A DNA stretch of 64,000 nucleotides, taken from positions 62,001 to 126,000 of the forward strand of contig CADBCZ010000005.1 in assembly GCA_902793335.1 (NCBI GenBank). Direction: 5' to 3'. The stretch is from an uncultured Lachnospiraceae bacterium. Lineage in GTDB: Bacteria > Bacillota > Clostridia > Lachnospirales > Lachnospiraceae. Under the pieces are notes generated by a model. That model saw only the letters and a program-made list of their open reading frames with translations, did no database searches and was not told the origin of the DNA. Below are positions 1-64,000 of the stretch, one piece after another (within the stretch, counting starts at the first letter, position 1; each line of letters starts with the position of its first letter). The translations under genes and the position numbers were made by a program.

Positions 1-599
1 AGCCTTTCACTTTCCATGACAATCTCTTCTAATGTCTTTGGTTCATAATTCATGTATGGCAACATGCAACCTACATTGTATGCACGAAGTACCTTGTCCC
101 CCCTTCTTCTATCAAAGAATTCCTCCGTATTCATTTCACGTAAACATTTCTTAAAATAATATTCTTCAACAGAATTATGAACATGTCCGTACAAAAGAAT
201 CGAACCATAATGCTGTTCCTTCCACATCAAAATCGGATAATGGCAGAGAATTAGTTTCACATTTTCTCCATTAAGTGTATCTCTTATTTCCTTATAGTCA
301 CAAATCTCGTCAAAAAGCTGCTTATATCGCTGATCACGAATATCATCATGATTGCCCCTGACCATAATCTTATGCCCTTTAAGTGTGGAAACAAATGCAA
401 CCAAATCTTCCTGTGTGCCACGCATAGCCATATCTCCAAGAATATATACTGTATCTCCATTTGTTACTTTTATATTCCATTTTTCTTTAATTATTGAATG
501 CATCTCTTCCAGGTTATCAAACGGCCGATCGTCAAAACCTTTTCCTGCTCTTGTCACATTTTTATGGAACAAATGTAAATCACTGATGTAATAATTCAT
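1..599 (-). CDS. metallophosphoesterase, C-terminus cut by window edge
   Basis: Calcineurin-like phosphoesterase with the ordered metal-ligand motifs in the translated minus strand: DLH near residue 6, GDM near residue 56, GNHDD near residue 80, CHYP near residue 106 and GHVHN near residue 122. These predict a two-metal phosphodiesterase or phosphatase; the substrate cannot be read. The reading frame stays open to base 1, so the C-terminus is missing. The start is the ATG at 599 behind GAGAAGG. The gene begins 8 bp after the stop of the upstream hypothetical gene, so the two are probably cotranscribed. Confidence 0.85.
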   Translation of the reverse strand, partial: MNYYISDLHLFHKNVTRAGKGFDDRPFDNLEEMHSIIKEKWNIKVTNGDTVYILGDMAMRGTQEDLVAFVSTLKGHKIMVRGNHDDIRDQRYKQLFDEICDYKEIRDTLNGENVKLILCHYPILMWKEQHYGSILLYGHVHNSVEEYYFKKCLREMNTEEFFDRRRGDKVLRAYNVGCMLPYMNYEPKTLEEIVMESER

Positions 600-607
600 A
601 AACCTTC

Positions 608-1174
608 TCACTCCCACTCCGGCAGAACAGTGTATCTACCACTATGATAATCTTCCAACAGTTTTTCCTTTAAATCATCATACCAAGCTCTCAATGTAGT
701 TTGGAGATAGTCTATTTCGTCTCTGCCATTTTTATCAATCTCAGAAATGTTTCCAGTCGTTACATCCATGTTAAAGATGACCTTCTCTTCATCTCCACCG
801 GAATACTCAATTATTAAACAGTCATCAGTATCCTTAGCAAATACCATAAAGCAATCCAAAAAAACAGATATAAGACGATACTCAGGATTCCACCATAATC
901 CTTTTATGTCTATTGCAGTTTCCTCTATCGGTAGCCACGCCAGTACATCATCAGCCTCTATGGTTCCTCCCCTGCTTTGCCTAAAACTCCCCGGTTGTCC
1001 ATTTTCGGTAGACCAAAACCCCGTATCCCAACATCCAGCACTTAGATGCCCCGTCTTCTCAACGATTAAGCAAACTTCAAAATCATCCGGAAGCCTGTCT
1101 TTCATAAACTTAAATCCTTTCATAGTTACTTCTCCCGGCTTATCTGATATAGCAAATACTTCATTTCTACTCAT
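608..1174 (-). CDS. hypothetical protein, 188 aa
   Basis: Not recognised. It is acidic and soluble with no signal peptide or membrane segment. It is rich in Trp and Gly around residues 45-110 and has a charged C-terminal helix. The start is supported by GGAGAAG 7 bases before the ATG. It lies between the AAA+ ATPase gene and the metallophosphoesterase on the same strand, with only an 8 bp gap to the latter, so it is probably part of the same accessory operon. Confidence 0.6.
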   Translation of the reverse strand: MSRNEVFAISDKPGEVTMKGFKFMKDRLPDDFEVCLIVEKTGHLSAGCWDTGFWSTENGQPGSFRQSRGGTIEADDVLAWLPIEETAIDIKGLWWNPEYRLISVFLDCFMVFAKDTDDCLIIEYSGGDEEKVIFNMDVTTGNISEIDKNGRDEIDYLQTTLRAWYDDLKEKLLEDYHSGRYTVLPEWE

Positions 1175-1285
1175 AATTTAACTTCTCCTTTATTATTTAT
1201 CTCTATTCTGTTTTCACGTAGTTCTGCATTGGTCATAGGTCTGTGATGCGATTGTACAAAAGCCGCTGCCCTCCAAATAAAACTG

Positions 1286-4123
1286 TTAGCACGCAAACCC
1301 AATCCGTCTGATTGTCTTCTTTCTGGCACTCAGATTAGGAATATCGCATTCTTCAATAGTCGTGATCACTTCTTTCGTGATCTCAGATTCCTTATACTGC
1401 AATACCCTCTCTGCAAGATTCATTTCCGCTTCTTCCAGCATCTTGCGTACAAACCGACCATTTCCATAATCGTTTTCTCCACGAACAATATCGTAATTTT
1501 GTCTCAATTTATTCATAGCAGCATCGGTGATTGTCATTTGTTTCTCCGAAACCATAAGTTTTGTAATGTCACACAATTCGTCTGTAGTATAATCCTCAAA
1601 TTCCACTTGAAAAGCGATTCTTGAAAGCATCCCCGGATTTCTATCAAGAAACCGGTGCATAGGTTCCGTATACCCGGCAAAGATTACAATTACATCATCC
1701 CTATGATTCTCCATTTCCTGCACAAGCGTATTGATTGCCTCATCTCCAAAACCATTTTCATAGCTATCACAAAGTGAATACGCTTCGTCTATAAATAAAA
1801 CACCGCCTTGTGCTTCTTTAAACTTTCTTTTGACCAGCGGAGCTGTAGATCCAACATGGTCGCCAACAAGATCAGCACGTCCAACCTCCACAAACGTCCC
1901 AGTGGATAAAACTTTTTCATTTTGCAATATCTCCGCAAACAGCCTTGCCACAGAAGTCTTTGCCGTACCTGGGTTACCTGTAAATACCATATGTAAAGAA
2001 GCCTTTTCTCTTGCAATACCTTTATCGATACATAATTTATTCAACTTATAGTGTGCAATCGCTTTGTGAATGATTTTCTTCACGGAAGCAAGCCCTATCA
2101 TGTTATCAAGTTCTTTCCTTGCAGTTCCAGGTTCCCTCTCATTCTTCAGCCCTTCTTCTAGCAAGCTTATATCTTCTTTTGTGATTTGGAATAATTCCTT
2201 CTTCTTTATAACACTGGCATCTTTTCCATCTGAGAGCAGCCTTACAGCCTGATTCTGAGAAGCCCTGTCAATCAGATTTCTTACATATCTTCCATTACCA
2301 AAGTTATCAGTATTTCTCACCTTTTCAAAAATGTAATGTGCTTCTTTTGTTGCTTCATCTGTAACCTGAAATCCACGTTCTTCTATCATCAATTTGAATA
2401 TATCTGTAAGTTCATCTGCAGTGTAGTCTGGAAAATCAACCCAGTGTGGTATCCTGCTTTTCAAACCCTCGTTAATTTTCATAAAATCACCCATCCGTTC
2501 ATTATATCCTGCCAGAATAACAATCACATCTTCTCGTCTGTTTTCCATCTCCTGGATAAGAACGGTTACTGCTGTATCGGATACCATAGAATAGGCTTCA
2601 TCAATAAACAAAACACCTCCTTTTGCCGCAAGGAATGCTTCTCGTATAGCTGTGACACAGCCTAAACCGTCCAGATCCATTCCTCCACGTTCTACGAAAG
2701 CTCCGCTTTTTAAGATTCCTTTTTCTTTTGCTATACCTGCAAAGAGTTTCGCAACTGTTGTCTTCGCACTTCCCGGGTTTCCTCCAAATATCATGTTCAT
2801 TGAACATGCCTGATAATCCTTGCCCTTACGCTTTATACGTTCCTTTTCTACAAGATCCGATGCAATAATGCTTTCAATCTGTTTTTTGACAATATCCAAA
2901 CCTATCAGCTTGTTAAGTTTGTCATAAGATGATTCTATCGATTCATCCCTATCCAGCATAAACCCTTGCGACAAGTCACAATTATAAGCATGCAGTACAT
3001 TCTTATTCAAACACCATGATTCAAATTGCTCATATGCCATAAGGACATCTGTCTGAGTGAAGTCATTCCCCGGGAAAAGTTTCATGAATTCACCGGCCTG
3101 CCCAGCATATTCTGCATATTCCGAATCCTTTATCAGAGCTTTCATATACTTTATGGCGGCTCTTCTGTCACCTCTTCCTTCACGAAGCATAACAGGAACT
3201 ACATACTTTTTAATCTGCGGTAAAATCTGATATGAAAAGCCGGGATTATCCATATTATACGTAAAAATAAAAAGACATTTATTTCTATACTCTTTCAAGA
3301 GATTCTCTATATACTTGCTGGTCAAAGTATAATCTACAGGATCACAACCAAACTTTTCTGTAAGATCAAGGACTACCACTCCTCCATAATTTCCCTCAAT
3401 AATCTCGTTAAGATGATTTTGTACAAGATACACATCAGGTTCTATCTCGCTGATTACTTCCATACGCCGGCTGCTTATACGCTTCGCCTTTATTAAGCTC
3501 TGCATAAGTATTTCTGTCATATCTTTTACAGCCTCAACGCTACGACTGGATATTACATAGTGAACCATATTACCTTTGAAATCAGATGCATTTTCATGTT
3601 CTTCAATATTTTTAAGTTCATTAATAAATCCTTGATCATACATAGCATTCTTGCAACTACTTTTTTCTGGAACAATTCTCTCCTTGAAATCGAAGTGAAA
3701 AGATTTAGTTTCATTATTGTAGTAGTTGTAAATCCACAAGTTTGACGCTTCGATGAATCTGTTAGTTAAATTCATGTAATCTCTTCTTCTTGCTTCCAAA
3801 AGAAAGTCAAGTGCCTGATACATGGTAATTTCATAAGGATCATTTTTTATTCTATTAACTAAAAATTCTTCTTTCAGCACCCCTGTAATACGAGCAAATG
3901 CATCAACGAACGCCCACTTCTTTTCATCATAGGAGAAAACTGCAAAAGTTGTATTTCCCTCTTCCCTATAAGCAAAGAAAAATACATCATTATCCAACCT
4001 TTTATACATATAGTTGTTCACTGCAGCAATCGTGTTTTCATAAGCGTATTCGCGCAGGTTAATTGTCGTCTTCTCTTTTATCTGATCCGCGCTTGCATTC
4101 AATGCGAAATTATAATATCTCAT
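1286..4123 (-). CDS. large multi-AAA+ ATPase, CbbX/SpoVK-like
   Basis: 945 residues. Two complete CbbX/SpoVK-type AAA+ modules fill the C-terminal half. Module 1 has Walker A GNPGSAKTT (about residue 446) and Walker B FIDEAYSM (about 503); module 2 has GNPGTAKTS (about 712) and FIDEAYSL (about 774). Each is followed by a VIVI-AGY sensor-1 strand and an NGRxVR arginine motif. The first 400 residues look like a third, degenerate AAA-like fold: GGVVVLDL resembles Walker B and CLFIFTYN resembles sensor 1, but no P-loop is visible. Proteins of this class remodel or disassemble protein complexes; the target here is unknown. The ATG overlaps the stop of the 398-aa gene by 4 bp, so the two are translationally coupled and may work together. 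Confidence 0.85.
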   Translation of the reverse strand: MRYYNFALNASADQIKEKTTINLREYAYENTIAAVNNYMYKRLDNDVFFFAYREEGNTTFAVFSYDEKKWAFVDAFARITGVLKEEFLVNRIKNDPYEITMYQALDFLLEARRRDYMNLTNRFIEASNLWIYNYYNNETKSFHFDFKERIVPEKSSCKNAMYDQGFINELKNIEEHENASDFKGNMVHYVISSRSVEAVKDMTEILMQSLIKAKRISSRRMEVISEIEPDVYLVQNHLNEIIEGNYGGVVVLDLTEKFGCDPVDYTLTSKYIENLLKEYRNKCLFIFTYNMDNPGFSYQILPQIKKYVVPVMLREGRGDRRAAIKYMKALIKDSEYAEYAGQAGEFMKLFPGNDFTQTDVLMAYEQFESWCLNKNVLHAYNCDLSQGFMLDRDESIESSYDKLNKLIGLDIVKKQIESIIASDLVEKERIKRKGKDYQACSMNMIFGGNPGSAKTTVAKLFAGIAKEKGILKSGAFVERGGMDLDGLGCVTAIREAFLAAKGGVLFIDEAYSMVSDTAVTVLIQEMENRREDVIVILAGYNERMGDFMKINEGLKSRIPHWVDFPDYTADELTDIFKLMIEERGFQVTDEATKEAHYIFEKVRNTDNFGNGRYVRNLIDRASQNQAVRLLSDGKDASVIKKKELFQITKEDISLLEEGLKNEREPGTARKELDNMIGLASVKKIIHKAIAHYKLNKLCIDKGIAREKASLHMVFTGNPGTAKTSVARLFAEILQNEKVLSTGTFVEVGRADLVGDHVGSTAPLVKRKFKEAQGGVLFIDEAYSLCDSYENGFGDEAINTLVQEMENHRDDVIVIFAGYTEPMHRFLDRNPGMLSRIAFQVEFEDYTTDELCDITKLMVSEKQMTITDAAMNKLRQNYDIVRGENDYGNGRFVRKMLEEAEMNLAERVLQYKESEITKEVITTIEECDIPNLSARKKTIRRIGFAC

Positions 4124-5316
4124 AGATTATCTCCTAACATTGTCTTTATTGTCTGAAGTCTCGAAGCAGAAAACAATACTGGATCAAATATGTCATATAT
4201 AAACCCCACCTCGTCTCTATTGATTCCAAGCACCTCAGCTACTTCATCTGCGGCATTCCCAGGATAATCATATTTTTTGATTACCTCAATAACATCCGCA
4301 TATCTTGTGATGAAAGTCATATACAATTCGGCCTCACGAACTTCTCTTTTATGAATCTCTTCTGCATCACTACGGATAGTTCCATAAGGAATGACATTCT
4401 CACTATCAATTCCTCCCCAGACCTTAAGCCAATACATAGCTCCTTTTTTAGCTTCTTCCAGTGTTCTATATGATTTAATAAATTTATCTCTCGTGTTAAC
4501 ACAGTAGCAGGAAAGATTCCCCGGAAATGAATTTTTCAACTCTTTCATTGGACTTTTATCTTGCTCCACAGGAATTTCCAACGGACCTCGCACATCCTCA
4601 AAACCATGGTAAAAAAGGTTGTATGCTTCTACTTTTGCATCTGCTGTATGTTCGCCTTCACGATACTGCTCTCTCTGGAAAGCGATGGTCATCATTGAAC
4701 CGTCAATTCTACACTCATCAATTTTCTTAAACAGCAAAAGATAATATCCCTGAAGAAGCCACTTATCTGTATTTTCATCCTTTGGAATGCAGTTATTGTA
4801 GTATAGCTTATGCCACTCGAATGAATCCGGCTTTAATAAAACCCTTTCAAAATGTTCCTCTGACCGTTTTCTATCTTCTTCATCTCGCTCACGGATTTCC
4901 CTTGTTTTGCCATAGATAATATGTTCTATATCATTGGGATTCATTCCAAGAACCTGCCATACCATGGTCTCCCAGACATACAACAATTCCTTTTTCTTGC
5001 TATAATTTTCAATTACGTAGTTAATCTGACTTTGAAGTTCTTTCCTGCAGTATATTCTCTCTGATGCATATTTTTTGCTAATCCGAAACCATTTACCGCA
5101 ATCCTCTGAATTGAACGCCTCTTCCATAAAAGGAAATGCGTTTTCAGGATGAAGCCAATCGTCTTCAAAACCTTCCTGTCCTATGAAGTATTCCTTACCA
5201 TCTCTTGAAAGCATAATGATTGCACCGGGTCCACCAAGTCCCGATCCGATGCTATAGGAAAAAGCAACCACCTTATCAAATAATTCTTTGTTAAGATCTT
5301 GATACCTAAAATTCAA
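4120..5316 (-). CDS. hypothetical protein coupled to the AAA+ ATPase, 398 aa
   Basis: Not recognised. Soluble and acidic, with many aromatic residues. The N-terminus has a glycine-rich segment (YSIGSGLGGPGAIIM) followed by a strand-rich region; residues 140-165 are a charged, likely helical stretch; the last 100 residues are helical and include a possible small HTH-like segment (AADEVAEVLGINRDEVGF). The start codon is TTG at 5316, supported by AGGAGG 9 bases upstream. Its stop overlaps the ATPase start by 4 bp, which suggests a stoichiometric partner, adaptor or substrate of that ATPase (inference). Confidence 0.6.
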   Translation of the reverse strand: MNFRYQDLNKELFDKVVAFSYSIGSGLGGPGAIIMLSRDGKEYFIGQEGFEDDWLHPENAFPFMEEAFNSEDCGKWFRISKKYASERIYCRKELQSQINYVIENYSKKKELLYVWETMVWQVLGMNPNDIEHIIYGKTREIRERDEEDRKRSEEHFERVLLKPDSFEWHKLYYNNCIPKDENTDKWLLQGYYLLLFKKIDECRIDGSMMTIAFQREQYREGEHTADAKVEAYNLFYHGFEDVRGPLEIPVEQDKSPMKELKNSFPGNLSCYCVNTRDKFIKSYRTLEEAKKGAMYWLKVWGGIDSENVIPYGTIRSDAEEIHKREVREAELYMTFITRYADVIEVIKKYDYPGNAADEVAEVLGINRDEVGFIYDIFDPVLFSASRLQTIKTMLGDNL

Positions 5317-5337
5317 TTCACAACACCTCCTGGTAAG

Positions 5338-5877
5338 CTACCAAAGATTATATTCTTGATTGTCAACATAGCCATTTTCCCTTAACTCCGTAAGGTATTT
5401 TATTGCATATTCTGAGTCCCATTCCCCGTCTTTCATTTTCATAAGCGGTGATAAACAATCTCTAAAATGAGCAAAGGGCTTATCAAATAGCTGGTTCTCC
5501 AACTCCTTCTCATATTCCAGCAGGAATTCTGGGATGTAACATTCATAGCAAAAATCGTTATCATCATTTACCCAAAATCTTCCCATCGCTGATGCCAAAT
5601 ATAAATTTGCCACATTTGCAAACTCAATATATTTAGACTTTGTTGTGGTTGTAATTACAACTGGATGCAAGAACATCATCGAATGAATTCGCCCTTCTGT
5701 AGCACAGTCAATTGTGATTTGTAATTCCCAACTGAATATTTCATTCTCTATCAATGTAAATAGATGAAAGTCCTCCTTCATAAAATATCCGTCTTTTTTA
5801 TCTTTTATTGTCATTTGAAATAATCTGGCATTTTTCATAAGGATCTTTCTTAATTTTTGCTTTTGCAAGCTCTTCAT
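5338..5877 (-). CDS. hypothetical protein, 179 aa, possibly YbjN-like
   Basis: Soluble protein with no signal or membrane segment. An alternating strand pattern in residues 25-110, then a segment reading NVANLYLASAMGRFWVNDDND, recalls the YbjN/type III chaperone-like fold, where a helix is followed by a strand with acidic residues. That assignment is tentative. GGAGG lies upstream of the ATG. It lies 21 bp upstream of the 398-aa gene and 30 bp downstream of the XRE gene on the same strand, so it is probably the second gene of an operon headed by the regulator. Confidence 0.5.
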   Translation of the reverse strand: MKSLQKQKLRKILMKNARLFQMTIKDKKDGYFMKEDFHLFTLIENEIFSWELQITIDCATEGRIHSMMFLHPVVITTTTKSKYIEFANVANLYLASAMGRFWVNDDNDFCYECYIPEFLLEYEKELENQLFDKPFAHFRDCLSPLMKMKDGEWDSEYAIKYLTELRENGYVDNQEYNLW

Positions 5878-5907
5878 TCCCTAATCCGCCTCCTTTTTTA
5901 TGCTACA

Positions 5908-6282
5908 TCATTTTTCAACTTCTGACACCTTATAGATAATTTCATTCTGTCTTTCTTCAAAGAAATATTTTTTATTGTCTATTTCATACAAACCATTTTG
6001 GGACTTACCTGATTTTAAAAACATCTCCGTGGTAAGCAACTTTGATTTAAGTTGAAGTTCTTCTAATTGTTTAACATCCTTATCAGTTAATAAAAAGTCC
6101 AATGTTACAGAAAAATAACTTGCAAATCTTATCAATGTATCAACAGAGGGATAACTTATAGCATTTTCAATATTCGATATAGCACTAGGCGTTAAGCCTA
6201 TTTCTTTTCCCAGGTCCCCTTGGGATAACCCTCGAGAAACACGCAATTTTGCTATATTTCTTCCTATGTGTTTTATGTCCAT
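5908..6282 (-). CDS. XRE-family HTH transcriptional regulator, 124 aa
   Basis: Residues 6-62 form a typical Cro/CI helix-turn-helix (LRVSRGLSQGDLGKEIGLTPSAISNIENA, turn around GLTP) that would bind operator DNA as a dimer. The C-terminal 60 residues are charged and lack a recognised domain. The start follows GGAGGAAC. As first gene of the minus-strand cluster it probably controls the cluster containing the AAA+ ATPase (inference from position). Confidence 0.85.
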   Translation of the reverse strand: MDIKHIGRNIAKLRVSRGLSQGDLGKEIGLTPSAISNIENAISYPSVDTLIRFASYFSVTLDFLLTDKDVKQLEELQLKSKLLTTEMFLKSGKSQNGLYEIDNKKYFFEERQNEIIYKVSEVEK

Positions 6283-6406
6283 GGCTAGTTCCTCCTTCTA
6301 TTATACCTGATGTTTTCTTAAGTCATTGTATGCAAATAACGAAACATTAACACTAGCAGTGTAGTTCTTTCTTCTCCGCTACAATCATTTTATATGCAAT
6401 ATTTCT

Positions 6407-7300
6407 TTACAACTTTTCCTTTAAAACCTCAATAATCTTAGTCGTTCTATATTCTATAACCTCTTTTGATTTATCCAGAAAGTCTTCTAAAAGTTCAAGA
6501 TACTCATCTGCTTCATAATAGGCAATCTCTGGATCCGTACCATTAGGATCCGTTACTTTTAATCTATCTTTTAATGGAGTTTTGAAAAGCAATATAGGTT
6601 TACCATCTTTAAAATATGGATTTAAAAAGAACCTCTCTTCCCAATCTTCAATTTTTAGAAACGCAGGATTGTATTCCGGGTTCATTTGAAGTTGCATCTC
6701 GAATTTAGTTAAGTGAATATCTCCTCTTTTAACTTTTTCTTGATATTTAGCAACAGCTATTATAAACCAATCAAAATAGTCTCTCATCCCTTCGCAAGTC
6801 GCATTATCGTAATAGCATGCTCTTGCTCCATTTATCCCATTTCGTAAGGTTCCTCTGTTTGGTATTATCAGAAAATTTCCAACACAATGGTATAACTTAT
6901 GAAATTCATTTATTTTTTTCCACAAGCGCGGATTTTTATCTGCCGCGAAGTACTTTGCACGGAAAGCAAAACATCTACCTTTTTTCTTGTCTTCCTTCCC
7001 GAATAGGGATCCAAAGGAATTTAAAGTATCTCCTCGAAAGGCATATTCGTTATTCCAATTCCATGAACCCATTTTCTCAAAACTCAGGTCATATAAATCT
7101 CCCCACAAAATGATATAAATTGCTTGCGTAATAAGATACATATCTGGGTCAATAATATCACCAACATATGTTGTTAAGTTGGTAAAATCGAAATCTCTTA
7201 AATTCTCAATATCTCCATCTAATACGTCTTCAACAAAACCTCTCAGAATCCTAAAGCTTTCCTTATAATCATTAGTTTTTTCGTAATCTTTTCTATTCAT
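6407..7300 (-). CDS. hypothetical protein, 297 aa, DUF6994-like
   Basis: Soluble aromatic-rich protein. A central segment FHKLYHCVGNFLIIPNRGTLRNGINGAR resembles a family of uncharacterised Firmicute proteins that I recall as DUF6994; the name needs checking. No catalytic motif is evident. A longer reading frame from 7330 exists, but AAAAGGAGAAAAGAT lies directly before the ATG at 7300, so the shorter form is chosen. It is divergent from the gene at 7479, leaving a shared AT-rich promoter region of about 180 bp. Confidence 0.6.
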   Translation of the reverse strand: MNRKDYEKTNDYKESFRILRGFVEDVLDGDIENLRDFDFTNLTTYVGDIIDPDMYLITQAIYIILWGDLYDLSFEKMGSWNWNNEYAFRGDTLNSFGSLFGKEDKKKGRCFAFRAKYFAADKNPRLWKKINEFHKLYHCVGNFLIIPNRGTLRNGINGARACYYDNATCEGMRDYFDWFIIAVAKYQEKVKRGDIHLTKFEMQLQMNPEYNPAFLKIEDWEERFFLNPYFKDGKPILLFKTPLKDRLKVTDPNGTDPEIAYYEADEYLELLEDFLDKSKEVIEYRTTKIIEVLKEKL

Positions 7301-7478
7301 ATCTTTTCTCCTTTTAGTATTCGCAATCAATGTGTACGAATTTATACAGTAGTTATATCATTAAAAGTTAATATTGTCAAGTAAGATTTATTAAAGATTA
7401 TTAGCGAATTTTTACTTTCCAAAAAAGAATATTTATGATATACTACTCTTATAATTAAGGAGAAGGAGCATAAAATAT

Positions 7479-7961
7479 ATGTATTATTACAGATTTCAAC
7501 TAACTCCATCACAACCAAACTCTGAGATCGATTATACTAATTATCAATCTGAAATTTTGTCTGCCGTTAATTCAGTTAATAACGGAATTGCCTTTAAACG
7601 TGATGGGAAATTTATAGAAATGTCAAATAATGATATAAATTCTAAAGAGCTTAAATTAGTACTTAAGTGTAAAACTCCCCTTGTTCATGCCGCGAGAAGC
7701 TTAAGTGCATTGACAAGATACTTGACCACCAATTATTCTGACATTTTTTCAAAATATGTTTTTAATAAAACTCTTTTTCATATGAGCCTAATTTCTCAAG
7801 ACAGTTCATACGATGACTTAGTGATATCCGATACCGATTTAATAAAAGGCATTGTAGATTTATTGTTTACCTATACAACTACAACCAAAACTGAAGCTGA
7901 TATGCGTGAACAAACTATAAGTAGCATAAAAGAACTAATAAAACCATATATACACAAATAA
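7479..7961 (+). CDS. hypothetical protein, 160 aa
   Basis: Not recognised. Soluble, Thr/Ser/Asn-rich, with a short strand-rich N-terminus and a helical C-terminus. It is the only plus-strand gene in the first 16 kb. GGAGAAGGAG precedes the ATG. It is followed by a GC-rich hairpin shared with the convergent relaxase gene. Base composition looks more AT-rich than its neighbours, consistent with recent acquisition. Confidence 0.55.
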   Translation: MYYYRFQLTPSQPNSEIDYTNYQSEILSAVNSVNNGIAFKRDGKFIEMSNNDINSKELKLVLKCKTPLVHAARSLSALTRYLTTNYSDIFSKYVFNKTLFHMSLISQDSSYDDLVISDTDLIKGIVDLLFTYTTTTKTEADMREQTISSIKELIKPYIHK

Positions 7962-7966
7962 AAGCT

Positions 7967-8000
7967 AGCGGGGTTAAAAAAATAGTTTCGCCCCGCTGAT
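7967..8000. terminator. bidirectional hairpin between hypothetical gene and relaxase
   Basis: Arms AGCGGGG (7967-7973) and CCCCGCT (7991-7997) with a 17-base loop. The minus-strand side is followed by AGCTTTTATTT, so it fits best as the terminator of the relaxase operon; the plus side lacks a clean T run. Confidence 0.5.
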
Positions 8001-8045
8001 TTACAAACCCAAAAACTTTACTTGACAAACTCTACAGTCCCTTAA

Positions 8046-9911
8046 TTACCTTGTTTTCTTTTGTTTTTCCATAGTTCTAACTTCTTCTACACCAAAATAT
8101 TTTTTTCGATATTCATATTCCTCCAAGAAATCATCATATAATGCCATCTTATATCGGATACTCCTCACCTTTTCCTCTGTATATCCCATACGCTTACAAT
8201 ACGCATTAAATTCTGTCATAATATCATCTGTAGGTTCTGAAAGAAGTTCTGCTCGCTCCTTAATTGAAAGCTTTTTAAAATCAACTGGTTCAGACTCAAT
8301 ATCCTTCTCAGTTGTTTTCCCATCAATTGTTTCTTCTGGAATTGCAGAAACATCTTCTAAAGTCGATTCCACTTTAGGCACAATATCTGCTTCAAACACT
8401 GGTTGTTCCGTTATTTCAGTGTCAACCGTATTCTCATTAACAAATTGATTAGAATCATCAACAATCTGCTCCGGATCTTTTTTCTTCACTTCCAATTCCT
8501 TAAGCTCAGCAAACTCTTCATAAGTCAGAATTGCTTCCTTAGCCTCTTGAAGAGTCACACTACCGACATCCTTAAATCGAATCGCCTCCAAATAGTCCAT
8601 ATACTCCCATTTCCATCTATGCGTCACACTTGTGATGCCAGACAAGGTCTCCTCCCATATCAATCCGGCTTTTTCAGCCTTTACACGATACAAGTTAACT
8701 GCCTGTCTCGCCTCGAACTCTTCTCTTGTCATAATCGGTGCAGTAAGTTCTTCCTCTGAAAACGCAGCATAATCACTGATAAACTGTGTATTCAGATAAG
8801 CTGTATATTCCCTATTCCAATCAGGGCGATTAAGTTCTTCACTATAATACTGATGCTGAATATTATTATGCTCAAATGCGAGTTTTCTTTTCCTTGATAA
8901 AATCTCTTTTTGCTTTCGTTCCTCTTCGATCTGCTTTGCCTTTCTGACTTCTTCCTCTTTTGCAGTGACTTCTGCCTTTGCTCTTTCTTTTTCTTCAGCA
9001 ATTCTTCGTGCTTCCTGTTCTGCTTTTCTTTCTGCTACGACATGCTCTATACGTTCTACAAGCTCAGCTTTTCCATATCCCTCACCAAGCTTATTCCCTC
9101 GAATTCCCTTTTTCATATTGGGAGTTGCAAAGGTTACTGTCTTATCCGTAACACGAATATTCCAATCATATATCCCTTGCAAAAATTCCAGCAACTGCTC
9201 AAAAGAATCTACAGAAAGTAACAGTTTATCTATGGTATTACGAATCAGCTCCTTATTTGATGTGATACCTACACCTTCCGTAACATTCTTATCCATAAGT
9301 CGCTTTTCTACCCAATAATTATCCGTATGCTTCTTTGTAAGCAAATCCACCTGACCATATCCTAAAAGGAGACACTGTCTCATTACCCATTTCTTTGCGT
9401 GATACATCATCTTTCCGGTACTTTTGTGTTTACAGCCCTGCTTCCATTCACAGGGCTTGTCATGCCACTTTTCTTTCTTACATTCATATTTTCTAACAGA
9501 ATTTATCACAATGTGAACATGCATATTCTGACTTCCATTATGACCATCCGGGTGCACAGCTAGCACTGCCTGATGCCCTGGAACAAATACCTCTAGCCAT
9601 TGTTTTCCAAATTTCATTGCCTGCTCCATTGTAATATTATCTGTCGGATCAAAACTGATGATATAGTGATGTGCCTTTACATCCTTTATCGAATTATTCT
9701 TGCCATACAGTCTATTTGTTTCAATGCACTCTGCTCCAAAAGTATCAGCATTACAATTAACTCCTTCAATCAAGTACGAATCTCTCTCCTGTACTCTTCC
9801 CTTTTCATCCAGAATCGGTTTATTCGTGTACTCATCAAACTTGCAGGTCAGATATTCCACCGCATCCGAATAAAATCTATTCTTCACGGATATATGCTTA
9901 ATAATCGCCAT
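8046..9911 (-). CDS. relaxase/mobilization nuclease (MobA/VirD2 type)
   Basis: 621 residues. The N-terminal 200 residues are a relaxase domain: an early tyrosine in the segment RFYSDAVEYLT is a candidate nicking residue, KAHHYIISF provides a conserved strand and MHVHIVINSV is the HxH metal-binding motif III. The middle (about 290-350) is a long Glu/Lys/Arg-rich coiled coil and the C-terminus is acidic. The enzyme should nick oriT and lead strand transfer when a conjugative helper is present. It overlaps the stop of the MobC-like gene by one base (TAATG), so the two are coupled. Confidence 0.9.
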   Translation of the reverse strand: MAIIKHISVKNRFYSDAVEYLTCKFDEYTNKPILDEKGRVQERDSYLIEGVNCNADTFGAECIETNRLYGKNNSIKDVKAHHYIISFDPTDNITMEQAMKFGKQWLEVFVPGHQAVLAVHPDGHNGSQNMHVHIVINSVRKYECKKEKWHDKPCEWKQGCKHKSTGKMMYHAKKWVMRQCLLLGYGQVDLLTKKHTDNYWVEKRLMDKNVTEGVGITSNKELIRNTIDKLLLSVDSFEQLLEFLQGIYDWNIRVTDKTVTFATPNMKKGIRGNKLGEGYGKAELVERIEHVVAERKAEQEARRIAEEKERAKAEVTAKEEEVRKAKQIEEERKQKEILSRKRKLAFEHNNIQHQYYSEELNRPDWNREYTAYLNTQFISDYAAFSEEELTAPIMTREEFEARQAVNLYRVKAEKAGLIWEETLSGITSVTHRWKWEYMDYLEAIRFKDVGSVTLQEAKEAILTYEEFAELKELEVKKKDPEQIVDDSNQFVNENTVDTEITEQPVFEADIVPKVESTLEDVSAIPEETIDGKTTEKDIESEPVDFKKLSIKERAELLSEPTDDIMTEFNAYCKRMGYTEEKVRSIRYKMALYDDFLEEYEYRKKYFGVEEVRTMEKQKKTR

Positions 9912-10303
9912 TACTCCTCACTCTCCTTCTTCCTTTTTCTCCTGTGCTTCCTGCCACAAGCAACATCCTCCAATGCCGGCAGAATCTTAAATTTCAAATC
10001 CAACAACTCTTTCATTGCTTCCTTCAACTCAAAATAGATTGAAAAATAGTTGCCTCCAATGTTTAGATATTTTGCTATCTGATTGAGGTTGGAACCTATC
10101 TTTCCAAGCTGCATGGCATATTCTTTTAAAAGACTTGTATCGCCATAGCATGGAAGCTTTCTTCCCAGTGCACATCTCCTGATAAACTCAGATGTGCTAA
10201 GTCCGGTCTTTCTTGCCTTTTCTTCTATCAACTCCTTGTCCTCTGCCGAAATACGCATAGACATTAGAACCATGTTTTCTTTCTTTTTATCTGTGTTTCT
10301 CAT
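9911..10303 (-). CDS. MobC-like relaxosome accessory protein
   Basis: 130 residues. The N-terminus has a ribbon-helix-helix-like segment (MSMRISAEDKELIEEKARKT then GLSTSEFIRRCALG). The core carries the MobC signature QLGKIGSNLNQIAKYLN, and the tail is very basic (RKHRRKRKK). MobC proteins open oriT and recruit the relaxase. The start follows GGAGGATTTT. It is the first gene of the mobilization operon, next to a palindrome-rich non-coding region suited to be its DNA target. Confidence 0.9.
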   Translation of the reverse strand: MRNTDKKKENMVLMSMRISAEDKELIEEKARKTGLSTSEFIRRCALGRKLPCYGDTSLLKEYAMQLGKIGSNLNQIAKYLNIGGNYFSIYFELKEAMKELLDLKFKILPALEDVACGRKHRRKRKKESEE

Positions 10304-10691
10304 AAAATCCTCCGTTTCTAATATTAAGAAAAGCAGGCAAATTAACCTGCTTAACTTTATTTCTACAAATTGTGTTTACATTAGTTGTCACTTCAATAAA
10401 TCAAATAGACTGCCGGATACGTCAGATACTTTTCCCCGATGCAGATTCTGCATCTCCCCTCCCGTGCATAGCCTCGCTCCCCTAAGGTCGCTCACCAATA
10501 CGCTCGCTTCGCTTGCGGATATATTTTTTCAATAACTATGTCATACGCCTGTCTTACAGAACTCTTCTCATCACCTTCCCTTAAGAAATCTTCCTATTAC
10601 CTGTGCATCATTTTCCAAAAGAAATGTAGCCATAGCTGATGCGAGCCGACCTAATTCGGCTGGTGCTCCGTTAAAGTCGCATAAGGTAGAG

Positions 10692-10746
10692 CAAGTTCCG
10701 CCCTGTATATACAGGGCAGAACTTGTTGGGGATTTGGCATCCCCAA
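10692..10746. other. candidate origin of transfer: two adjacent palindromes
   Basis: 10692-10725 is a 34-bp palindrome with a single mismatched pair, centred on TGTATATACA with outer arms CAAGTTC/GAACTTG. Directly next to it TTGGGGAT (10726-10733) and ATCCCCAA (10739-10746) form a second hairpin. Tandem hairpins next to mobC and a relaxase are the usual layout of oriT. The nick site cannot be assigned from sequence alone. Confidence 0.5.
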
Positions 10747-10777
10747 GCCCCAGCTTCTCCCGGCTTTTGAAAGACAA

Positions 10778-10803
10778 AAAACAGCCCGCAAGCGGACTGT
10801 TTT
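10778..10803. terminator. terminator-like hairpin
   Basis: Arms AAAACAG (10778-10784) and CTGTTTT (10797-10803) enclose a GC-rich CCGC-AA-GCGG stem. It could end transcripts coming from the par genes on the minus strand or be part of the transfer origin. Confidence 0.4.
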
Positions 10804-10950
10804 CTGCTTCAAAGCCTTGACATATTCCGTAAGACCTTTGTATGACACCCTTTCCCAAATAAAAAGAACTGTCTTACAAATTCGGTTATATCCTCATACA
10901 AGTAACCCTTTTGTAAGACAGTCCGTCATACAACTATATGAATTTGCATC

Positions 10951-11487
10951 TCAATCATCATCCATATCAAACAGACTTCCCAGCATGCTTTTTGTGGAAT
11001 CATCCATATCCACAGAGGTATCAGCTGCAAGTTCATTATCTGAAGCCTCAGCATCTGTTACATGGATACTCCCATTACCAGACACATTACCCTGTGCTGT
11101 ATTGAATATCATATTTTGCATATTACCGGGCACACTGTTCGGTACTGTTCCTGTCATCTGAGACATCGGAACTGCTCCCATATTCATCTGCTGTGCCATT
11201 GCACCAAGAACTCCGGCAAACATATTGTTTGCAACATTCTGGGATGATTCTTGTACAATCTTGATAAACTCTTCTCTAGAAAGCAAGATAGCTTCACTGA
11301 TCCAGTCCTCTATGGACTTTTCCCTGTTCTCTTTTCGCTCGTCGTCGATTGCAGTGAGTATTGCTTTCTTAATTGCCTCCGTCTGATTAAGGAATCCGGG
11401 CTGGCTGGATTTTTCTCCCAGCCAGTCAAGAATTTTCTTATCACTTTCATTCTTTGGATTTAACCGGAATGATATTGCACTTCCCAT
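10951..11487 (-). CDS. ParR-like ribbon-helix-helix partition protein
   Basis: 178 residues. The N-terminus (AISFRLNPKNESDKKILDWL... then FLNQTEAIKKAI) has the strand-helix-helix pattern of RHH DNA-binding proteins. The middle is Met/Gln/Asn-rich and the tail very acidic (SMLGSLFDMDDD), where ParR proteins typically contact the ParM filament. AGGAGG lies before the ATG. It lies directly downstream of the ParM-like gene, as in type II plasmid partition operons, and just upstream of the repeat cluster. Confidence 0.65.
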   Translation of the reverse strand: MGSAISFRLNPKNESDKKILDWLGEKSSQPGFLNQTEAIKKAILTAIDDERKENREKSIEDWISEAILLSREEFIKIVQESSQNVANNMFAGVLGAMAQQMNMGAVPMSQMTGTVPNSVPGNMQNMIFNTAQGNVSGNGSIHVTDAEASDNELAADTSVDMDDSTKSMLGSLFDMDDD

Positions 11488-11496
11488 AAAAGCCTC

Positions 11497-12531
11497 CTAT
11501 CCCAGATTTTCCGCAAGATAACGATAGCCGATGGCATTTGCTTTCACATCTGTTACATACTGGATATTTCTGCCCAATGTTCTGCCAAAACGCTTCATCA
11601 CACATGCTCCGCCGCCCACATATACGATATTCTCATGCAGTAAATCCACCTTAATCTCACGCAGCTTTGCTTCCACTTCATCTGCATACTGCTGTAACCC
11701 CTTTTCGATAAATGGAAGAAAGTCTGCATTCACATTGAACTGTTTTCCGCGGATAACATCAATAATATCATCCTCCGGAATTTCGCATTTAATCTTCGGT
11801 AACGAATCTTTCTTAATTCGCTCAATGGCTGTAATCAGTCCCAATTCATAAGTGTAAGCATCCTTATCCATCGGAATCCTGTCACGAACACTTAACACAT
11901 CCAGTGTCCAGGAACCCAAATCTACGCATCTTAATCTGTCCATGTCTCCCATACGATTCGCAATCGCTGCGTAACACTGGGCATATATCTTTACCTTGTC
12001 AATAAAGAAGGAATAATGAACTCCTTCAAAGGTAAAAGAAATTCTTACCTTATGCCACAGATAATCACGAAATTCCTTTCTCTCAGCTCCAAACAAAGTA
12101 AGTGGAACTCCTGCATATAATTCCACATGCTCTATCTGTGTTTTTCCCTGATATTGCAGCTCCTTTGCAATCCCTGCTAGCGTCAATAAAAAATAATTCT
12201 CATTCTCTGTCTTGGTTGCCTGTTTTCCAAGTCTTCCCTGACCTACGATATACTTCTGTCCCTTATACTCCAGCAATCCATGATTGGTAAGCGGTGTATA
12301 ATCCACCGGAACAACCGAAGTTTCCATAAAGATATGCTCTCCCTTAATGGAACTCCATCCGTGATCCAATGCAATCTTCACTGGTGCATTTTCAGCTTTC
12401 AATCCGTTTTCTGTCATATAAATACCATTCATCATAAAATCCTCTCTTTCTCCGGCATAACAACCGGTGTGCAAATCGTTGTTGTTTTGTGTTAATTCTT
12501 CATTAGTGATATTGGTAAACAATCTCTCCAT
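11497..12531 (-). CDS. ParM/StbA-like actin family ATPase
   Basis: About 344 residues. Actin-fold motifs are visible: phosphate-1 ALDHGWSSIKG near residue 55, phosphate-2 CVDLGSWTLDVLSV near 200 and the adenosine-type motif IVYVGGGACVMKRFG near 305. ParM forms filaments that push plasmid or element copies apart, together with a ParR adaptor. I chose the ATG at 12531 because AGGAGG precedes it; it overlaps the TnpV-like gene by about 29 bp. A later ATG near 12432 is an alternative. Confidence 0.85.
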   Translation of the reverse strand: MERLFTNITNEELTQNNNDLHTGCYAGEREDFMMNGIYMTENGLKAENAPVKIALDHGWSSIKGEHIFMETSVVPVDYTPLTNHGLLEYKGQKYIVGQGRLGKQATKTENENYFLLTLAGIAKELQYQGKTQIEHVELYAGVPLTLFGAERKEFRDYLWHKVRISFTFEGVHYSFFIDKVKIYAQCYAAIANRMGDMDRLRCVDLGSWTLDVLSVRDRIPMDKDAYTYELGLITAIERIKKDSLPKIKCEIPEDDIIDVIRGKQFNVNADFLPFIEKGLQQYADEVEAKLREIKVDLLHENIVYVGGGACVMKRFGRTLGRNIQYVTDVKANAIGYRYLAENLG

Positions 12532-12904
12532 AAATAACCTCCTCCGCAAGCATCTTTGCCTGTTCTCGTATTTTCCACATTTCCATAGTGGAATGCTTGT
12601 CTTTCGGCTTATGCTTTGCCAGATACCTCTCTACAATCCTATCTAACATCTCATAAGCCTCCTCATTTACTTCCTTTGCCTTAATTTGAAGCTGTCCCAA
12701 CCTAATATGATGTCGATACCTGTCAGGATGATTTTCTTTCATATAAGAAATCCACAGATGACCATATTTTCCGATATCATAGGTTGTTATAGCTGAATCC
12801 ATTCCAGAATGCATAACATCCACATCGATATTCGGATACAAAATACCATCCACTGACCTATAATTACCGCCCATTGCTTCATATAAAGATAAATCTCTGC
12901 TCAT
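12503..12904 (-). CDS. TnpV-like transposon protein
   Basis: About 133 residues. The pattern LYEAMGGNYRSVDGILYPNI, then GKYGHLWISYMKENHPDRY, and a helical tail with AYEMLDRIVERYLAK matches the TnpV family found in Firmicute transposons and integrative elements. Its molecular role is unknown. The start at 12904 has GGAGGTAGTGACA in front and leaves 19 bp to parB; a longer frame from 12985 would overlap parB. It sits between parB and the ParM-like gene in one operon. Confidence 0.75.
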   Translation of the reverse strand: MSRDLSLYEAMGGNYRSVDGILYPNIDVDVMHSGMDSAITTYDIGKYGHLWISYMKENHPDRYRHHIRLGQLQIKAKEVNEEAYEMLDRIVERYLAKHKPKDKHSTMEMWKIREQAKMLAEEVIYGEIVYQYH

Positions 12905-12923
12905 TGTCACTACCTCCATTCTG

Positions 12924-14003
12924 TTATCTTGCTCTGCCCCGGCTACTGTCAGAACTCTGCTTTTTTTCATTCTCCTGCTTCTCATACCATTCCTTCAAAA
13001 GCCGTTCAATTAAATCTGTCTTCTGTTTCGGTGTATAGTCCTCCGGAAAATACTTTGCAACAGAATTAGTTCGAAGCTTAATCTGCTCTCTCTGGTTTGG
13101 TTTTTCCTGCTCCAGTATGGAAAACATCGCATCCATATCAAGACTTTCCGACTGACTCATTCGCTTCATACGGTTCGCCTGCGACAATGAAGGCGTACAT
13201 TGTTCGATATCCATAACTTCATAAAGCTCATACTGTTGCTCCTCTGTCAGATAGGAAAGCTCTACTGCTATGGTAAAAGCAATCTTTCCTTCATCTACCA
13301 TATCGAGCACTTTTGGTATCAGATTGGTGAGGCGGATATAACGCTGTATGGTCATGCGATTTTCTCCCACCTGTTTTGCTAACAATTCGTCTGATCTGAC
13401 TCTGGAAGAAATCATATCACCTTGCGTAATACACCAATTGCCATCCACATCATAATTCGATTGCAATGCATAAGCCTTCGTAGTCGGATTGTACAACTCC
13501 GGTCCATCCTGATCCGAAGTTTCTGTCACAACTTGTGACGAAGTTGACTTTTGCCAGACTCGGGAAGAAGTTAAATCCGTTCTTGCACCCTGCCTCTTCA
13601 TTGCCTCCAGCTTCATCTTATAAGCGAATGCTTTTTCGCTGGGTTTTAGGTGTTCTCGCTGTAAATTACTATCAACCATGGCAATCACCGCCTGATTATC
13701 ATCCAAATCCCGAATTACCACAGGCATACTATCTAGTCCCGCCCATTTGCAGGCAGCTTTTCTTCTATGACCTGCAATCAGTTCATAGCCACCATCCGCT
13801 TTCGGTCTTGCAAGTGCCGGGACAATCACACCTTCTTTCTCAATGCTCTGCATTAATTCAAAAAGTGCCATATCGTTTTCTACCTTAAAGGGATGCCCAT
13901 TAAAATCGTGCAATTCCGATAAAGGAATCATTCTGATATCTGTTTCCACCACAACTCCATTGTTTTGTTGTGAAAAAGAATACCATTCTTCTTTTTTCTT
14001 CAT
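12924..14003 (-). CDS. ParB/Spo0J-family partition protein with an internal insertion
   Basis: 359 residues. The ParB N-terminal CTP-binding region is clear: IPLSELHDFNGHPF near residue 27, then ELIAGHRRKAACKWAG (box II, near 73) and LQREHLKPSEKAFAYKMK (near 115). The central HTH (DELLAKQVGENRMTIQRYIRL) is displaced by roughly 45-53 extra residues. The two sides share the word SSRV, and the DNA on both sides shares a near-repeat GACTC-GGAAGAA. It probably binds sites on the element and maintains it together with the ParM-like system, though it could also act as a regulator. AGGAGG precedes the ATG. Confidence 0.88.
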   Translation of the reverse strand: MKKKEEWYSFSQQNNGVVVETDIRMIPLSELHDFNGHPFKVENDMALFELMQSIEKEGVIVPALARPKADGGYELIAGHRRKAACKWAGLDSMPVVIRDLDDNQAVIAMVDSNLQREHLKPSEKAFAYKMKLEAMKRQGARTDLTSSRVWQKSTSSQVVTETSDQDGPELYNPTTKAYALQSNYDVDGNWCITQGDMISSRVRSDELLAKQVGENRMTIQRYIRLTNLIPKVLDMVDEGKIAFTIAVELSYLTEEQQYELYEVMDIEQCTPSLSQANRMKRMSQSESLDMDAMFSILEQEKPNQREQIKLRTNSVAKYFPEDYTPKQKTDLIERLLKEWYEKQENEKKQSSDSSRGRAR

Positions 14004-14030
14004 AAAATTAATTACCTCCTATTAATCTTC

Positions 14031-14081
14031 GTAACGAGAGCTCCAGAACAAGTTCTGTCACTGTTGCGTTTTTCTCGTTAC
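14031..14081. promoter_or_regulatory. inverted repeat upstream of parB
   Basis: GTAACGAGA (14031-14039) and TCTCGTTAC (14073-14081) are perfect inverted repeats around a smaller AGAAC-AA-GTTCT palindrome. Position just upstream of parB suggests an autoregulatory operator or parS-like site (inference). Confidence 0.4.
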
Positions 14082-14092
14082 TAAACACAAAA

Positions 14093-14132
14093 GAGCCGCT
14101 TATTTCCAAATTCACTTGAAAATAAGCGGCTC
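14093..14132 (-). terminator. strong terminator between rlmD and parB
   Basis: A 13-bp perfect stem, GAGCCGCTTATTT (14093-14105) with AAATAAGCGGCTC (14120-14132). On the minus strand it is followed by TTTTGTGTTT. It would end transcription from rlmD/larE before the mobile module. Confidence 0.75.
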
Positions 14133-14323
14133 AGACCACTTTGTTACTCTTATTTAAATGTTAGCTTTTTGATGAAAATATAAACTACAGATTTTTGTGT
14201 TTCCGAACTACACCCTCACAACCACTTGGACGTTTACTCCGTTCGAAATTGCCTTTTTCTTCTCTTTTCGGTCACTTTGAGAGAACAGGATATGTCGCTC
14301 AAAGTGCCTAAATTCAAGGAGTT
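14133..14323. other. junction region between rlmD and the mobile module
   Basis: No gene. It contains an imperfect hairpin with arms CACTTTGAG (14273-14281) and CTCAAAGTG (14298-14306). If the element is integrated at the end of rlmD, its right end should lie here or in the last 40 bases of rlmD. Confidence 0.4.
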
Positions 14324-15799
14324 TCAGGTATTTTTCCTTTGGAGCAGTGTCACGCACTCTACATGGCCGCTATGAGAAAACTGGTCAAAAGCACACATTT
14401 TTCTAACCATATAGTCTTTTTCGGTCAAAATCTTTACATCTCTGGCAAGAGTGGCAGGGTCACAGCTTACATAAACAATCTTCTTGGGTGACATCTTAAG
14501 CATCGTCTCGATTGTCACAATATCGCAACCCTTCCTCGGTGGATCGACAACTATAACATCCGCGTATGTACCATTCTTTTCATATTCTCTCGGAAGAACT
14601 TCCTCTGCTTTACCGACAAAGAACTCAACATTATCTATTCCGTTAAGTTTTGCATTCTTTCTTGCGTCATCTATCGCCTCCGGAATAATCTCAACCCCCA
14701 TAACTTGCTTAGCTTTTTGTGCAAGAAATAGCGATATCGTTCCAATTCCGCAATATAAGTCCCATACAGTTTCATTTCCATTAAGTCCGGCGTATTCTAA
14801 CGCCTTTCCATACAACTTTTCCGTCTGAACAGGATTAACCTGATAAAATGAAAGAGGACCTATCTGATATTTCACATCACCTATGTAATCTGTAATTGTA
14901 TCACTACCCCATATAGTTTTACATTTATCACCTAAAATTCTATTAGTCTTTTCTGTATTGATATTGAGAACAATACTCGTCATCCCCGGGATATCTTTCA
15001 TACAGGAAATCAATTCCTGCTCCACATTCATATACTTTCCATTATAACCAACAAGCTCATTTCCATTAATTATAACGCAAACCATTATTTCCCCTGTATG
15101 CTTGCCCACTCTTGTAAGGATATGTCTTACCAACCCTTTATGATGCTCCTCATCATATGGTTCAACATTATTAATCTCAAGAAAATGTCGAATTCTTTTT
15201 ATGATTTCATCGTTTATCAGATGCTGAAGATAACATACATCTGTATCAATAATCGTATGAGTTCTTCCCGCATAAAAGCCTATGACAATGTTGCCATCCT
15301 TATCTCTGCCGACAGGAAACTGTGCCTTATTGCGATATCTTATTGCCGGAAAAGTCATCTTGTTGTGATTACTGTCATATTCATTATCATCTACATTTTC
15401 ATTCAAACATTCAGCAGAACCATTAGAACTCATACCAACAATAGGTTCCATCAAATCCTCAACATAATCTATCCCGCCAATTCTTTTCATGCAATTTGCA
15501 ACCTTTAACTGTTTCCACTCTAACTGTTTCTCGTATGACAACTGCATGATACTGCATCCGCCGCATCGTCTTGCATGAGGACATATAGGTGTAACCCGGT
15601 CTTCTGACGGTGTAATTATCTCTATCAAACGTCCATAGGCGTATTTCTTTTTATCTTTAATAATCTTAATTTTTGCAACATCACCAGGCACTGCGTCTTT
15701 TACAAACACAGCCATACCGTTTATATGACCTATTCCCTCACCGTCATTACCGATATCTTCTATTGTTATCTCGTACTCCTTATTCTTCTCTAAACCCAT
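14324..15799 (-). CDS. rlmD: 23S rRNA (uracil-C5)-methyltransferase, RlmD/RumA family
   Basis: 491 residues, SAM-dependent m5U methyltransferase. It has an N-terminal TRAM domain (about 5-62), Fe-S cysteines C73, C79 and C82 in CPHARRCGGC, the SAM-binding segment WDLYCGIGTISLFLAQ, and the catalytic region DPPRKGCD followed by VSCDPATLARD with the nucleophilic Cys. A hydrophilic insertion rich in Asn and Asp lies after the Fe-S domain (about residues 123-150), and its function is unknown. The gene lies 24 bp downstream of larE. Its 3' end borders the mobile module; ends of rumA-type genes are documented integration sites for streptococcal ICEs. Confidence 0.92.
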   Translation of the reverse strand: MGLEKNKEYEITIEDIGNDGEGIGHINGMAVFVKDAVPGDVAKIKIIKDKKKYAYGRLIEIITPSEDRVTPICPHARRCGGCSIMQLSYEKQLEWKQLKVANCMKRIGGIDYVEDLMEPIVGMSSNGSAECLNENVDDNEYDSNHNKMTFPAIRYRNKAQFPVGRDKDGNIVIGFYAGRTHTIIDTDVCYLQHLINDEIIKRIRHFLEINNVEPYDEEHHKGLVRHILTRVGKHTGEIMVCVIINGNELVGYNGKYMNVEQELISCMKDIPGMTSIVLNINTEKTNRILGDKCKTIWGSDTITDYIGDVKYQIGPLSFYQVNPVQTEKLYGKALEYAGLNGNETVWDLYCGIGTISLFLAQKAKQVMGVEIIPEAIDDARKNAKLNGIDNVEFFVGKAEEVLPREYEKNGTYADVIVVDPPRKGCDIVTIETMLKMSPKKIVYVSCDPATLARDVKILTEKDYMVRKMCAFDQFSHSGHVECVTLLQRKNT

Positions 15800-15823
15800 A
15801 TATATTACCTTATATCCCTATCT

Positions 15824-16660
15824 TTATTTTTTGAGTGTAGCATTCATACTTCCAAGACGATAACCGCACATATCTACGGTTACAAACATAAACCCGATAT
15901 CTTTGAACTTACTATAAATAGCCTTTCTCATGTCATCCTCCGCAAGTCTTGAAATATCTTTTTCCGGTACTTCTATTCTTGCGAGATTTCCATGCATCCT
16001 CACTCGTTCTTCAAAAAATCCGTTCTCGATCAGAAACTGCTCTGCCTGATCTATCATATGAAGTTTTTCTTTGGTTATTTCCTCTCCATATACAAACCTG
16101 GACGCCAGACACGCATAAGCAGGTTTACTCCACGTCGGTAATCCCATAACCTTTGATATATTGCGAATATCCGACTTAAAAAGTCCATTTTCCCTTAACG
16201 GACTTTTTATCCCAAGCTCCTCAATAGCTCTAAGTCCTGGTCTGTAATCTCCAAGATCATCCATGTTCGAGCCTTCAGCGACATATTTGATTTCATTTTC
16301 CCCTGCAATTCTCTTAATTTCTGAAAATATTCCACGTTTACAAAAATAACACCTGTCCGGACTGTTATTTCTATATCCTTCCTCCGTAAATGGATTCACA
16401 TTACATATAATCTGTCGGATTCCTCTCTCCTTGCAAAATGTCTTCGCTTCGTTCAACTCACGTTCCGGCACAGATGCGTCAACAGCAGTAACCGCAATCG
16501 CTTTATCTCCAAGCACCTCATGAGCTACTGCCAATAAAAAGGATGAGTCTACGCCACCCGAATAGCCTACCGCTAAAGATCCAAGTTCTTCTATATAAGT
16601 CTTAAGTTTTGTCATTTTTTCCTGTAATGCATCAGACAATTGTTCTTCTATTCTATTCAT
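15824..16660 (-). CDS. larE: ATP-dependent sacrificial sulfur transferase LarE
   Basis: 278 residues. PP-loop pyrophosphatase motif VGYSGGVDSSFL near residue 32, followed by the LarE pattern DRCYFCKRGIF and EGSNMDDLGDYRPG. The segment KPAYACLASRF (about residue 183) holds a cysteine at the place of the sulfur-donating Cys176 of Lactobacillus LarE. The enzyme adenylates a pyridinium dicarboxylate and inserts sulfur to make the nickel-pincer cofactor of LarA-type racemases. No larA, larB or larC is visible nearby. RBS GGAGTTTTTT. Probably cotranscribed with rlmD. Confidence 0.93.
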   Translation of the reverse strand: MNRIEEQLSDALQEKMTKLKTYIEELGSLAVGYSGGVDSSFLLAVAHEVLGDKAIAVTAVDASVPERELNEAKTFCKERGIRQIICNVNPFTEEGYRNNSPDRCYFCKRGIFSEIKRIAGENEIKYVAEGSNMDDLGDYRPGLRAIEELGIKSPLRENGLFKSDIRNISKVMGLPTWSKPAYACLASRFVYGEEITKEKLHMIDQAEQFLIENGFFEERVRMHGNLARIEVPEKDISRLAEDDMRKAIYSKFKDIGFMFVTVDMCGYRLGSMNATLKK

Positions 16661-16818
16661 AAAAAACTCCTATCACAATCTTTCATTTTATATTTTATCC
16701 ATATATGCAATTGGGATATATAAAACAACATCTTTATAATATTATAAGTGTACATCTTAAACACAAGCTTTGCAACTTAAAAAACACAAAAGAATCAAAA
16801 GATACCGCCTCCAAATAC

Positions 16819-16847
16819 TAGACTTTTTTCTACAGAAAATGTATAAT
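16819..16847 (+). promoter_or_regulatory. promoter of the SPFH/zinc-ribbon operon
   Basis: TAGACT (16819-16824), a 17-bp spacer and TATAAT (16842-16847), about 85 bp upstream of the SPFH start codon in the divergent region with larE. Confidence 0.6.
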
Positions 16848-16934
16848 AGCTTTGTGTATTTTTCATAAAATAATACACATATATTTAGTTATGCAACAAC
16901 AAATAAATAAAAATATTATCAAAAGGAGAACACT

Positions 16935-18281
16935 ATGGGATTAATCAAAGCTATCGGTGGCGCTATTAACGGCGTTATGGCTGATCAGTGGAAAGAGTAC
17001 TTCTACTGTGATGCACTCGAAACAAATGTATTGGTTAAGAAGGGACAGCATCGTACAAGCGGGAAGTTCGGAACAGCTAACAAAGGAAATGACAACATCA
17101 TTTCAAACGGTTCTGTAATCGCAGTCAACGAAGGTCAGTGTATGATTATTGTTGATCAGGGTAAAGTCGCTGAGATCTGTGCTGAGGCAGGAGAATTTTT
17201 ATATGATACCTCTTCTGAACCAAGCTTACTTTACGGACCTCTCGGAGAGAACATTAAGAAGACATTTGCTCAGATCGGAAGACGTTTCACATTTGGTGGT
17301 GACGTTGGTAAAGATCAGAGAGTTTACTTCTTTAACACCAAGGAAATTATGGGTAATAAATACGGAACAGCTCAGCCTGTACCATTCAGAGTTGTCGACC
17401 AGAATATCGGCTTAGACGTTGATATCTCCGTTCGTTGTAACGGTGAATATTCTTATGAGATATTTGATCCAATTCTTTTCTACACAAACGTATGTGGTAA
17501 CGTAACAGATACATACACAAGAGATAAGATCGACAGCCAGTTAAAGACAGAGCTTATGACAGCATTACAGCCTGCATTCGCTGAGATTTCCGCTATGGGA
17601 ATCCGTTATAGTGCAGTTCCTGCTCACACATTAGAGGTTGCTGAAGCTTTAAATAAGCAGCTTTCTTCTAAATGGGGCGAGCTTCGCGGTATAAGAATTG
17701 TTTCATTTGGTATTAATACAATCAAGGCATCTGAGGAAGATGAGCAGATGATCAAGGATCTTCAGAAGAGCGCTGTTCTTCGCGATCCTACAATGGCTGC
17801 TGCTACTCTTACAGGTGCACAGGCAGAGGCTATGAAGGCAGCTGCTTCCAACACATCAGCAGGACCTATGATGGCATTTGCCGGTATGAACATGGCTAAC
17901 ATGGCAGGCGGCATGAATGCAGGTAACCTGTTCGCTATGGGACAGCAGCAGCAACAGCAGCCTACACCTCCTACTCAGCCTACAGGCGGAGCACCAGCTC
18001 CTGCAGCAGCTAATTCATGGACATGTGAATGTGGCTCTGTAAATACAGCTAAGTTCTGTTCTAATTGCGGTAAACCAAAGCCGGCACCTGCTCAGGGTTG
18101 GACCTGTTCATGTGGTGCAGTTAACCTTGGAAAGTTCTGTCAGGAATGCGGTAAGCCGAAGCCGGCAGGAGCTCCATTATATCGTTGCGATAAATGCGGA
18201 TGGACACCGGAAGATCCACACAATCCTCCAAAATTCTGTCCTGAGTGTGGCGATATATTTGACGAAAACGACGTTCAGTAA
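16935..18281 (+). CDS. SPFH-domain protein with C-terminal zinc ribbons
   Basis: 448 residues. Residues 1-300 match the bacterial SPFH/virion-core-like family (YdjI type): VLVKKGQHRT, NGSVIAVNEGQCMIIVDQGK, and the helical stretch ending SEEDEQMIKDLQKS. An Ala/Met/Gln/Pro-rich linker follows. The tail holds three zinc ribbons with paired CxC/CxxC motifs (WTCECGSVNTAKFCSNCG, WTCSCGAVNLGKFCQECG, and YRCDKCG...FCPECGD). Proteins of this family organise membrane-associated assemblies, but the partner is unknown. AAAAGGAG precedes the ATG. It is followed by a membrane protein that also ends in a zinc ribbon. Confidence 0.85.
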   Translation: MGLIKAIGGAINGVMADQWKEYFYCDALETNVLVKKGQHRTSGKFGTANKGNDNIISNGSVIAVNEGQCMIIVDQGKVAEICAEAGEFLYDTSSEPSLLYGPLGENIKKTFAQIGRRFTFGGDVGKDQRVYFFNTKEIMGNKYGTAQPVPFRVVDQNIGLDVDISVRCNGEYSYEIFDPILFYTNVCGNVTDTYTRDKIDSQLKTELMTALQPAFAEISAMGIRYSAVPAHTLEVAEALNKQLSSKWGELRGIRIVSFGINTIKASEEDEQMIKDLQKSAVLRDPTMAAATLTGAQAEAMKAAASNTSAGPMMAFAGMNMANMAGGMNAGNLFAMGQQQQQQPTPPTQPTGGAPAPAAANSWTCECGSVNTAKFCSNCGKPKPAPAQGWTCSCGAVNLGKFCQECGKPKPAGAPLYRCDKCGWTPEDPHNPPKFCPECGDIFDENDVQ

Positions 18282-18305
18282 AAAACAACAAATTTAATAC
18301 AATAA

Positions 18306-18342
18306 AATGGCTGCGGGTAGCCACATATCCGCAGCTATTTTT
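18306..18342 (+). terminator. terminator or attenuator between the SPFH gene and its neighbour
   Basis: AATGGCTGCGG (18306-18316) pairs with CCGCAGCTATT (18329-18339), with one G-U pair, followed by TTT. The next gene's RBS begins only a few bases later, so it may set the ratio of the two proteins. Confidence 0.6.
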
Positions 18343-18355
18343 ATAGGAGACGAAA

Positions 18356-19111
18356 ATGGCGCTATTACTTATCATTCTTCTTCTGATACTTATCATCTTA
18401 GTAGTCGGCATTGTTGCATTTTTTTATATAAGACAGCAGGCTCGTTCGCTATCTAAGGGATTATTCGGAACTGAGGATATCAAACAGGCAGCAAAAGAAT
18501 TACAGGTGGAATACTCATCCACCCCAAAATCCGTTTCTGCAATGACCAGTCTTCTACTTCCAAAGATTTCACAGGACTTTCCCGATTTCAATTACAACGA
18601 GATGAAAGTTAGAGCAACCAACGTGCTTACAAGCTATCTGGCTGCAGTAAGCGCAGGAAGTGTTGGACTTCTCAAAGATGGTAATGCAGAGCTTAAACAG
18701 AAGCTTACTGACCATATAGGACGTTTTACTGCCGAAAACTTAAGGGAACATTTTGACTCTTTACATATACACAGAACTGAAATATCTCAATACAGAAAGT
18801 CAGAAGGACGCTGTATAGTTACTTTTCAGTCATCACTGGAATGTTTTCACTATACAACAGATCTTGGAGATAATTCTGTAAAAGACGGTTCGAAAGAATA
18901 TAAATACCAGACACGTTACAACGTAGATCTCATTTATATTCAGGATAGAAATAAAGTTGAAAATGAACTCGATCACGCTTTAGGAATCAACTGTCCTAAC
19001 TGCGGTGCTCCCCTTTCAACACTCGGAGCAAAAGTATGCGAATACTGCGGTACGCCTATTGTTGCAGTCAATCTGTATGCATGGACGTTCAACAATGTCG
19101 AAGAAGTATAA
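18356..19111 (+). CDS. membrane-anchored protein with TIM44-like core and zinc ribbon
   Basis: 251 residues. One N-terminal transmembrane helix (about residues 2-24), then a soluble domain. The segment ISQDFPDFNYNEMKVRATNVLTSYL and the later strands resemble a TIM44-like lipid-interacting fold. It ends with CPNCGAPLSTLGAKVCEYCG, a single zinc ribbon. RBS TAGGAG. Position 74 bp after the SPFH gene, on the same strand and with a matching zinc-ribbon theme, suggests a membrane-associated complex. Confidence 0.65.
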   Translation: MALLLIILLLILIILVVGIVAFFYIRQQARSLSKGLFGTEDIKQAAKELQVEYSSTPKSVSAMTSLLLPKISQDFPDFNYNEMKVRATNVLTSYLAAVSAGSVGLLKDGNAELKQKLTDHIGRFTAENLREHFDSLHIHRTEISQYRKSEGRCIVTFQSSLECFHYTTDLGDNSVKDGSKEYKYQTRYNVDLIYIQDRNKVENELDHALGINCPNCGAPLSTLGAKVCEYCGTPIVAVNLYAWTFNNVEEV

Positions 19112-19113
19112 AG

Positions 19114-19156
19114 AAAAGACTGTAATTATGAATTACCATAATTACAGTCTTTTTAA
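19114..19156. terminator. bidirectional terminator between convergent genes
   Basis: Perfect 17-bp stem AAAAGACTGTAATTATG (19114-19130) with CATAATTACAGTCTTTT (19137-19153); T-rich on the plus side and A-rich before the stem, so it can work in both directions for the plus-strand zinc-ribbon gene and the minus-strand ABC gene. Confidence 0.85.
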
Positions 19157-19184
19157 ATTGTCGCTATATTAAACTATACTGTTA

Positions 19185-20297
19185 TCAGTCTAAAATCTTC
19201 TGCTCAGTATCTTTATCAAAAAGATGAATCTTAGATAGATCTAATGCTAACTGAACTGTATCACCAGGTCTTGCTGTTGTACGAGCATTTACTCTTGCTG
19301 TTATATCAAACTGATCAATTGTGAAGTACAAGTAAACCTCTGCACCTAACATTTCGTAGATAGTAATTCTTGCATCGATAACACTCTCAGGTGATGACTC
19401 GATAAACAACTGCTCATCATGAATATCTTCCGGACGAATACCAAGTACGATATCCTTATTGATGTAATTCTGCTCAATCAATACCTGTGCCTTAGAATCA
19501 GGAATCTTGATTGAATGAGAACCGAACATAAGATGTACATCCATTCCTGACTTAACAACCTTACACTCGATGAAGTTCATAGGTGGCATTCCCATAAATC
19601 CTGCAACGAACATATTGGTTGGCTTATCATATAATGTCTGAGGTGTATCAACCTGCTGAATAATACCGTCCTTCATAACTACGATTCTTGTACCAAGAGT
19701 CATAGCCTCTGTCTGGTCATGTGTTACATAGATGATTGTTGTCTGTAATCTCTGATGTAACTTAGAAATCTCAACACGCATCTGTACTCTAAGCTTAGCA
19801 TCCAGATTTGATAAAGGCTCGTCCATAAGGAATACCTTAGGCTCACGAACGATTGCACGTCCCATAGCTACACGCTGTCTCTGACCACCTGATAAAGCCT
19901 TAGGCTTACGGTCAAGCAAATGCTCGATATCGAGAATCTTAGCAGCTTCATGTACCTGTTTGTCTATTCTCTCCTTTGGAACCTTTCTTAACTTAAGTCC
20001 AAATGCCATGTTATCATATACTGTCATATGTGGATACAAAGCATAGCTCTGGAAAACCATCGCAATATCTCTGTCCTTAGGTTCCACATCGTTAACCATC
20101 TTATCACCAATCCATAACTCTCCTGAACTGATATCTTCAAGACCGGCTATCATACGAAGTGTAGTAGACTTACCACAGCCTGAAGGTCCAACGAAGATTA
20201 TGAACTCTTTGTCCTCAATCTCAAGATTGAAATCCTTAACAGCATTGAATCCATTAGGATAAATCTTATAAATGTTTTTAAGTGATAAACTAGCCAT
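19185..20297 (-). CDS. msmX: sugar ABC transporter ATPase, MsmX/UgpC family
   Basis: 370 residues. NBD with Walker A GPSGCGKST (about 37), Q-loop VFQSYALYPHMTVYDNMAFG, signature LSGGQRQR (about 135), Walker B VFLMDEPLSNLDAKLR and the H-switch THDQTEAM. The C-terminal 130 residues are TOBE/OB domains typical of CUT1 sugar importers (VLGIRPEDI). It stands alone with no permease or binding protein, like Bacillus MsmX, which serves several sugar transporters. RBS AAGGAGG. Confidence 0.9.
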   Translation of the reverse strand: MASLSLKNIYKIYPNGFNAVKDFNLEIEDKEFIIFVGPSGCGKSTTLRMIAGLEDISSGELWIGDKMVNDVEPKDRDIAMVFQSYALYPHMTVYDNMAFGLKLRKVPKERIDKQVHEAAKILDIEHLLDRKPKALSGGQRQRVAMGRAIVREPKVFLMDEPLSNLDAKLRVQMRVEISKLHQRLQTTIIYVTHDQTEAMTLGTRIVVMKDGIIQQVDTPQTLYDKPTNMFVAGFMGMPPMNFIECKVVKSGMDVHLMFGSHSIKIPDSKAQVLIEQNYINKDIVLGIRPEDIHDEQLFIESSPESVIDARITIYEMLGAEVYLYFTIDQFDITARVNARTTARPGDTVQLALDLSKIHLFDKDTEQKILD

Positions 20298-20341
20298 TTT
20301 AATTTTCCTCCTTGGGGTTTAATATTTCTTTCTGACTATTA

Positions 20342-20357
20342 ATCATAGTGTTATGAT
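20342..20357. promoter_or_regulatory. palindrome in the msmX leader
   Basis: ATCATA-GTGT-TATGAT, a perfect 6-bp inverted repeat about 45-60 bp before the msmX start codon. Size and position fit a repressor operator, protein unknown. Confidence 0.35.
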
Positions 20358-20571
20358 ACATCATTTATTTTTCAAATGAAATATTATTATTCAACAAATA
20401 AATTTTGATTTCTTTGTTGATTCTGTCAAAAAGCAAAAGTTTATTATAAAAATGGATGATAATTACTTCTATTTATTATCTAAAAGTACCTATATCCTAA
20501 GTATTTGTAACACTTTCGAGACAAAATAAAGCCATATTACTATTTATTAAATCAAAGATTCTCTTGATTTA

Positions 20572-20608
20572 GTGCAATTACAACAATGCCATTGTGCAAT
20601 TACAACAA
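20572..20608. repeat. 15-bp direct repeat
   Basis: GTGCAATTACAACAA occurs at 20572-20586 and again at 20594-20608, perfectly conserved and 22 bp apart (two helical turns). It lies between the WecG/TagA-like gene and msmX. Confidence 0.5.
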
Positions 20609-20637
20609 CGTATAGCCCTGAATTTTCGTTATAATGA

Positions 20638-21357
20638 CTACTTATCACGCTTAATTCGTAACTTCATCTTAATATTGTTAAATAAATTTTTTCCACTGCT
20701 ATCTTTCTGAAACCATTTATAAATGTTTTCTATTCGCAGTTTCTCTATCGATTCTGGCACTTTTGCCTCGGCTACAGCCTTATTGTAAAGCGTGTTTCCC
20801 GTAAAAAGAATCAAACCTGCATTCATCTGTCTCCTGTAGTCCCTAAGCAACTCTAATTGCATATTCTCATTTAATGCCAATATCAGAATATCCGGAGCTA
20901 CGGAATTAATCTCGTTGACAATATGCTCATACGATGAGTCCTGATCATCGAGATAAGTACCTGACAAAGTGAGATATGACCACTTCTCATGTATACTGTC
21001 CTGAACAGAGCTATATTGCTCTTCACTACCCGCAATAAGCTGAATCTCACTACCGTTCTCCACAGCATAATCAAAAATCTTGTTTAAATACGCCTCTAAA
21101 AAAAACGGATCGCGTTTATAGCCCAGCACCTCATCTATGCTTGTATTAACACTCAGAGTGCCGGGCAATATCATATCGCAATCTTCCAAAACGTTTTCTT
21201 TTTCTGCATTATTCTCAAGAATAATTAATGTCTCACTATTGACGAGATAGACGAATCTACAGCTTTCTTCCACTATATACCCTATAGCTGCATCGCTCGC
21301 AGCGCTTGTAGATGCGGTATCAACCGCAATCCCAAGCAATCGTACTCTATCTTGCAT
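20638..21357 (-). CDS. degenerate WecG/TagA/CpsF-like protein
   Basis: 239 residues. The order of elements follows the TagA glycosyltransferase family: a GIAVD start, the NSETLIILE segment (family TPNPE), a PDILILAL strand, and a KVP...YKWFQ end. Key residues are altered: the family catalytic Asp of the DG motif is absent (ILPGTLSV), and the GxPKQE motif reads LNENMQ. It may be a non-catalytic derivative. It lies 15 bp after the LytR_C membrane protein gene, so both may work in envelope polymer assembly (inference). Confidence 0.6.
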   Translation of the reverse strand: MQDRVRLLGIAVDTASTSAASDAAIGYIVEESCRFVYLVNSETLIILENNAEKENVLEDCDMILPGTLSVNTSIDEVLGYKRDPFFLEAYLNKIFDYAVENGSEIQLIAGSEEQYSSVQDSIHEKWSYLTLSGTYLDDQDSSYEHIVNEINSVAPDILILALNENMQLELLRDYRRQMNAGLILFTGNTLYNKAVAEAKVPESIEKLRIENIYKWFQKDSSGKNLFNNIKMKLRIKRDK

Positions 21358-21372
21358 TGTAACATCCCCAAA

Positions 21373-21963
21373 TTACTGTACATTTACATCATTTGATCCG
21401 ATTACGATGAATATTTCAACACCACTGGTAGAAACATCAATACCGGAATCTAAAGAACCAACCTCAATTACAGCATCGTTGAAATACTGTAATAAATCAT
21501 TACCCATTCCCTCTTCAGGAACATATATCTTAGTCTGTGTCTCTCTTGTTAAGCTATAATTACCCTTTGTTACATTAGTAAAGCCTTCTCCGGCCAACTT
21601 ATTCATCCACTGTGAAGCCAAACCGTTAGTTTTGGTACTGTTAAGAACAAGTATCTTCTTATCTGTTGAAGCTATTTCCTCTACTTCGGTAGTTTCTTCT
21701 TCAGTTGTTTCTTCCTCGGTTGTAATCTCTTCAGTTGTAATCTCCTCTGTTTCCTCTTCTGTCTCCTCTTCAACCTCAGCCTGAAGATCTTCATCACTAT
21801 TAGTAGACGCCTGTTCTGTAGTTTTCTCTGCAACCTCTTTCTTATCGCTTCTTACCTTGATAGCAAAAAAAGCACAAAAGCCTACTATCAAAATTGCCAT
21901 AAGCACAACCAAAGATCGTAAAAACTCCTCTCCAAATACTCTCAGCATAGTCTTCTTATCCAT
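21373..21963 (-). CDS. membrane protein with extracellular LytR_C domain
   Basis: About 196 residues. A transmembrane helix (about 17-36), a long acidic Thr/Glu-rich spacer of repeated TTEE/TEEE units (about 45-95), then a LytR C-terminal domain (KILVLNSTKTNGLASQWMNKL...). The protein lacks the catalytic LCP domain, so it is an accessory or sensing variant rather than a ligase. The start at 21963 has AGGAGGCAGAAT before it; an upstream in-frame ATG at 21984 lacks such a site. Confidence 0.8.
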   Translation of the reverse strand: MDKKTMLRVFGEEFLRSLVVLMAILIVGFCAFFAIKVRSDKKEVAEKTTEQASTNSDEDLQAEVEEETEEETEEITTEEITTEEETTEEETTEVEEIASTDKKILVLNSTKTNGLASQWMNKLAGEGFTNVTKGNYSLTRETQTKIYVPEEGMGNDLLQYFNDAVIEVGSLDSGIDVSTSGVEIFIVIGSNDVNVQ

Positions 21964-22097
21964 TATTCTGCCTCCTGTAATCATTACGGTTTTTATTTCT
22001 AAACAATCTTATATATTATATCATTGTTATCTTTTCTTTTCAACCTTTTCGTTATATACTTAAATATATACCTAATATATAAGGAGAAAAAGCAATC

Positions 22098-22826
22098 ATG
22101 AAAACTACCGCACTTATAACAGGTGCCTCACGAGGCATCGGCAGGGCAACTGCAATAAAACTCGCCGGTCATTTTGATCATATAATCATTAATTCCTGTC
22201 ATAATAGTCAGGCACTTTTAGATGTCAAAAAAGAAATAGAAAAAAACGGAGCCGAATGCATGGCATATACCGGTGATATAGGAGATTATAATTTTGTAAA
22301 AAATATGATTTCTGAAATAATTGAAAAATATAAAAAAATAGACCTTTTAGTCAACAATGCAGGCATATCTTATGTTGGATTGCTGACTGATATGACGATT
22401 GAAGATTGGAATAATGTGATCCGCACTAATCTGACCTCTGTATTTAACTGTTGCAGCTTAACGGTTCCACATATGGTGAAAGAAAAATCCGGACAAATAA
22501 TTAACATTTCCTCAATGTGGGGATTAAGCGGTGCATCCTGCGAAGTGGCTTACAGTGCCTCAAAGGGAGGGGTCAACACGTTCACTCAGGCATTGGCAAA
22601 GGAGCTGGCACCCTCTAACATCTCGGTAAATGCTATAGCATGCGGAACTGTCAATACGGAAATGAATGCCTGCTTTTCAGAAGAAGAGCTTGAAAGCCTT
22701 TGTAATGATATTCCAATAGGTCGAATGGCATCACCTGATGAGATTGCAGACATGATATACCTATTATATAATTCACCTTCTTATCTTACAGGTGAAATAA
22801 TAAAAATAGACGGTGGTTATCTATAA
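22098..22826 (+). CDS. short-chain dehydrogenase, FabG-like
   Basis: 242 residues. Classical SDR: cofactor motif TGASRGIG (8-15), NNAG (about 88), catalytic Ser in NISSMWG, YSASKG (Tyr and Lys of the active site) and the PIGRMASPDEIA C-terminal motif. It resembles 3-oxoacyl-ACP reductases but stands alone with no fatty-acid genes, so the substrate is uncertain. RBS AAGGAG. It is convergent with the NlpC/P60 gene and shares its terminator. Confidence 0.85.
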   Translation: MKTTALITGASRGIGRATAIKLAGHFDHIIINSCHNSQALLDVKKEIEKNGAECMAYTGDIGDYNFVKNMISEIIEKYKKIDLLVNNAGISYVGLLTDMTIEDWNNVIRTNLTSVFNCCSLTVPHMVKEKSGQIINISSMWGLSGASCEVAYSASKGGVNTFTQALAKELAPSNISVNAIACGTVNTEMNACFSEEELESLCNDIPIGRMASPDEIADMIYLLYNSPSYLTGEIIKIDGGYL

Positions 22827-22840
22827 AAACCACCGTCTTA
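22808..22840. terminator. bidirectional terminator overlapping the SDR stop
   Basis: AGACGGTGGTT (22808-22818) pairs with AACCACCGTCT (22828-22838). T runs follow on both strands, and the stem includes the last codons of the SDR gene. Confidence 0.85.
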
Positions 22841-22849
22841 TTATTCTTA

Positions 22850-23689
22850 TTATTGTGATACAGCGTATCTTGTAACTGTATCAGTGTTCTGTGGTACAGA
22901 AGGATCTGTCACATTAGGATCTGTTGTATTAGGACTGGTATTAGTATTCTTCTTCAACACTCGTCCTACACCACAATACTTTCTATACTTATAATTAGAA
23001 ATAACAATTCCTGTAGACTCTGTAGATGCGTGTACCACCTTACCGTTACCTATGTACAATGCCACATGTGAACAACTTCTCTTACTACTTCCGTAAAAGA
23101 TAAGATCTCCGGGTTGAATATTCTTCATCTTAACGCTTTTGGTATCAACCATCTGCTGATATGCATTGTGGAAAAGATTATATCCAAACTTCTTATAAAC
23201 TGAATGAGTAAATCCGGAACAATCTGTTCCCTTTGTAAGACTGATTCCACCGTAGCGATACGGATTACCAACAAACTGTAATGCATAGCTTACAACTTCT
23301 TTCTGTTCTTCAGTCATTCCAGTATAGTCTATAACAGTTACCTTACATGTGTATTTCTTTCCATCAGCTTTGGCTGTAATGTTAGCAGATCCCACTGATA
23401 CAGGTGTAAGTGTTCCTGCCGCATCAACTGTTACAACCTTCTTGTTAGAACTTGTCCATTTGATAGAAGTATCAACCACTACCTCGTTAGGATCATCTGC
23501 TGTAGCAAATCCCTCATCATTCTCAGAATTACAATTAATTATCTCTAACCGGTCTTCAGTGTTCATCTCCAACACAAGTCTTGTTTTATTAAGTTTCGGC
23601 TTAACTGTAGCCGCATCAGCCTTCAAAGTAAATGAAAAAACAAATCCAAATACCATCAACAGGGTCAATAAAAATGCTCTGCGTTTCAT
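22850..23689 (-). CDS. secreted NlpC/P60 peptidoglycan hydrolase with Big2 domain
   Basis: 279 residues. Signal peptide (1-26, cleavage near ADA-AT), a Big2 Ig-like domain (about 28-120, SIKWTSSNKKVVTVDAAGTLTPVSVGSANITAKADG), then an NlpC/P60 domain with catalytic Cys in TDCSGF, His in CSHVALYIG and the following HAS. It should cut gamma-D-Glu-diamino acid bonds in stem peptides. The C-terminus is a Pro/Thr/Asn tail without a sorting signal. Single gene. Confidence 0.9.
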   Translation of the reverse strand: MKRRAFLLTLLMVFGFVFSFTLKADAATVKPKLNKTRLVLEMNTEDRLEIINCNSENDEGFATADDPNEVVVDTSIKWTSSNKKVVTVDAAGTLTPVSVGSANITAKADGKKYTCKVTVIDYTGMTEEQKEVVSYALQFVGNPYRYGGISLTKGTDCSGFTHSVYKKFGYNLFHNAYQQMVDTKSVKMKNIQPGDLIFYGSSKRSCSHVALYIGNGKVVHASTESTGIVISNYKYRKYCGVGRVLKKNTNTSPNTTDPNVTDPSVPQNTDTVTRYAVSQ

Positions 23690-23823
23690 ACTATATATTG
23701 TACCTTTCTGTATTCTTAATCACGATTTATATTTTAACATACTTTAAGAATAATGCAAGCTTTTTTTAATAATTCGTAACAAATTTGTAACAATTAGACA
23801 GCTTTTATATCTATTTTATACAA

Positions 23824-24300
23824 TCACTCCGGATAAATCATTCTTGATTCATCAATTTTATCCAATATTTCATAGTATTTGGCTGCAACAAAACGTGCCA
23901 TTGGCAGATTCATATCAAGATAATTACCGCAATCACGAGCACAAGCTCCCGGAACCTCTCCCTCAAAATCCTTCATAAAGGCAAACATTTCTTTAACAAG
24001 ATCTATAACGTCTTTAGATTCATAATCTCCAGCGAGAACCATGTAAAATCCGGTACGGCAGCCCATAGGTCCAAAATAGACAGTCTTATCCTTATAAACC
24101 TCATGATTGCGAAGAAAAGTGGCTCCCAAATGCTCCAAAGTATGCACTTCTGCAGTATTCATGACCGGCTCGAAATTTGGTCTTGTCATTCTCAAATCAA
24201 ATGTAGTAATAACCTCGCTCCCTACATGATCTTTTCTAGAAACATATACACCGGGTAACAAAGTCAAATGATTAACTGTAAAACTGGCTATCTTTTCCAT
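23824..24300 (-). CDS. luxS: S-ribosylhomocysteine lyase LuxS
   Basis: 158 residues, full length. Metal-binding HTLEH (His and Glu of the HxxEH motif) and the catalytic cysteine in GPMGCRTGFY are present, with a second Cys-rich segment ACARDCGNY. It converts S-ribosylhomocysteine to homocysteine and DPD, the precursor of AI-2. The nucleosidase mtnN, which makes its substrate, is the upstream gene on the same strand about 200 bp away. Confidence 0.96.
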   Translation of the reverse strand: MEKIASFTVNHLTLLPGVYVSRKDHVGSEVITTFDLRMTRPNFEPVMNTAEVHTLEHLGATFLRNHEVYKDKTVYFGPMGCRTGFYMVLAGDYESKDVIDLVKEMFAFMKDFEGEVPGACARDCGNYLDMNLPMARFVAAKYYEILDKIDESRMIYPE

Positions 24301-24384
24301 CTCATATTCTCCTTTTTTTATTTTATGTCAATTAGATGATTGCAAAACTCTATGAATTGTGGATTGCGTTGTGCATGTTATACA

Positions 24385-24480
24385 AATTCCATAAGCACGG
24401 TGCTTTCGAGCCGCCGGTACTTGACGAATGCGAAGCATGAGTTTAGTACCGCTGCGTGCGAATAGCGTTTCGCAAACGCC
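24385..24480. repeat. palindromic GC-rich extragenic element
   Basis: Between mtnN and luxS, outer arms CGGTACT (24415-24421) and AGTACCG (24445-24451) enclose an inner ATGC-GAA-GCAT hairpin. A second hairpin, GCGTTT-CGC-AAACGC (24465-24479), follows. The GC content contrasts with the AT-rich flanks, and the design resembles repeated extragenic palindromes of Lachnospiraceae genomes. Only one copy is present in this window. Confidence 0.4.
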
Positions 24481-24502
24481 TATTTTATGTTAAAAACCCA
24501 TA

Positions 24503-25195
24503 TTACAATCTTTCACATAATCCAAGTAATAATCTCACCGAATGGTCGATTGCCTTCGCCTCAAATGTCGGATAATCTACTGTCGCCGAATCATCAGCCT
24601 TATCAGAGATTGCTCTTATGATCAGGAAAGGAATTCCGTTAAGGTATGCTGCATGTCCAATCGCTGCGCCCTCCATCTCAGTACATTTACCCGAGAATGT
24701 AGATGACAACCACTCCTTCTTCTCCTTATCTGAAACGAACTGATCTCCGCTTACAATCCTTCCCTCAAAAACTGAAATATCAGGATTGACTTCATTACAT
24801 ACTTCCCTGGCGATATTCCTGAGTTTCTCATCTGCAACAAACGAAAGTGTATCCATTCTCGGAACCTGTCCGACAGGATAACCAAATGCTACCGCATCCA
24901 TATCATGTTCTAACGTGTCTGTAGATAAAACTATATCACCGATATCAATGTCCGCATCCAGTGAACCTGCAATACCTGTATTGATTATGGCATCAACATT
25001 ATATTTTAATGCAAGTATCTGAGTACACATTCCGGCATTTACTTTACCTATTCCGGATCTAACAACAACCACCGGATGGCCTTTCAAATTACCCTCATAA
25101 AAGTCCATTGCAGCAATTGTCTCAACCTTAACATCATCCATCTTTTCTTTCAGCTTAGCAACCTCTTCATCCATTGCTCCAATAATTCCAATCAT
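24503..25195 (-). CDS. mtnN: 5'-methylthioadenosine/S-adenosylhomocysteine nucleosidase
   Basis: About 230 residues. IGIIGAMDEEV start, the substrate region NTGIAGSLD and the C-terminal EMEGAAIGHAA and ISDKAD motifs of the MTAN family, including the catalytic Asp in SDKAD. It hydrolyses SAH and MTA, releasing adenine. The start at 25195 is chosen because AAAGGAGGAAAG lies just before it, and this removes an overlap with the kinase gene. Forms the AI-2/methyl-cycle pair with luxS. Confidence 0.94.
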   Translation of the reverse strand: MIGIIGAMDEEVAKLKEKMDDVKVETIAAMDFYEGNLKGHPVVVVRSGIGKVNAGMCTQILALKYNVDAIINTGIAGSLDADIDIGDIVLSTDTLEHDMDAVAFGYPVGQVPRMDTLSFVADEKLRNIAREVCNEVNPDISVFEGRIVSGDQFVSDKEKKEWLSSTFSGKCTEMEGAAIGHAAYLNGIPFLIIRAISDKADDSATVDYPTFEAKAIDHSVRLLLGLCERL

Positions 25196-25212
25196 TTTCT
25201 TTCCTCCTTTTG

Positions 25213-26565
25213 TCATACCTGTCTGTTTTCCATAGGAATCACCAGTTTATCTATAAACTCACCCTCATGATCATACGCTTCAAATTCTCCATTGTGAAGC
25301 TTCATAATCTTCTTACAGGTAATAAGACCAATCTTTGTACTTTCATGGGGATCAATATTCTTTTTCACAGTATTTTTAATAGTGATACACAGCTTATCAG
25401 TTTCAACATTACAGAAAATATTGACCGGACTTTCCTTGTCAGCATATTTCCCAATATTGGATAAGATATTATTAAGCACTCTGCTCATATATCTTGGATT
25501 AATCAGACAATTGCCTGCATCAGCGGATACTTTATTGTCACCTACCACCTTATATCCATCCTCTTCAAGATTAAGAAACTGATTCTCAATAAGATCCGAT
25601 ACCAGGTCATAAGCGGGAACCGGCATAACATCTATCCTTCTCTGCTCCTCATCAAAAACCAGAAAATACTCAAACAACTCATCTGAGAGCTCGCGTATCT
25701 CCTTGGTTTTCTTCATCGAAAGCTCTAAGTAATGTTTCTTCTTCTCTGCATCAGCATTATTATCCATGCCCAAAATCTCAAGATATCCCGTCAAAGTTGT
25801 AAGCGGAGTTCTTAAATCATGAGACATAGCCGTTACCAGATCCTTGTTTGCCTGCAGGGCTTTCTGTTCTTTTTCGTTGTTCTCCATTATTGAAAGTCTC
25901 ATCTGATCAATACCTTTTGCAAGACTTCCAAGTTCATCACTCCCTTTAATCGTAACCGGATACTCTAGATTTCCGCCCTCCAGAATGCCAAGTTCCTGTT
26001 CTAACTGCTTGATGTATGCGAGTTTTCTGTTAACCAGTCTCGTAAAAACAACAATAAATATTAATATACCGATAACTACGGATAAGGCTACGACATAATA
26101 CACATAATTATAGAAATCATAGCAAAACATATCAACTCTGGCACTTGTGCCATCAGCTAAAATAAGCTTATAAAAATAGTCAAAGTCAAGTGCGGTTGTA
26201 TCTTCTTCCTCTGCAATCTCTTCAATTTCTTCTTCATTGGCATAACTGTAATCAGAATTAAAGATCATTTTCTTTTTCAGATAAACAGAAAAATACACCA
26301 GATTATTATCCTCGGCCCATTTTTCTAACAAAGAGATATTTGATCTGGTAATTTCATTGTCATATACATATTGCTGAAGCTCTTCCATGTATTTAACCTG
26401 AAATTTCTGATTAATTTCCTGACTGTCAAATGTATTATCAACATAGTAACTTCCGGCTTTTGCAAACAGAAAAGCAAGACCTATGGCTATTCCGGCCGAA
26501 ATAATAATACACCCTAGAAGCTTCCATAATAACTTTGTCCTAAATGAATCCAAAACCTTAGACAA
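25213..26565 (-). CDS. sensor histidine kinase (HAMP-HisKA-HATPase)
   Basis: 450 residues. TM1 (about 13-35), an extracellular acidic domain of about 120 residues, TM2 (about 158-180), HAMP, HisKA with phosphorylatable His in AMSHDLRTPLTTLTGYLEIL, and a degenerate-looking HATPase (NNILSNIGKYADKES N-box; TKIGLITCKKIMKLHNGEFEA). Start is TTG at 26565 after AGGGGATATAGGA. It overlaps the response regulator by 8 bp, so they are a coupled pair. The periplasmic-type sensing domain is not recognised. Confidence 0.88.
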   Translation of the reverse strand: MSKVLDSFRTKLLWKLLGCIIISAGIAIGLAFLFAKAGSYYVDNTFDSQEINQKFQVKYMEELQQYVYDNEITRSNISLLEKWAEDNNLVYFSVYLKKKMIFNSDYSYANEEEIEEIAEEEDTTALDFDYFYKLILADGTSARVDMFCYDFYNYVYYVVALSVVIGILIFIVVFTRLVNRKLAYIKQLEQELGILEGGNLEYPVTIKGSDELGSLAKGIDQMRLSIMENNEKEQKALQANKDLVTAMSHDLRTPLTTLTGYLEILGMDNNADAEKKKHYLELSMKKTKEIRELSDELFEYFLVFDEEQRRIDVMPVPAYDLVSDLIENQFLNLEEDGYKVVGDNKVSADAGNCLINPRYMSRVLNNILSNIGKYADKESPVNIFCNVETDKLCITIKNTVKKNIDPHESTKIGLITCKKIMKLHNGEFEAYDHEGEFIDKLVIPMENRQV

Positions 26566-27250
26566 TCCTATATCCCCTTCCCCAGCTGTTATGCAGATAT
26601 TTTGGTGATGGGCCTGTATCGCCTAATTTCTTTCTTATATTTCTGATATGAACCATGACTGTATTGGTAGATGTAGACATAAACTCTTCATTCCATACAC
26701 TTTCGTATATTTCTTTCGCAGTAAATAAATGATTTCTGTTAGATGCCAGCAAACATAGAATCTTATATTCTATCTCTGTAAGCGGTATAGTCTCACCATC
26801 TCTTACAACCTGCTGCAATTCTTTATCAAGCACAATATCCTGAATTATTACCTTAGAATCATTTCCCACACCAGAATTCTTCATATGCGGTCTTTTCAAC
26901 AGGGCTTTAACTCTTAACAACAATTCCGTAGATGAAAACGGCTTAGTCAGATAATCATCACCACCAGCCTCGAAACCTTCCACCATATCCGATTCTGCTG
27001 ATTTTGCTGTCAGAAAAAGAATCGGAACATCAGCCTTTTCCCTAATTGTTGCACACGCATTTATTCCATTGACATGAGGCATCATAACGTCAAGTATTAC
27101 CAGCTTGATTGAATCATCAAACTTCTCAATAGCCTCCCTGCCATTTAATGCCAACACAACCTCATATCCTGCCGACTCTAACATTATTCTGACAACGTCC
27201 CTAATATCTTTAGCGTCATCGGCAACCATAATTTTGATACTTTCTTCCAT
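26558..27250 (-). CDS. OmpR-family response regulator
   Basis: 230 residues. Receiver domain (5-118) with the acidic pair DD, phosphoacceptor Asp in LVILDVMMPHVNG, Thr in FLTAKS and Lys in YLTKPFS. The C-terminal winged helix (about 132-229) has the typical LTEIEYKILCLLASNRNHLFTAKEIYESVW recognition pattern and ends in YLHNSWGRGYRIV. Partner of the overlapping kinase. RBS AGGGTGAG. Confidence 0.93.
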   Translation of the reverse strand: MEESIKIMVADDAKDIRDVVRIMLESAGYEVVLALNGREAIEKFDDSIKLVILDVMMPHVNGINACATIREKADVPILFLTAKSAESDMVEGFEAGGDDYLTKPFSSTELLLRVKALLKRPHMKNSGVGNDSKVIIQDIVLDKELQQVVRDGETIPLTEIEYKILCLLASNRNHLFTAKEIYESVWNEEFMSTSTNTVMVHIRNIRKKLGDTGPSPKYLHNSWGRGYRIV

Positions 27251-27300
27251 AATCTCACCCTATTCTTATTCAGATTTGATCATTTAAGCCGCTTGAACAG

Positions 27301-28071
27301 TTACGATTCCTTCTCTATAAACTCTTTGATAGCCGTAAGCTCTTCACAAGACAATTTTGTAAAGTCAGACAATTGCTCCAAAGTAGGCGTCATACCATTT
27401 TCCGCCTCCAAATACTTTAAGGCCTCATGAACCAGGCTTATCTTACCTATCAGTGAATTTTCATGCTGTTTTTCACTATCCCACTCGGAAATATAATCCA
27501 TGATACCTTTTTCTATAGATCTGGCAAGTCTCTCTTCTATTTCCTTAAAGTTCTTCTCGGCATCCGAACAATCAGGAGTTCCGCACCACTGATTGAGTCG
27601 CATGAGAAGTGCCATATTTCCCTCCTGTATCAGGTCTTCTGCTTTTGCGTGCAGATCCTTGTATTTTCCCGCTATCTCCACAACCTTTTTCAACCATACG
27701 GTTGTTATCGTTTCAATAACTTCCTCTTCGCCTGCAAACAAGCGCTTATATAATGCCATTACTTCTTCTTCCGAATATGTCTGTAACAGCGATATATCTT
27801 CCATGTATGCCTGAAGGACCTTAGAGTTCTTCGAAGCATCATCAATTCCGGTCTCTCCATTACCCGCCTCCACGTTATCATTTACTATATCCAAATTATC
27901 TTCATAGTCGATTTTATTAAGATAATCCAATATTAGCTTCTTCTGTCCCAAAGACAGGTCCATATCAGAAAAATATGACATAATGTCTTCTTCTGACATC
28001 GGTGTTTCCGCGGTTCTTACTATCTCCGCCACCTCTCTTAATACTTCCGTAAATGTATTCTGATCCGTCAT
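27301..28071 (-). CDS. sigma-70-like protein lacking region 4
   Basis: 256 residues. The segment LQAYMEDISLLQTYSEEEVMALYKRLFAGEEEV matches sigma region 1.2, KAEDLIQEGNMALLMRLNQW region 2.2, and VHEALKYLEAENGMTPTLEQLSDFTKLSCEEL region 3. Regions 2.3/2.4 are diverged (no WIRQ-type aromatic cluster), and the protein ends before any -35-binding region 4. The acidic N-terminal 80 residues are unrelated to sigma. It may be an RNA-polymerase-binding regulator rather than a full sigma factor. It lies 8 bp downstream of the methyltransferase gene. Confidence 0.6.
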   Translation of the reverse strand: MTDQNTFTEVLREVAEIVRTAETPMSEEDIMSYFSDMDLSLGQKKLILDYLNKIDYEDNLDIVNDNVEAGNGETGIDDASKNSKVLQAYMEDISLLQTYSEEEVMALYKRLFAGEEEVIETITTVWLKKVVEIAGKYKDLHAKAEDLIQEGNMALLMRLNQWCGTPDCSDAEKNFKEIEERLARSIEKGIMDYISEWDSEKQHENSLIGKISLVHEALKYLEAENGMTPTLEQLSDFTKLSCEELTAIKEFIEKES

Positions 28072-28078
28072 TGAATAG

Positions 28079-28873
28079 TTATTTCCCTTCCTTTTTTCTA
28101 AGAATATCTAATGTATGTGCACCTGCACCGATAAGATCCTGTCGCTCACAAACAGATAAATGGTATCTTATGTATGCGTCAAAGGTTTCCTCGTCCATGG
28201 CATTTATAACAGGGCGCATATAATCCGTCGCTCCATCAGGAGAAATTATCTTTACCCTTGACAATCCGACCTCATTATTGATACGATCTATATCTTCAAT
28301 CCGTACATAATCATAGAGATCCTTTTCACTTGAAACCGAGTGAAAATCTTCCGTCAACCGATTACCTTCAAGACATTCCTTTAACTTGCCCTCTTTAAAA
28401 GCATACATTAACACACAATATTCATTCATGCAATAAGCCACAAGTATCGTTCCTCCGGGCTTAGTAACACGTTTGGCCTCTGATAATGCTTTCACCTTAT
28501 CCTCAAAAGAAAACAAATGATACATCGGACCAAACAAAAGCGCAACCTCAAAGCTTTCATCTTCAAATCTCTTAAGATTTAAGGCATTGCCCCAAAAAGC
28601 CTTGACAGAGCTCTTTTTCTGCTTAAGAATACCAAGATTATATTTCACAAGTTCAACTGCTGTTACATCGTATCCTTCATTTGCTAATGCAACAGAATAT
28701 CGTCCCGTCCCCGCCCCTATATCAATTATCTTAGGGCTTTCATACCCATCCAGAACCTGATGAATATATTTCATGGATGTGACAAATTCAACCTGTCCAT
28801 GTCTTGAAAGCAGACGTTTGTCCTCATTAAATTTATTATAATACTTTTCAAGCTCTGTCATCTGCTTAGCCAT
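28079..28873 (-). CDS. class I SAM-dependent methyltransferase
   Basis: 264 residues. SAM-binding motif I IIDIGAGTGRYSVALANEGY (about 50), acidic end of strand 2 in VTAVEL, motif II FEVALLFGPMYHLFSFEDKVKALSEAKRVTKPGG. The C-terminal 80 residues form a substrate-binding cap I cannot assign. Small molecules are the usual substrates of this subgroup. RBS AGAGGATTAG. Followed closely by the sigma-like gene. Confidence 0.8.
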   Translation of the reverse strand: MAKQMTELEKYYNKFNEDKRLLSRHGQVEFVTSMKYIHQVLDGYESPKIIDIGAGTGRYSVALANEGYDVTAVELVKYNLGILKQKKSSVKAFWGNALNLKRFEDESFEVALLFGPMYHLFSFEDKVKALSEAKRVTKPGGTILVAYCMNEYCVLMYAFKEGKLKECLEGNRLTEDFHSVSSEKDLYDYVRIEDIDRINNEVGLSRVKIISPDGATDYMRPVINAMDEETFDAYIRYHLSVCERQDLIGAGAHTLDILRKKEGK

Positions 28874-28916
28874 AATCTAATCCTCTGTCTAATAAACAAT
28901 TTCATAAATTTCACAT

Positions 28917-29738
28917 TTAGAAGCTGTGACCACCGCCACCTCCGGATGATCCGCCTCCGCCACCGGAGAATCCACCGCCTCCGCCACCGGAGCTACCGCC
29001 CGAACTGCTTTCAACAGGATCATATCTCTTTGTCTGATTTGTAAATGTCGCTTTTGCATTAGACAATTTCTTTTCAACAAATATACCGTTAAGCAGTTCC
29101 TTTCTGCTTGGTGCCTTTGATTTTGCATATACTCTCACTATTATATAATTGAATAACAACGCAATTACTATCGCAAGAAGTGCGTTGCTGATATACTTCA
29201 TAGGCTGTGCAATTTTGCGTCCCTCCAAAAGTTCAAACTCCTGTTCAAAAACCTTGGATGCACATGTATAATAATCCTGCTCCGAAGCATAAGTATACAC
29301 ATTATCAGTAATTATATTGGCATAAGTTTTGGTTACCGTATCATAAACATCACCGTCTGAGAATATATATACTTTGCGGTTATCCATATCAATCAGAAAA
29401 AGAGAACCGCTTTCCTTATCAAACTTGTTGTGGTAATATCCGGCTGCATAAGAATCAGCTGTCGAATTATTGGCATCCACAGTGTGAAATGCTGCATTTC
29501 CATAAGCTGTGATTTTTTCCATCTCCGAAAGTAAATTTTCTCTTTCGGAATCATTTAAAAGATTAGCCTTATCCTCAATAATCGCTTTGTAATTCGTGGT
29601 AGGATTGACATACTCATATACATTTCCATTCACTTCTGTCGCATATGATCTACAGGACAACACTGCTACAAGCATGCACATACAGATTATCATCAGATAT
29701 CTGCGTTTGCTGTTAATTATTTTAAGTATCTTACGCAT
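28917..29738 (-). CDS. TPM-domain membrane protein with Gly/Ser-rich tail
   Basis: About 273 residues. Signal anchor (about 12-33), an extracytoplasmic TPM domain (about 55-165, IEDKANLLNDSERENLLSEMEK then FLIDMDNRKVYIFSDGDVYD), a second TM helix (about 184-203) and a low-complexity tail rich in Gly and Ser ending GGGGHSF, typical of YgcG-type proteins. The start at 29738 is supported by GGGAGGTGACG. It overlaps the upstream zinc-ribbon gene by 8 bp, so the two are coupled. Confidence 0.85.
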   Translation of the reverse strand: MRKILKIINSKRRYLMIICMCMLVAVLSCRSYATEVNGNVYEYVNPTTNYKAIIEDKANLLNDSERENLLSEMEKITAYGNAAFHTVDANNSTADSYAAGYYHNKFDKESGSLFLIDMDNRKVYIFSDGDVYDTVTKTYANIITDNVYTYASEQDYYTCASKVFEQEFELLEGRKIAQPMKYISNALLAIVIALLFNYIIVRVYAKSKAPSRKELLNGIFVEKKLSNAKATFTNQTKRYDPVESSSGGSSGGGGGGFSGGGGGSSGGGGGHSF

Positions 29739-31398
29739 TGTCGTCACCTCCCTGATAATCAAACTGCGGTAATCTTCTCGTTGCCAACAAGTTATAGCAG
29801 CTTATAATATCGATAAGAACCACTGCAATTGATACAAGAATCAGTATTACCACTCCGTAATAATATACATCTTTAACAAGGTCAAACACAGTTACAAACA
29901 ATGCAATAACTTCGGCAATTATTATCCATAATATCGCAGGAAGTCCTTTTTTTGCCTCAATCTTTTTGATTGCATTCATGCCCACAAAAAAGGCTATTGC
30001 CACTGTTACAAGAGAAATTAAGCATGCTCCAACCCTGCCAAACGCTATCGCCACCATACTAAATAAAGACAGAAGCGGTCCACCTAAAAAGAATATCAAC
30101 AGAATAATTAAAATAGTCGGTATTCCATTTCCCGATTTCTTGGTTTCTGAAGAAGTATTCTTGGTTTTCTTTTTATTTTTAGAACTGTCATATGCTACAG
30201 CTGTTTCATCAAGTCCTGCCTTTCGTGCTTCTTCACGTGCCTTTGCTTCTCGTCTTATACGTGCTAATCTGTCAGCCTCAATCTTACCTTTATCATCCTC
30301 ATCATTTTCTTTCTTTGCAATCTTGCACAATGCAGCAGCATATACTATTCCGGCAATTGCAGCAATAACTGCCGCCACAGAAACCAGCGTAGTCGGAATT
30401 ATAGTCAAAAATGCATTAAGTAGCAGGAAAATAGGAATAGCCAGGATTCCGGCTCCTAAAAGATATTTTGCGGTTGAAACAGGAAGGTCTGCGTATATCT
30501 TACCTGTCTGACCGTTAATTGTCGCATAGGTAACACGATCCCCATTCTTATACGACATAAACCATACAGGAAACATAGCAAGATCTACCGTCTCAAGCTT
30601 TGTATGAAATGCTGTCGAACAGTCTTTGGGAACTTTCATTTCATATTTCGAAAACTCTTTTTCCCTCTTTACAAAGGAGAGAGTTTCTTCATTAGCTATT
30701 TTCTTTGCGTCAGCACTGTATAAATCCTTGCCCAGATCGTTGGTGTCGGCATAGAAACCGCTCAGTATCGAAGGGGTGAACTCCTTCATGTGCTTCACAT
30801 CATAAGGAGCAATACTCTCACTGATGCTATCGGCAAACGAAGATGAACCGTCATAATTAATACCTTTATAATATGCATCCAAATCTCCTGTAAGATTATA
30901 ATGCTTTGTAATAATATAGTCACCACTCCTGTGACTTTTACTACCCTTAAGATTAATCTTGCCTTTCTGCGAGAAAAAATACACCCAGTAAGGCATATAG
31001 ATTCCACGAAAACCATTGATCTTATCAGGATCCTTAAGATTTTCCGGGGCATAAATAAACCGCCTCATAAGTTTTCCGTATTCCCTTTTACAATCTTCTT
31101 TTGTCTTCTGGAAAGGAATAATAAAGTTAGGCTTCTTCTCTCTGCTTATACGACTTGTAAGTATAGTAGATGCACCACAGAAACTGCAGAAACCGGCAGC
31201 GGTATTATCTGTACTTAATATCTCTCCGCCGCATTGAGGACATGTAAAAATCGTTGCCTCAAAGTCCCTCTGTTCTTCTCCGTCCTTATCCTTGGTTATC
31301 TGATAAGGATCGTAAAATGCATTACAAAATGCACATGATAACTGTTGCGACGGAATATCAAACTTAAGATTACCGCCACATGCAGGACAATCATACAT
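29731..31398 (-). CDS. zinc-ribbon polytopic membrane protein
   Basis: 555 residues. Two N-terminal zinc ribbons (CPACGG...CAFC and CPQCGG...CSFCG, residues 4-78), a soluble domain to about residue 305, TM segments near 310-355, a charged Lys/Arg/Glu linker (about 360-425) and four or more C-terminal TM segments. Zinc-ribbon plus TPM gene pairs are common in clostridia, but their job is unknown; a membrane-stress or quality-control role is only inference. A weak GGGGG-type site precedes the ATG. Confidence 0.75.
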   Translation of the reverse strand: MYDCPACGGNLKFDIPSQQLSCAFCNAFYDPYQITKDKDGEEQRDFEATIFTCPQCGGEILSTDNTAAGFCSFCGASTILTSRISREKKPNFIIPFQKTKEDCKREYGKLMRRFIYAPENLKDPDKINGFRGIYMPYWVYFFSQKGKINLKGSKSHRSGDYIITKHYNLTGDLDAYYKGINYDGSSSFADSISESIAPYDVKHMKEFTPSILSGFYADTNDLGKDLYSADAKKIANEETLSFVKREKEFSKYEMKVPKDCSTAFHTKLETVDLAMFPVWFMSYKNGDRVTYATINGQTGKIYADLPVSTAKYLLGAGILAIPIFLLLNAFLTIIPTTLVSVAAVIAAIAGIVYAAALCKIAKKENDEDDKGKIEADRLARIRREAKAREEARKAGLDETAVAYDSSKNKKKTKNTSSETKKSGNGIPTILIILLIFFLGGPLLSLFSMVAIAFGRVGACLISLVTVAIAFFVGMNAIKKIEAKKGLPAILWIIIAEVIALFVTVFDLVKDVYYYGVVILILVSIAVVLIDIISCYNLLATRRLPQFDYQGGDDNA

Positions 31399-31472
31399 TC
31401 TCTAATCAACCCCCATTCAAGTTCAAAATATTATACATTGTAACACAATTAATTCTAAACCGCTACAAAAAA

Positions 31473-31506
31473 AGATCATGATGCCTAAACATCATGACCT
31501 TTTTCT
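31473..31506. terminator. terminator after the damaged surface-protein gene
   Basis: TCATGATG (31476-31483), loop CCTAAA, CATCATGA (31490-31497), flanked by A-rich sequence on one side and CCTTTTTCT on the other. It works for the minus-strand gene ending at 31528 and possibly in both directions. Confidence 0.75.
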
Positions 31507-31527
31507 CAAATATTTATAAGCAGTCAA

Positions 31528-32463
31528 TTATAATTTAATCGTCTTCTTAAACGTCTTACCCTTAACACCTTCTTTGCTATATGGAGTAATCTTAAATGTT
31601 GCCTTCTTGGCATTACCCATAAACCACATCTCTTTAGTTAATTTGGTAGTCTTGATAGTCCAGCTGTCTGCAACCGTAGTATCAGTCTTTGGTGTTTTCT
31701 CAATTACATAAAAAGCTGCATTCTTTGCTTTTTTAACTTCATAGTCACATTTCTGTAATGTGTTATAGCCACACTTAGTACATGTCAATCTGTGCTGATC
31801 ATCACTGGCATACTCAACCTTTCCTCCGTTATAATCATGCGGCTCGATAGGATCTTCAAAATCAAGAGTTGCATGATTACACACCGAACAGGTCACTGAA
31901 TATTTGTGCTTATGTCCCTTCTCATATTCCGATTCCCAGTCCTCTGTCTTCTTAACTGTATTTGTATTAGCCTTGTGGTCACACACATATCCACAGAGGG
32001 TACACTTAAGACTACCGTTGGTATCAGCAGATGTCCATCCTCTATCGTGAGGACATGTTTCCTGTGATGGTGACGATTCACTTTCCGAACCGGAACCTGT
32101 ACTTCCTGAGCCTGTACTTCCCGATTCGCCTACTGATTCTGATCCACCGCCTGATTCACTACCGGTACTCTTTATAATAACATAATTAGAATAGTCTACA
32201 CTCGAACCATTCTCAATAGAAACTCTGTAATAAACATCAAACTCGACATTTTTAAATCCAAGCTTATCACCTTTATTAAGCATACCTTTAGTAAGTGTAT
32301 CAACAGCTACCCACTTATCAACACTATATTCCTCTAAAGTGATATCTATTGAACTAAAAGCTTTGGAATAATTATTCACATAATAGATGCTTGGGACACC
32401 ACTCCTATCTTCACCCTTAATCTCAAATGAAGACTCATATATTACCCTCCTTATATTATACAT
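31528..32463 (-). pseudogene. surface-type protein without signal peptide, probably 5'-truncated
   Basis: About 311 codons. It has a strand-rich N-terminal domain, a Gly/Ser/Glu linker (about 100-135) and a C-terminal half with three Cys/His zinc-ribbon-like units (CPHDRG...CTLCGYVCDH, CSVCNH, CTKCGYNTLQKC) as in exported repeat proteins of Lachnospiraceae. No export signal is present. The only good ribosome site (AAGGAGGGTAATAT) precedes an ATG at 32438 in another frame, which stops after 20 codons. Loss of the signal-peptide codons with a frame change would explain this. Alternatively a start at 32463 without an RBS is used. Confidence 0.55.
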
Positions 32464-32553
32464 ATTGTACAATATTATATAGTTTCCCCATCCTATCCGT
32501 CAAGCCTCAAAGAATTATGTAATTTCCGATTTTGTATATATAGCCTACAATAT

Positions 32554-34236
32554 TTACATATGTAACGACTGCAGAACCTTATATCCCGGAATAAAACTAC
32601 TGCCACCACTTATTTTATAATATTCTCTGAATATTCTGCCAACCGCCAACTGAACATCATCAGAACCCATTCCCACTAAAATTACCAGAAAATGCATGCC
32701 ATAACGTGTAACAATATCTACCGATCTGAGTGACTGATTAATAGCCTGCTCCATACATTTAAGACCACGTTCCATTTCCTGCTCATCAAATCCATGCTTA
32801 TCATCAGCATTTAATTCGATAAGAATAAGTTCAAACGGATGCGAAAATCTCTTTTCTATATTAGAGATATATTCATACAACCTTGAGAACTCATTATAAT
32901 CAACATCAAGTATTCCCTCATCTTCCCGGGAAACAAATTGCTCCATTGCTGTTCTAAGCAGAGAGGACTGTTGCTTTACCGCCTGATCTTTATTGATATC
33001 ATCCGCCTCCGAATCATACTTCAACATTCCCGCATCGAACAACTCTATGAACACCTCAATATATTCAGGATCAAACTGTTTACCCTTACCACGAACCAAC
33101 TCATTTCTTATATGCTCTGTGTCGCAGGCTTTACGATATATTCTGTTTGAATTCATGGCATCAAACGCATCTGCTATGGCAACAATTCTTGCCTCCTCAG
33201 GTATTTCTTCGCCCTTTAGTCCCCTCGGATAACCTTTTCCGTCATACCTCTCATGATGGCTAAATGCAACATCTTCCGCCAGTTTAACCTGTGTACGATC
33301 CCTTAATATTTCATATCCCATTGTTGTGTGGGATTTTATTATATCATACTCAACATCTGAAAGCCTTCCAGGTTTGCATAAGATCGAATCCGGTATTCCA
33401 ATCTTTCCGATATCATGTACCAGGGCAGCATATCTCAGCTCCCTTATCCTTTCATTACTCCATCCCAATTTCTTTGCCAAAATGACAGAATAAATGCTAA
33501 CTCGAGTCGAATGACCATTTGTATATGGATCTTTCGCATCTATCGCATCCGCCAGCGTCTGTATCGTCTGAAACGACATCTCTTCAATCTTTTTACTTCT
33601 CTCTTCCGCTACTGCTGTCTGCTTTTTCACCTCTTCATTGAGTCTTTCCGTGTAATCAATCTCTAAAAGCGCATTTTTGTGATACTGGTACATTGCCAAA
33701 CTTGTAAATATCGACAAGCTGATATAAATCACAGGGAAACGCCTCATAAAACTATCTGTATAATAAATACTTAAATTTTCTCTCAAAGGGGTATAAAAAA
33801 CAACAGAAAACAGAACACTGTAATATACTGAAAGAAGCATTCCATATTTTACACTGACAAAGTAGCACATTCCGATAGGCATTAACAACGACCACAACAA
33901 CGCTACACCTTCACCTATGCCTGTGAAAGTGTATACGGTAAATGCAACACCACAGAATATTGTTGGAATCAATATCGCTATCTCTCTGTTTTTAAGCACA
34001 GTTGTACAAAAAGCACAAGCAGCTGATGCAACTAATGTTGCAACAGACGCCAAAAGCATTAACGGGTCAAACCTTATAATGTTCGTTATTATAAGAACTA
34101 AACCAAGAATACCAGTGACATAACTTGCAAACGTCAGCGCACTCATATTCGCCTTATAGCGTTCACCAACATATATGGAACGGTTCAAAACACGAAACAT
34201 TTCTATAATAGATATTTTCCCAAACAGTTTTTTCAT
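32554..34236 (-). CDS. membrane HD-GYP protein with degenerate GGDEF-like tail
   Basis: 560 residues. Five or six N-terminal TM helices (about 28-190), a short coiled coil, then an HD-GYP domain (about 220-400): LVHDIGKIGIPD has the HD pair, SHHERYDGKGYPRGL the HHE and GYP motifs, and IADAFDAM the last metal ligand. Such domains hydrolyse cyclic di-GMP. The last 150 residues resemble a GGDEF fold (RSVDIVTRYGMHFLVILV) with the catalytic signature lost. RBS GAGGTCTG. It probably lowers c-di-GMP in response to a membrane cue. Confidence 0.88.
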   Translation of the reverse strand: MKKLFGKISIIEMFRVLNRSIYVGERYKANMSALTFASYVTGILGLVLIITNIIRFDPLMLLASVATLVASAACAFCTTVLKNREIAILIPTIFCGVAFTVYTFTGIGEGVALLWSLLMPIGMCYFVSVKYGMLLSVYYSVLFSVVFYTPLRENLSIYYTDSFMRRFPVIYISLSIFTSLAMYQYHKNALLEIDYTERLNEEVKKQTAVAEERSKKIEEMSFQTIQTLADAIDAKDPYTNGHSTRVSIYSVILAKKLGWSNERIRELRYAALVHDIGKIGIPDSILCKPGRLSDVEYDIIKSHTTMGYEILRDRTQVKLAEDVAFSHHERYDGKGYPRGLKGEEIPEEARIVAIADAFDAMNSNRIYRKACDTEHIRNELVRGKGKQFDPEYIEVFIELFDAGMLKYDSEADDINKDQAVKQQSSLLRTAMEQFVSREDEGILDVDYNEFSRLYEYISNIEKRFSHPFELILIELNADDKHGFDEQEMERGLKCMEQAINQSLRSVDIVTRYGMHFLVILVGMGSDDVQLAVGRIFREYYKISGGSSFIPGYKVLQSLHM

Positions 34237-34439
34237 ACAGACCTCTTATTCTTTAACACTCTAAGCCTTTAATATACTAAAGAAAGTATATCATTTATAC
34301 ACGGGCACTACAACAAAGAAGTTAACATAAGAAATCATAAAATTTTGACAGGAAATTGTGCAAAAAGTAATAAGGAGAAGAAAAAGGGATTTATCATTGT
34401 CGCAGCATAATAAAAGCTTGAAAATCAGTAGAATGCCAC
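34237..34439. other. intergenic region upstream of HD-GYP gene
   Basis: No gene. A second promoter-like sequence (TTGACA, 17-bp spacer, TAATAA, about 34355-34383) is followed by GGAGAAG, but no open frame of useful length follows. It may be a remnant of a transcript leader. Confidence 0.35.
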
Positions 34440-34468
34440 TTGACATTTAGACAAAACAGATATATCAT
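34440..34468 (+). promoter_or_regulatory. promoter of antisense (antitoxin) RNA
   Basis: TTGACA (34440-34445), 17-bp spacer, TATCAT (34463-34468). A transcript starting near 34475 would end at the terminator at 34528-34575. Confidence 0.7.
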
Positions 34469-34474
34469 CATATC

Positions 34475-34575
34475 AAAGGGAACAGCCGCCCACAAGGTGT
34501 GGTTCGATCTCCCGTTGTTGTTAATATCAGCCTAATCCATGGGTTCGAAGTCAAGGATTAGGCTGATTTTTATTT
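34475..34575 (+). ncRNA. predicted antitoxin RNA, about 100 nt
   Basis: Bounded by a near-consensus promoter and an intrinsic terminator: CAGCCTAATCC (34528-34538) pairs with GGATTAGGCTG (34555-34565), followed by ATTTTTATTT. It overlaps the 3' end, including the stop codon, of the convergent holin-like toxin gene, the arrangement of known bsrG/SR4- and txpA/RatA-type antitoxins. No coding potential is evident. Confidence 0.65.
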
Positions 34576-34717
34576 GTGCTTGTTATTCCTATCTATGTAG
34601 GCAAGCAATGCTACAATGAAAGTATCATTGAGAATTAACAATGTTAAAACTTCATATGTACTCATCATACGCACCACCTCCCTTCAACATTTCTAAAGGG
34701 AGATTAACCACACCTTG
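34493..34717. repeat. long-range inverted repeat enclosing the toxin gene
   Basis: CAAGGTGTGGTT plus ATCTCCC (34493-34504, 34507-34513) recurs inverted as GGGAGAT plus AACCACACCTTG (34698-34704, 34706-34717): 19 paired bases with a 1-2 base bulge. The toxin mRNA 5' leader and the antitoxin RNA therefore carry the same sequence, and a read-through toxin mRNA could fold 5' end to 3' end. Confidence 0.7.
34570..34668 (-). CDS. holin-like type I toxin peptide, 32 aa
   Basis: Too short for routine gene calling. The peptide begins MMSTYEVLTLLIL, has one hydrophobic membrane span (about 7-24) and a basic end AYIDRNNKHK, matching the putative holin-like toxin family related to TxpA/BsrG. Such peptides insert into the membrane and depolarise it when not repressed. 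GGGAGG lies 8 bases before the ATG; the same bases can pair with CTCCCTT upstream (stem CTCCCTT/AAGGGAG), hiding the ribosome site in the full leader. Translation is probably also blocked by the convergent antisense RNA. Confidence 0.8.
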   Translation of the reverse strand: MMSTYEVLTLLILNDTFIVALLAYIDRNNKHK

Positions 34718-34739
34718 AACACGATTGTTCCAAGGAATG

Positions 34740-34768
34740 ATTATATCATGCCAGTATGTTTTGGGCAA
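34740..34768 (-). promoter_or_regulatory. toxin promoter
   Basis: On the minus strand: TTGCCC (34763-34768), 17-bp spacer, TATAAT (34740-34745). It predicts a 65-nt leader before the toxin ATG, long enough to hold the ribosome-site-hiding stem. Confidence 0.7.
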
Positions 34769-34804
34769 TAATTATTATATTAATTCTAAAGTAATGTATA
34801 AGCA

Positions 34805-34841
34805 CAAGAGCCCTATGAAATATCAAATCATAGGGCTCTTG
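34805..34841 (-). terminator. hairpin after the dockerin hydrolase gene
   Basis: Perfect 14-bp stem CAAGAGCCCTATGA (34805-34818) with TCATAGGGCTCTTG (34828-34841), 16 bp after the stop. It lacks a full T run, so termination may be partial or the stem may protect the mRNA end. Confidence 0.6.
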
Positions 34842-34856
34842 TAAGAGATATGGATT

Positions 34857-37800
34857 TTAATTCAATTTTTCTTTTCCAACTAAATATCTACCGAGCATAG
34901 CAGCATCTCGATTATTAACATATCCATCGCCATTAAGATCCATAGCTCTTAATTGTTCATCGGTTGCAGTTTCTTTTCCAAGAAGACTTCTTGTAAGACC
35001 AGAGATATCCTTACCGTTAATAATTCCATCTCCACTATAATCCCCAACGATTACTATCACAACTTCATCAATCATTCCACCCTCTTCGTTAAGAAGCTGT
35101 ATCCTTGTTCCGGTTCCGGCCATTTCATCATCTGTTAGTTCAATATTGGTATTATCCTTAAACTTAAGATTTTGAGCGTTAATCTGTTTCTTGATCTCTG
35201 ATACAGAATTCTTTTCTATAGGAATATTTCTTAGATATCCATCTTCAATTCTATATACCGAATTACTAAGAAGACAAATTGAAGTATCCGGATTTCCTGT
35301 TATGATGAGCTTACATTCAGCAGTTTCACCTGAGGATAATACTTCTACTGTTACAGTAACTTCACCCTTTGCTATTGCTGTCACATTACCCTCATCATCT
35401 ATCGTTGCAAGATTATCATTTGAGCTTACAAATCTAAGTTCTTCACCCACAGCACTATTACCATTGCTCTCATATGTTACTTTAGCATTCAGCTTAAATC
35501 CTGTTCCCTCCATAATTGAATATGAATTTCTACCGAACTTAACTACAGCGTATGCATCATCCGTAATATATTTAGCTTTAACTGTCATATCTCCTGTTAC
35601 ATGGTCAGGATCATCTTCACTCTCCCATCCTACAAAACGATATCCATCTTTCTTTGGTGCAACATTGTCATCAACCGCACTTCCATAACTCACCTTGCCC
35701 GTAGTGATTTCAGTGCCATCCTCATCAAGATATGTGACATCAACTTTCTTTGCATCATATTTAGCGTATAATTCAAGACTCTCTGTTATCGTTTGAGCTC
35801 CTGTCTGCCACTTTTCTTCAAAATCATAATCATAATAGATTCCTTCAAGTTCAACAGATTCATACTCTCCGGTAAGCAAATTCTCTGCATCAAGCAACTT
35901 ACCATCCTGAATAAAATCACTATATCCATCGATAATTGTATCATCATATACATTAACCGGATATATGTTTACAATATGAGTTGGTACATTACCAGTTTCA
36001 TTAATTGCATACCACTGTTCACCCACCAAGCTATCATTCATACCTATTTTAGTTGCATAATATTTCAGTTTTGTCATATCTGATATATGAATTGATCCTT
36101 CATATATTTTAACAGATTTTTTATTTTCCACATCTGTAGGATCACTTCCATCTGTTGTATAATAAATTACTGCATCTTGAGTATTGCATTCAAGGATTAT
36201 ATCTTGGGCAGAATCATATTCTCCTCCTTCAACAGACGCTATAGGCATATCTACTGTTTCATCAAACTGATACTTTGCACCAACTATAAGATTTGTTGTG
36301 ATACAACTCAAATCTACATCCTCACCCCAGCTTACAAAGTTCAATGTACATTTAGTTGTCTTTGTAGTTCCCTGTGGTGTAGTTGTCTCTATTTCCTCTT
36401 CTATTTCTTCAGGAACAGTTTCTTTCTTTGTAACGCCGGCTTCAACTACTTCCGGAGAAATTGCAGATTCTCCATATACAACTTCTTCACTGATAACTTC
36501 TTTACCATTCCAGTCAACAAATGTCACCATAAATGTTTCCGGTTTATACTGCGCCTCACATAACAGATCTGAAGTAACTGTAAGTAGTTGTATTTCATTA
36601 ACATCTACATTCTCATCATCACTATCATCTGAAGCGGCATTAGTTTCAATCTCTTCTGTTCCGGTGACATCTGTAACCTTCCATCCGGTAAATACCATAC
36701 CCTCAGGTGCTTTAATATCACTTGGAAGTTCTACTTCATCTTCATATTCGCAATCTTTAATATCAATAGATTTGTTTTCCCAATCAACATAAGTGATTGT
36801 ATATGTTTCCTTCCTATACTGCGCAGTAACAGTCATGTCACCATGAATATTAGTAATTCCTGTATCCCATCCTATAAATGTATAACCATCTTTTTTGGGA
36901 GATTCCGGAACTTCTGCATCATGACCTTCTACTATCTCCTGTGTATCGATTTCGGTACCATCTTCATCAACAAACGATACCTTATAAACAGGCTTAGGTG
37001 CTTCTATAGTTCCCACCTTAACATAATTAGTCGTTCCCTTAACACCAAGTACCACCGTGTAATCACCGGTACCCTCATACGTTTGTTCTTCTCTCGGTAC
37101 AAATGATATGTTCAAGCCTCCATCTGAACCTATTACAGTATTACCTATATATTCAACATTATCTTCCGCAATCTGATTTACCTTATTCTTAAATACTATT
37201 ACAACTGCATCTTTTCCGGCCAATCCCATTGCCTCTTCCGGAAGCTTACATTCCGGTTTCATTTCTGCAATAGTACTTTCAGGCTTTTCTGACTCCGGAA
37301 TCTTATATCTATACTGTTCCTTTGACTCAACAAGAATCTTAGTAGTTCCTGTCTTTAATGTTGTATCTCCTTCTATCTTTTCCTCTGTCCAATCTGACCA
37401 TGTCGAATCTGTTTGATAGAAATAATAAGTCTTATTTGTCTGCTTAGATTCATAATAGTAATTGTACAACGGATCACTATTTAATTTATTCTGCATACAG
37501 CCTCTTGTTCCCGCACCAACAACTCCATCAACAGATAAACCATTAGCACTTTGGAAATTTTTAACTGCAGCAGCAGTATTATAACCATACACTCCATCAA
37601 TATCAGTCCCAAATCCATAACGGCACAGACAAGTCTGTATCCATCTTACCATACTTCTGTATGTATCTCCTCCTGTTGTAGATACACTTATATTATATGT
37701 AGGAACTGTATGTATATTAGGATCATACTGATATGCTATCCCTTCTGCCCATACTCTATATGCTCCAGCCCTTGCAGGTGCAGAAGCACTTCTTCCATTA

Positions 37801-39869
37801 CCATAATGTACCTTATCACCTTTACCAACATCTACCGATGTTGTATTGTATAAAGTCCATCCAGCAATTGAATTAGTTGTAGTTGAAGTCGTATAATTAA
37901 CATTCTTTGAATGATAAATCGTACGTTTTGTATATTCAGGATCACCTTCTTCAGGAGCTTTATCAGTCCATTCGCCATAACCTTTTGCCTGTATAGGTAT
38001 ATCTTTAATTTCAGCCAACGGTACTGCCGACTCATATTCATCTAAGACAATAACTCTTGCCTGATCAGCAGCTTCTTCGCAAACGATATACATATCATTT
38101 ACATCAAGGATTCCATCTTCTGTTATTTCTCCCTCTTCATTTACTTCACCTGCAGGAATCTTAACAGTTCTGGTTTCACCCTGTGCAACCATCTTTCCGT
38201 CTTCTGTGGTCATATATGTCATAACTCTTGCACGACGTTCTTTATCAGTATGATTCTTTAATTTAAAGCTTAATGAATACGAGCCATCATACTCTGTCTG
38301 ACACGCATCATCCTCTGCCATAACCACTACCGGAAGCTCTTCATCTGCCCACTTATAAACAGGATATATATCAATATTTGAAGATATATGATCAAAAGTC
38401 TCACTCCAACCGGTGAATGTATAACCTTCCGGAATGTTAAGATTGTCTTCTGAAGGAGCAGTTGCAGCCTCATCATATGGAATCTTCTGCGTTTCACCTA
38501 TTTTAGTTCCATTGGTTTCTTTAAATGTAACATTATAAATATTCTTCTTATATACTGCCGTTACTGTTGCATCACTCTTAACATTTTGGTATGTTCCATC
38601 CCACTTAACAAAACTGTATCCTGTCTTTTCAGGATTTGCCGGAGGATTTGCATTTTCACCCCTTCCAACTTTCTGCTCGGATAACAGACTTCCATCTTCA
38701 TTAACAAACTTAATATTATATGGATCATAAACAGTAACCATACATTTAGCTGTTTTTCCATTATGAGTACTTGCTGTAATCGTTGCTGTTCCTGATGATA
38801 CAGCTTTAATTGTTCCACCCGATACCGTAGCTACTCCTGAATTAGAACTTGACCATGTCACATTTTTGTTTGAAGCATTTGCCGGAGCTACACTTGCTGA
38901 TAAACCTTTTGTTCTACCGGTTGTAATTTCCATAGAACCAGCACTTATTGATATACTTGTTGCATCAACAAACTTAATTCCATCCCAGACTTCCTTCAAC
39001 TTACTTCTGGTAGCAGGTCCCACCACTCCATCAGCTGAAAGTCCATATTTACTTTGAAAACTTTTTACTGCTGAAGCAGTTCCCGAGCCATATACACCAT
39101 CAACAGATAAACTGTTACCATTAACTCTGTTTAATACTGATTGAATCCATGCAACACCCGTTGCTCTTGAATTATATCTCGTACTAATAGTTGCGGTTGG
39201 CATCGGATTGTCATCCGGATTTGACGAATATGTAGTTTTTACACCAGCATCGTAATATCCACTACCTCCACCGTTTCCTTTTTTCCAATTAGGTTTAGAA
39301 ACAGCAGGTGATTTTCCACTATAATCCACCTCACAAATACCTTTTATTTCTGGAGCATTTATATTCCATTGATGTATAACAACACCTCTCCCATTACCTG
39401 ATGTCGAATTACCACTTGCTGTTTTTATCGTTCCATTATTATAACCAGTAATCAACTCTACATGTTCTGGATAGTAACAAGTTTTGCACCAATCAATATA
39501 TATTAAGTCTCCTGCCTTTGGTGTGTATCCTCCCTCGTGCCATATACCACTTCTAACATTCTCATTTGGTACCGCAAAGCCTAAATTACTTGAATTATAA
39601 TTATAAACATTTAAACCTACTCCTGCTGTCTTCATACACCACGCCACAAAATAAGCACACCAATTTGTTTTATTATGTCCAAATGAAGCACCATACTTAT
39701 TATCATAATAGTTGGTAGCCATATACCCAATCTCAGCTTGAGCTACAGCCACAACATTCTGCCCATTTGCTGCACTAACCTTCTTCATTGGCACTACTGG
39801 ACACAATGTAGCTATCATCACCGCAACGAGCATAATACTCGTTAATTTCTTCAATGCTTTTATCTTCAT
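34857..39869 (-). CDS. secreted CHAP-domain cell-wall hydrolase with C-terminal dockerin
   Basis: 1670 residues. Signal peptide (1-33); CHAP amidase/endopeptidase (about 36-170) with catalytic Cys in NWCAYFVAW and His in EHVELITG; two peptidoglycan-binding PGB_1 domains (about 230-295 and 730-796); Big2 domains (about 300-380 and 1443-1523); several InlB/Listeria-Bacteroides-type repeats with the xFxGW signature (390-510, 960-1206, 1303-1436); a chitobiase-type CHB_HEX domain (about 1210-1286); and a type I dockerin (about 1608-1670) with two canonical calcium loops, DYSGDGIINGKD and DLNGDGYVNNRD. The dockerin implies docking onto a cohesin, and two cohesin proteins are encoded directly upstream. 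Third gene of the operon, 17 bp after the cohesin-2 gene, RBS GGGGAGGAG. Confidence 0.9.
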   Translation of the reverse strand: MKIKALKKLTSIMLVAVMIATLCPVVPMKKVSAANGQNVVAVAQAEIGYMATNYYDNKYGASFGHNKTNWCAYFVAWCMKTAGVGLNVYNYNSSNLGFAVPNENVRSGIWHEGGYTPKAGDLIYIDWCKTCYYPEHVELITGYNNGTIKTASGNSTSGNGRGVVIHQWNINAPEIKGICEVDYSGKSPAVSKPNWKKGNGGGSGYYDAGVKTTYSSNPDDNPMPTATISTRYNSRATGVAWIQSVLNRVNGNSLSVDGVYGSGTASAVKSFQSKYGLSADGVVGPATRSKLKEVWDGIKFVDATSISISAGSMEITTGRTKGLSASVAPANASNKNVTWSSSNSGVATVSGGTIKAVSSGTATITASTHNGKTAKCMVTVYDPYNIKFVNEDGSLLSEQKVGRGENANPPANPEKTGYSFVKWDGTYQNVKSDATVTAVYKKNIYNVTFKETNGTKIGETQKIPYDEAATAPSEDNLNIPEGYTFTGWSETFDHISSNIDIYPVYKWADEELPVVVMAEDDACQTEYDGSYSLSFKLKNHTDKERRARVMTYMTTEDGKMVAQGETRTVKIPAGEVNEEGEITEDGILDVNDMYIVCEEAADQARVIVLDEYESAVPLAEIKDIPIQAKGYGEWTDKAPEEGDPEYTKRTIYHSKNVNYTTSTTTNSIAGWTLYNTTSVDVGKGDKVHYGNGRSASAPARAGAYRVWAEGIAYQYDPNIHTVPTYNISVSTTGGDTYRSMVRWIQTCLCRYGFGTDIDGVYGYNTAAAVKNFQSANGLSVDGVVGAGTRGCMQNKLNSDPLYNYYYESKQTNKTYYFYQTDSTWSDWTEEKIEGDTTLKTGTTKILVESKEQYRYKIPESEKPESTIAEMKPECKLPEEAMGLAGKDAVVIVFKNKVNQIAEDNVEYIGNTVIGSDGGLNISFVPREEQTYEGTGDYTVVLGVKGTTNYVKVGTIEAPKPVYKVSFVDEDGTEIDTQEIVEGHDAEVPESPKKDGYTFIGWDTGITNIHGDMTVTAQYRKETYTITYVDWENKSIDIKDCEYEDEVELPSDIKAPEGMVFTGWKVTDVTGTEEIETNAASDDSDDENVDVNEIQLLTVTSDLLCEAQYKPETFMVTFVDWNGKEVISEEVVYGESAISPEVVEAGVTKKETVPEEIEEEIETTTPQGTTKTTKCTLNFVSWGEDVDLSCITTNLIVGAKYQFDETVDMPIASVEGGEYDSAQDIILECNTQDAVIYYTTDGSDPTDVENKKSVKIYEGSIHISDMTKLKYYATKIGMNDSLVGEQWYAINETGNVPTHIVNIYPVNVYDDTIIDGYSDFIQDGKLLDAENLLTGEYESVELEGIYYDYDFEEKWQTGAQTITESLELYAKYDAKKVDVTYLDEDGTEITTGKVSYGSAVDDNVAPKKDGYRFVGWESEDDPDHVTGDMTVKAKYITDDAYAVVKFGRNSYSIMEGTGFKLNAKVTYESNGNSAVGEELRFVSSNDNLATIDDEGNVTAIAKGEVTVTVEVLSSGETAECKLIITGNPDTSICLLSNSVYRIEDGYLRNIPIEKNSVSEIKKQINAQNLKFKDNTNIELTDDEMAGTGTRIQLLNEEGGMIDEVVIVIVGDYSGDGIINGKDISGLTRSLLGKETATDEQLRAMDLNGDGYVNNRDAAMLGRYLVGKEKLN

Positions 39870-39886
39870 CCAATCTCCTCCCCTCT

Positions 39887-41641
39887 TTACTTAGTTCTCT
39901 TCGATATGACAACCCATTTACCATAAGAGTTTCTATCTACGCCACTTGCATCTTTATAAGTCTGATACGCTCGAATTCTAATGTAATATTTTTTATTAGC
40001 TTTCAATTTTTTTATCTCTAATTTGTTTTTTGTTGACTTAACATTATATGAAGTTACTGTTTTGAATTTTTTCTTAGTTGAGATTTGAACTTCATATCCA
40101 CTTGCTTCACTAAGTTTTTTCCAATTTACAACTACAGCTTTTTTCTTTTTAACAGCTTTAAAACCTGTCACCTTTGTATTTGATGTAACACCCGGTTGTA
40201 TCTGTGCAACCTTAGATGACTGACTGTTGTTTTCTGAACTATTATTTCCTGATGTTTGATTTGTTCCCGCATTATTTGTTGTTCCGGTATTTTGTCCTTG
40301 CTGTTGTCCTGAACTTCCCGAATTATTATTACCCGAGTCAGAAGTTGCTGTAGTATTTTCTGTTTTCGATGTAATAGAAAATGTTCCTACTGCAACAGCA
40401 CCATAATATTCACCAGTCTCATCTACCGTTGCTTTAATAAAATACGTTCCCACCTCATTCGGAATTGATGAACTGTATTCTCCATTTTCCTGCTTTGCAT
40501 ATGTAAATGTTACGTTACCATTACCAAGATTACCAAGAACAGACGGAGTTGATGGTTCCGAGCCTATTTCCCAACCTTTTAATATAACGGCAAATTCTTT
40601 CAAGGTTTTCTTTGTTCCTGCTTTTTCTTCTGTGTTTTTCTCATTTATTTTAAATGAACAAATTGCACTTCCACTCTCATATTTCTCTGTTTCTTCTACA
40701 ATTATCTTTAAATAATATGTTCCTGCTTTAGAAGGTTTTTCACCAGAAAATGTTCCGTCAACCTTATCAGAATATAATATTGTATATTTACCTTCACCAT
40801 CGTTTCCTACTACTGATGGATTTCCTAATTCTGTACCTTCTTCTATATCCTCCATAAATACCGCCAAATTATTTAATTTTGTCTTTACACCACTGTCTGT
40901 AATACCAATAGTACATGTTGTTTTCTCAAATGTGATGGTATTATATCCTTCGTTATATGTACCCGTCCCTACAGAAGATACTTCAATATTACACTCCTTT
41001 TTATCCATATCCTCCTTACAAAGAAACTCCAAATCAAAGAGTTCTCCATCTGATGTAATATTTTCACTTCCGCCCCAAACAATCTTATAACTACCGACAT
41101 CCGAAGTCGAAACACTGTCATTTACTGTTTCAGAATTAAGTATTCCATTATTACCTACAGATAAAGGTATAAAGCAATCCGAATCATAACTTACCTGTAA
41201 TTGTATTCCCATAACTCCACAGTTTTTGGATATTTGAATTGGAATATGAAAAACCTGTCCTTTAACTACAAATACATTTTCCGAACTCAAAACCGGTCTC
41301 TCATATACTTTTACATTAAAATCAAGTGAAATTGTCTTTTCAGTCTCGGTATATGATATCTTTACTGTACATGTTCCGGCATTTGAAAAATCGTAATCAT
41401 AACTAAGGTTATTATTGCCTGCATTGATAATCTTAGTATTGCCTGATGAGTAGCTGACAAGTAACGAAAGACCCCTTTCATTAAACTTATCTCCCACACA
41501 GTATTCCTTTTGTAATGGTTCCGTTACCAGTTCCAACGACGTTGGCAGATCTGATGCCGCAATACTAACTAATGTTATCGGTCTGCAAATTGATAAAATC
41601 ATCATTATTACAACACTTACAACCCATCTCCTTCTATTCAT
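39887..41641 (-). CDS. secreted multi-domain cohesin protein
   Basis: 584 residues. Signal peptide (about 1-29), a Big_3-type Ig domain (about 35-110), a cohesin-like domain (about 117-245; VFVVKGQVFHIPIQISKN, GVMGIQLQVSYDSDCF, and SDGELFDLEFLCK), two related MBG-like repeats (about 250-335 and 345-425), a Ser/Gly/Asn/Gln linker (425-490) and a fibronectin type III domain (493-582). No transmembrane or sorting signal follows, so it is secreted or held by other contacts. It should offer one dockerin-binding site. Overlaps the anchor gene by 8 bp and precedes the dockerin hydrolase gene. Confidence 0.8.
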   Translation of the reverse strand: MNRRRWVVSVVIMMILSICRPITLVSIAASDLPTSLELVTEPLQKEYCVGDKFNERGLSLLVSYSSGNTKIINAGNNNLSYDYDFSNAGTCTVKISYTETEKTISLDFNVKVYERPVLSSENVFVVKGQVFHIPIQISKNCGVMGIQLQVSYDSDCFIPLSVGNNGILNSETVNDSVSTSDVGSYKIVWGGSENITSDGELFDLEFLCKEDMDKKECNIEVSSVGTGTYNEGYNTITFEKTTCTIGITDSGVKTKLNNLAVFMEDIEEGTELGNPSVVGNDGEGKYTILYSDKVDGTFSGEKPSKAGTYYLKIIVEETEKYESGSAICSFKINEKNTEEKAGTKKTLKEFAVILKGWEIGSEPSTPSVLGNLGNGNVTFTYAKQENGEYSSSIPNEVGTYFIKATVDETGEYYGAVAVGTFSITSKTENTTATSDSGNNNSGSSGQQQGQNTGTTNNAGTNQTSGNNSSENNSQSSKVAQIQPGVTSNTKVTGFKAVKKKKAVVVNWKKLSEASGYEVQISTKKKFKTVTSYNVKSTKNKLEIKKLKANKKYYIRIRAYQTYKDASGVDRNSYGKWVVISKRTK

Positions 41642-42662
41642 TCCTCTTCTCCCTCCTTTTAAACGCTATAATAATTACAAGTATGACAACCATACAGATA
41701 ATAATACCAGCTATAATATAAACAATGGTTTTCCAATGCTCACTCTTCGCTTCATCAGTAGCAGTAGAATCCAACTCACTATAATACTCATCATCTGTAA
41801 TACTTACCTGATCAGCTATAGTCTTAAGATTCAAATTCTTAATATCGCCTTTTTTCACCCCCTCGAACTCAATAAGATTATTTTTTGCCTTCTCCCAGAA
41901 CTCTTCTTCATCCTCTTCGCGTATTTCAGAAATTGATTTTGAATTGTATTCTTTTAATGTTCTGATTATCGCATTTTTAATTTTTTTAATTCCTATCTTT
42001 TCTATTTGCTGATCTGCTAATATATTTGATTCCGCCTGTTGAATATATTTATTTTCTTCCTCATTACCAATATGTTTTTCAATCTCTTGTTTAACAGTCG
42101 CAGGTATTTGATTGTTATCATTATCAACTATCTTCTTTTCGTCTTCTTTAGCAGTTATTCCAAGAACAATATCATTACAATTAATAACAACATCTTTCCA
42201 TTGTTCATTAAATGTATCTTCCTGACTATAACTCAACCCAATTGATATCTGATTAGTAGTATTATCTTTTACCGTTACAACAATATACATCAATGAACCA
42301 TCTTCCTTAACGTCCTCTGTTGTATTCCATAAAACACTTAAAGTAGATGCACTTTCTTCAGGCCCCAAATCAGATGCAAAATTTCCTCCACCAGTGACAA
42401 GTCCATTAGTAATGGAATCAATACTTAACAACTCATTATCATAATTAAGATAAAGTCGAAAACCCATGATTCCTTTATTACCTGTCAAATACAAAGGAAT
42501 TAAATACTGATTATCATTAATTTGTTGTACAGCTTCTGCTATAGTCGATAAAGTATATTCTCCTTCAGCACAAACCCTATTTTGGGGGTTACTTAAACTA
42601 ATTAGTGAAACAACCAAGACACCTACGATTATTTTGATTAATCTCTTATAACACCTATACAT
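41634..42662 (-). CDS. membrane-anchored cohesin protein
   Basis: About 342 residues. Signal peptide (about 1-32), cohesin-like domain (about 40-170: YLIPLYLTGNKGIMGFRLYLNYDNEL, then SASTLSVLWNTTEDVKEDGSLMYIVVTV), a charged helical stalk of about 130 residues and a C-terminal transmembrane helix (about 315-337) followed by KRREKRNE. The design is that of an anchoring scaffoldin, but with a membrane helix instead of SLH or LPXTG. The ATG at 42662 is preferred over an upstream GTG at 42674, because GAGGGAG lies 11 bases before it. First gene of the operon. Confidence 0.8.
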   Translation of the reverse strand: MYRCYKRLIKIIVGVLVVSLISLSNPQNRVCAEGEYTLSTIAEAVQQINDNQYLIPLYLTGNKGIMGFRLYLNYDNELLSIDSITNGLVTGGGNFASDLGPEESASTLSVLWNTTEDVKEDGSLMYIVVTVKDNTTNQISIGLSYSQEDTFNEQWKDVVINCNDIVLGITAKEDEKKIVDNDNNQIPATVKQEIEKHIGNEEENKYIQQAESNILADQQIEKIGIKKIKNAIIRTLKEYNSKSISEIREEDEEEFWEKAKNNLIEFEGVKKGDIKNLNLKTIADQVSITDDEYYSELDSTATDEAKSEHWKTIVYIIAGIIICMVVILVIIIAFKRREKRNE

Positions 42663-42808
42663 CTTTATAACCACTCCCTCAAAGCCATCCCATTTTTACT
42701 AAATAATGCAACATATCTATTTTATTTAATTACGTTATTTTTTATTTGATCAAACACCTCTTTTCTCATAGTTTTTACAATATAAACCCGTACAAATAAC
42801 ATACATAA

Positions 42809-42837
42809 ATTATATCACAACCTATAGTTGTATTCAA
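42809..42837 (-). promoter_or_regulatory. cohesin operon promoter with palindromic operator in the spacer
   Basis: Minus strand: TTGAAT (42832-42837), 17-bp spacer, TATAAT (42809-42814). The spacer contains ACAAC-CTATA-GTTGT (42817-42831), a 5-bp inverted repeat exactly between the -35 and -10 boxes, a classic place for repressor binding. The XRE protein encoded divergently is the obvious candidate. Confidence 0.6.
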
Positions 42838-42854
42838 TTATATATTTTAGTACT

Positions 42855-42883
42855 TTGTGGAAAGATAATATAGAAAATAGAAT
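42855..42883 (+). promoter_or_regulatory. promoter of the XRE regulator
   Basis: TTGTGG (42855-42860), 17-bp spacer, TAGAAT (42878-42883), back to back with the cohesin operon promoter and about 18 bp from its -35 box. Confidence 0.5.
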
Positions 42884-42945
42884 AAATAATGTCTATATGA
42901 TTAAAATAATGGATCATTAAAATTGAGAAAATGGGGGTACTGAAA

Positions 42946-43311
42946 ATGGAGCGATTACGGGAATTAAGGCGAGAACGAAATATGAGTCAACAAATGCTTG
43001 CCGATATCATTGGCGTAACCCAACAGGCGGTCCACAAGTACGAGTATGGTCTTGCCCAACCTGAATTCAACACCCTTATACAGCTTTCGAAATTATTTCA
43101 TGTATCCATAGACTATCTGATTGAGAATCCTGAGTTTGACTGCACATACGAATATAGAGCAAAAACTTCCGATGATCGGAATAAGGTGCTGGAAATAGAG
43201 ATTACTCCGTCTGAATATCATTACCTTTCGTTATACAAAAAGCTTTCACCACAATCAAGGCAAAGCATTGAACATATTTTAGAAGCAATGACTGACAATA
43301 ACAATAATTAA
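42946..43311 (+). CDS. XRE-family regulator, divergent to the cohesin operon
   Basis: About 121 residues. N-terminal HTH (LRELRRERNMSQQMLADIIGVTQQAVHKYEYGLAQPEFNTLIQLSKLFHVSIDYLI, about residues 3-60) and a C-terminal domain of about 55 residues with no known motif. The start at 42946 is preferred because GGGGG lies just before it; an upstream in-frame ATG at 42931 has none. Its divergent position and the palindrome between promoters suggest control of the cohesin-dockerin operon and of itself. Confidence 0.85.
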   Translation: MERLRELRRERNMSQQMLADIIGVTQQAVHKYEYGLAQPEFNTLIQLSKLFHVSIDYLIENPEFDCTYEYRAKTSDDRNKVLEIEITPSEYHYLSLYKKLSPQSRQSIEHILEAMTDNNNN

Positions 43312-43328
43312 TCTTTACTTAAAATAAA

Positions 43329-43375
43329 CAGCCTAATCCAAGAATGTAATATCAAGGATCAGGCTGTTTTTTATT
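43329..43375 (+). terminator. terminator derived from a decayed antitoxin locus
   Basis: CAGCCTAATCC (43329-43339) pairs with GGATCAGGCTG (43356-43366), one mismatch, followed by TTTTTTATTT. It is nearly identical to the antitoxin terminator at 34528-34575 and now ends the XRE transcript. Confidence 0.75.
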
Positions 43376-43425
43376 TGCACTTATTGTTCTAATCTAAACA
43401 GGCAGACTATGCTGCAATCAGGCTA
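43371..43425 (-). pseudogene. remnant of a second holin-like toxin gene
   Basis: Reading the minus strand in the register of the intact toxin gives LIAA-stop-SACLD-stop-NNKCK-stop, which aligns with FIVALLAYIDRNNKHK of the copy at 34570-34668. Two internal stops and loss of the N-terminal half show it is dead. The pyrophosphatase gene ends where the toxin N-terminus would be. Confidence 0.7.
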
Positions 43426-45081
43426 TCACAGTTCTTCCTGCAAATGACTAACCATAACAGGAACCACCTGTTTCTTTCTGGATACCACTCCCGGAAGTGT
43501 ACATACATTTTCGACAGCAACAGCATCAAATGCATCCTGCATATATTGTACCGCGTTATTACCGAACGCGAGTAACAATGAACTCTGTGTGCGTATATTG
43601 GTCAACATAATATATACTAGTTGAACAGGCATAGCTTCGATATGCTCCGTCACATATTCCTGCATTATCTTAGCCACTCTCTTTAGCTCATTTTCATTGA
43701 TAGAACTGATCTGACTGACTCCGATACCTGTAGTGTTGACCTGAAATGTCTTATAATCCTGATTAAATAATTCCTCAGGTGTTTTTCCCCGGAGCGAGCT
43801 TCCTGCCTCAAACATCTGCATAGCAAATGCTTCCAGCTCAATTTCCGCAGCACCTGCCAACTCTTTAGCTGTAGCTTCATCTAACGGTGTACAGGTCGGA
43901 GAACGGAAAAGTAAAGTATCAGAAAGAATTGCTGAACACAAAAGACCAGCCATCTCTTTACTGATAGTCTGGTTGTTTTCACGATACATCTGATAAATGA
44001 TCGTAGCTGTACATCCGACCGGCTGATTACGGAAATACACAGGTGAGATGGTCTGCAGTGAACCGAGTCTGTGATGATCAATAATTTCACAGATTTCAGC
44101 ATCTTCAATACCGTCAACCGCCTGCGACTTTTCATTATGATCTACCAGTATAACCTTCTTCTTGCGAAGAGCCAACAAGTTTCTACGTGAAACCATACCG
44201 CAGTAATGTCCAAGATCATCCACAATAGGGAAATCACGAAATCTTTTCTTAGACATAATTTCCTTAATTGAATCAACAGTATCATCTAACTGAAATGTTA
44301 TCAGATTCTGTTTACGCATGAAGTATTTTACTGGAATACTCTGATTGATAAGTCGAGCAGCTGTGTATGCATCAAGCTTTGTAGTGATAACACTACACTC
44401 ACGCTCTTTTGCAAGCTGTAAAACCAACGGATTAACCGGAGCATCCATACAGAGTATCATACATCCGATTCCCATCTCGATTCCACACATCTGTGTATCC
44501 ACCTGATCTCCCACGATCATAATATCATCTTTTTGAAGGAGCTGGCCTATAAGCTGCGGGTTTGCCGCTCCGATTGAAACCTTACCGTTTACTATATGAT
44601 TATGTGGATTTCCTGCAACAAGCGTTCCTTCTAACACATCTACCAAATTCGAATACGGAGTTTTTGCCTTTGCCAGAATGTCGTTATCATATACGTCCAT
44701 ATAAGATGTCGCGATATCATTGACAGTTATAATACCTTCCAACATATTATTCTGTCCTACAACAGGTAGTGTAACTGCATCCAACTCGCCCATCATTTTC
44801 CAGGCATCTTTAATTGAAATATTATTGGGAATACCGTCAATCTTTCGATACTCAATATCCATTACCTGTGTATTAACATCTTCAATAAGCTCCGGCATTT
44901 CAACCTTGAAATAATCCAGAACAAACTTGGTTTCATTATTTAAACTTCCGGCACGCTTCGGAATACATGAGCCGGGATGAATCTGATTTTTCAAATTTGC
45001 ATATGCAATAGCCGAACATATAGAATCTGTATCCGGATTCTTGTGTCCAACAACAATAATCGGCATATCTTCCATTATCAT
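43426..45081 (-). CDS. manganese-dependent inorganic pyrophosphatase with CBS/DRTGG insert
   Basis: 551 residues. DHH phosphoesterase core: GHKNPDTDSICSAIAYA (start), VDHNE, IIDHHRLGSL and the DHHA2 C-terminal part. CBS domains (about 70-125 and 250-310) and a DRTGG domain sit between the first and second core motifs, the layout of nucleotide-regulated family II pyrophosphatases. It splits pyrophosphate to two phosphates; AMP/ADP inhibit and diadenosine polyphosphates activate family members. RBS AAAGGAC. Confidence 0.92.
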   Translation of the reverse strand: MIMEDMPIIVVGHKNPDTDSICSAIAYANLKNQIHPGSCIPKRAGSLNNETKFVLDYFKVEMPELIEDVNTQVMDIEYRKIDGIPNNISIKDAWKMMGELDAVTLPVVGQNNMLEGIITVNDIATSYMDVYDNDILAKAKTPYSNLVDVLEGTLVAGNPHNHIVNGKVSIGAANPQLIGQLLQKDDIMIVGDQVDTQMCGIEMGIGCMILCMDAPVNPLVLQLAKERECSVITTKLDAYTAARLINQSIPVKYFMRKQNLITFQLDDTVDSIKEIMSKKRFRDFPIVDDLGHYCGMVSRRNLLALRKKKVILVDHNEKSQAVDGIEDAEICEIIDHHRLGSLQTISPVYFRNQPVGCTATIIYQMYRENNQTISKEMAGLLCSAILSDTLLFRSPTCTPLDEATAKELAGAAEIELEAFAMQMFEAGSSLRGKTPEELFNQDYKTFQVNTTGIGVSQISSINENELKRVAKIMQEYVTEHIEAMPVQLVYIMLTNIRTQSSLLLAFGNNAVQYMQDAFDAVAVENVCTLPGVVSRKKQVVPVMVSHLQEEL

Positions 45082-45154
45082 TTATGTCCTTTCTATACGA
45101 GTCTATCTAGTTTTTATATAATAATGATTTAGAATAAAAAATGCAAGAACAAAT

Positions 45155-47011
45155 TTAAGCCGATTTTTCAAACTGTGCATTATACAGCTTTGCATAGAAA
45201 CCATTCTTAGAAAGCAGACTCTCATGATCTCCCTGTTCTATTATTTTACCGTCCTTCATAACAAGTATCACATCCGCATTTCTGATAGTCGAAAGACGAT
45301 GCGCAACGATAAAGCTTGTGCGACCTTCCATCATCGTGTTAAATGCTTCCTGAATCTTTACTTCCGTCCTTGTATCAATACTTGACGTAGCCTCATCAAG
45401 AATCAGCATAGGAGGAAGTAACAGCATGACACGAGTGATACACAAAAGCTGTTTCTGCCCCTGACTTAGGCTGTTGTCATCTATTACTGTATCAAGTCTT
45501 TTCGGCATACGTCGGATAAATCCCCAGCTATGTGCCGCTTTACAAGCATTAATTATCTCCTCATCAGTCGCATCAGGATTACCAAATGCAACGTTTTCCC
45601 TAATTGTTCCATTCTTGATCCACGTCTCCTGCAATACCATTCCATAATTTCTGCGAAGCGAATGGCGGCTCACCTTATCAATCTCCCACTCATCAACGCT
45701 TATCTTTCCATCATCTACATCATAAAACCTCATAAGCAGATTAATAAATGTAGTCTTTCCGCAGCCTGTAGGACCGACTATCGCAACTCTTGTTCCCGGT
45801 TTAACATCAAGTGAAAAATGCTCTATAAGCTTCTCACCTCCGGTATATGAAAATGATACATCTTCTATACTTACGTGTCCCTTAGCCATGTCCATGGTCT
45901 GTGGAGAATCTTTCTTTTCGGGCTTCTCCTCCATAAGTTCAAACACACGGGCTGCACATGCAAGTGCTCCCTGAAGCTCCGTAACAACATTGCTTATATC
46001 GTTAAACGGTTTCATATACTGATTGGCATAGGCAAGCAGTACTGAAAGACCTCCCACCGTAAGACCTCCTGCCATTATCCTGCCTGCTCCCACAAGTGCC
46101 ACTAATGCATATATCACATTGTTGACAGCACGTGTACTCGGATTGGTAAGAGAGCTGTAAAATACCGCTTTTCTTGAATACTCTTTCAACTCCTCATTTA
46201 TCACATCAAATCTCTGTGCTGCTCTTTCCTCATAGCCAAATGCCTTAACAACTTTCTGATTTCCTATCATTTCCTCTACCAGTGCAGTCTGCTCACCTCT
46301 GGTGTAGGTCTGTTTCTGAAACATTTTGTATGTATGTGTGGATATAAATCTTGCTACTATAAAGCTTATCGGCGTAAGTGCGATAACCATTAATGATATC
46401 ATCACATTCTTAGAGAACATAAAGCCAATCGTCACAATGATAGTCATAATTCCACAGAAAAGCTGTGAAAATCCAAGCAGCAATCCATCCGACAACTGAT
46501 CGGTATCTGCAATCACTCTTCCTACAACATCACCTGTGCTGTGCGAATCAAGATATGAAAGGGGAAGTCTCTCAATCTGTCTTATTGCCTTTGCCCTTAT
46601 ATCCTGAACAACACTATATGCCAACCTGTTATTTGTCGCATTCATTATCCATGTTGCAGCCGAAGTAATAATGATAAGAACGATAGTCTTTGCCAAAACA
46701 CCTTTTATCATCTCAAAATCAACATGGCCTTTTGATACAATTCCATCAATCGCGTCACCAAACAATATGGGAATATAGAGCTGCATAACAACCGTCACCA
46801 TTGCAAGGACAATACTAATTCCAAGAAGAATCCTGTATCTGCCGATAAATGCCATAACATTCTTTAAAGTCTCGATGCTTGTTGTGTTTTCACTCTTCTT
46901 ATGACCACTTGCCTGCAAGCGTTCCTGTGTCGTATTCTTCTTTATATTATTTTGTTTAATGTTATTCTGTTTCCTCTTGTTGTTGCTTTTTTTCTTTCTC
47001 TTCTTACTCAT
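45155..47011 (-). CDS. heterodimeric ABC exporter subunit with degenerate signature
   Basis: 618 residues. A very basic Lys/Asn-rich N-terminal extension (1-50), six TM helices (about 55-340), and an NBD with Walker A GPTGCGKTT and intact Walker B/catalytic Glu LILDEATSSID. The signature motif is changed to LSQGQ. In heterodimeric exporters such as TM287/288 and BmrCD one subunit carries exactly this change, and the partner lacks the catalytic Glu. It lies 59 bp after the partner gene. Probably multidrug or lipid export. Confidence 0.9.
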   Translation of the reverse strand: MSKKRKKKSNNKRKQNNIKQNNIKKNTTQERLQASGHKKSENTTSIETLKNVMAFIGRYRILLGISIVLAMVTVVMQLYIPILFGDAIDGIVSKGHVDFEMIKGVLAKTIVLIIITSAATWIMNATNNRLAYSVVQDIRAKAIRQIERLPLSYLDSHSTGDVVGRVIADTDQLSDGLLLGFSQLFCGIMTIIVTIGFMFSKNVMISLMVIALTPISFIVARFISTHTYKMFQKQTYTRGEQTALVEEMIGNQKVVKAFGYEERAAQRFDVINEELKEYSRKAVFYSSLTNPSTRAVNNVIYALVALVGAGRIMAGGLTVGGLSVLLAYANQYMKPFNDISNVVTELQGALACAARVFELMEEKPEKKDSPQTMDMAKGHVSIEDVSFSYTGGEKLIEHFSLDVKPGTRVAIVGPTGCGKTTFINLLMRFYDVDDGKISVDEWEIDKVSRHSLRRNYGMVLQETWIKNGTIRENVAFGNPDATDEEIINACKAAHSWGFIRRMPKRLDTVIDDNSLSQGQKQLLCITRVMLLLPPMLILDEATSSIDTRTEVKIQEAFNTMMEGRTSFIVAHRLSTIRNADVILVMKDGKIIEQGDHESLLSKNGFYAKLYNAQFEKSA

Positions 47012-47070
47012 ATTTTCACCGCTTCTCTTATCATCTATCGCATTGCTCTTCTATTATTTCATTTCTGTTC

Positions 47071-48969
47071 CTATTTCTTGCTTTCTGCTCGTTCTATTTC
47101 TCTAGGAAACTGCGAATAATATATCTCCTGATACACCTCACAACTCTTCATAAGCTCATCATGAGTTCCACATCCAACCATTTCCCCATCATCCATTACC
47201 AATATAACATCAGCATTTCTTATACTTGAAGTCCTCTGTGACACAATGAACACTGTCATATCCTTATCCAGTCCCGCGATTGCCGCACGAAGCTTTGCAT
47301 CAGTTGCAAAGTCTAGTGCACTTGCAGAATCATCCAATATCAGTATCTCCGGCTTTCTCACTAGCGCTCTTGCTATGGTAAGTCTCTGTTTCTGACCGCC
47401 CGAAAAATTACGTCCGTTCTGTTCAACAACAGTGTCAAGCCCCTTACCCTTATTCTTTATCACCTCTGTCGCCTGAGCCAGTTCAATAGCCTCCATCATC
47501 TCATCATCACTTGCATTCTCATTGCCCCACAAGAGATTATCCCTTATTGTTCCCTCAAACAGCACCGCCTTCTGAGGTACAATACCAAACTTTGAAAGAA
47601 GCTCCTTCTTAGAGTAATCCCTGACATTTACACCATCGACTAACACCTGTCCCTTGGTTGCATCATATAATCCGGGAATTAAGTTCACCAGAGTTGATTT
47701 ACCGCTTCCTGTCGCACCTATAACACCAACCGTTTGGCCTTTTAAAATATCAAAGCTGACATCCGAAAGTGCCTCGTCTCCGGATGCATTATATCCAAAT
47801 GAAACATTGTCAAATTTGACCACAGCTAATTTATCTGGTTTTGAATCGTATACTGATTCCTTCTTTGAGTTTTTCCTCTCTTCGCGTCTTCTTTCTTCAC
47901 GCATTCTTTTCTTATCCGCCAACAATCTGTTCTTACCGGTCTGTGCATCATTTGATGTTTTCTTCTTATCCAACTCGTTCTTATTCGAAGTAGTTTTATT
48001 ATCTTCTTCATTCCCTTCTTCCATACCCGGAACAATATCAAATACATCCGATACACGATTTGCTCCTGCAAGACCCTTATTGATGATAACCACAAGGGAC
48101 GCAAATTTAATAAGCTCTACTATCATCTGAGCCATATAGTTGTACATAGCAACGACATCACCCTGCTTAAGCTCTCCAACATTTACCTGTAATGCACCCT
48201 GTTTTATAAGAACGATAGTTGCAACATTTACCATAAGAAATGTCAGTGGATTCATAAGCGCAGATATACGTCCAACGAATTCGTTAAGTCTTGTAAGAGT
48301 GTCATTCTTCTCATCAAATTCTGCTATCTCATATTCTTCCTTGCAAAAAGCTCTGATAACTCTGACACCCTTCAGGTTTTCTCTTGTTATTCCAAGCACA
48401 TCATCAAGCGCAGCCTGCACTTTCTTAAATAACGGAATTGTAGAAAACATGATTGCAGCAACCACAAGTGACAACAGCGGAATTGCAGCCGCAAATACGA
48501 GCGCACATTTAACATCAATTGTAAATGACATTATCATCGCGCCAACTACTATAAACGGACTCCTTAGAAGAAGTCTTAACGCCATATTCACACCATTCTG
48601 AACAAGGTTGACATCACTTGTCATTCTGGTAATAAGGGTATCCGTCCCCGCCTTATCTAAGGTAGCATATGAAAATGATTGAATATGGGTAAAAAGATCC
48701 TTTCGAAGTGCTGTGGCAAAGCCTACGCTTGCATTAGCTGCAAACCACTGTGCCGTGATTGAAAAAGCAAGACCTAGTGCCGCAAGCAGGATCAAGAACC
48801 AAAAATATTTCCAAATATACGCATTATCTCCGGTAGCAATACCGTTATCAATAATCCGCGCTATCACTATAGGCACTAATAAATCCATTAGTGCCTCAAA
48901 TAATTTAAACAACGGAGCAAGAATACTCTGTATCTCATATCCCTTGATGTATTTCATCAAATTCTTCAC
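47071..48969 (-). CDS. heterodimeric ABC exporter subunit with degenerate Walker B
   Basis: 632 residues. Six TM helices (about 15-310), an unusually long charged Lys/Glu/Arg linker (about 325-390), and an NBD with Walker A GATGSGKST, canonical signature FSGGQKQR and Walker B LILDDSASALD, in which Asp replaces the catalytic Glu. It complements the changed signature of the downstream subunit to form one active and one degenerate ATP site. Starts with GTG at 48969 after GAGGTATAAAT. Confidence 0.9.
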   Translation of the reverse strand: MKNLMKYIKGYEIQSILAPLFKLFEALMDLLVPIVIARIIDNGIATGDNAYIWKYFWFLILLAALGLAFSITAQWFAANASVGFATALRKDLFTHIQSFSYATLDKAGTDTLITRMTSDVNLVQNGVNMALRLLLRSPFIVVGAMIMSFTIDVKCALVFAAAIPLLSLVVAAIMFSTIPLFKKVQAALDDVLGITRENLKGVRVIRAFCKEEYEIAEFDEKNDTLTRLNEFVGRISALMNPLTFLMVNVATIVLIKQGALQVNVGELKQGDVVAMYNYMAQMIVELIKFASLVVIINKGLAGANRVSDVFDIVPGMEEGNEEDNKTTSNKNELDKKKTSNDAQTGKNRLLADKKRMREERRREERKNSKKESVYDSKPDKLAVVKFDNVSFGYNASGDEALSDVSFDILKGQTVGVIGATGSGKSTLVNLIPGLYDATKGQVLVDGVNVRDYSKKELLSKFGIVPQKAVLFEGTIRDNLLWGNENASDDEMMEAIELAQATEVIKNKGKGLDTVVEQNGRNFSGGQKQRLTIARALVRKPEILILDDSASALDFATDAKLRAAIAGLDKDMTVFIVSQRTSSIRNADVILVMDDGEMVGCGTHDELMKSCEVYQEIYYSQFPREIERAESKK

Positions 48970-48998
48970 ATTTATACCTCTTTATCACTCATAAAATT

Positions 48999-49025
48999 GG
49001 GTGCCGAAACACACGACACCCTGTA
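48999..49025 (-). terminator. terminator after the REC-GGDEF gene
   Basis: GGGTGCCG (48999-49006) and CGACACCC (49014-49021) pair with one mismatch; on the minus strand the stem is followed by AATTTTAT. Confidence 0.6.
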
Positions 49026-49052
49026 ATTATGCTATATGTTAATATCTATTAT

Positions 49053-50399
49053 TTATTCTAAAGCTTCCGCTTCATATTCTATCGTCATCCTCTCATAATA
49101 CTGAGTTTTCTTCCACGCTTCCAACACTCTGTCGATAACAGTCTGAATACTTTCATCAGCAACATTCGGCAAAATGACAAGATACTGATTGATCGCACCA
49201 TGCATCATTATATCACTGCTCCTCAATGTATTTGCAAGAATCTCTCCAAAATACTCTGTTATCTCGGTAAGTTCTATCTCCTTGATACTTTCATTATGAG
49301 GAACTATTGTAAACAACACCTTATATGCTTCCTCGTTATATCGTCTGACATATCTTATAATATATCTGTATACATTTGCAAAGTTATCCTGACTTAGCAT
49401 CAAAGCCCTGTTAAGGACGTTGCGTTCTTCCAAAATAATGTTCCATTTTTGAAGATCCTTCATATCAGCCCTTGAGATATCAACCACGCTGTCCTCTTCA
49501 ATATACACCGAGCATCCGTGTTTTCCGTTCTGTTTTACGGCATATAATGATTTATCTGCCTTTTTAAATGCTTCAGAATACACAGCTCCTTTCTGGGTTA
49601 TAATCGCACCTACAGAAACACCGAGCGGTATCTGCATATCATCACCCAACACGTTAAGTGCCGCATCATGAAGCTTCGTGTTAAGTCCCTGGGCAACTCT
49701 CTTAAGGACATCTCTGTCTTTCATGTCCTTCAAAAATGCAATGAATTCATCACCGCCGATTCGACCGATAATATCATGTGAACGGAAATGATGTTTCAAT
49801 ATGGTAGAAAATGAAACCAATATTCTGTCACCGGCTTCATGGCCATAGAGATCATTTACCAGCTTAAAGTTATCCATATCTATAATGAGCAATGCACCGT
49901 TATTCTCATTAATTATCTTCTTGATATACTCATTGACACTTATCTTGTTAAGCAAACCTGTAAGTTTATCTGTGGATGCCTCAACCGAAAGTGTCCTGAT
50001 CTTTCTGGTATGGTTCAAAACATTCTTGATTCTATGCAGAAGAACACTTGGTTCAAAAGGCTTCTTGACAAAATCCATAGCACCAAGCTGAAGCCCCTTT
50101 GCCTCAAACTCCCTTTGATCACCGGCCGTCAGGAAAATAACCGGCACCTCAGGTATATTGATTGAATCCTCATATTCCCTCAATTTCTCATAGGTTTCAA
50201 AACCATCCATATCGGGCATAATTATATCTAACAGAATAAGATTAGGGCGATTACCTTCTTTGATAAAGTCAAGCAAAGCCTGACCACTGTTAAGCGCAGT
50301 AACCCTCATTCCGTTTTTGCTCAAAATATTACCTGCAATTTTGAGATTAGTAATATCATCATCAATTACTACGATCCAATCCGCCGTATCTGAATTCAT
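49053..50399 (-). CDS. REC-GGDEF diguanylate cyclase
   Basis: 448 residues. Receiver domain (about 8-125) with phosphoacceptor Asp in LILLDIIMPDMDGFETY and Lys in FVKKPFEPS. The GGDEF domain (about 145-305) has an intact RIGGDEF and the KLTGLLNK/NFKLVNDLYGHEAGD motifs, so it should make c-di-GMP. The C-terminal 130 residues are a helical domain of unknown function. It lies 42 bp downstream of a hybrid histidine kinase, its likely activator. RBS AGGAGG. Confidence 0.9.
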   Translation of the reverse strand: MNSDTADWIVVIDDDITNLKIAGNILSKNGMRVTALNSGQALLDFIKEGNRPNLILLDIIMPDMDGFETYEKLREYEDSINIPEVPVIFLTAGDQREFEAKGLQLGAMDFVKKPFEPSVLLHRIKNVLNHTRKIRTLSVEASTDKLTGLLNKISVNEYIKKIINENNGALLIIDMDNFKLVNDLYGHEAGDRILVSFSTILKHHFRSHDIIGRIGGDEFIAFLKDMKDRDVLKRVAQGLNTKLHDAALNVLGDDMQIPLGVSVGAIITQKGAVYSEAFKKADKSLYAVKQNGKHGCSVYIEEDSVVDISRADMKDLQKWNIILEERNVLNRALMLSQDNFANVYRYIIRYVRRYNEEAYKVLFTIVPHNESIKEIELTEITEYFGEILANTLRSSDIMMHGAINQYLVILPNVADESIQTVIDRVLEAWKKTQYYERMTIEYEAEALE

Positions 50400-50441
50400 A
50401 ATTATGCCTCCTAATACATTAATAAATTGATATACATTTAT

Positions 50442-53264
50442 CTAACGTAATATTTCCCCTATTGCCTTCTTCGTCTGAACATATATCCTTATGAACTTCT
50501 CATGATTCTCCATAATATATATTTCATCCTCATTAGCAGCTGCTTCTTCAAGCTTTGAAGCCAATCCAAATAGCAGTTCCGCCCCGATAGATTTGGATGT
50601 GCTCTTAAGAGAATGTATTAATATTCTGTAAGAGTTCCAATCCTGCTCTAAATAATAAGTGCCCAGTTCTTCCGCTTTGACACTGCAGGAATCAGCATAA
50701 TCCCTTAATATCTCCACATAGAAATCCATGCTGTCTCCGCAGTATTTGATACCTTCTTCAACCGTAATACCTATATCTCTTAGATTCTCCAAAACAGAGT
50801 TGTTAATATCATCATCAACCTCCTCCTCGTTTTGTGGTGAAAACTCCATCATAACGACCCCATCAGAAGAAGCCTCGATATCATTTGACATCTCATCTGT
50901 CACCTTGTCAGTACCATACAGATTATTCTCTGTTTCTGTTATCATGTATTCAGGCAGATATTTCTTCAAAATCTCCTCAAGCTTATCTACTTCAATCGGT
51001 TTTGAAAGATAGTCTATAAACCCTTCTTTAAGATATTTTTCCTTTGCTCCCTCTACTGCATTGGCAGTAAGCGCTATCATCGCGGTCATATCCTTTAAAA
51101 TGTTACGAGTCTTAAGTTCTCTCAAGGTTTCGATACCATCCATACCCGGCATCATATGATCTAAGAATACTATATTATAATCCTTTTTCGCCATTTTTTC
51201 AATTGTTTCGACACCTGAAGCTGCCACATCCGGAACGATTCCGAATATCTTCATAAGATTTTGGGAAACCTTGATATTCATCTCATTATCGTCGACAACT
51301 AAAACCTCGGCACCGCTTATCTTGATGTCCTCACCAGCATTCTCTCGTCTGACTGACGCTTTCACGCGCTCTGCATAATCGCCAATCGGCTGCTCACTAA
51401 CAATTGTCTGCAGGAGTCTGAATGAGAATACCGAGCCTTCACCATATACACTGTCCACATTCAGTTTACTTCCCATCATGCTAAGAAGCCTTGTGACAAT
51501 AGACATTCCAAGTCCTGTTCCCTCGATATTCCTGTTTCTCTCTTCCTCGATTCGTGTAAATGATTCAAACAGCTTATCCATATCTTCCTTACGGATTCCT
51601 ATACCCGTATCCCTTACTTCGACATCAAGGTATATGTTGCCATTCTCCCTACCTCCATCATTTATTGATAAAGTCACCTCACCTGTTTCGGTATATTTAA
51701 CAGCATTAGTAAGCAGATTCATAATAACCTGAGTTATCCTTACATCGTCACCGAACAAAACTGACGGAAGATTATCATCTATATTGAGTTTTACACTAAG
51801 ACCTTTGTTCTTAGCCCTTTCAGATATCGAATTGACCAGATTGTTAATAACTGAAGACAGGTCATAATTAACAGGTATAATCTCCATCTTCCCGTCTTCA
51901 ATCTTTGAAAAATCAAGAATGCTGTTGATTAGCGAAAGCAGTGTTCTTCCGGCTGTCTGGATGTTAGAAGAATACTCTAAGATATTCTCGTCATCCGACT
52001 CTCTAAGTATCATCTCATTCATTCCCAGAACTGCATTTATCGGAGTTCTTATCTCATGAGACATATTGGCAAGGAACTCACTCTTTGCCTTATTGGCAGA
52101 GTTTGCAATCTCTATCTGCTCTTTAAGAGAAGTAGACATCGTCTGAAGACTTCTCGACAATATACCAACCTCGTCCTTACTGCGAACACTCATCTCCTCA
52201 TCAAAGTTACCGTCAGCATAGTGTTTGGCAACACTTGTCATCTTCTTAAGCGGTTTGATTATTCCTCTGACACTCAGCGCACTGACAATAATAGCCAGAA
52301 TAAAAATAGCTGCAGCTATCACCATGAGCTGTACAAGCAATCTTTGCTGTGGTTCCTGAATTTCGTCCACAGGTGCATATATACCAAATATCATTCCATT
52401 CCTAAGTTTTTTCAATATGAGTTTCTGACTCTCTCCTGTCTTTGAAGTCCAAACATTTACTGTATCCAAATCCAGATTAAGCACCTGCTCAAAATACTGT
52501 TTGTCAGCCTCATCCAACTCCTCGTAGTATGCACCCTCTCGATAATCCTCATGATAAATGATATTTCCCTCGTCAGTCATCAAAAATGCCTTACCATTAT
52601 CGTATATCAATATCTTCGAAACAGCCTCGCGTAAGAGATCCATATCAATATCCATACCGATAACGCCAACCGTACTATCTTTGTAGTAATACGGAATTAC
52701 ATAAGATATCATTTCCGCTCCCAGATTCTTGTTATAATACGGATCCATCCACATAGGGACTCCGGCATCAACGGGGATATAATACCAGCCAACATGTTCA
52801 GCATCATCCTTGTCATACAAGCTCATATCCGTCGGGACAGAGGATTGCCACAAACCATCTCTGACATTAATATTATATAAAAAACCACTACTCGGACCAT
52901 ACACATCAGGATTATATCTAAGATATACAGCTTTTGCACCGCTTGTGTTTTCAGCAATACTCTTACCAAGCTCTGATATCTCATTCGTATATTGATTTCT
53001 CTGATTTTCATCTCCCAAAAAATCCGTATACGTCTCTGCGCGTTTCATTGCATAGTTATAAATCGACCCCACAGACTGTTCAGCAGATCGAAAATTATCA
53101 TCTATTATATTACAGTAATAGTCTGTAGTAGACTGTATTATCTGCTCGGAATCGTTATCAAGTATTACATTGGTTCTTGAGTTTGCGGTAACTATAAATA
53201 AGACGGTTACAACCATCAATATCGCCAATATAACAACACTAATCTTCGTCTGTATTGATCGCAT
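50442..53264 (-). CDS. hybrid sensor histidine kinase (dCache-HAMP-HisKA-HATPase-REC-HPt)
   Basis: 940 residues. TM1 (about 9-27), a large extracellular Cache sensor (about 35-300), TM2 (about 305-330), HAMP (330-380), HisKA with His in MANMSHEIRTPINAVLG (about 400), an HATPase domain with intact N, G1 and G2 boxes (NLLTNAVKYT, DTGIGI, GTGLGMSIV), a receiver domain (655-775, FLDHMMPGMDG) and an HPt domain (about 835-935) with the phosphotransfer His in LIHSLKSTSKSIGA. A complete internal phosphorelay; its output is probably the REC-GGDEF protein encoded next. Confidence 0.93.
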   Translation of the reverse strand: MRSIQTKISVVILAILMVVTVLFIVTANSRTNVILDNDSEQIIQSTTDYYCNIIDDNFRSAEQSVGSIYNYAMKRAETYTDFLGDENQRNQYTNEISELGKSIAENTSGAKAVYLRYNPDVYGPSSGFLYNINVRDGLWQSSVPTDMSLYDKDDAEHVGWYYIPVDAGVPMWMDPYYNKNLGAEMISYVIPYYYKDSTVGVIGMDIDMDLLREAVSKILIYDNGKAFLMTDEGNIIYHEDYREGAYYEELDEADKQYFEQVLNLDLDTVNVWTSKTGESQKLILKKLRNGMIFGIYAPVDEIQEPQQRLLVQLMVIAAAIFILAIIVSALSVRGIIKPLKKMTSVAKHYADGNFDEEMSVRSKDEVGILSRSLQTMSTSLKEQIEIANSANKAKSEFLANMSHEIRTPINAVLGMNEMILRESDDENILEYSSNIQTAGRTLLSLINSILDFSKIEDGKMEIIPVNYDLSSVINNLVNSISERAKNKGLSVKLNIDDNLPSVLFGDDVRITQVIMNLLTNAVKYTETGEVTLSINDGGRENGNIYLDVEVRDTGIGIRKEDMDKLFESFTRIEEERNRNIEGTGLGMSIVTRLLSMMGSKLNVDSVYGEGSVFSFRLLQTIVSEQPIGDYAERVKASVRRENAGEDIKISGAEVLVVDDNEMNIKVSQNLMKIFGIVPDVAASGVETIEKMAKKDYNIVFLDHMMPGMDGIETLRELKTRNILKDMTAMIALTANAVEGAKEKYLKEGFIDYLSKPIEVDKLEEILKKYLPEYMITETENNLYGTDKVTDEMSNDIEASSDGVVMMEFSPQNEEEVDDDINNSVLENLRDIGITVEEGIKYCGDSMDFYVEILRDYADSCSVKAEELGTYYLEQDWNSYRILIHSLKSTSKSIGAELLFGLASKLEEAAANEDEIYIMENHEKFIRIYVQTKKAIGEILR

Positions 53265-53398
53265 ATTCTATCCTCACATCATTTCACGAACCTGGTAAAA
53301 ATGTGTCATTTATCCAATAAAAAATCACGTACCTAATACAAATTAAACTACCTATATAATACCTTATTTTTGCCTATTTATCAATCATTTTAGGCATC

Positions 53399-54154
53399 TT
53401 ATAAGTCAATTTCAAGTTCAACCGGACAGTGATCTGAACCGAATATTTCCGTGTGAATTTTGGCATCAACCAGCTTATCTTTCAAATCCTCCGAGGTAAG
53501 GAAATAGTCGATACGCCATCCAGCATTTTTCTCTCTTGCCTTGAATCTGTATGACCACCATGAATAAATGTCGGTCTGATCCGGATAAAAGTATCTGAAT
53601 GTATCAATGAAGCCACTTCCCAAAAGTTCAGTCATCTTAGACCTCTCCTCATCGGTAAATCCGGCATTTTTACGGTTGGTCTTTGGATTCTTCAAATCTA
53701 TCTCGTTGTGCGCAACATTCATATCACCGCATACAATCACGGATTTCTTAGAAGCAAGCTCTTTCAGGTAATCTCTGAAGGCATCCTCCCAGGTCATTCT
53801 GTAATCAAGACGTTTTAATTCGTTCTGAGAGTTAGGGGTGTATACCGTTATCATATAATAGTTTTCATACTCAAGCGTGATAACTCTTCCCTCATGATCA
53901 TGTTCCTCAATGCCAATTCCATATGTAACATTTATAGGCTCCTGCTTTGTAAATATTGCAGTACCCGAATAGCCTTTCTTCTCTGCGTAATTCCAATATT
54001 GGTAGTAGCCCGGAAAATCAAGTTCTAATTGTCCCTCCTGCATCTTTGATTCCTGAATGCAGAATATATCAGCATCCGCCTCTTTAAAATAATCCTCAAA
54101 GCCCTTTGTCACACAGGCTCTTATTCCATTAACATTCCACGATATCAATCTCAT
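53399..54154 (-). CDS. xth: exodeoxyribonuclease III
   Basis: 251 residues, full length. Exonuclease III/AP endonuclease family: [10 protein letters not shown] (Asn of the first motif), [11 protein letters not shown] (catalytic metal-binding Glu), [41 protein letters not shown] and the C-terminal [13 protein letters not shown] with the Asp-His pair. It cleaves abasic sites in base excision repair. RBS AGGATGACCGG. Confidence 0.94.
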
Positions 54155-54337
54155 CCGGTCATCCTCCTGCCCTTGTCATATAGTATCATTTATAATCGTT
54201 ATTGTAACATGCATAAATATATTAAACAACTCTATAATCCATCCGTTTGTTTTAACACTGACAATAAAGGTTATGCGTTTTTTTCGGCAGTTAAATTTAT
54301 TATTACTTATATTTTCGATAGTTATATGTATATAAAA

Positions 54338-54390
54338 ATGGGCCCCATAGAGTTCTACTTATATGTAATACTCTGTGAGGCTCATTTTTA
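54338..54390. terminator. hairpin terminator after the small membrane protein gene
   Basis: ATGGGCCCCATAGAGT (54338-54353) pairs with ACTCTGTGAGGCTCAT (54370-54385) with three mismatches or G-U pairs; A-rich before and T-rich after, so useful in both directions. Confidence 0.65.
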
Positions 54391-54417
54391 TAAATTCACA
54401 TTCAATTCAATATGCAA

Positions 54418-54684
54418 TTATTTGATTAATGTAATTCCACCGATTAATGGAACAGGCTTCTCTTCCTCGTTGATTGCTGCAATAAGACCCATGATCCAGC
54501 AAACAAATATAAATATCAACCAGATCTGACCTATACACGGAATAGCACCAAGCAAACCAAACAGCATGATAACAAGTGCCTGATTAATATGGAACTTTGC
54601 GCCTTCTTTGTCTCCTGCTATAACTGCAATCAATAAACCTATCCATGTGATATAAGCTACAATACCAGTCGTTCTAGCGTCCAT
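54418..54684 (-). CDS. small membrane protein, DUF4870/Tic20-like
   Basis: 88 residues. Two or three membrane helices (AYITWIGLLIAVIAGD, FHINQALVIMLFGLLGAIPCIGQIW, LIFIFVCWIMGLIAAI). The KFHINQALV segment between the first two helices is typical of DUF4870 proteins, whose function is unknown. RBS GAGGAGG. Single gene. Confidence 0.75.
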   Translation of the reverse strand: MDARTTGIVAYITWIGLLIAVIAGDKEGAKFHINQALVIMLFGLLGAIPCIGQIWLIFIFVCWIMGLIAAINEEEKPVPLIGGITLIK

Positions 54685-54899
54685 AGTTATCCTCCTCTGT
54701 GTGTATAATTTATCGAATCGGGTTCATTATAGCAAATCCAAAAAAATATGACAAGGGGAATGAAACTTGAGTTTTTCTTCGTTGCCCTGTACAACAGTTC
54801 ATATATCAGTTGCAATAAACTTTCATTTATGTTATATCATGTGTGTATAAACAGAGTTTCACAAACTCCTAATAACATCAAACAATAAGGGGAAATACA

Positions 54900-55754
54900 A
54901 TGAATTACATTGATTTACATACACATTCAACTGCATCCGACGGGTCATTTACTCCAGAAGAAGTTGTCGAACTGGCTAAAGAAGCTGGATTATCTTCATT
55001 TGCACTAACAGACCACGACACAGTCAAAGGCATAATCCCTGCACTTAAACACGCAGAAAAGATTGGTGGAATTAACGTTATCCCGGGCACCGAACTTTCC
55101 TGCTATATAGGAGAACGTGAAATTCACATCATCGGACTTTTTATCGATTATAATGATAAAGATTTTACAGATGCTTTGAATAAGCTCGAACGTGACAGAG
55201 AAATACGAAATGAAAAAATGGTACAGAAATTTGTGGATGGTGGAATTCCGTTAACAATCGAGGAATTGAAACATGGCAATCCCGGAAGTGTTATCACCCG
55301 TGCTCATTTTGCAAGAGTATTGGTTGAAAAAGGAATATGCAAAGACAAAGTTGAAGCCTTTGACAAGTACGTTGGAATAGGCTGTCCCTTCTATCTTCCA
55401 AAGCCCAAAGTAACTCCTGAATATGTTATTGGATTAATAAATGCTGCCGGCGGAACTGCAATCCTTGCACATCCATATTCATACAAGCTTTCAAAATCGC
55501 AGGTTGAAGCATTGTTAGACGATCTCATTCCTGCCGGACTTGCCGGAATGGAATGCTACTATTCTACATACGATAACGGACAGACATCTGAGCTTCGCAG
55601 TATAGCATACAACAAAAACCTGCTTGTGTCAGGCGGATCAGATTTCCACGGTGCCATCAAACCCGACATCTCAATCGGAACAGGCTGGGGAAATCTTAGA
55701 GTACCTGAAAAACTGTTGGATAATATCGTAGAGTACAGAAAAAACATTAAGTAA
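54900..55754 (+). CDS. PHP-domain phosphoesterase (nucleoside bisphosphate phosphatase-like)
   Basis: 284 residues. PHP metal ligands in order: DLHTHSTASDGS, LTDHDTVKG, PGTELSC, EIHIIGLFID, LAHPY and GSDFHG. This pattern and length match the TrpH/YciV-type phosphoesterases (3',5'-nucleoside bisphosphate phosphatase or RNase AM). RBS AAGGGG. Single plus-strand gene, convergent with the micropeptide gene. Confidence 0.85.
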   Translation: MNYIDLHTHSTASDGSFTPEEVVELAKEAGLSSFALTDHDTVKGIIPALKHAEKIGGINVIPGTELSCYIGEREIHIIGLFIDYNDKDFTDALNKLERDREIRNEKMVQKFVDGGIPLTIEELKHGNPGSVITRAHFARVLVEKGICKDKVEAFDKYVGIGCPFYLPKPKVTPEYVIGLINAAGGTAILAHPYSYKLSKSQVEALLDDLIPAGLAGMECYYSTYDNGQTSELRSIAYNKNLLVSGGSDFHGAIKPDISIGTGWGNLRVPEKLLDNIVEYRKNIK

Positions 55755-55788
55755 ATGATATCTTTTGATTATATATCTTCTTACTGAT

Positions 55789-55848
55789 TTATTTATGTAA
55801 CCATTTGCGAATCCACGCACTCCAATCCACTCCACTAGTAATAAACAT
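55789..55848 (-). CDS. 19-residue Trp-rich micropeptide, candidate signal or bacteriocin
   Basis: Complete small reading frame MFITSGVDWSAWIRKWLHK with a near-perfect ribosome site (GGAGGTGATGAAA) before the ATG. It has three Trp, four basic residues and no leader or double-Gly site; residues 8-19 could form an amphipathic helix. It lies directly downstream of a GHKL kinase gene, and its upstream region carries a tandem LytTR-type binding site, so expression probably answers to one of the two LytTR regulators nearby. Leaderless pheromone or leaderless bacteriocin are both possible. No homologue is recognised. Confidence 0.6.
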   Translation of the reverse strand: MFITSGVDWSAWIRKWLHK

Positions 55849-55872
55849 TTTCATCACCTCCATTTATATAAA

Positions 55873-55903
55873 ATAGACTACCTATTACAATTAGGTAGTC
55901 TAT
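55873..55903. other. stem-loop in the micropeptide leader
   Basis: Perfect 12-bp stem ATAGACTACCTA (55873-55884) with TAGGTAGTCTAT (55892-55903), 7-base loop. On the minus strand it ends in TTTT only 20 bases before the ribosome site, so it may be a weak attenuator or a stabilising 5' structure. Confidence 0.6.
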
Positions 55904-55937
55904 CAAAAAATATGAATAATCCAATACCCTTCCCTAC

Positions 55938-55965
55938 GAACGGTCTTATATCCCTTTGAACGGTC
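55938..55965 (-). promoter_or_regulatory. tandem LytTR-type binding site before the micropeptide
   Basis: On the minus strand ACCGTTCAA and ACCGTTCGT are spaced 20 bp apart, start to start (larger repeat GACCGTTCnnAGGGA). They match the published LytTR consensus [TA][AC][CA]GTTN[AG][TG] at 8/9 and 9/9 positions. Tandem sites at two helical turns are the hallmark of AgrA/ComE/PlnC-type promoters. The upstream copy overlaps the kinase stop codon; a weak -10 (CATATT or TATTCA) lies about 20-25 bp downstream. Confidence 0.65.
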
Positions 55966-57256
55966 ATGAAATTTTCAAATACACCTTTGTACAATATGTA
56001 TCTTTATTAGTTTCAACTACATATCTTCCATTATATTTTTTTACAATCTCTTTTATATTAAGAATCCCTAAGCCATGATTTTTCTTATCATTCTTAGACG
56101 TTACAACATTTCCATTTTTGTCTGTGAATATTTTCCCGTCATAAGAATTCTCAACTTTTATATATAAATAATCTTTTCCCTGTTCTATATTAAAATCTAA
56201 TCTTCCATTCTCCAATTTCTCTAATGCTTCAGTAGCATTTTTTATAAGATTAGCAGATATCACACACAAGTCCCTTTGTTCAAAAGAAATATTATCGTCT
56301 ATATACCCATGTACCTTAATATCATAATTATCCTTAGATGACTGAAGATAATAATTTAATACAGTGTTAATAATATCATTTCCCACATCATAACTGCTTT
56401 TACTAATATTCTGAACAAAACCTAATGTACTATCCAAATAAGACTTAAGCTGTTGGTATTCTCCATTCTCACAATAACTCTGCATTTCCAGCAGATCATT
56501 GATGATATCATGTCTGAAGCACCTGGTTTTCTCTTCTTTTGATAGCAACCGTTGAAAATATTCTCGTTGTTGCTCATTTTGTATTTCTGCAAAATCTTTC
56601 TGCATTCTATAATTTTGAGTACTGTTATAGTAATAGATCATGGTCATCAGAAGAACAACTATCAGCGTTCCACCAATTGCAGTTAACGTTTTTCCAATAT
56701 CCGTTATTTTACCATATGGCATTTCATCAATAATCACATATGAGAAAAACTCCATCATAAATGTAAGAATCAACATAATCAGGTCCAACATATACCACAA
56801 TTTTGTTTGTAGTCGAAATGATTTGAATTCTATTTTCTTCCCTATAGTAAAGTTAAAAAGCCATAATAGAACACTCAATATAATCATTATTGCCATTTCA
56901 AGCATATCGTTCTTTAATTTTGCATGCTCTATTATAATATGTATCACAGTCTCTAAATTAGAGATAATCAGCCATTCTCCGATTGCCAAAGCAATAATCT
57001 CATTTACAGTAACTTCAAAGATACAATATAAAATCACACATATAATAAAATGTTCCATAGTAAATGGTAATAATGATGTGTTGTTCCAGTCAACTCCGAA
57101 CAATAAGCCTATAAGCCAAACTGATATAACTGATATTATTGCAACCTTATTTTTAACAGCATCTTTTCGGAAGTCTATTCTAAAAAAAATGAAGAAAAAA
57201 GAAAACCATTCAAAAAAACAAATTAAACTCTTAACAATTTCCCATAAATAATTCAT
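55964..57256 (-). CDS. GHKL sensor histidine kinase, AgrC-like (pair A)
   Basis: 430 residues. Six or so N-terminal TM helices (about 5-205), then a cytoplasmic dimerisation region with the phosphorylatable His in RCFRHDIINDLLEMQSYCENG (about 245) and a GHKL ATPase domain with N-box NLIKNATEALEKLENG and G-box HGLGILNIKEIVKKYNG. This is the peptide-sensing kinase architecture of AgrC, BlpH and ComD. It follows the LytTR regulator by 9 bp. Confidence 0.88.
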   Translation of the reverse strand: MNYLWEIVKSLICFFEWFSFFFIFFRIDFRKDAVKNKVAIISVISVWLIGLLFGVDWNNTSLLPFTMEHFIICVILYCIFEVTVNEIIALAIGEWLIISNLETVIHIIIEHAKLKNDMLEMAIMIILSVLLWLFNFTIGKKIEFKSFRLQTKLWYMLDLIMLILTFMMEFFSYVIIDEMPYGKITDIGKTLTAIGGTLIVVLLMTMIYYYNSTQNYRMQKDFAEIQNEQQREYFQRLLSKEEKTRCFRHDIINDLLEMQSYCENGEYQQLKSYLDSTLGFVQNISKSSYDVGNDIINTVLNYYLQSSKDNYDIKVHGYIDDNISFEQRDLCVISANLIKNATEALEKLENGRLDFNIEQGKDYLYIKVENSYDGKIFTDKNGNVVTSKNDKKNHGLGILNIKEIVKKYNGRYVVETNKDTYCTKVYLKIS

Positions 57257-57265
57257 TTTAATCCC

Positions 57266-57991
57266 TTACCTTCTTCTAGTATCATATTCCATATATGCAT
57301 TCATCAAAGGTGTATGAAGTCGCCTTGACACAGCCACCTTATCTCCATTTAACATATAGATTATATTTTTTTCTATATGTTCAATTTTACCCATATTCAC
57401 GATAAATGATTTGTGACACTGAAAAAACACCCTGTCATCCAAGACATCACGCCATGATGCAAGCGTCTGTTCGCTTCGATATTCATTACCTCTTGTAAAA
57501 ATAAGTGTTGCTGATTTATCTGCTTCCACATAAAGAATATCACGTTGAACAATATCATAAGATACTCCATCCCGAAACACAGATACCTTTGATATGCCCA
57601 CGATATGCTCTCTGACATCATTAATCGCTCCATACAATTCTGTCTTTTCTATAGGCTTTGGCACGAATCTAAATGCCTGAATCTTAAATGCCTCCTTATA
57701 TCTGTCCTCTCTTGCCGTAAGCATAATTATCTTGTATTCTATACCCCTGTCACGCAACTTATGTGCAGCCTCTATTCCATCCATTTTAGGCATATCTATA
57801 TCTAAAAACAAAAAATCCAAATCATCTCCTGCACCTAATAATTCTGCAGCCGATGTGTAATGAATTATTCTTATATTTAAATCGTATAATACTGCATAGT
57901 CAGCAAGCAGATTCTCAACTGTATTATGAGTGTTCATCTCATCATCACATAATCCAATTATCAGTTTAACCTTATCTTTATGCAAACTCAT
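57266..57991 (-). CDS. LytTR response regulator (pair A)
   Basis: 241 residues. Receiver domain (about 10-125) with phosphoacceptor Asp in FLFLDIDMPKMDGIEAA and Lys in FVPKPIEK. LytTR DNA-binding domain (about 138-237) with the typical DILYVEADKSATLIF and FFQCHKSFIVNMGKIEHIEKN...VAVSRR motifs. Partner of the following AgrC-like kinase. It is the best candidate for binding the tandem site before the micropeptide. Weak ribosome site. Confidence 0.92.
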   Translation of the reverse strand: MSLHKDKVKLIIGLCDDEMNTHNTVENLLADYAVLYDLNIRIIHYTSAAELLGAGDDLDFLFLDIDMPKMDGIEAAHKLRDRGIEYKIIMLTAREDRYKEAFKIQAFRFVPKPIEKTELYGAINDVREHIVGISKVSVFRDGVSYDIVQRDILYVEADKSATLIFTRGNEYRSEQTLASWRDVLDDRVFFQCHKSFIVNMGKIEHIEKNIIYMLNGDKVAVSRRLHTPLMNAYMEYDTRRR

Positions 57992-58007
57992 ATATATTCA
58001 TCCATTC

Positions 58008-58036
58008 ATTATTTTTTACTTTTCAGTCTATCACAA
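58008..58036 (-). promoter_or_regulatory. promoter of two-component pair A
   Basis: Minus strand: TTGTGA (58031-58036), 17-bp spacer, AATAAT (58008-58013), just upstream of the LytTR gene and downstream of the terminator of pair B, so pair A is an independent operon. Confidence 0.55.
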
Positions 58037-58058
58037 ATAATTATTCTAGACAAATAAA

Positions 58059-58106
58059 AAACAAAGGTTGAAAGATTTAATATATCCAATCTTCCAACCC
58101 TTGTTT
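58059..58106 (-). terminator. terminator of the exporter/pair B operon
   Basis: AAACAAAGGTTGAAAGATT pairs with AATCTTCCAACCCTTGTTT with two mismatches; on the minus strand it is followed by a run TTTTTTATTT. Confidence 0.8.
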
Positions 58107-58109
58107 AAT

Positions 58110-58823
58110 TTATTCAAACAATCGTTTCATATACGATTCACAAAATTCATTGTATTTACGCCTACTTATCTGAACTTTCTCACCTGTACTCAACTCTATT
58201 TCTGTTCTATTGTATTTTGTTATATAATCAAAATTAACAATAAAGGATTTATGACATCTGTACATTTTGTTGTTGTCTGTGAACATCTCCTCAACCGACG
58301 ATAAAGTTGCTTTATACTCCAACACCTCTTCTTGTTTACGATCAAGGTGTAATGTACAGTTTTTACCATCACCCTCTATATAAACAATCTCATTTATATT
58401 TATTATATGATTTTCACCATTAATTTTCACTTTTATATATGCTTCGTCTTTATATAATCGCAAAAAATCTTTCATTGCTTTTTCAAACTTATCATCCTCT
58501 ATAGGTTTTACCAAAAATCTAAAAGTCCCCACCTCAAACACATCAAAGACTATTGTTGCATAGCTGGTAAGAAATATTATATGTACATTACTATTCCTCT
58601 TTCGAATTTCTCTTGATATTTCAAGTCCGTTTTTCTTATCTTCCCCAAAATCATAATCCATGAATATTAGGTCATACGATTTCTTAGCTTCAAGTATCCG
58701 TTCACCCGATTCATATTCATCTACACAAAAATCCTCATTTTTTTGGAAAGATAATTTTAGTAATTTTTGTTTTATCTCATCCCTAATATAGTCTATATCA
58801 TCACACACTGCAATTTTAATCAT
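58110..58823 (-). CDS. LytTR response regulator (pair B)
   Basis: 237 residues. Receiver domain with phosphoacceptor Asp in LIFMDYDFGEDKKNGLEIS and Lys in FLVKPIEDDKFE; LytTR domain (about 130-235) with EIVYIEGDGKNCTLHL and YRCHKSFIVNFDYITKYNR...VQISRRKYNEF. It overlaps the preceding GHKL kinase gene by 8 bp, so the pair is coupled. Confidence 0.92.
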   Translation of the reverse strand: MIKIAVCDDIDYIRDEIKQKLLKLSFQKNEDFCVDEYESGERILEAKKSYDLIFMDYDFGEDKKNGLEISREIRKRNSNVHIIFLTSYATIVFDVFEVGTFRFLVKPIEDDKFEKAMKDFLRLYKDEAYIKVKINGENHIININEIVYIEGDGKNCTLHLDRKQEEVLEYKATLSSVEEMFTDNNKMYRCHKSFIVNFDYITKYNRTEIELSTGEKVQISRRKYNEFCESYMKRLFE

Positions 58824-60165
58824 CTTTCCGTCCTTTTATTTTATAATAATCAAAAGTCATTTTTACATGTAAAAAATCATCGAGGCTTAAAAGAATCACG
58901 TTTCCTGAATATTTTTCTACTATTTTTTTTATATTTAGCAGCCCTGTTCCATTAATATACTTATTATCCTCAGTTATCAACACTTGATCGTTAATAGTAA
59001 TCTGTTTTTCTGAAGTGGGATATGAAATTTTAAACACCCATTTCTCATTTTCTAAATATGAATCAATTACTATTTCTTTTTCCCCTTCGATTTTGCCACA
59101 TGCAATGATAGCATTATCAAGAAGATTTGAAAGTATATCTACCATATCTGAATCTTTTACAGCATCTTCCGGTATTATACCATAAACTGATAATTTCGCA
59201 TTAATTTCTTTGATTATTTTTTGTTTTGAAGTTAATACTACATCCGCAACAAAGCACCCGGTATTATATTGCATTCTTGTAGCCTTTACATCTTCTATTA
59301 TATCACTTATATAATCTCTTGCTACTTCTATCTTAGTGTCCGAAAGAATTCCATCGAGTTTGCAAAGAGTGTTTATTATATCATGCCTAAACTTTCTTAA
59401 GTCTTCGTCTTTATTTCCAAGTTCATTGCAATACCCAGCAGTTGCCTTCATCTGCTCTTCTAATACAATTAGCCTATTTCCCACTGACATGTTTTTTTCT
59501 TTTATAGTAAATATTAATGTTGTCAGAAATACTACTATAAACACGAAAAATATCATTGTCATTTTTACTATAGGTAATACACTTGAATTAAGTATTTCTC
59601 TCTCCATAATATATACAAACAATAAAATTGCAGATAACAATATATATTCTTTATTCGACAACGACATCAAACATAATGGCAGCCTTTTACTTTCTCTTTT
59701 CTTATCATAAATACGCAATATAATAATAAGTAAAACCTGCATAATCGTTCCACACAAAATCACTATCAATTCTTTTCTAACCATACTGATTGTCTCACAA
59801 AATATAAAAGATACCGTATCGCTCATCAAATAAACAACCACTGTATAAAACAACGAAAAACCTACAGTTATATTTCTCTTTTTAAATATAAAATACAAAA
59901 GTACAGATGCTTTAAACAACAATAATAAATTTATCAACAGAGACAACACTGATAAATATGTGTGTTTCCCCTGACTGTTTATTGTACATAGTCTAACATA
60001 ATTAATCCCAACTATACATACATATATACCCAACCCAATAAAATATCTCTTAAAGTTTTTACTAAACTCTGCTCCAAATACTTTCTTAAAAAAGAAAAGC
60101 AACGCAAACATGTATACTATTTCATATAATACTGTCATAGATACGCATGTAATGTCAAAATTCAT
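58816..60165 (-). CDS. GHKL sensor histidine kinase, AgrC-like (pair B)
   Basis: 449 residues. Seven or so TM helices in the first 225 residues, His in LRKFRHDIINTLCKLDGIL (about 265), GHKL ATPase with NLLDNAIIACGKIEG and GTGLLNIKKIVEKYSG. Similar in design but not in sequence to the pair A kinase, so not a recent duplicate. It follows the CPBP gene by 53 bp in the exporter operon. Confidence 0.88.
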   Translation of the reverse strand: MNFDITCVSMTVLYEIVYMFALLFFFKKVFGAEFSKNFKRYFIGLGIYVCIVGINYVRLCTINSQGKHTYLSVLSLLINLLLLFKASVLLYFIFKKRNITVGFSLFYTVVVYLMSDTVSFIFCETISMVRKELIVILCGTIMQVLLIIILRIYDKKRESKRLPLCLMSLSNKEYILLSAILLFVYIMEREILNSSVLPIVKMTMIFFVFIVVFLTTLIFTIKEKNMSVGNRLIVLEEQMKATAGYCNELGNKDEDLRKFRHDIINTLCKLDGILSDTKIEVARDYISDIIEDVKATRMQYNTGCFVADVVLTSKQKIIKEINAKLSVYGIIPEDAVKDSDMVDILSNLLDNAIIACGKIEGEKEIVIDSYLENEKWVFKISYPTSEKQITINDQVLITEDNKYINGTGLLNIKKIVEKYSGNVILLSLDDFLHVKMTFDYYKIKGRKDD

Positions 60166-60218
60166 ATTATCACCTTTTAAACTAACCGTATTATTTATCT
60201 ATATAAATAGATACAAAC

Positions 60219-61022
60219 TCACCTTTCCTTCTCGTTTTTAATATTTTTCACAATCAAAATCACTCCTACCATAAATGCAATAACAAATATAGCCACTGCT
60301 ATTATCGGACTTCCCCATATACCATGTGTCTCCTGTGGCATAAGTAATGCAAATACTCGTGACGTATCCTGCACAATATATATTGCCGTATTCCACGCCA
60401 TATGCAATATTATTACGAGCATTATATTCTGAGATACAATAAATACAATTCCCAATATCAATCCACCAGGTATCCGATTCTCAAAATCTGATCCATGACA
60501 TATCGCAAATAAAAACGTTGTAATAATAAATGCTATTATTTTGCCTTTTTTGCTCTTAAACACGCTTATGCACATCACTCTGCAACAAAACTCCTCAAGT
60601 ACCGGACCTAATACTGCACATAACGGCAAAGTCAAGAGATCCTCCGCTAATTCATGCCAGCTGGTTTTTTCAATTGATTGAAATATATTACCAAAATCAT
60701 TATATAAAATGTTGGCATACAAAAACACAATAAGAGGATAAACCAAAAATATTCCCAATATTACTTTTTTATTTGAATAAGTCAATCTATATTCGGCTGA
60801 TGCTGTAAATATTTTTCTTAAAACAAAAACATAAAAAATAATAGTTACAATTACACCGACAAGTTCAACCAAAGTTCCCTGTAGAACCTCCCTGACAATA
60901 GACGTTTCATCACTTAATCCATAGAAGGAAAGTAAGCTCACTGCAAGTATAATTACATACGCCAAGATAAATGATACTAACTTTAGAAAATTGTGATTTT
61001 TATTTACAGCTGTTCCTTCCAT
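60219..61022 (-). CDS. CPBP-family intramembrane metalloprotease
   Basis: 267 residues with about seven TM helices. The three CPBP/Abi motifs are intact: EE-xxx-R in LEEFCCRV, F-xxx-H in FAICHG and H-xxx-N in HMAWNT. In lactic-acid-bacterial and streptococcal loci such proteins process peptides or give immunity to bacteriocins. Its start overlaps the end of the C39 ABC exporter gene by 19 bp, linking it to peptide export. Confidence 0.88.
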   Translation of the reverse strand: MEGTAVNKNHNFLKLVSFILAYVIILAVSLLSFYGLSDETSIVREVLQGTLVELVGVIVTIIFYVFVLRKIFTASAEYRLTYSNKKVILGIFLVYPLIVFLYANILYNDFGNIFQSIEKTSWHELAEDLLTLPLCAVLGPVLEEFCCRVMCISVFKSKKGKIIAFIITTFLFAICHGSDFENRIPGGLILGIVFIVSQNIMLVIILHMAWNTAIYIVQDTSRVFALLMPQETHGIWGSPIIAVAIFVIAFMVGVILIVKNIKNEKER

Positions 61023-63136
61023 AACGAATAATAAAACCCTTTCTTTTTCATTAATTCTTCATGTGTTCCTGCTTCTTCTATTGAACCATTACATATCGCA
61101 AATATTCTGTCACATCTCTTTATTGTACTAAGTCTATGTGCAATTACTATAATCGTCATCCCTTCTATACTGTCTATTGATTCGGTAATAGATTTCTCTG
61201 TTATAACATCAAGATTGCTTGTTGCCTCATCCAATATAAGAACCTCAGGTTTTCTGATCAATGCCCGGGCAAGACTAAGCCTTTGTCGTTGTCCTCCCGA
61301 AAGGTTCGTTGCATTTTCCTGTAGCTTTGTGTGTATTCCATCCGGATTCTCGTTAATGTATTGATCAAGTTTAACCTGTTCCAAAACTCTTAATATATCA
61401 GTATCCGAAACCTTTGCATCGTTGCCAAATAATATATTTTCCTTCAATGTCCCCTTGAAAAAATACGGTTCCTGTGATACGTAAGCAATCTTATTCCTGA
61501 GCACTTTTTTGTTAATGTCACATATATCTTTATCTCCATACCTGATACTTCCACGCTTAACATCATAAAACCCAAGAAGTAATCTTGCCAATGTTGTTTT
61601 TCCCGAACCGCTTTCCCCAACTATTGCAATCTTTTCATTTTTACTAATTGAAAAACTCATATCATTTATTATATGCTTTCTTGTTCCATATTGAAATGAC
61701 AAATTTGTAATTTTTATTTCACCGGCAGTTATCTCTTTTTCCTCTAAGCCTGTTTTTTCCTTATCCATACTAAGCATCTGCTGAAGTCTTTCAAAAGCTA
61801 CAACTGCACCCTGCAGACTAGTCTGAAGTGACATCAGGCTCTCTACCGGTGAGAAAAAATATCCTATCAATGAATAGAACATAAGAAGTGTTCCCACAGA
61901 CATTTTTCCCTGAACTATTAATCCCGCGCCTATCCAAAGCACCACCACATAACCGCAATTACTAATCACTCCGGATATTATCGTAACAATGCTTTCCACT
62001 TCCTGAGAATGCATTGCCGCATCCAATAGACTGACAAATATTTTTTTTGAATTATCACAAACTTTTCCTTCAGCTCCACAAGCTTTTATTGTTTCCACAC
62101 CTTTTACAGTTTCTATAAACATGGCGTTTGTCTCTGAATTCTTCTCCATTACGGTCTGATTATTTTTCTTTATTTTCTTTACAAACATGAAATTTAATAA
62201 GAAATACATAAGTCCAATTATAGAAACAACCACGAACAATTTCTTATTAATTGTAAATAAAACTACAGCTGATATAACTGCCATAAACATATCCAGAACA
62301 GCACTTATAGTCGCTCCGGAAAGAGCATCCCTAATTTTAGATGCATCGTTTAATCTGGATATTATCTCACCGGTCTGTCTTGACGAGAAGAAATTCATAG
62401 GTAGATGCATAATGTGCTCATAACTGTTGTATGTAAGCTCCATATCAAATCTTTTACCTAATATAAGCATCATCTTTACACGCAAAAATTGCATTAGTCC
62501 ACCTATTAAATATACAATACATAATCCGATTGCAAATTTCGCCAACATATTAATTGAATTACCAGGAATTACTTTATCAAAAATCAATTGAAAAAACAAC
62601 GTTGAAATTATACCTATGGCTGTATAAACCAGAGAACAAATAAAAATTCCTAAAACAAATTTTTTCTGTTTCCCAATTATGTTAATTAATGATATTTTAC
62701 TTTTATCATCTTCTATTTTTTTCATTTTACAGGTCGGTTTTACAAGAAATAGAACTCCTGACCATATTTCAAGAAATTTTTCCTTCGTATAGTTGACAAT
62801 CCCTTCAGCAGGATCAGCAACCACTATATTATCAGGGGCAATCTCATGTATGATCATATAATGATTGCAATCAACCTTATTCACATGTGCTATACATGGC
62901 AATGTAATGTCCTTGCAAAAAATATCTTTGTCATCTAATGCAAAACCCGCCACATCAAACCCTAATGCTGTAAGTGCTTTTATCACTCCGTTCCCATTAG
63001 TTCCATTTTTATCAGTCCCGGCAAGTTCTCGTATATTTGTTATACCCTTTCTCAATCCATAATGGCGACATAATGTCGATATACACGCTGCCGCGCAGTC
63101 TGTTTCATCAAACTGCTTAACACATTCATATTTCAT
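61004..63136 (-). CDS. C39-peptidase ABC exporter (bacteriocin/peptide processing)
   Basis: About 710 residues. N-terminal peptidase C39 (1-140) with the oxyanion Gln and catalytic Cys in KQFDETDCAAACI, His in NHYMIIHE and Asp in VVADPAEG; six TM helices (about 160-440); and an NBD with Walker A GESGSGKTT, signature LSGGQRQR and Walker B VLILDEATSNLD. Enzymes of this type cut double-Gly leaders and export the peptide. No double-Gly precursor gene is visible in the window. The ATG at 63136 has AAGGTG before it; a GTG at 63145 is the alternative. Confidence 0.93.
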   Translation of the reverse strand: MKYECVKQFDETDCAAACISTLCRHYGLRKGITNIRELAGTDKNGTNGNGVIKALTALGFDVAGFALDDKDIFCKDITLPCIAHVNKVDCNHYMIIHEIAPDNIVVADPAEGIVNYTKEKFLEIWSGVLFLVKPTCKMKKIEDDKSKISLINIIGKQKKFVLGIFICSLVYTAIGIISTLFFQLIFDKVIPGNSINMLAKFAIGLCIVYLIGGLMQFLRVKMMLILGKRFDMELTYNSYEHIMHLPMNFFSSRQTGEIISRLNDASKIRDALSGATISAVLDMFMAVISAVVLFTINKKLFVVVSIIGLMYFLLNFMFVKKIKKNNQTVMEKNSETNAMFIETVKGVETIKACGAEGKVCDNSKKIFVSLLDAAMHSQEVESIVTIISGVISNCGYVVVLWIGAGLIVQGKMSVGTLLMFYSLIGYFFSPVESLMSLQTSLQGAVVAFERLQQMLSMDKEKTGLEEKEITAGEIKITNLSFQYGTRKHIINDMSFSISKNEKIAIVGESGSGKTTLARLLLGFYDVKRGSIRYGDKDICDINKKVLRNKIAYVSQEPYFFKGTLKENILFGNDAKVSDTDILRVLEQVKLDQYINENPDGIHTKLQENATNLSGGQRQRLSLARALIRKPEVLILDEATSNLDVITEKSITESIDSIEGMTIIVIAHRLSTIKRCDRIFAICNGSIEEAGTHEELMKKKGFYYSLWKEQL

Positions 63137-63156
63137 ACGGTTCACCTTATTATCTT

Positions 63157-64000
63157 CTATAAGTCTTCTCTTCTATTCAACCATATTCCTGCAAGTAGAA
63201 ATAATATTATATGAGCAACCACCACTGCCACACTGATCATCAAAGTTTCATTTTTCACAGCCGGAACATCTATAAAACTGACAAAATCATAGTTCATAAA
63301 CAATGAATACTTTCCAAGAGCAAAACCTTGTTCTATCAGCTTTGCAAACAACATTTTTCCCCAAAGAGCACAGACTATTCCTGACAATACTGTCACCATC
63401 TGATTTTTAGTTAATTCAGCAACTAAAAATACTATGGCTGATACAGCAATTGCTTTGATTATTGCAAAACTCATATAAAGTATTGCTTCAACGCCAAGAG
63501 ATACCGACATCATTTTCCCAAATAAGCATATGGCTGTTCGTGATGATATACCATCAAACCCAAAGATTACTCCTCCCACCAGACATGCCATCAACATCAT
63601 AGCTATTGCAATTAGTAAAATAATTATTACCGAGGCGATATACTTTGACACATATATCTCCCACCGCTCATATGATTTTGTATATACTAGCTTATATGTT
63701 TTGTTAACATACTCTGTCATTATTATTTCTGTTGTCAACCAGATAACTATTATTATTAATACAACATTAAGAATCTGAAATGTATACGTTATAAAATCCC
63801 AGGCTGTGTTATGTTCATACGGTTCTATGTCCTCATCTATTTCATACTGAAGAATCTTATTTTTCATATCAATTTCTTCCTGAGAATACACATCCGACAT
63901 TGTCTGGTTCATTTCCATCTGAATCTTAAGCTGTTCTTTCCAATCATTAGCGTTCTCATATTGTTCTTCCAATACAGACTGCTCTTCACTCGAATCATCA
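63157..64000 (-). CDS. ABC-2-type permease, N-terminus cut by window edge
   Basis: The frame stays open to the window end, so the gene starts outside. The visible part has a charged extracytoplasmic segment rich in Glu/Gln and about six TM helices with the ABC-2 pattern TYTFQILNVVLIIIVIWLTTEIIMTEYVNKTYKLVYTKSYERWEIYVSKYIAS. It lies 20 bp upstream of the C39 exporter gene. An ATPase partner is probably encoded beyond the edge. A role in bacteriocin immunity is possible. Confidence 0.75.
   Translation of the reverse strand, partial: DDSSEEQSVLEEQYENANDWKEQLKIQMEMNQTMSDVYSQEEIDMKNKILQYEIDEDIEPYEHNTAWDFITYTFQILNVVLIIIVIWLTTEIIMTEYVNKTYKLVYTKSYERWEIYVSKYIASVIIILLIAIAMMLMACLVGGVIFGFDGISSRTAICLFGKMMSVSLGVEAILYMSFAIIKAIAVSAIVFLVAELTKNQMVTVLSGIVCALWGKMLFAKLIEQGFALGKYSLFMNYDFVSFIDVPAVKNETLMISVAVVVAHIILFLLAGIWLNRREDL

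Follow-up and report, generated by a model that had tools for sequence, protein, structure and literature searches.

In the prevailing view, cohesin-dockerin pairs are tools for digesting outside polymers, as exemplified by the cellulosome, the amylosome and the mucinolysome. With these systems the operon described here, found in a window of 64,000 nucleotides (the whole stretch of DNA that was analysed) from an uncultured Lachnospiraceae bacterium, shares a secreted enzyme that bears a type I dockerin and a surface partner that bears a cohesin. It differs from them in that the genome holds one dockerin, carried by a peptidoglycan hydrolase, in that there is one cohesin per protein, and in that no CBM or glycoside hydrolase is found by Pfam in its three products, P1, P2 and P3. 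Moreover, the anchor is a transmembrane one in P3, whereas SLH or sortase anchoring serves in the cited systems.

Wall hydrolases bearing a dockerin have been described in ruminococcal cellulosomes. Examples are RflaF_05439, an NlpC/P60-XDoc protein that, according to unpublished data of its authors, binds a cohesin anchored at the surface, and the lysozymes of R. champanellensis; the proposal of a 'lyticome' dates from 2019. The combination of a peptidoglycan-hydrolase-type module with a dockerin is common to them and to P1, but the ruminococcal enzymes belong to large cellulosomes, whereas P1 and its cohesins are encoded by an operon of their own, and no further dockerin was found in the genome. 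In Staphylococcus aureus, the membrane protein SpdC scaffolds the N-acetylglucosaminidase SagB, and here the likeness is one of working alike, not of membership: relatives of the window bacterium have a SagB/Atl-type enzyme paired with a membrane protein. The partner, however, is a single-helix cohesin protein and not a CAAX-protease-like membrane protein (P3 has no CAAX-protease-like Pfam match), and the head of P1 is CHAP rather than a SagB-type glucosaminidase, although the enzymes of the relatives do match SagB.

Our literature search found no free-standing, membrane-tethered form of a cohesin-dockerin wall hydrolase. Peer et al. 2009 reportedly described single cohesin and dockerin modules outside cellulosomes, as cases with few modules and no cellulosome.

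The three-gene operon P3-P2-P1

The genes lie in the order P3-P2-P1 on the minus strand (Table 1). The ORF coordinates show that the first-pass annotation had placed and ordered them correctly, and its claim that three adjacent genes form one operon is borne out by an overlap of 8 bases between P3 and P2 and a gap of 17 bases between P2 and P1. A purine-rich stretch stands ahead of each of the three start codons; P3 also has an alternative start, an ATG at 42662, four codons inside the GTG frame. Promoter-like sites at the operon were no commoner than in shuffled sequence, and a terminator scan of 34236-34857 found none. The same annotation had seen no glycosidase nearby, which holds for the 15 window ORFs scanned with Pfam and covers those ORFs only.

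Table 1. Coordinates of the operon, its domains and the neighbouring regulator gene in the window
Feature	Position	Strand	Basis
P3, membrane-anchored cohesin protein, 346 aa from GTG	41634..42674	-	ORF list, Pfam, hydropathy
P3 cohesin domain, PF00963	42186..42482	-	Pfam, 31 bits
P3 transmembrane helix, about residues 313-335	41670..41738	-	Hydropathy; helix in low-confidence model
P2, secreted cohesin protein, 584 aa	39887..41641	-	ORF list, Pfam
P2 cohesin domain, PF00963	40940..41263	-	Pfam, 35 bits
P1, CHAP wall hydrolase with C-terminal dockerin, 1670 aa	34857..39869	-	ORF list, Pfam
P1 CHAP domain, PF05257	39408..39674	-	Pfam, 31.5 bits (cut-off 26 bits)
P1 first PG_binding_1, residues 237-291	38997..39161	-	Pfam
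P1 second PG_binding_1, about residues 739-795	37485..37655	-	Pfam, two stretches
P1 type I dockerin, PF00404	34881..35045	-	Pfam, 49.5 bits
HTH_3 regulator gene, divergent, adjoins operon	42931..43311	+	ORF list, Pfam

Pfam divides P1 into CHAP, two PG_binding_1, two Big_2, four Flg_new (InlB-type) stretches and CHB_HEX_C_1, and every part of the earlier picture of a CHAP hydrolase with two PGB_1 domains, InlB repeats and two dockerin loops was recovered in Pfam or in alignment. Across five aligned CHAP domains of dockerin systems, C71 and H136 of P1 are conserved together with an Asn column, and NCBIfam gives a SleB-type match at residues 739-804. The dockerin, which scored 49.5 bits in the genome search and 42.1 in the whole-protein Pfam scan (PF00404 cut-off, 22.9 bits), has two canonical calcium loops, which begin at about residues 1610 and 1644 and are both intact in the alignment. 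As a query against the genome-contig database, P1 matched no relative.

P2 consists of a signal peptide, Big_3, cohesin, Ig-like stretches and fn3, and no C-terminal anchor was seen. The Pfam matches to Big_3 and fn3 agree with the Ig and Fn3 modules attributed to it at the outset; the MBG label given alongside them found no Pfam match in the whole-protein scan. P3 comprises a signal peptide, a cohesin, a helical region, a transmembrane helix and a short basic tail. The C-terminal helix, at residues 313-331 by hydropathy, is the single helix-like stretch in that profile besides the signal peptide, in keeping with the transmembrane anchor that had been claimed.

The assignment of both proteins to the cohesin family withstood the profile check: the curated PF00963 cut-off (24.1 bits) is exceeded by P2, which scored 35 bits genome-wide and 35.7 as an isolated domain, and by P3 (31.2 and 31.5 bits, respectively). 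The P2 match came with the domain alone and in the genome search, and was not listed by the whole-protein Pfam scan; NCBIfam listed no family for P2 or P3, and the P2 domain, run by phmmer as a single sequence against PDB sequences, matched no cohesin. A family cohesin profile, 45 of whose 47 rows are relatives and not the window, had scaffoldin cohesins as its top matches among PDB sequences. In Foldseek, the full-length model of P3 (mean pLDDT 58) retrieved cohesins at all of ranks 1-15, and for the domain model (mean pLDDT 69) cohesins made up 10 of 15 PDB matches at E <= 0.001, the best of them with a TM on query of 0.37-0.50 and with integrin-like and CLIPPER structures ranking close behind. 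These models suggest, with moderate confidence, a cohesin beta-sandwich fold for the P3 domain.

Occurrence in the genome, close relatives and the family

A search of the window genome (G000, a 3.6 Mb draft of 157 contigs, 98.5% complete) found two cohesins and one dockerin, all in the P3-P2-P1 operon, so that the dockerin of P1 is the only one found there. Chance is not an issue, because the three domains exceed their curated cut-offs and are the only ones found in this genome; a chance beta-sandwich was rejected because a single operon holds two separate above-threshold Pfam cohesins as well as a dockerin, and because scaffoldin cohesins led the matches of the family profile. A cellulosome remnant was likewise rejected, the genome being without a second dockerin or further cohesin and the layout recurring with wall hydrolases. 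Where a cellulosome has several dockerin-bearing glycoside hydrolases, this genome has one dockerin, on a CHAP protein; where a cellulosome has a multi-cohesin scaffoldin with CBM, P2 and P3 each carry a single cohesin, and Pfam shows no CBM in either.

The layout recurs with different wall-hydrolase heads. Two relatives, G428 and G206, encode a P1-like scaffold ending in a dockerin (identity to P1 is 27-28% over ~930 residues and 37-38% in the C-terminal stretch of 350-370), headed by CHAP in G428 and by Peptidase_M23 in G206. In both, the gene adjoins a cohesin-transmembrane gene similar to P3, and each cluster contains a three-cohesin gene, such proteins occurring in those two only. A third genome, G010, of the same genus as the window, has six dockerins, carried by two CHAP proteins, one lysozyme, one PG_binding_1-ricin protein, one ricin protein and one frame cut at a contig end, against which a single cohesin was found, without a transmembrane helix.

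For the family as a whole, 60 dockerin regions from 59 genomes were picked among the best-scoring matches listed, mostly from genomes with 1-3 dockerins; 14 genomes with at least 8 dockerins were left out, and one region (L166), with no dockerin in its ORFs, is counted as dockerin-less. Among the matches listed, a SagB/Atl-type N-acetylglucosaminidase with a dockerin occurs in 36 of the 60 regions, and in 30 of these 36 it adjoins a gene for a cohesin protein that has a transmembrane helix. The survey HMMs were built from few sequences, and the SagB identity rests on structure, NCBIfam and Pfam matches: the domain has SagB, Atl and AtlE among its structural matches, three of four proteins match NCBIfam SagB, and one operon member has Pfam Glucosaminidase and dockerin in the same protein. 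Named records give a similar pairing, with an adjacent cohesin gene at 46 of 54 glucosaminidase-dockerin loci, and one with a transmembrane helix at 41 (best 80 of the matches listed); at least three of these records appear to be contigs that the sampled genomes also include, so the 54-locus and 60-region counts overlap. Among 397 genomes, a dockerin is present in 144, a cohesin in 148 and both in 100 (Fisher odds ratio 9.7, kinship ignored). No Pfam dockerin was found in 48 of the 148 cohesin genomes, and no Pfam cohesin in 35 of 97 single-dockerin genomes.

The genus also has a pair of a 748-aa SH3-glucosaminidase and a 322-aa cohesin protein; its identity with the window operon was rejected, the pair being a separate locus. 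The window genome carries the genus glucosaminidase (G000:C41), beside which no cohesin was found.

Proposed working and competing explanations

We consider it reasonably probable that P1, P2 and P3 form a small system in which cohesin and dockerin serve one peptidoglycan hydrolase only. With regard to binding among the three, its calcium dependence, activity, location and use, we infer that P1 would be exported and held on the wall through its PG_binding_1 domains, that its CHAP head would cut peptide bonds, and that its dockerin would dock, presumably with calcium, on the membrane-fixed cohesin of P3 or the secreted cohesin of P2; the choice of partner would decide whether the hydrolase sits at the wall's membrane face or farther outward. 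It would probably serve to remodel the cell's own wall. The first-pass annotation had proposed just such a small wall-remodelling complex, and it gains from the one dockerin and two cohesins of the operon, the swapped hydrolase heads and the recurrent family operon; what needs changing is the notion of an isolated case, the locus being an uncommon instance of a frequent theme, and wall hydrolases with dockerins had been published before. Evidence against the dedicated system comes from the other dockerins of the family, which sit on GH9, CBM26, LRR and papain-type peptidase proteins, from the single-dockerin genomes without a Pfam cohesin, and from G010, with one cohesin found for its six dockerins.

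A lytic complex directed at other cells, or 'lyticome', in which P2 would carry the hydrolase outward to attack the walls of neighbours or scavenge peptidoglycan, seems unlikely to us. The secretion of P2, with no anchor seen, would suit it, as would the three-cohesin proteins of G206 and G428, the several G010 proteins that join a dockerin to CHAP, lysozyme or ricin-type lectin domains and, in a review, the term itself and the mention of lysozyme activity in the cellulosome of R. champanellensis; but one dockerin in the window genome means no multi-enzyme mixture, and the transmembrane helix of P3 and of most partners elsewhere would keep the enzyme near its own wall. Adhesin display, with the Ig-like, fn3 and InlB-type modules as the part that matters and CHAP only aiding the passage of a huge protein or its seating in the wall, is highly improbable: P1 is indeed made up largely of non-catalytic modules, but the exchange of CHAP for M23 on a conserved remainder and the kept catalytic Cys and His point to hydrolysis as the kept function.

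It is also rather improbable that the cohesin-like domains need no dockerin, contact in the relatives being made via cadherin-like domains and the P1 dockerin being incidental or binding something else. Such an arrangement would account for the dockerin-less glucosaminidases, 31 of 38 of which adjoin a cohesin gene (12 of the 31 from the window's genus). Part of the pairing therefore needs no dockerin and, given also the cohesin genomes without a Pfam dockerin, docking through a dockerin cannot be concluded merely from a cohesin that lies next to a wall hydrolase. In the genus, the cohesin gene goes with the cadherin-like end of the glucosaminidase, being present in 13 of 19 genomes with that end and 0 of 7 without it (p 0.005, kinship ignored), and it is the pair of cadherin-like segments that co-varies most strongly (0.35, n=72 set). 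Dockerin and cohesin co-vary weakly beyond the enzyme (partial r 0.15, n=74); compared with a control segment (n=72), they gave 0.16 and the control 0.05, a difference compatible with zero, and again so in the 15 loci of a stricter filter. As for linked gain and loss, the glucosaminidase tree (132 rows, identical or <220-residue domains dropped) holds 6 and 15 dockerin and cohesin changes with 5 independent pairs, which are too few events. Against contact of this kind in the window, Pfam finds no cadherin-like domain in P1, P2 or P3, and beyond the two cohesins and one dockerin of the operon the genome search found none.

To return to a dockerin-held hydrolase, the similar pair carried by many relatives suggests a further use of docking, the tethering of wall-cutting enzymes to the membrane. 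We tentatively put forward a wider reading, possible rather than probable and to be taken jointly in all its parts. In Lachnospiraceae, the usual job of cohesin and dockerin might be holding peptidoglycan hydrolases at the membrane and not digesting plant fibre, and such tethering might resemble that of SagB by SpdC, done with another component. The operon of the window, G206 and G428 might then be a second branch, with endopeptidase-type heads, and G010-like genomes, with several dockerin-tagged wall hydrolases, might provide the first genomic candidate for a free-standing 'murosome'; this older housekeeping use may be the stock from which the family's cellulosomes arose, or may have parts in common with them. 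If a cell's own wall-cutting enzymes are placed by cohesin-dockerin pairs, this would be a new autolysin control in gut bacteria; it would explain why many genomes in the family have just one dockerin and one cohesin, and would supply ready-made orthogonal membrane-anchored pairs. It would also caution against taking a dockerin or cohesin that stands alone in its genome as a sign of fibre digestion.

The P3-P2-P1 operon and its exclusivity

The three genes P3, P2 and P1 form a real and exclusive cohesin-dockerin unit that is conserved and centred on a peptidoglycan hydrolase, and a putative function in docking and wall hydrolysis is likely. They share the minus strand and, as proposed in the first-pass annotation, read as an operon, with an 8-base overlap between P3 and P2 and a 17-base gap between P2 and P1. 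P3 runs from a signal peptide through a cohesin domain (31 bits) and a mainly helical region to a helix-like membrane stretch (residues 313-331), the candidate for the claimed anchor, and a short basic tail. P2 contains a signal peptide, Big_3, the second cohesin (35 bits) and fn3, together with Ig-like stretches that have no Pfam name. P1 opens with a signal peptide and a CHAP head in which C71 and H136 are present. Beyond these lie two PG_binding_1 domains, two Big_2 domains, four Flg_new stretches and CHB_HEX_C_1, and the C-terminus is a type I dockerin that has both calcium loops. The expected cohesins, hydrolase head, paired peptidoglycan-binding domains and two-loop dockerin were all recovered.

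Coordinates of the operon genes and of the genus-wide glucosaminidase gene
Feature	Position	Strand	Description
P3	42674-41634	minus	346 aa, first of three genes; cohesin-membrane protein
P2	41641-39887	minus	584 aa, middle gene; secreted cohesin protein
P1	39869-34857	minus	1670 aa, last gene; CHAP hydrolase with dockerin
Genus-wide SH3-glucosaminidase	L063:9184-12399; G000:C41:12362-14179		L063, a surveyed locus; G000, the window's own assembly

A search of the whole genome (3.6 Mb, 157 contigs), a check already suggested by the first-pass annotation, returned two cohesins and one dockerin, all inside the operon, with no second dockerin in the assembly; the same two cohesins were recovered with a cohesin profile built from the family. 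Therefore, the P1 dockerin, the only one found, has just the cohesins of P2 and P3 as candidate partners within the cell.

Three other places in the window were recorded. Two genes downstream of P1 (31528-32472, minus) lies the gene of a protein of 314 aa that is rich in Ser and Gly, has repeated pairs of Cys and gave no convincing match in Pfam; a second secreted-type wall hydrolase (22850-23689, minus) combines NLPC_P60 and Big_2 without a dockerin; and at 57266-63145 (minus) a LytTR regulator, a GHKL kinase, a Rce1-like protease and a peptidase-C39 ABC transporter look like a peptide-export and signalling cluster.

Closest relatives and the genus

With P3 as query against the 397 family genomes, matches were obtained in four others, two of them weak and located in the cohesin part (G161, G401) and two with the complete gene set (G206, G428). 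The G206 dockerin protein (1938 aa) has a Peptidase_M23 head, CHB_HEX_C_1, Flg_new, Big_2 and the dockerin, and is followed first by a cohesin protein of 316 aa, whose membrane helix is C-terminal, and then by one of 1549 aa that has three cohesins, Big_2 and LRR. That of G428, also 1938 aa, joins a CHAP head to a tail like that of G206 and a dockerin; next to it comes a cohesin-helix protein of 328 aa, and a protein of 661 aa with three cohesins lies ~5 kb off on the same strand. Against both large proteins P1 is 27-28% identical over residues ~360-1293 and 37-38% over ~1301-1669, while its head aligns with neither. The likeness of P2 is weaker, extending over the cohesin part in G206 and the cohesin and fn3 part in G428, and the gene order differs, the dockerin gene being first in both relatives and last in the window.

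The head, as predicted from its domains, varies between CHAP and M23, both peptidoglycan-hydrolase types, and the tail, dockerin and cohesin partner are kept. This swapping of heads is the strongest sign that docking serves wall hydrolysis.

Within the window's genus, a dockerin is present in 5 of 26 genomes. One of these, G010, has six, borne by two CHAP proteins, a Phage_lysozyme protein, a PG_binding_1-ricin-Big_3 protein, a ricin-type protein and a frame truncated at a contig end, and one cohesin was found there. Its dockerin loci (L076, L077, L078) include two short contigs, and the cluster may be incomplete. The G010 cohesin is part of a genus-wide locus, in which an SH3-glucosaminidase-cadherin-like protein without dockerin accompanies a cohesin-cadherin-like protein without membrane helix. 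The glucosaminidase occurs in all 26 genomes; the cohesin gene of this locus was found in 13 of the 19 where the match extends to the cadherin-like end vs none of the 7, including the window's, where it ends earlier (p 0.005, uncorrected for kinship).

Glucosaminidase-dockerin pairs across the family

Pfam dockerins were found in 144 of the 397 family genomes and Pfam cohesins in 148, with both in 100; among the 97 single-dockerin genomes, 62 have a cohesin and in 35 none was found. We examined 60 dockerin regions from 59 genomes, picked from the best-scoring matches and mainly from genomes with few dockerins. A glucosaminidase domain, first modelled from four relatives and locus L087, accompanies the dockerin in 36 regions, 30 with an adjoining cohesin gene carrying a membrane helix and 6 with none. 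Of the remaining 24, 11 adjoin a cohesin gene (7 with helix), 12 do not, and one has no dockerin in its predicted ORFs. A profile of the domain (14 proteins) matches autolysin E and the PDB chains 6fxp and 6u0o_B at 1e-20 to 1e-22 (we take 6u0o to be the SagB-SpdC structure), and NCBIfam SagB matches three of the four proteins tested, by which the domain is assigned as a predicted SagB/Atl-type N-acetylglucosaminidase. L172, an operon member without a modelled-domain match, has Pfam Glucosaminidase and a dockerin; counting it, L176 (CHAP) and L191 (M23), wall-hydrolase heads occur in 39 of the 60 regions. Among the other proteins are LRR proteins, a papain-type peptidase, a GH9 enzyme and some without assignment.

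In the best 80 loci of a longer list of named records, mostly Lachnospiraceae by title and otherwise Clostridia, Oscillospiraceae and Ruminococcus, 79 have the glucosaminidase in predicted ORFs and 54 have it with a dockerin; 46 of these 54 adjoin a cohesin gene, and in 41 cases a membrane helix is visible in its product.

Several single loci deserve mention. A peptidase C39-type protein with both cohesin and dockerin (L082:7811-12295, G055), possibly self-assembling, lies beside another cohesin protein, which has a membrane helix. At L177:2040-7901 (G274), Peptidase_C1 (papain-type), Lectin_like and a dockerin adjoin a cohesin-membrane-helix gene, an instance of the docking layout in which the head is a protease. 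In the Roseburia inulinivorans DSM 16841 record (L241), the glucosaminidase adjoins a cohesin-helix gene and shows a dockerin-like motif towards its C-terminus, apparently out of frame thereafter.

Proposed working and the contacts of the pair

P3 would be anchored in the membrane with its cohesin facing outward, and P1, once exported, would reach the wall through PG_binding_1 and be held at the membrane face by its dockerin; P2, a second and soluble cohesin, may compete for P1 or take it outward. Surface display, or attacks against other cells, would be rival uses. By analogy, the glucosaminidase operons look like an alternative route to the end served in S. aureus by the membrane protein SpdC, which scaffolds SagB for cutting new glycan strands (available text of PMC10581084); P1 would serve that end with a peptide-cutting head. 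The cellulosome, amylosome and mucinolysome, as presented in the available parts of PMC12997984 and PMC5817068, are cohesin-dockerin complexes of the same parts, aimed at outside polymers. Further precedents stand in the accessible portions of two sources: an R. flavefaciens NlpC/P60-XDoc protein is said, from unpublished data, to bind the surface cohesin ScaE (PMC3573020), and a 2019 review (PMC6403190) mentions lysozyme activity in the R. champanellensis cellulosome as well as earlier reports of dockerin-bearing wall hydrolases, adding that a 'lyticome' could emerge, a term met in one paper of the searched open-access literature. In the searched open-access literature we met no description of a free-standing membrane-anchored cohesin-dockerin pair for wall hydrolases, and a prior mention elsewhere is possible.

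In relatives, the pair may be held together by two means, of which docking through the dockerin would be one. In a pooled set of 132, a cohesin gene adjoins 31 of the 38 dockerin-less glucosaminidases (the window's genus supplies 12 of these 31), and 35 of the 38, judged by eye, stop directly behind their cadherin-like domain, as though a dockerin had been gained or lost at that point. The tree of the glucosaminidases shows 6 changes of dockerin state, too small a number for a linkage test with the cohesin. Dockerin and cohesin distances, the enzyme accounted for, give a partial r of 0.15 (n=74; 1 in 2001 permutations, which ignore kinship); at 0.16 the correlation is not clearly higher than the 0.05 for dockerin and a control segment (n=72; the bootstrap range of the difference is -0.06 to 0.29). 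A higher value, 0.35, is reached by the cadherin-like segments of both proteins. A second contact is therefore likely in relatives. Since Pfam finds no cadherin-like domain in P1-P3, the dockerin is the candidate contact in the window operon.
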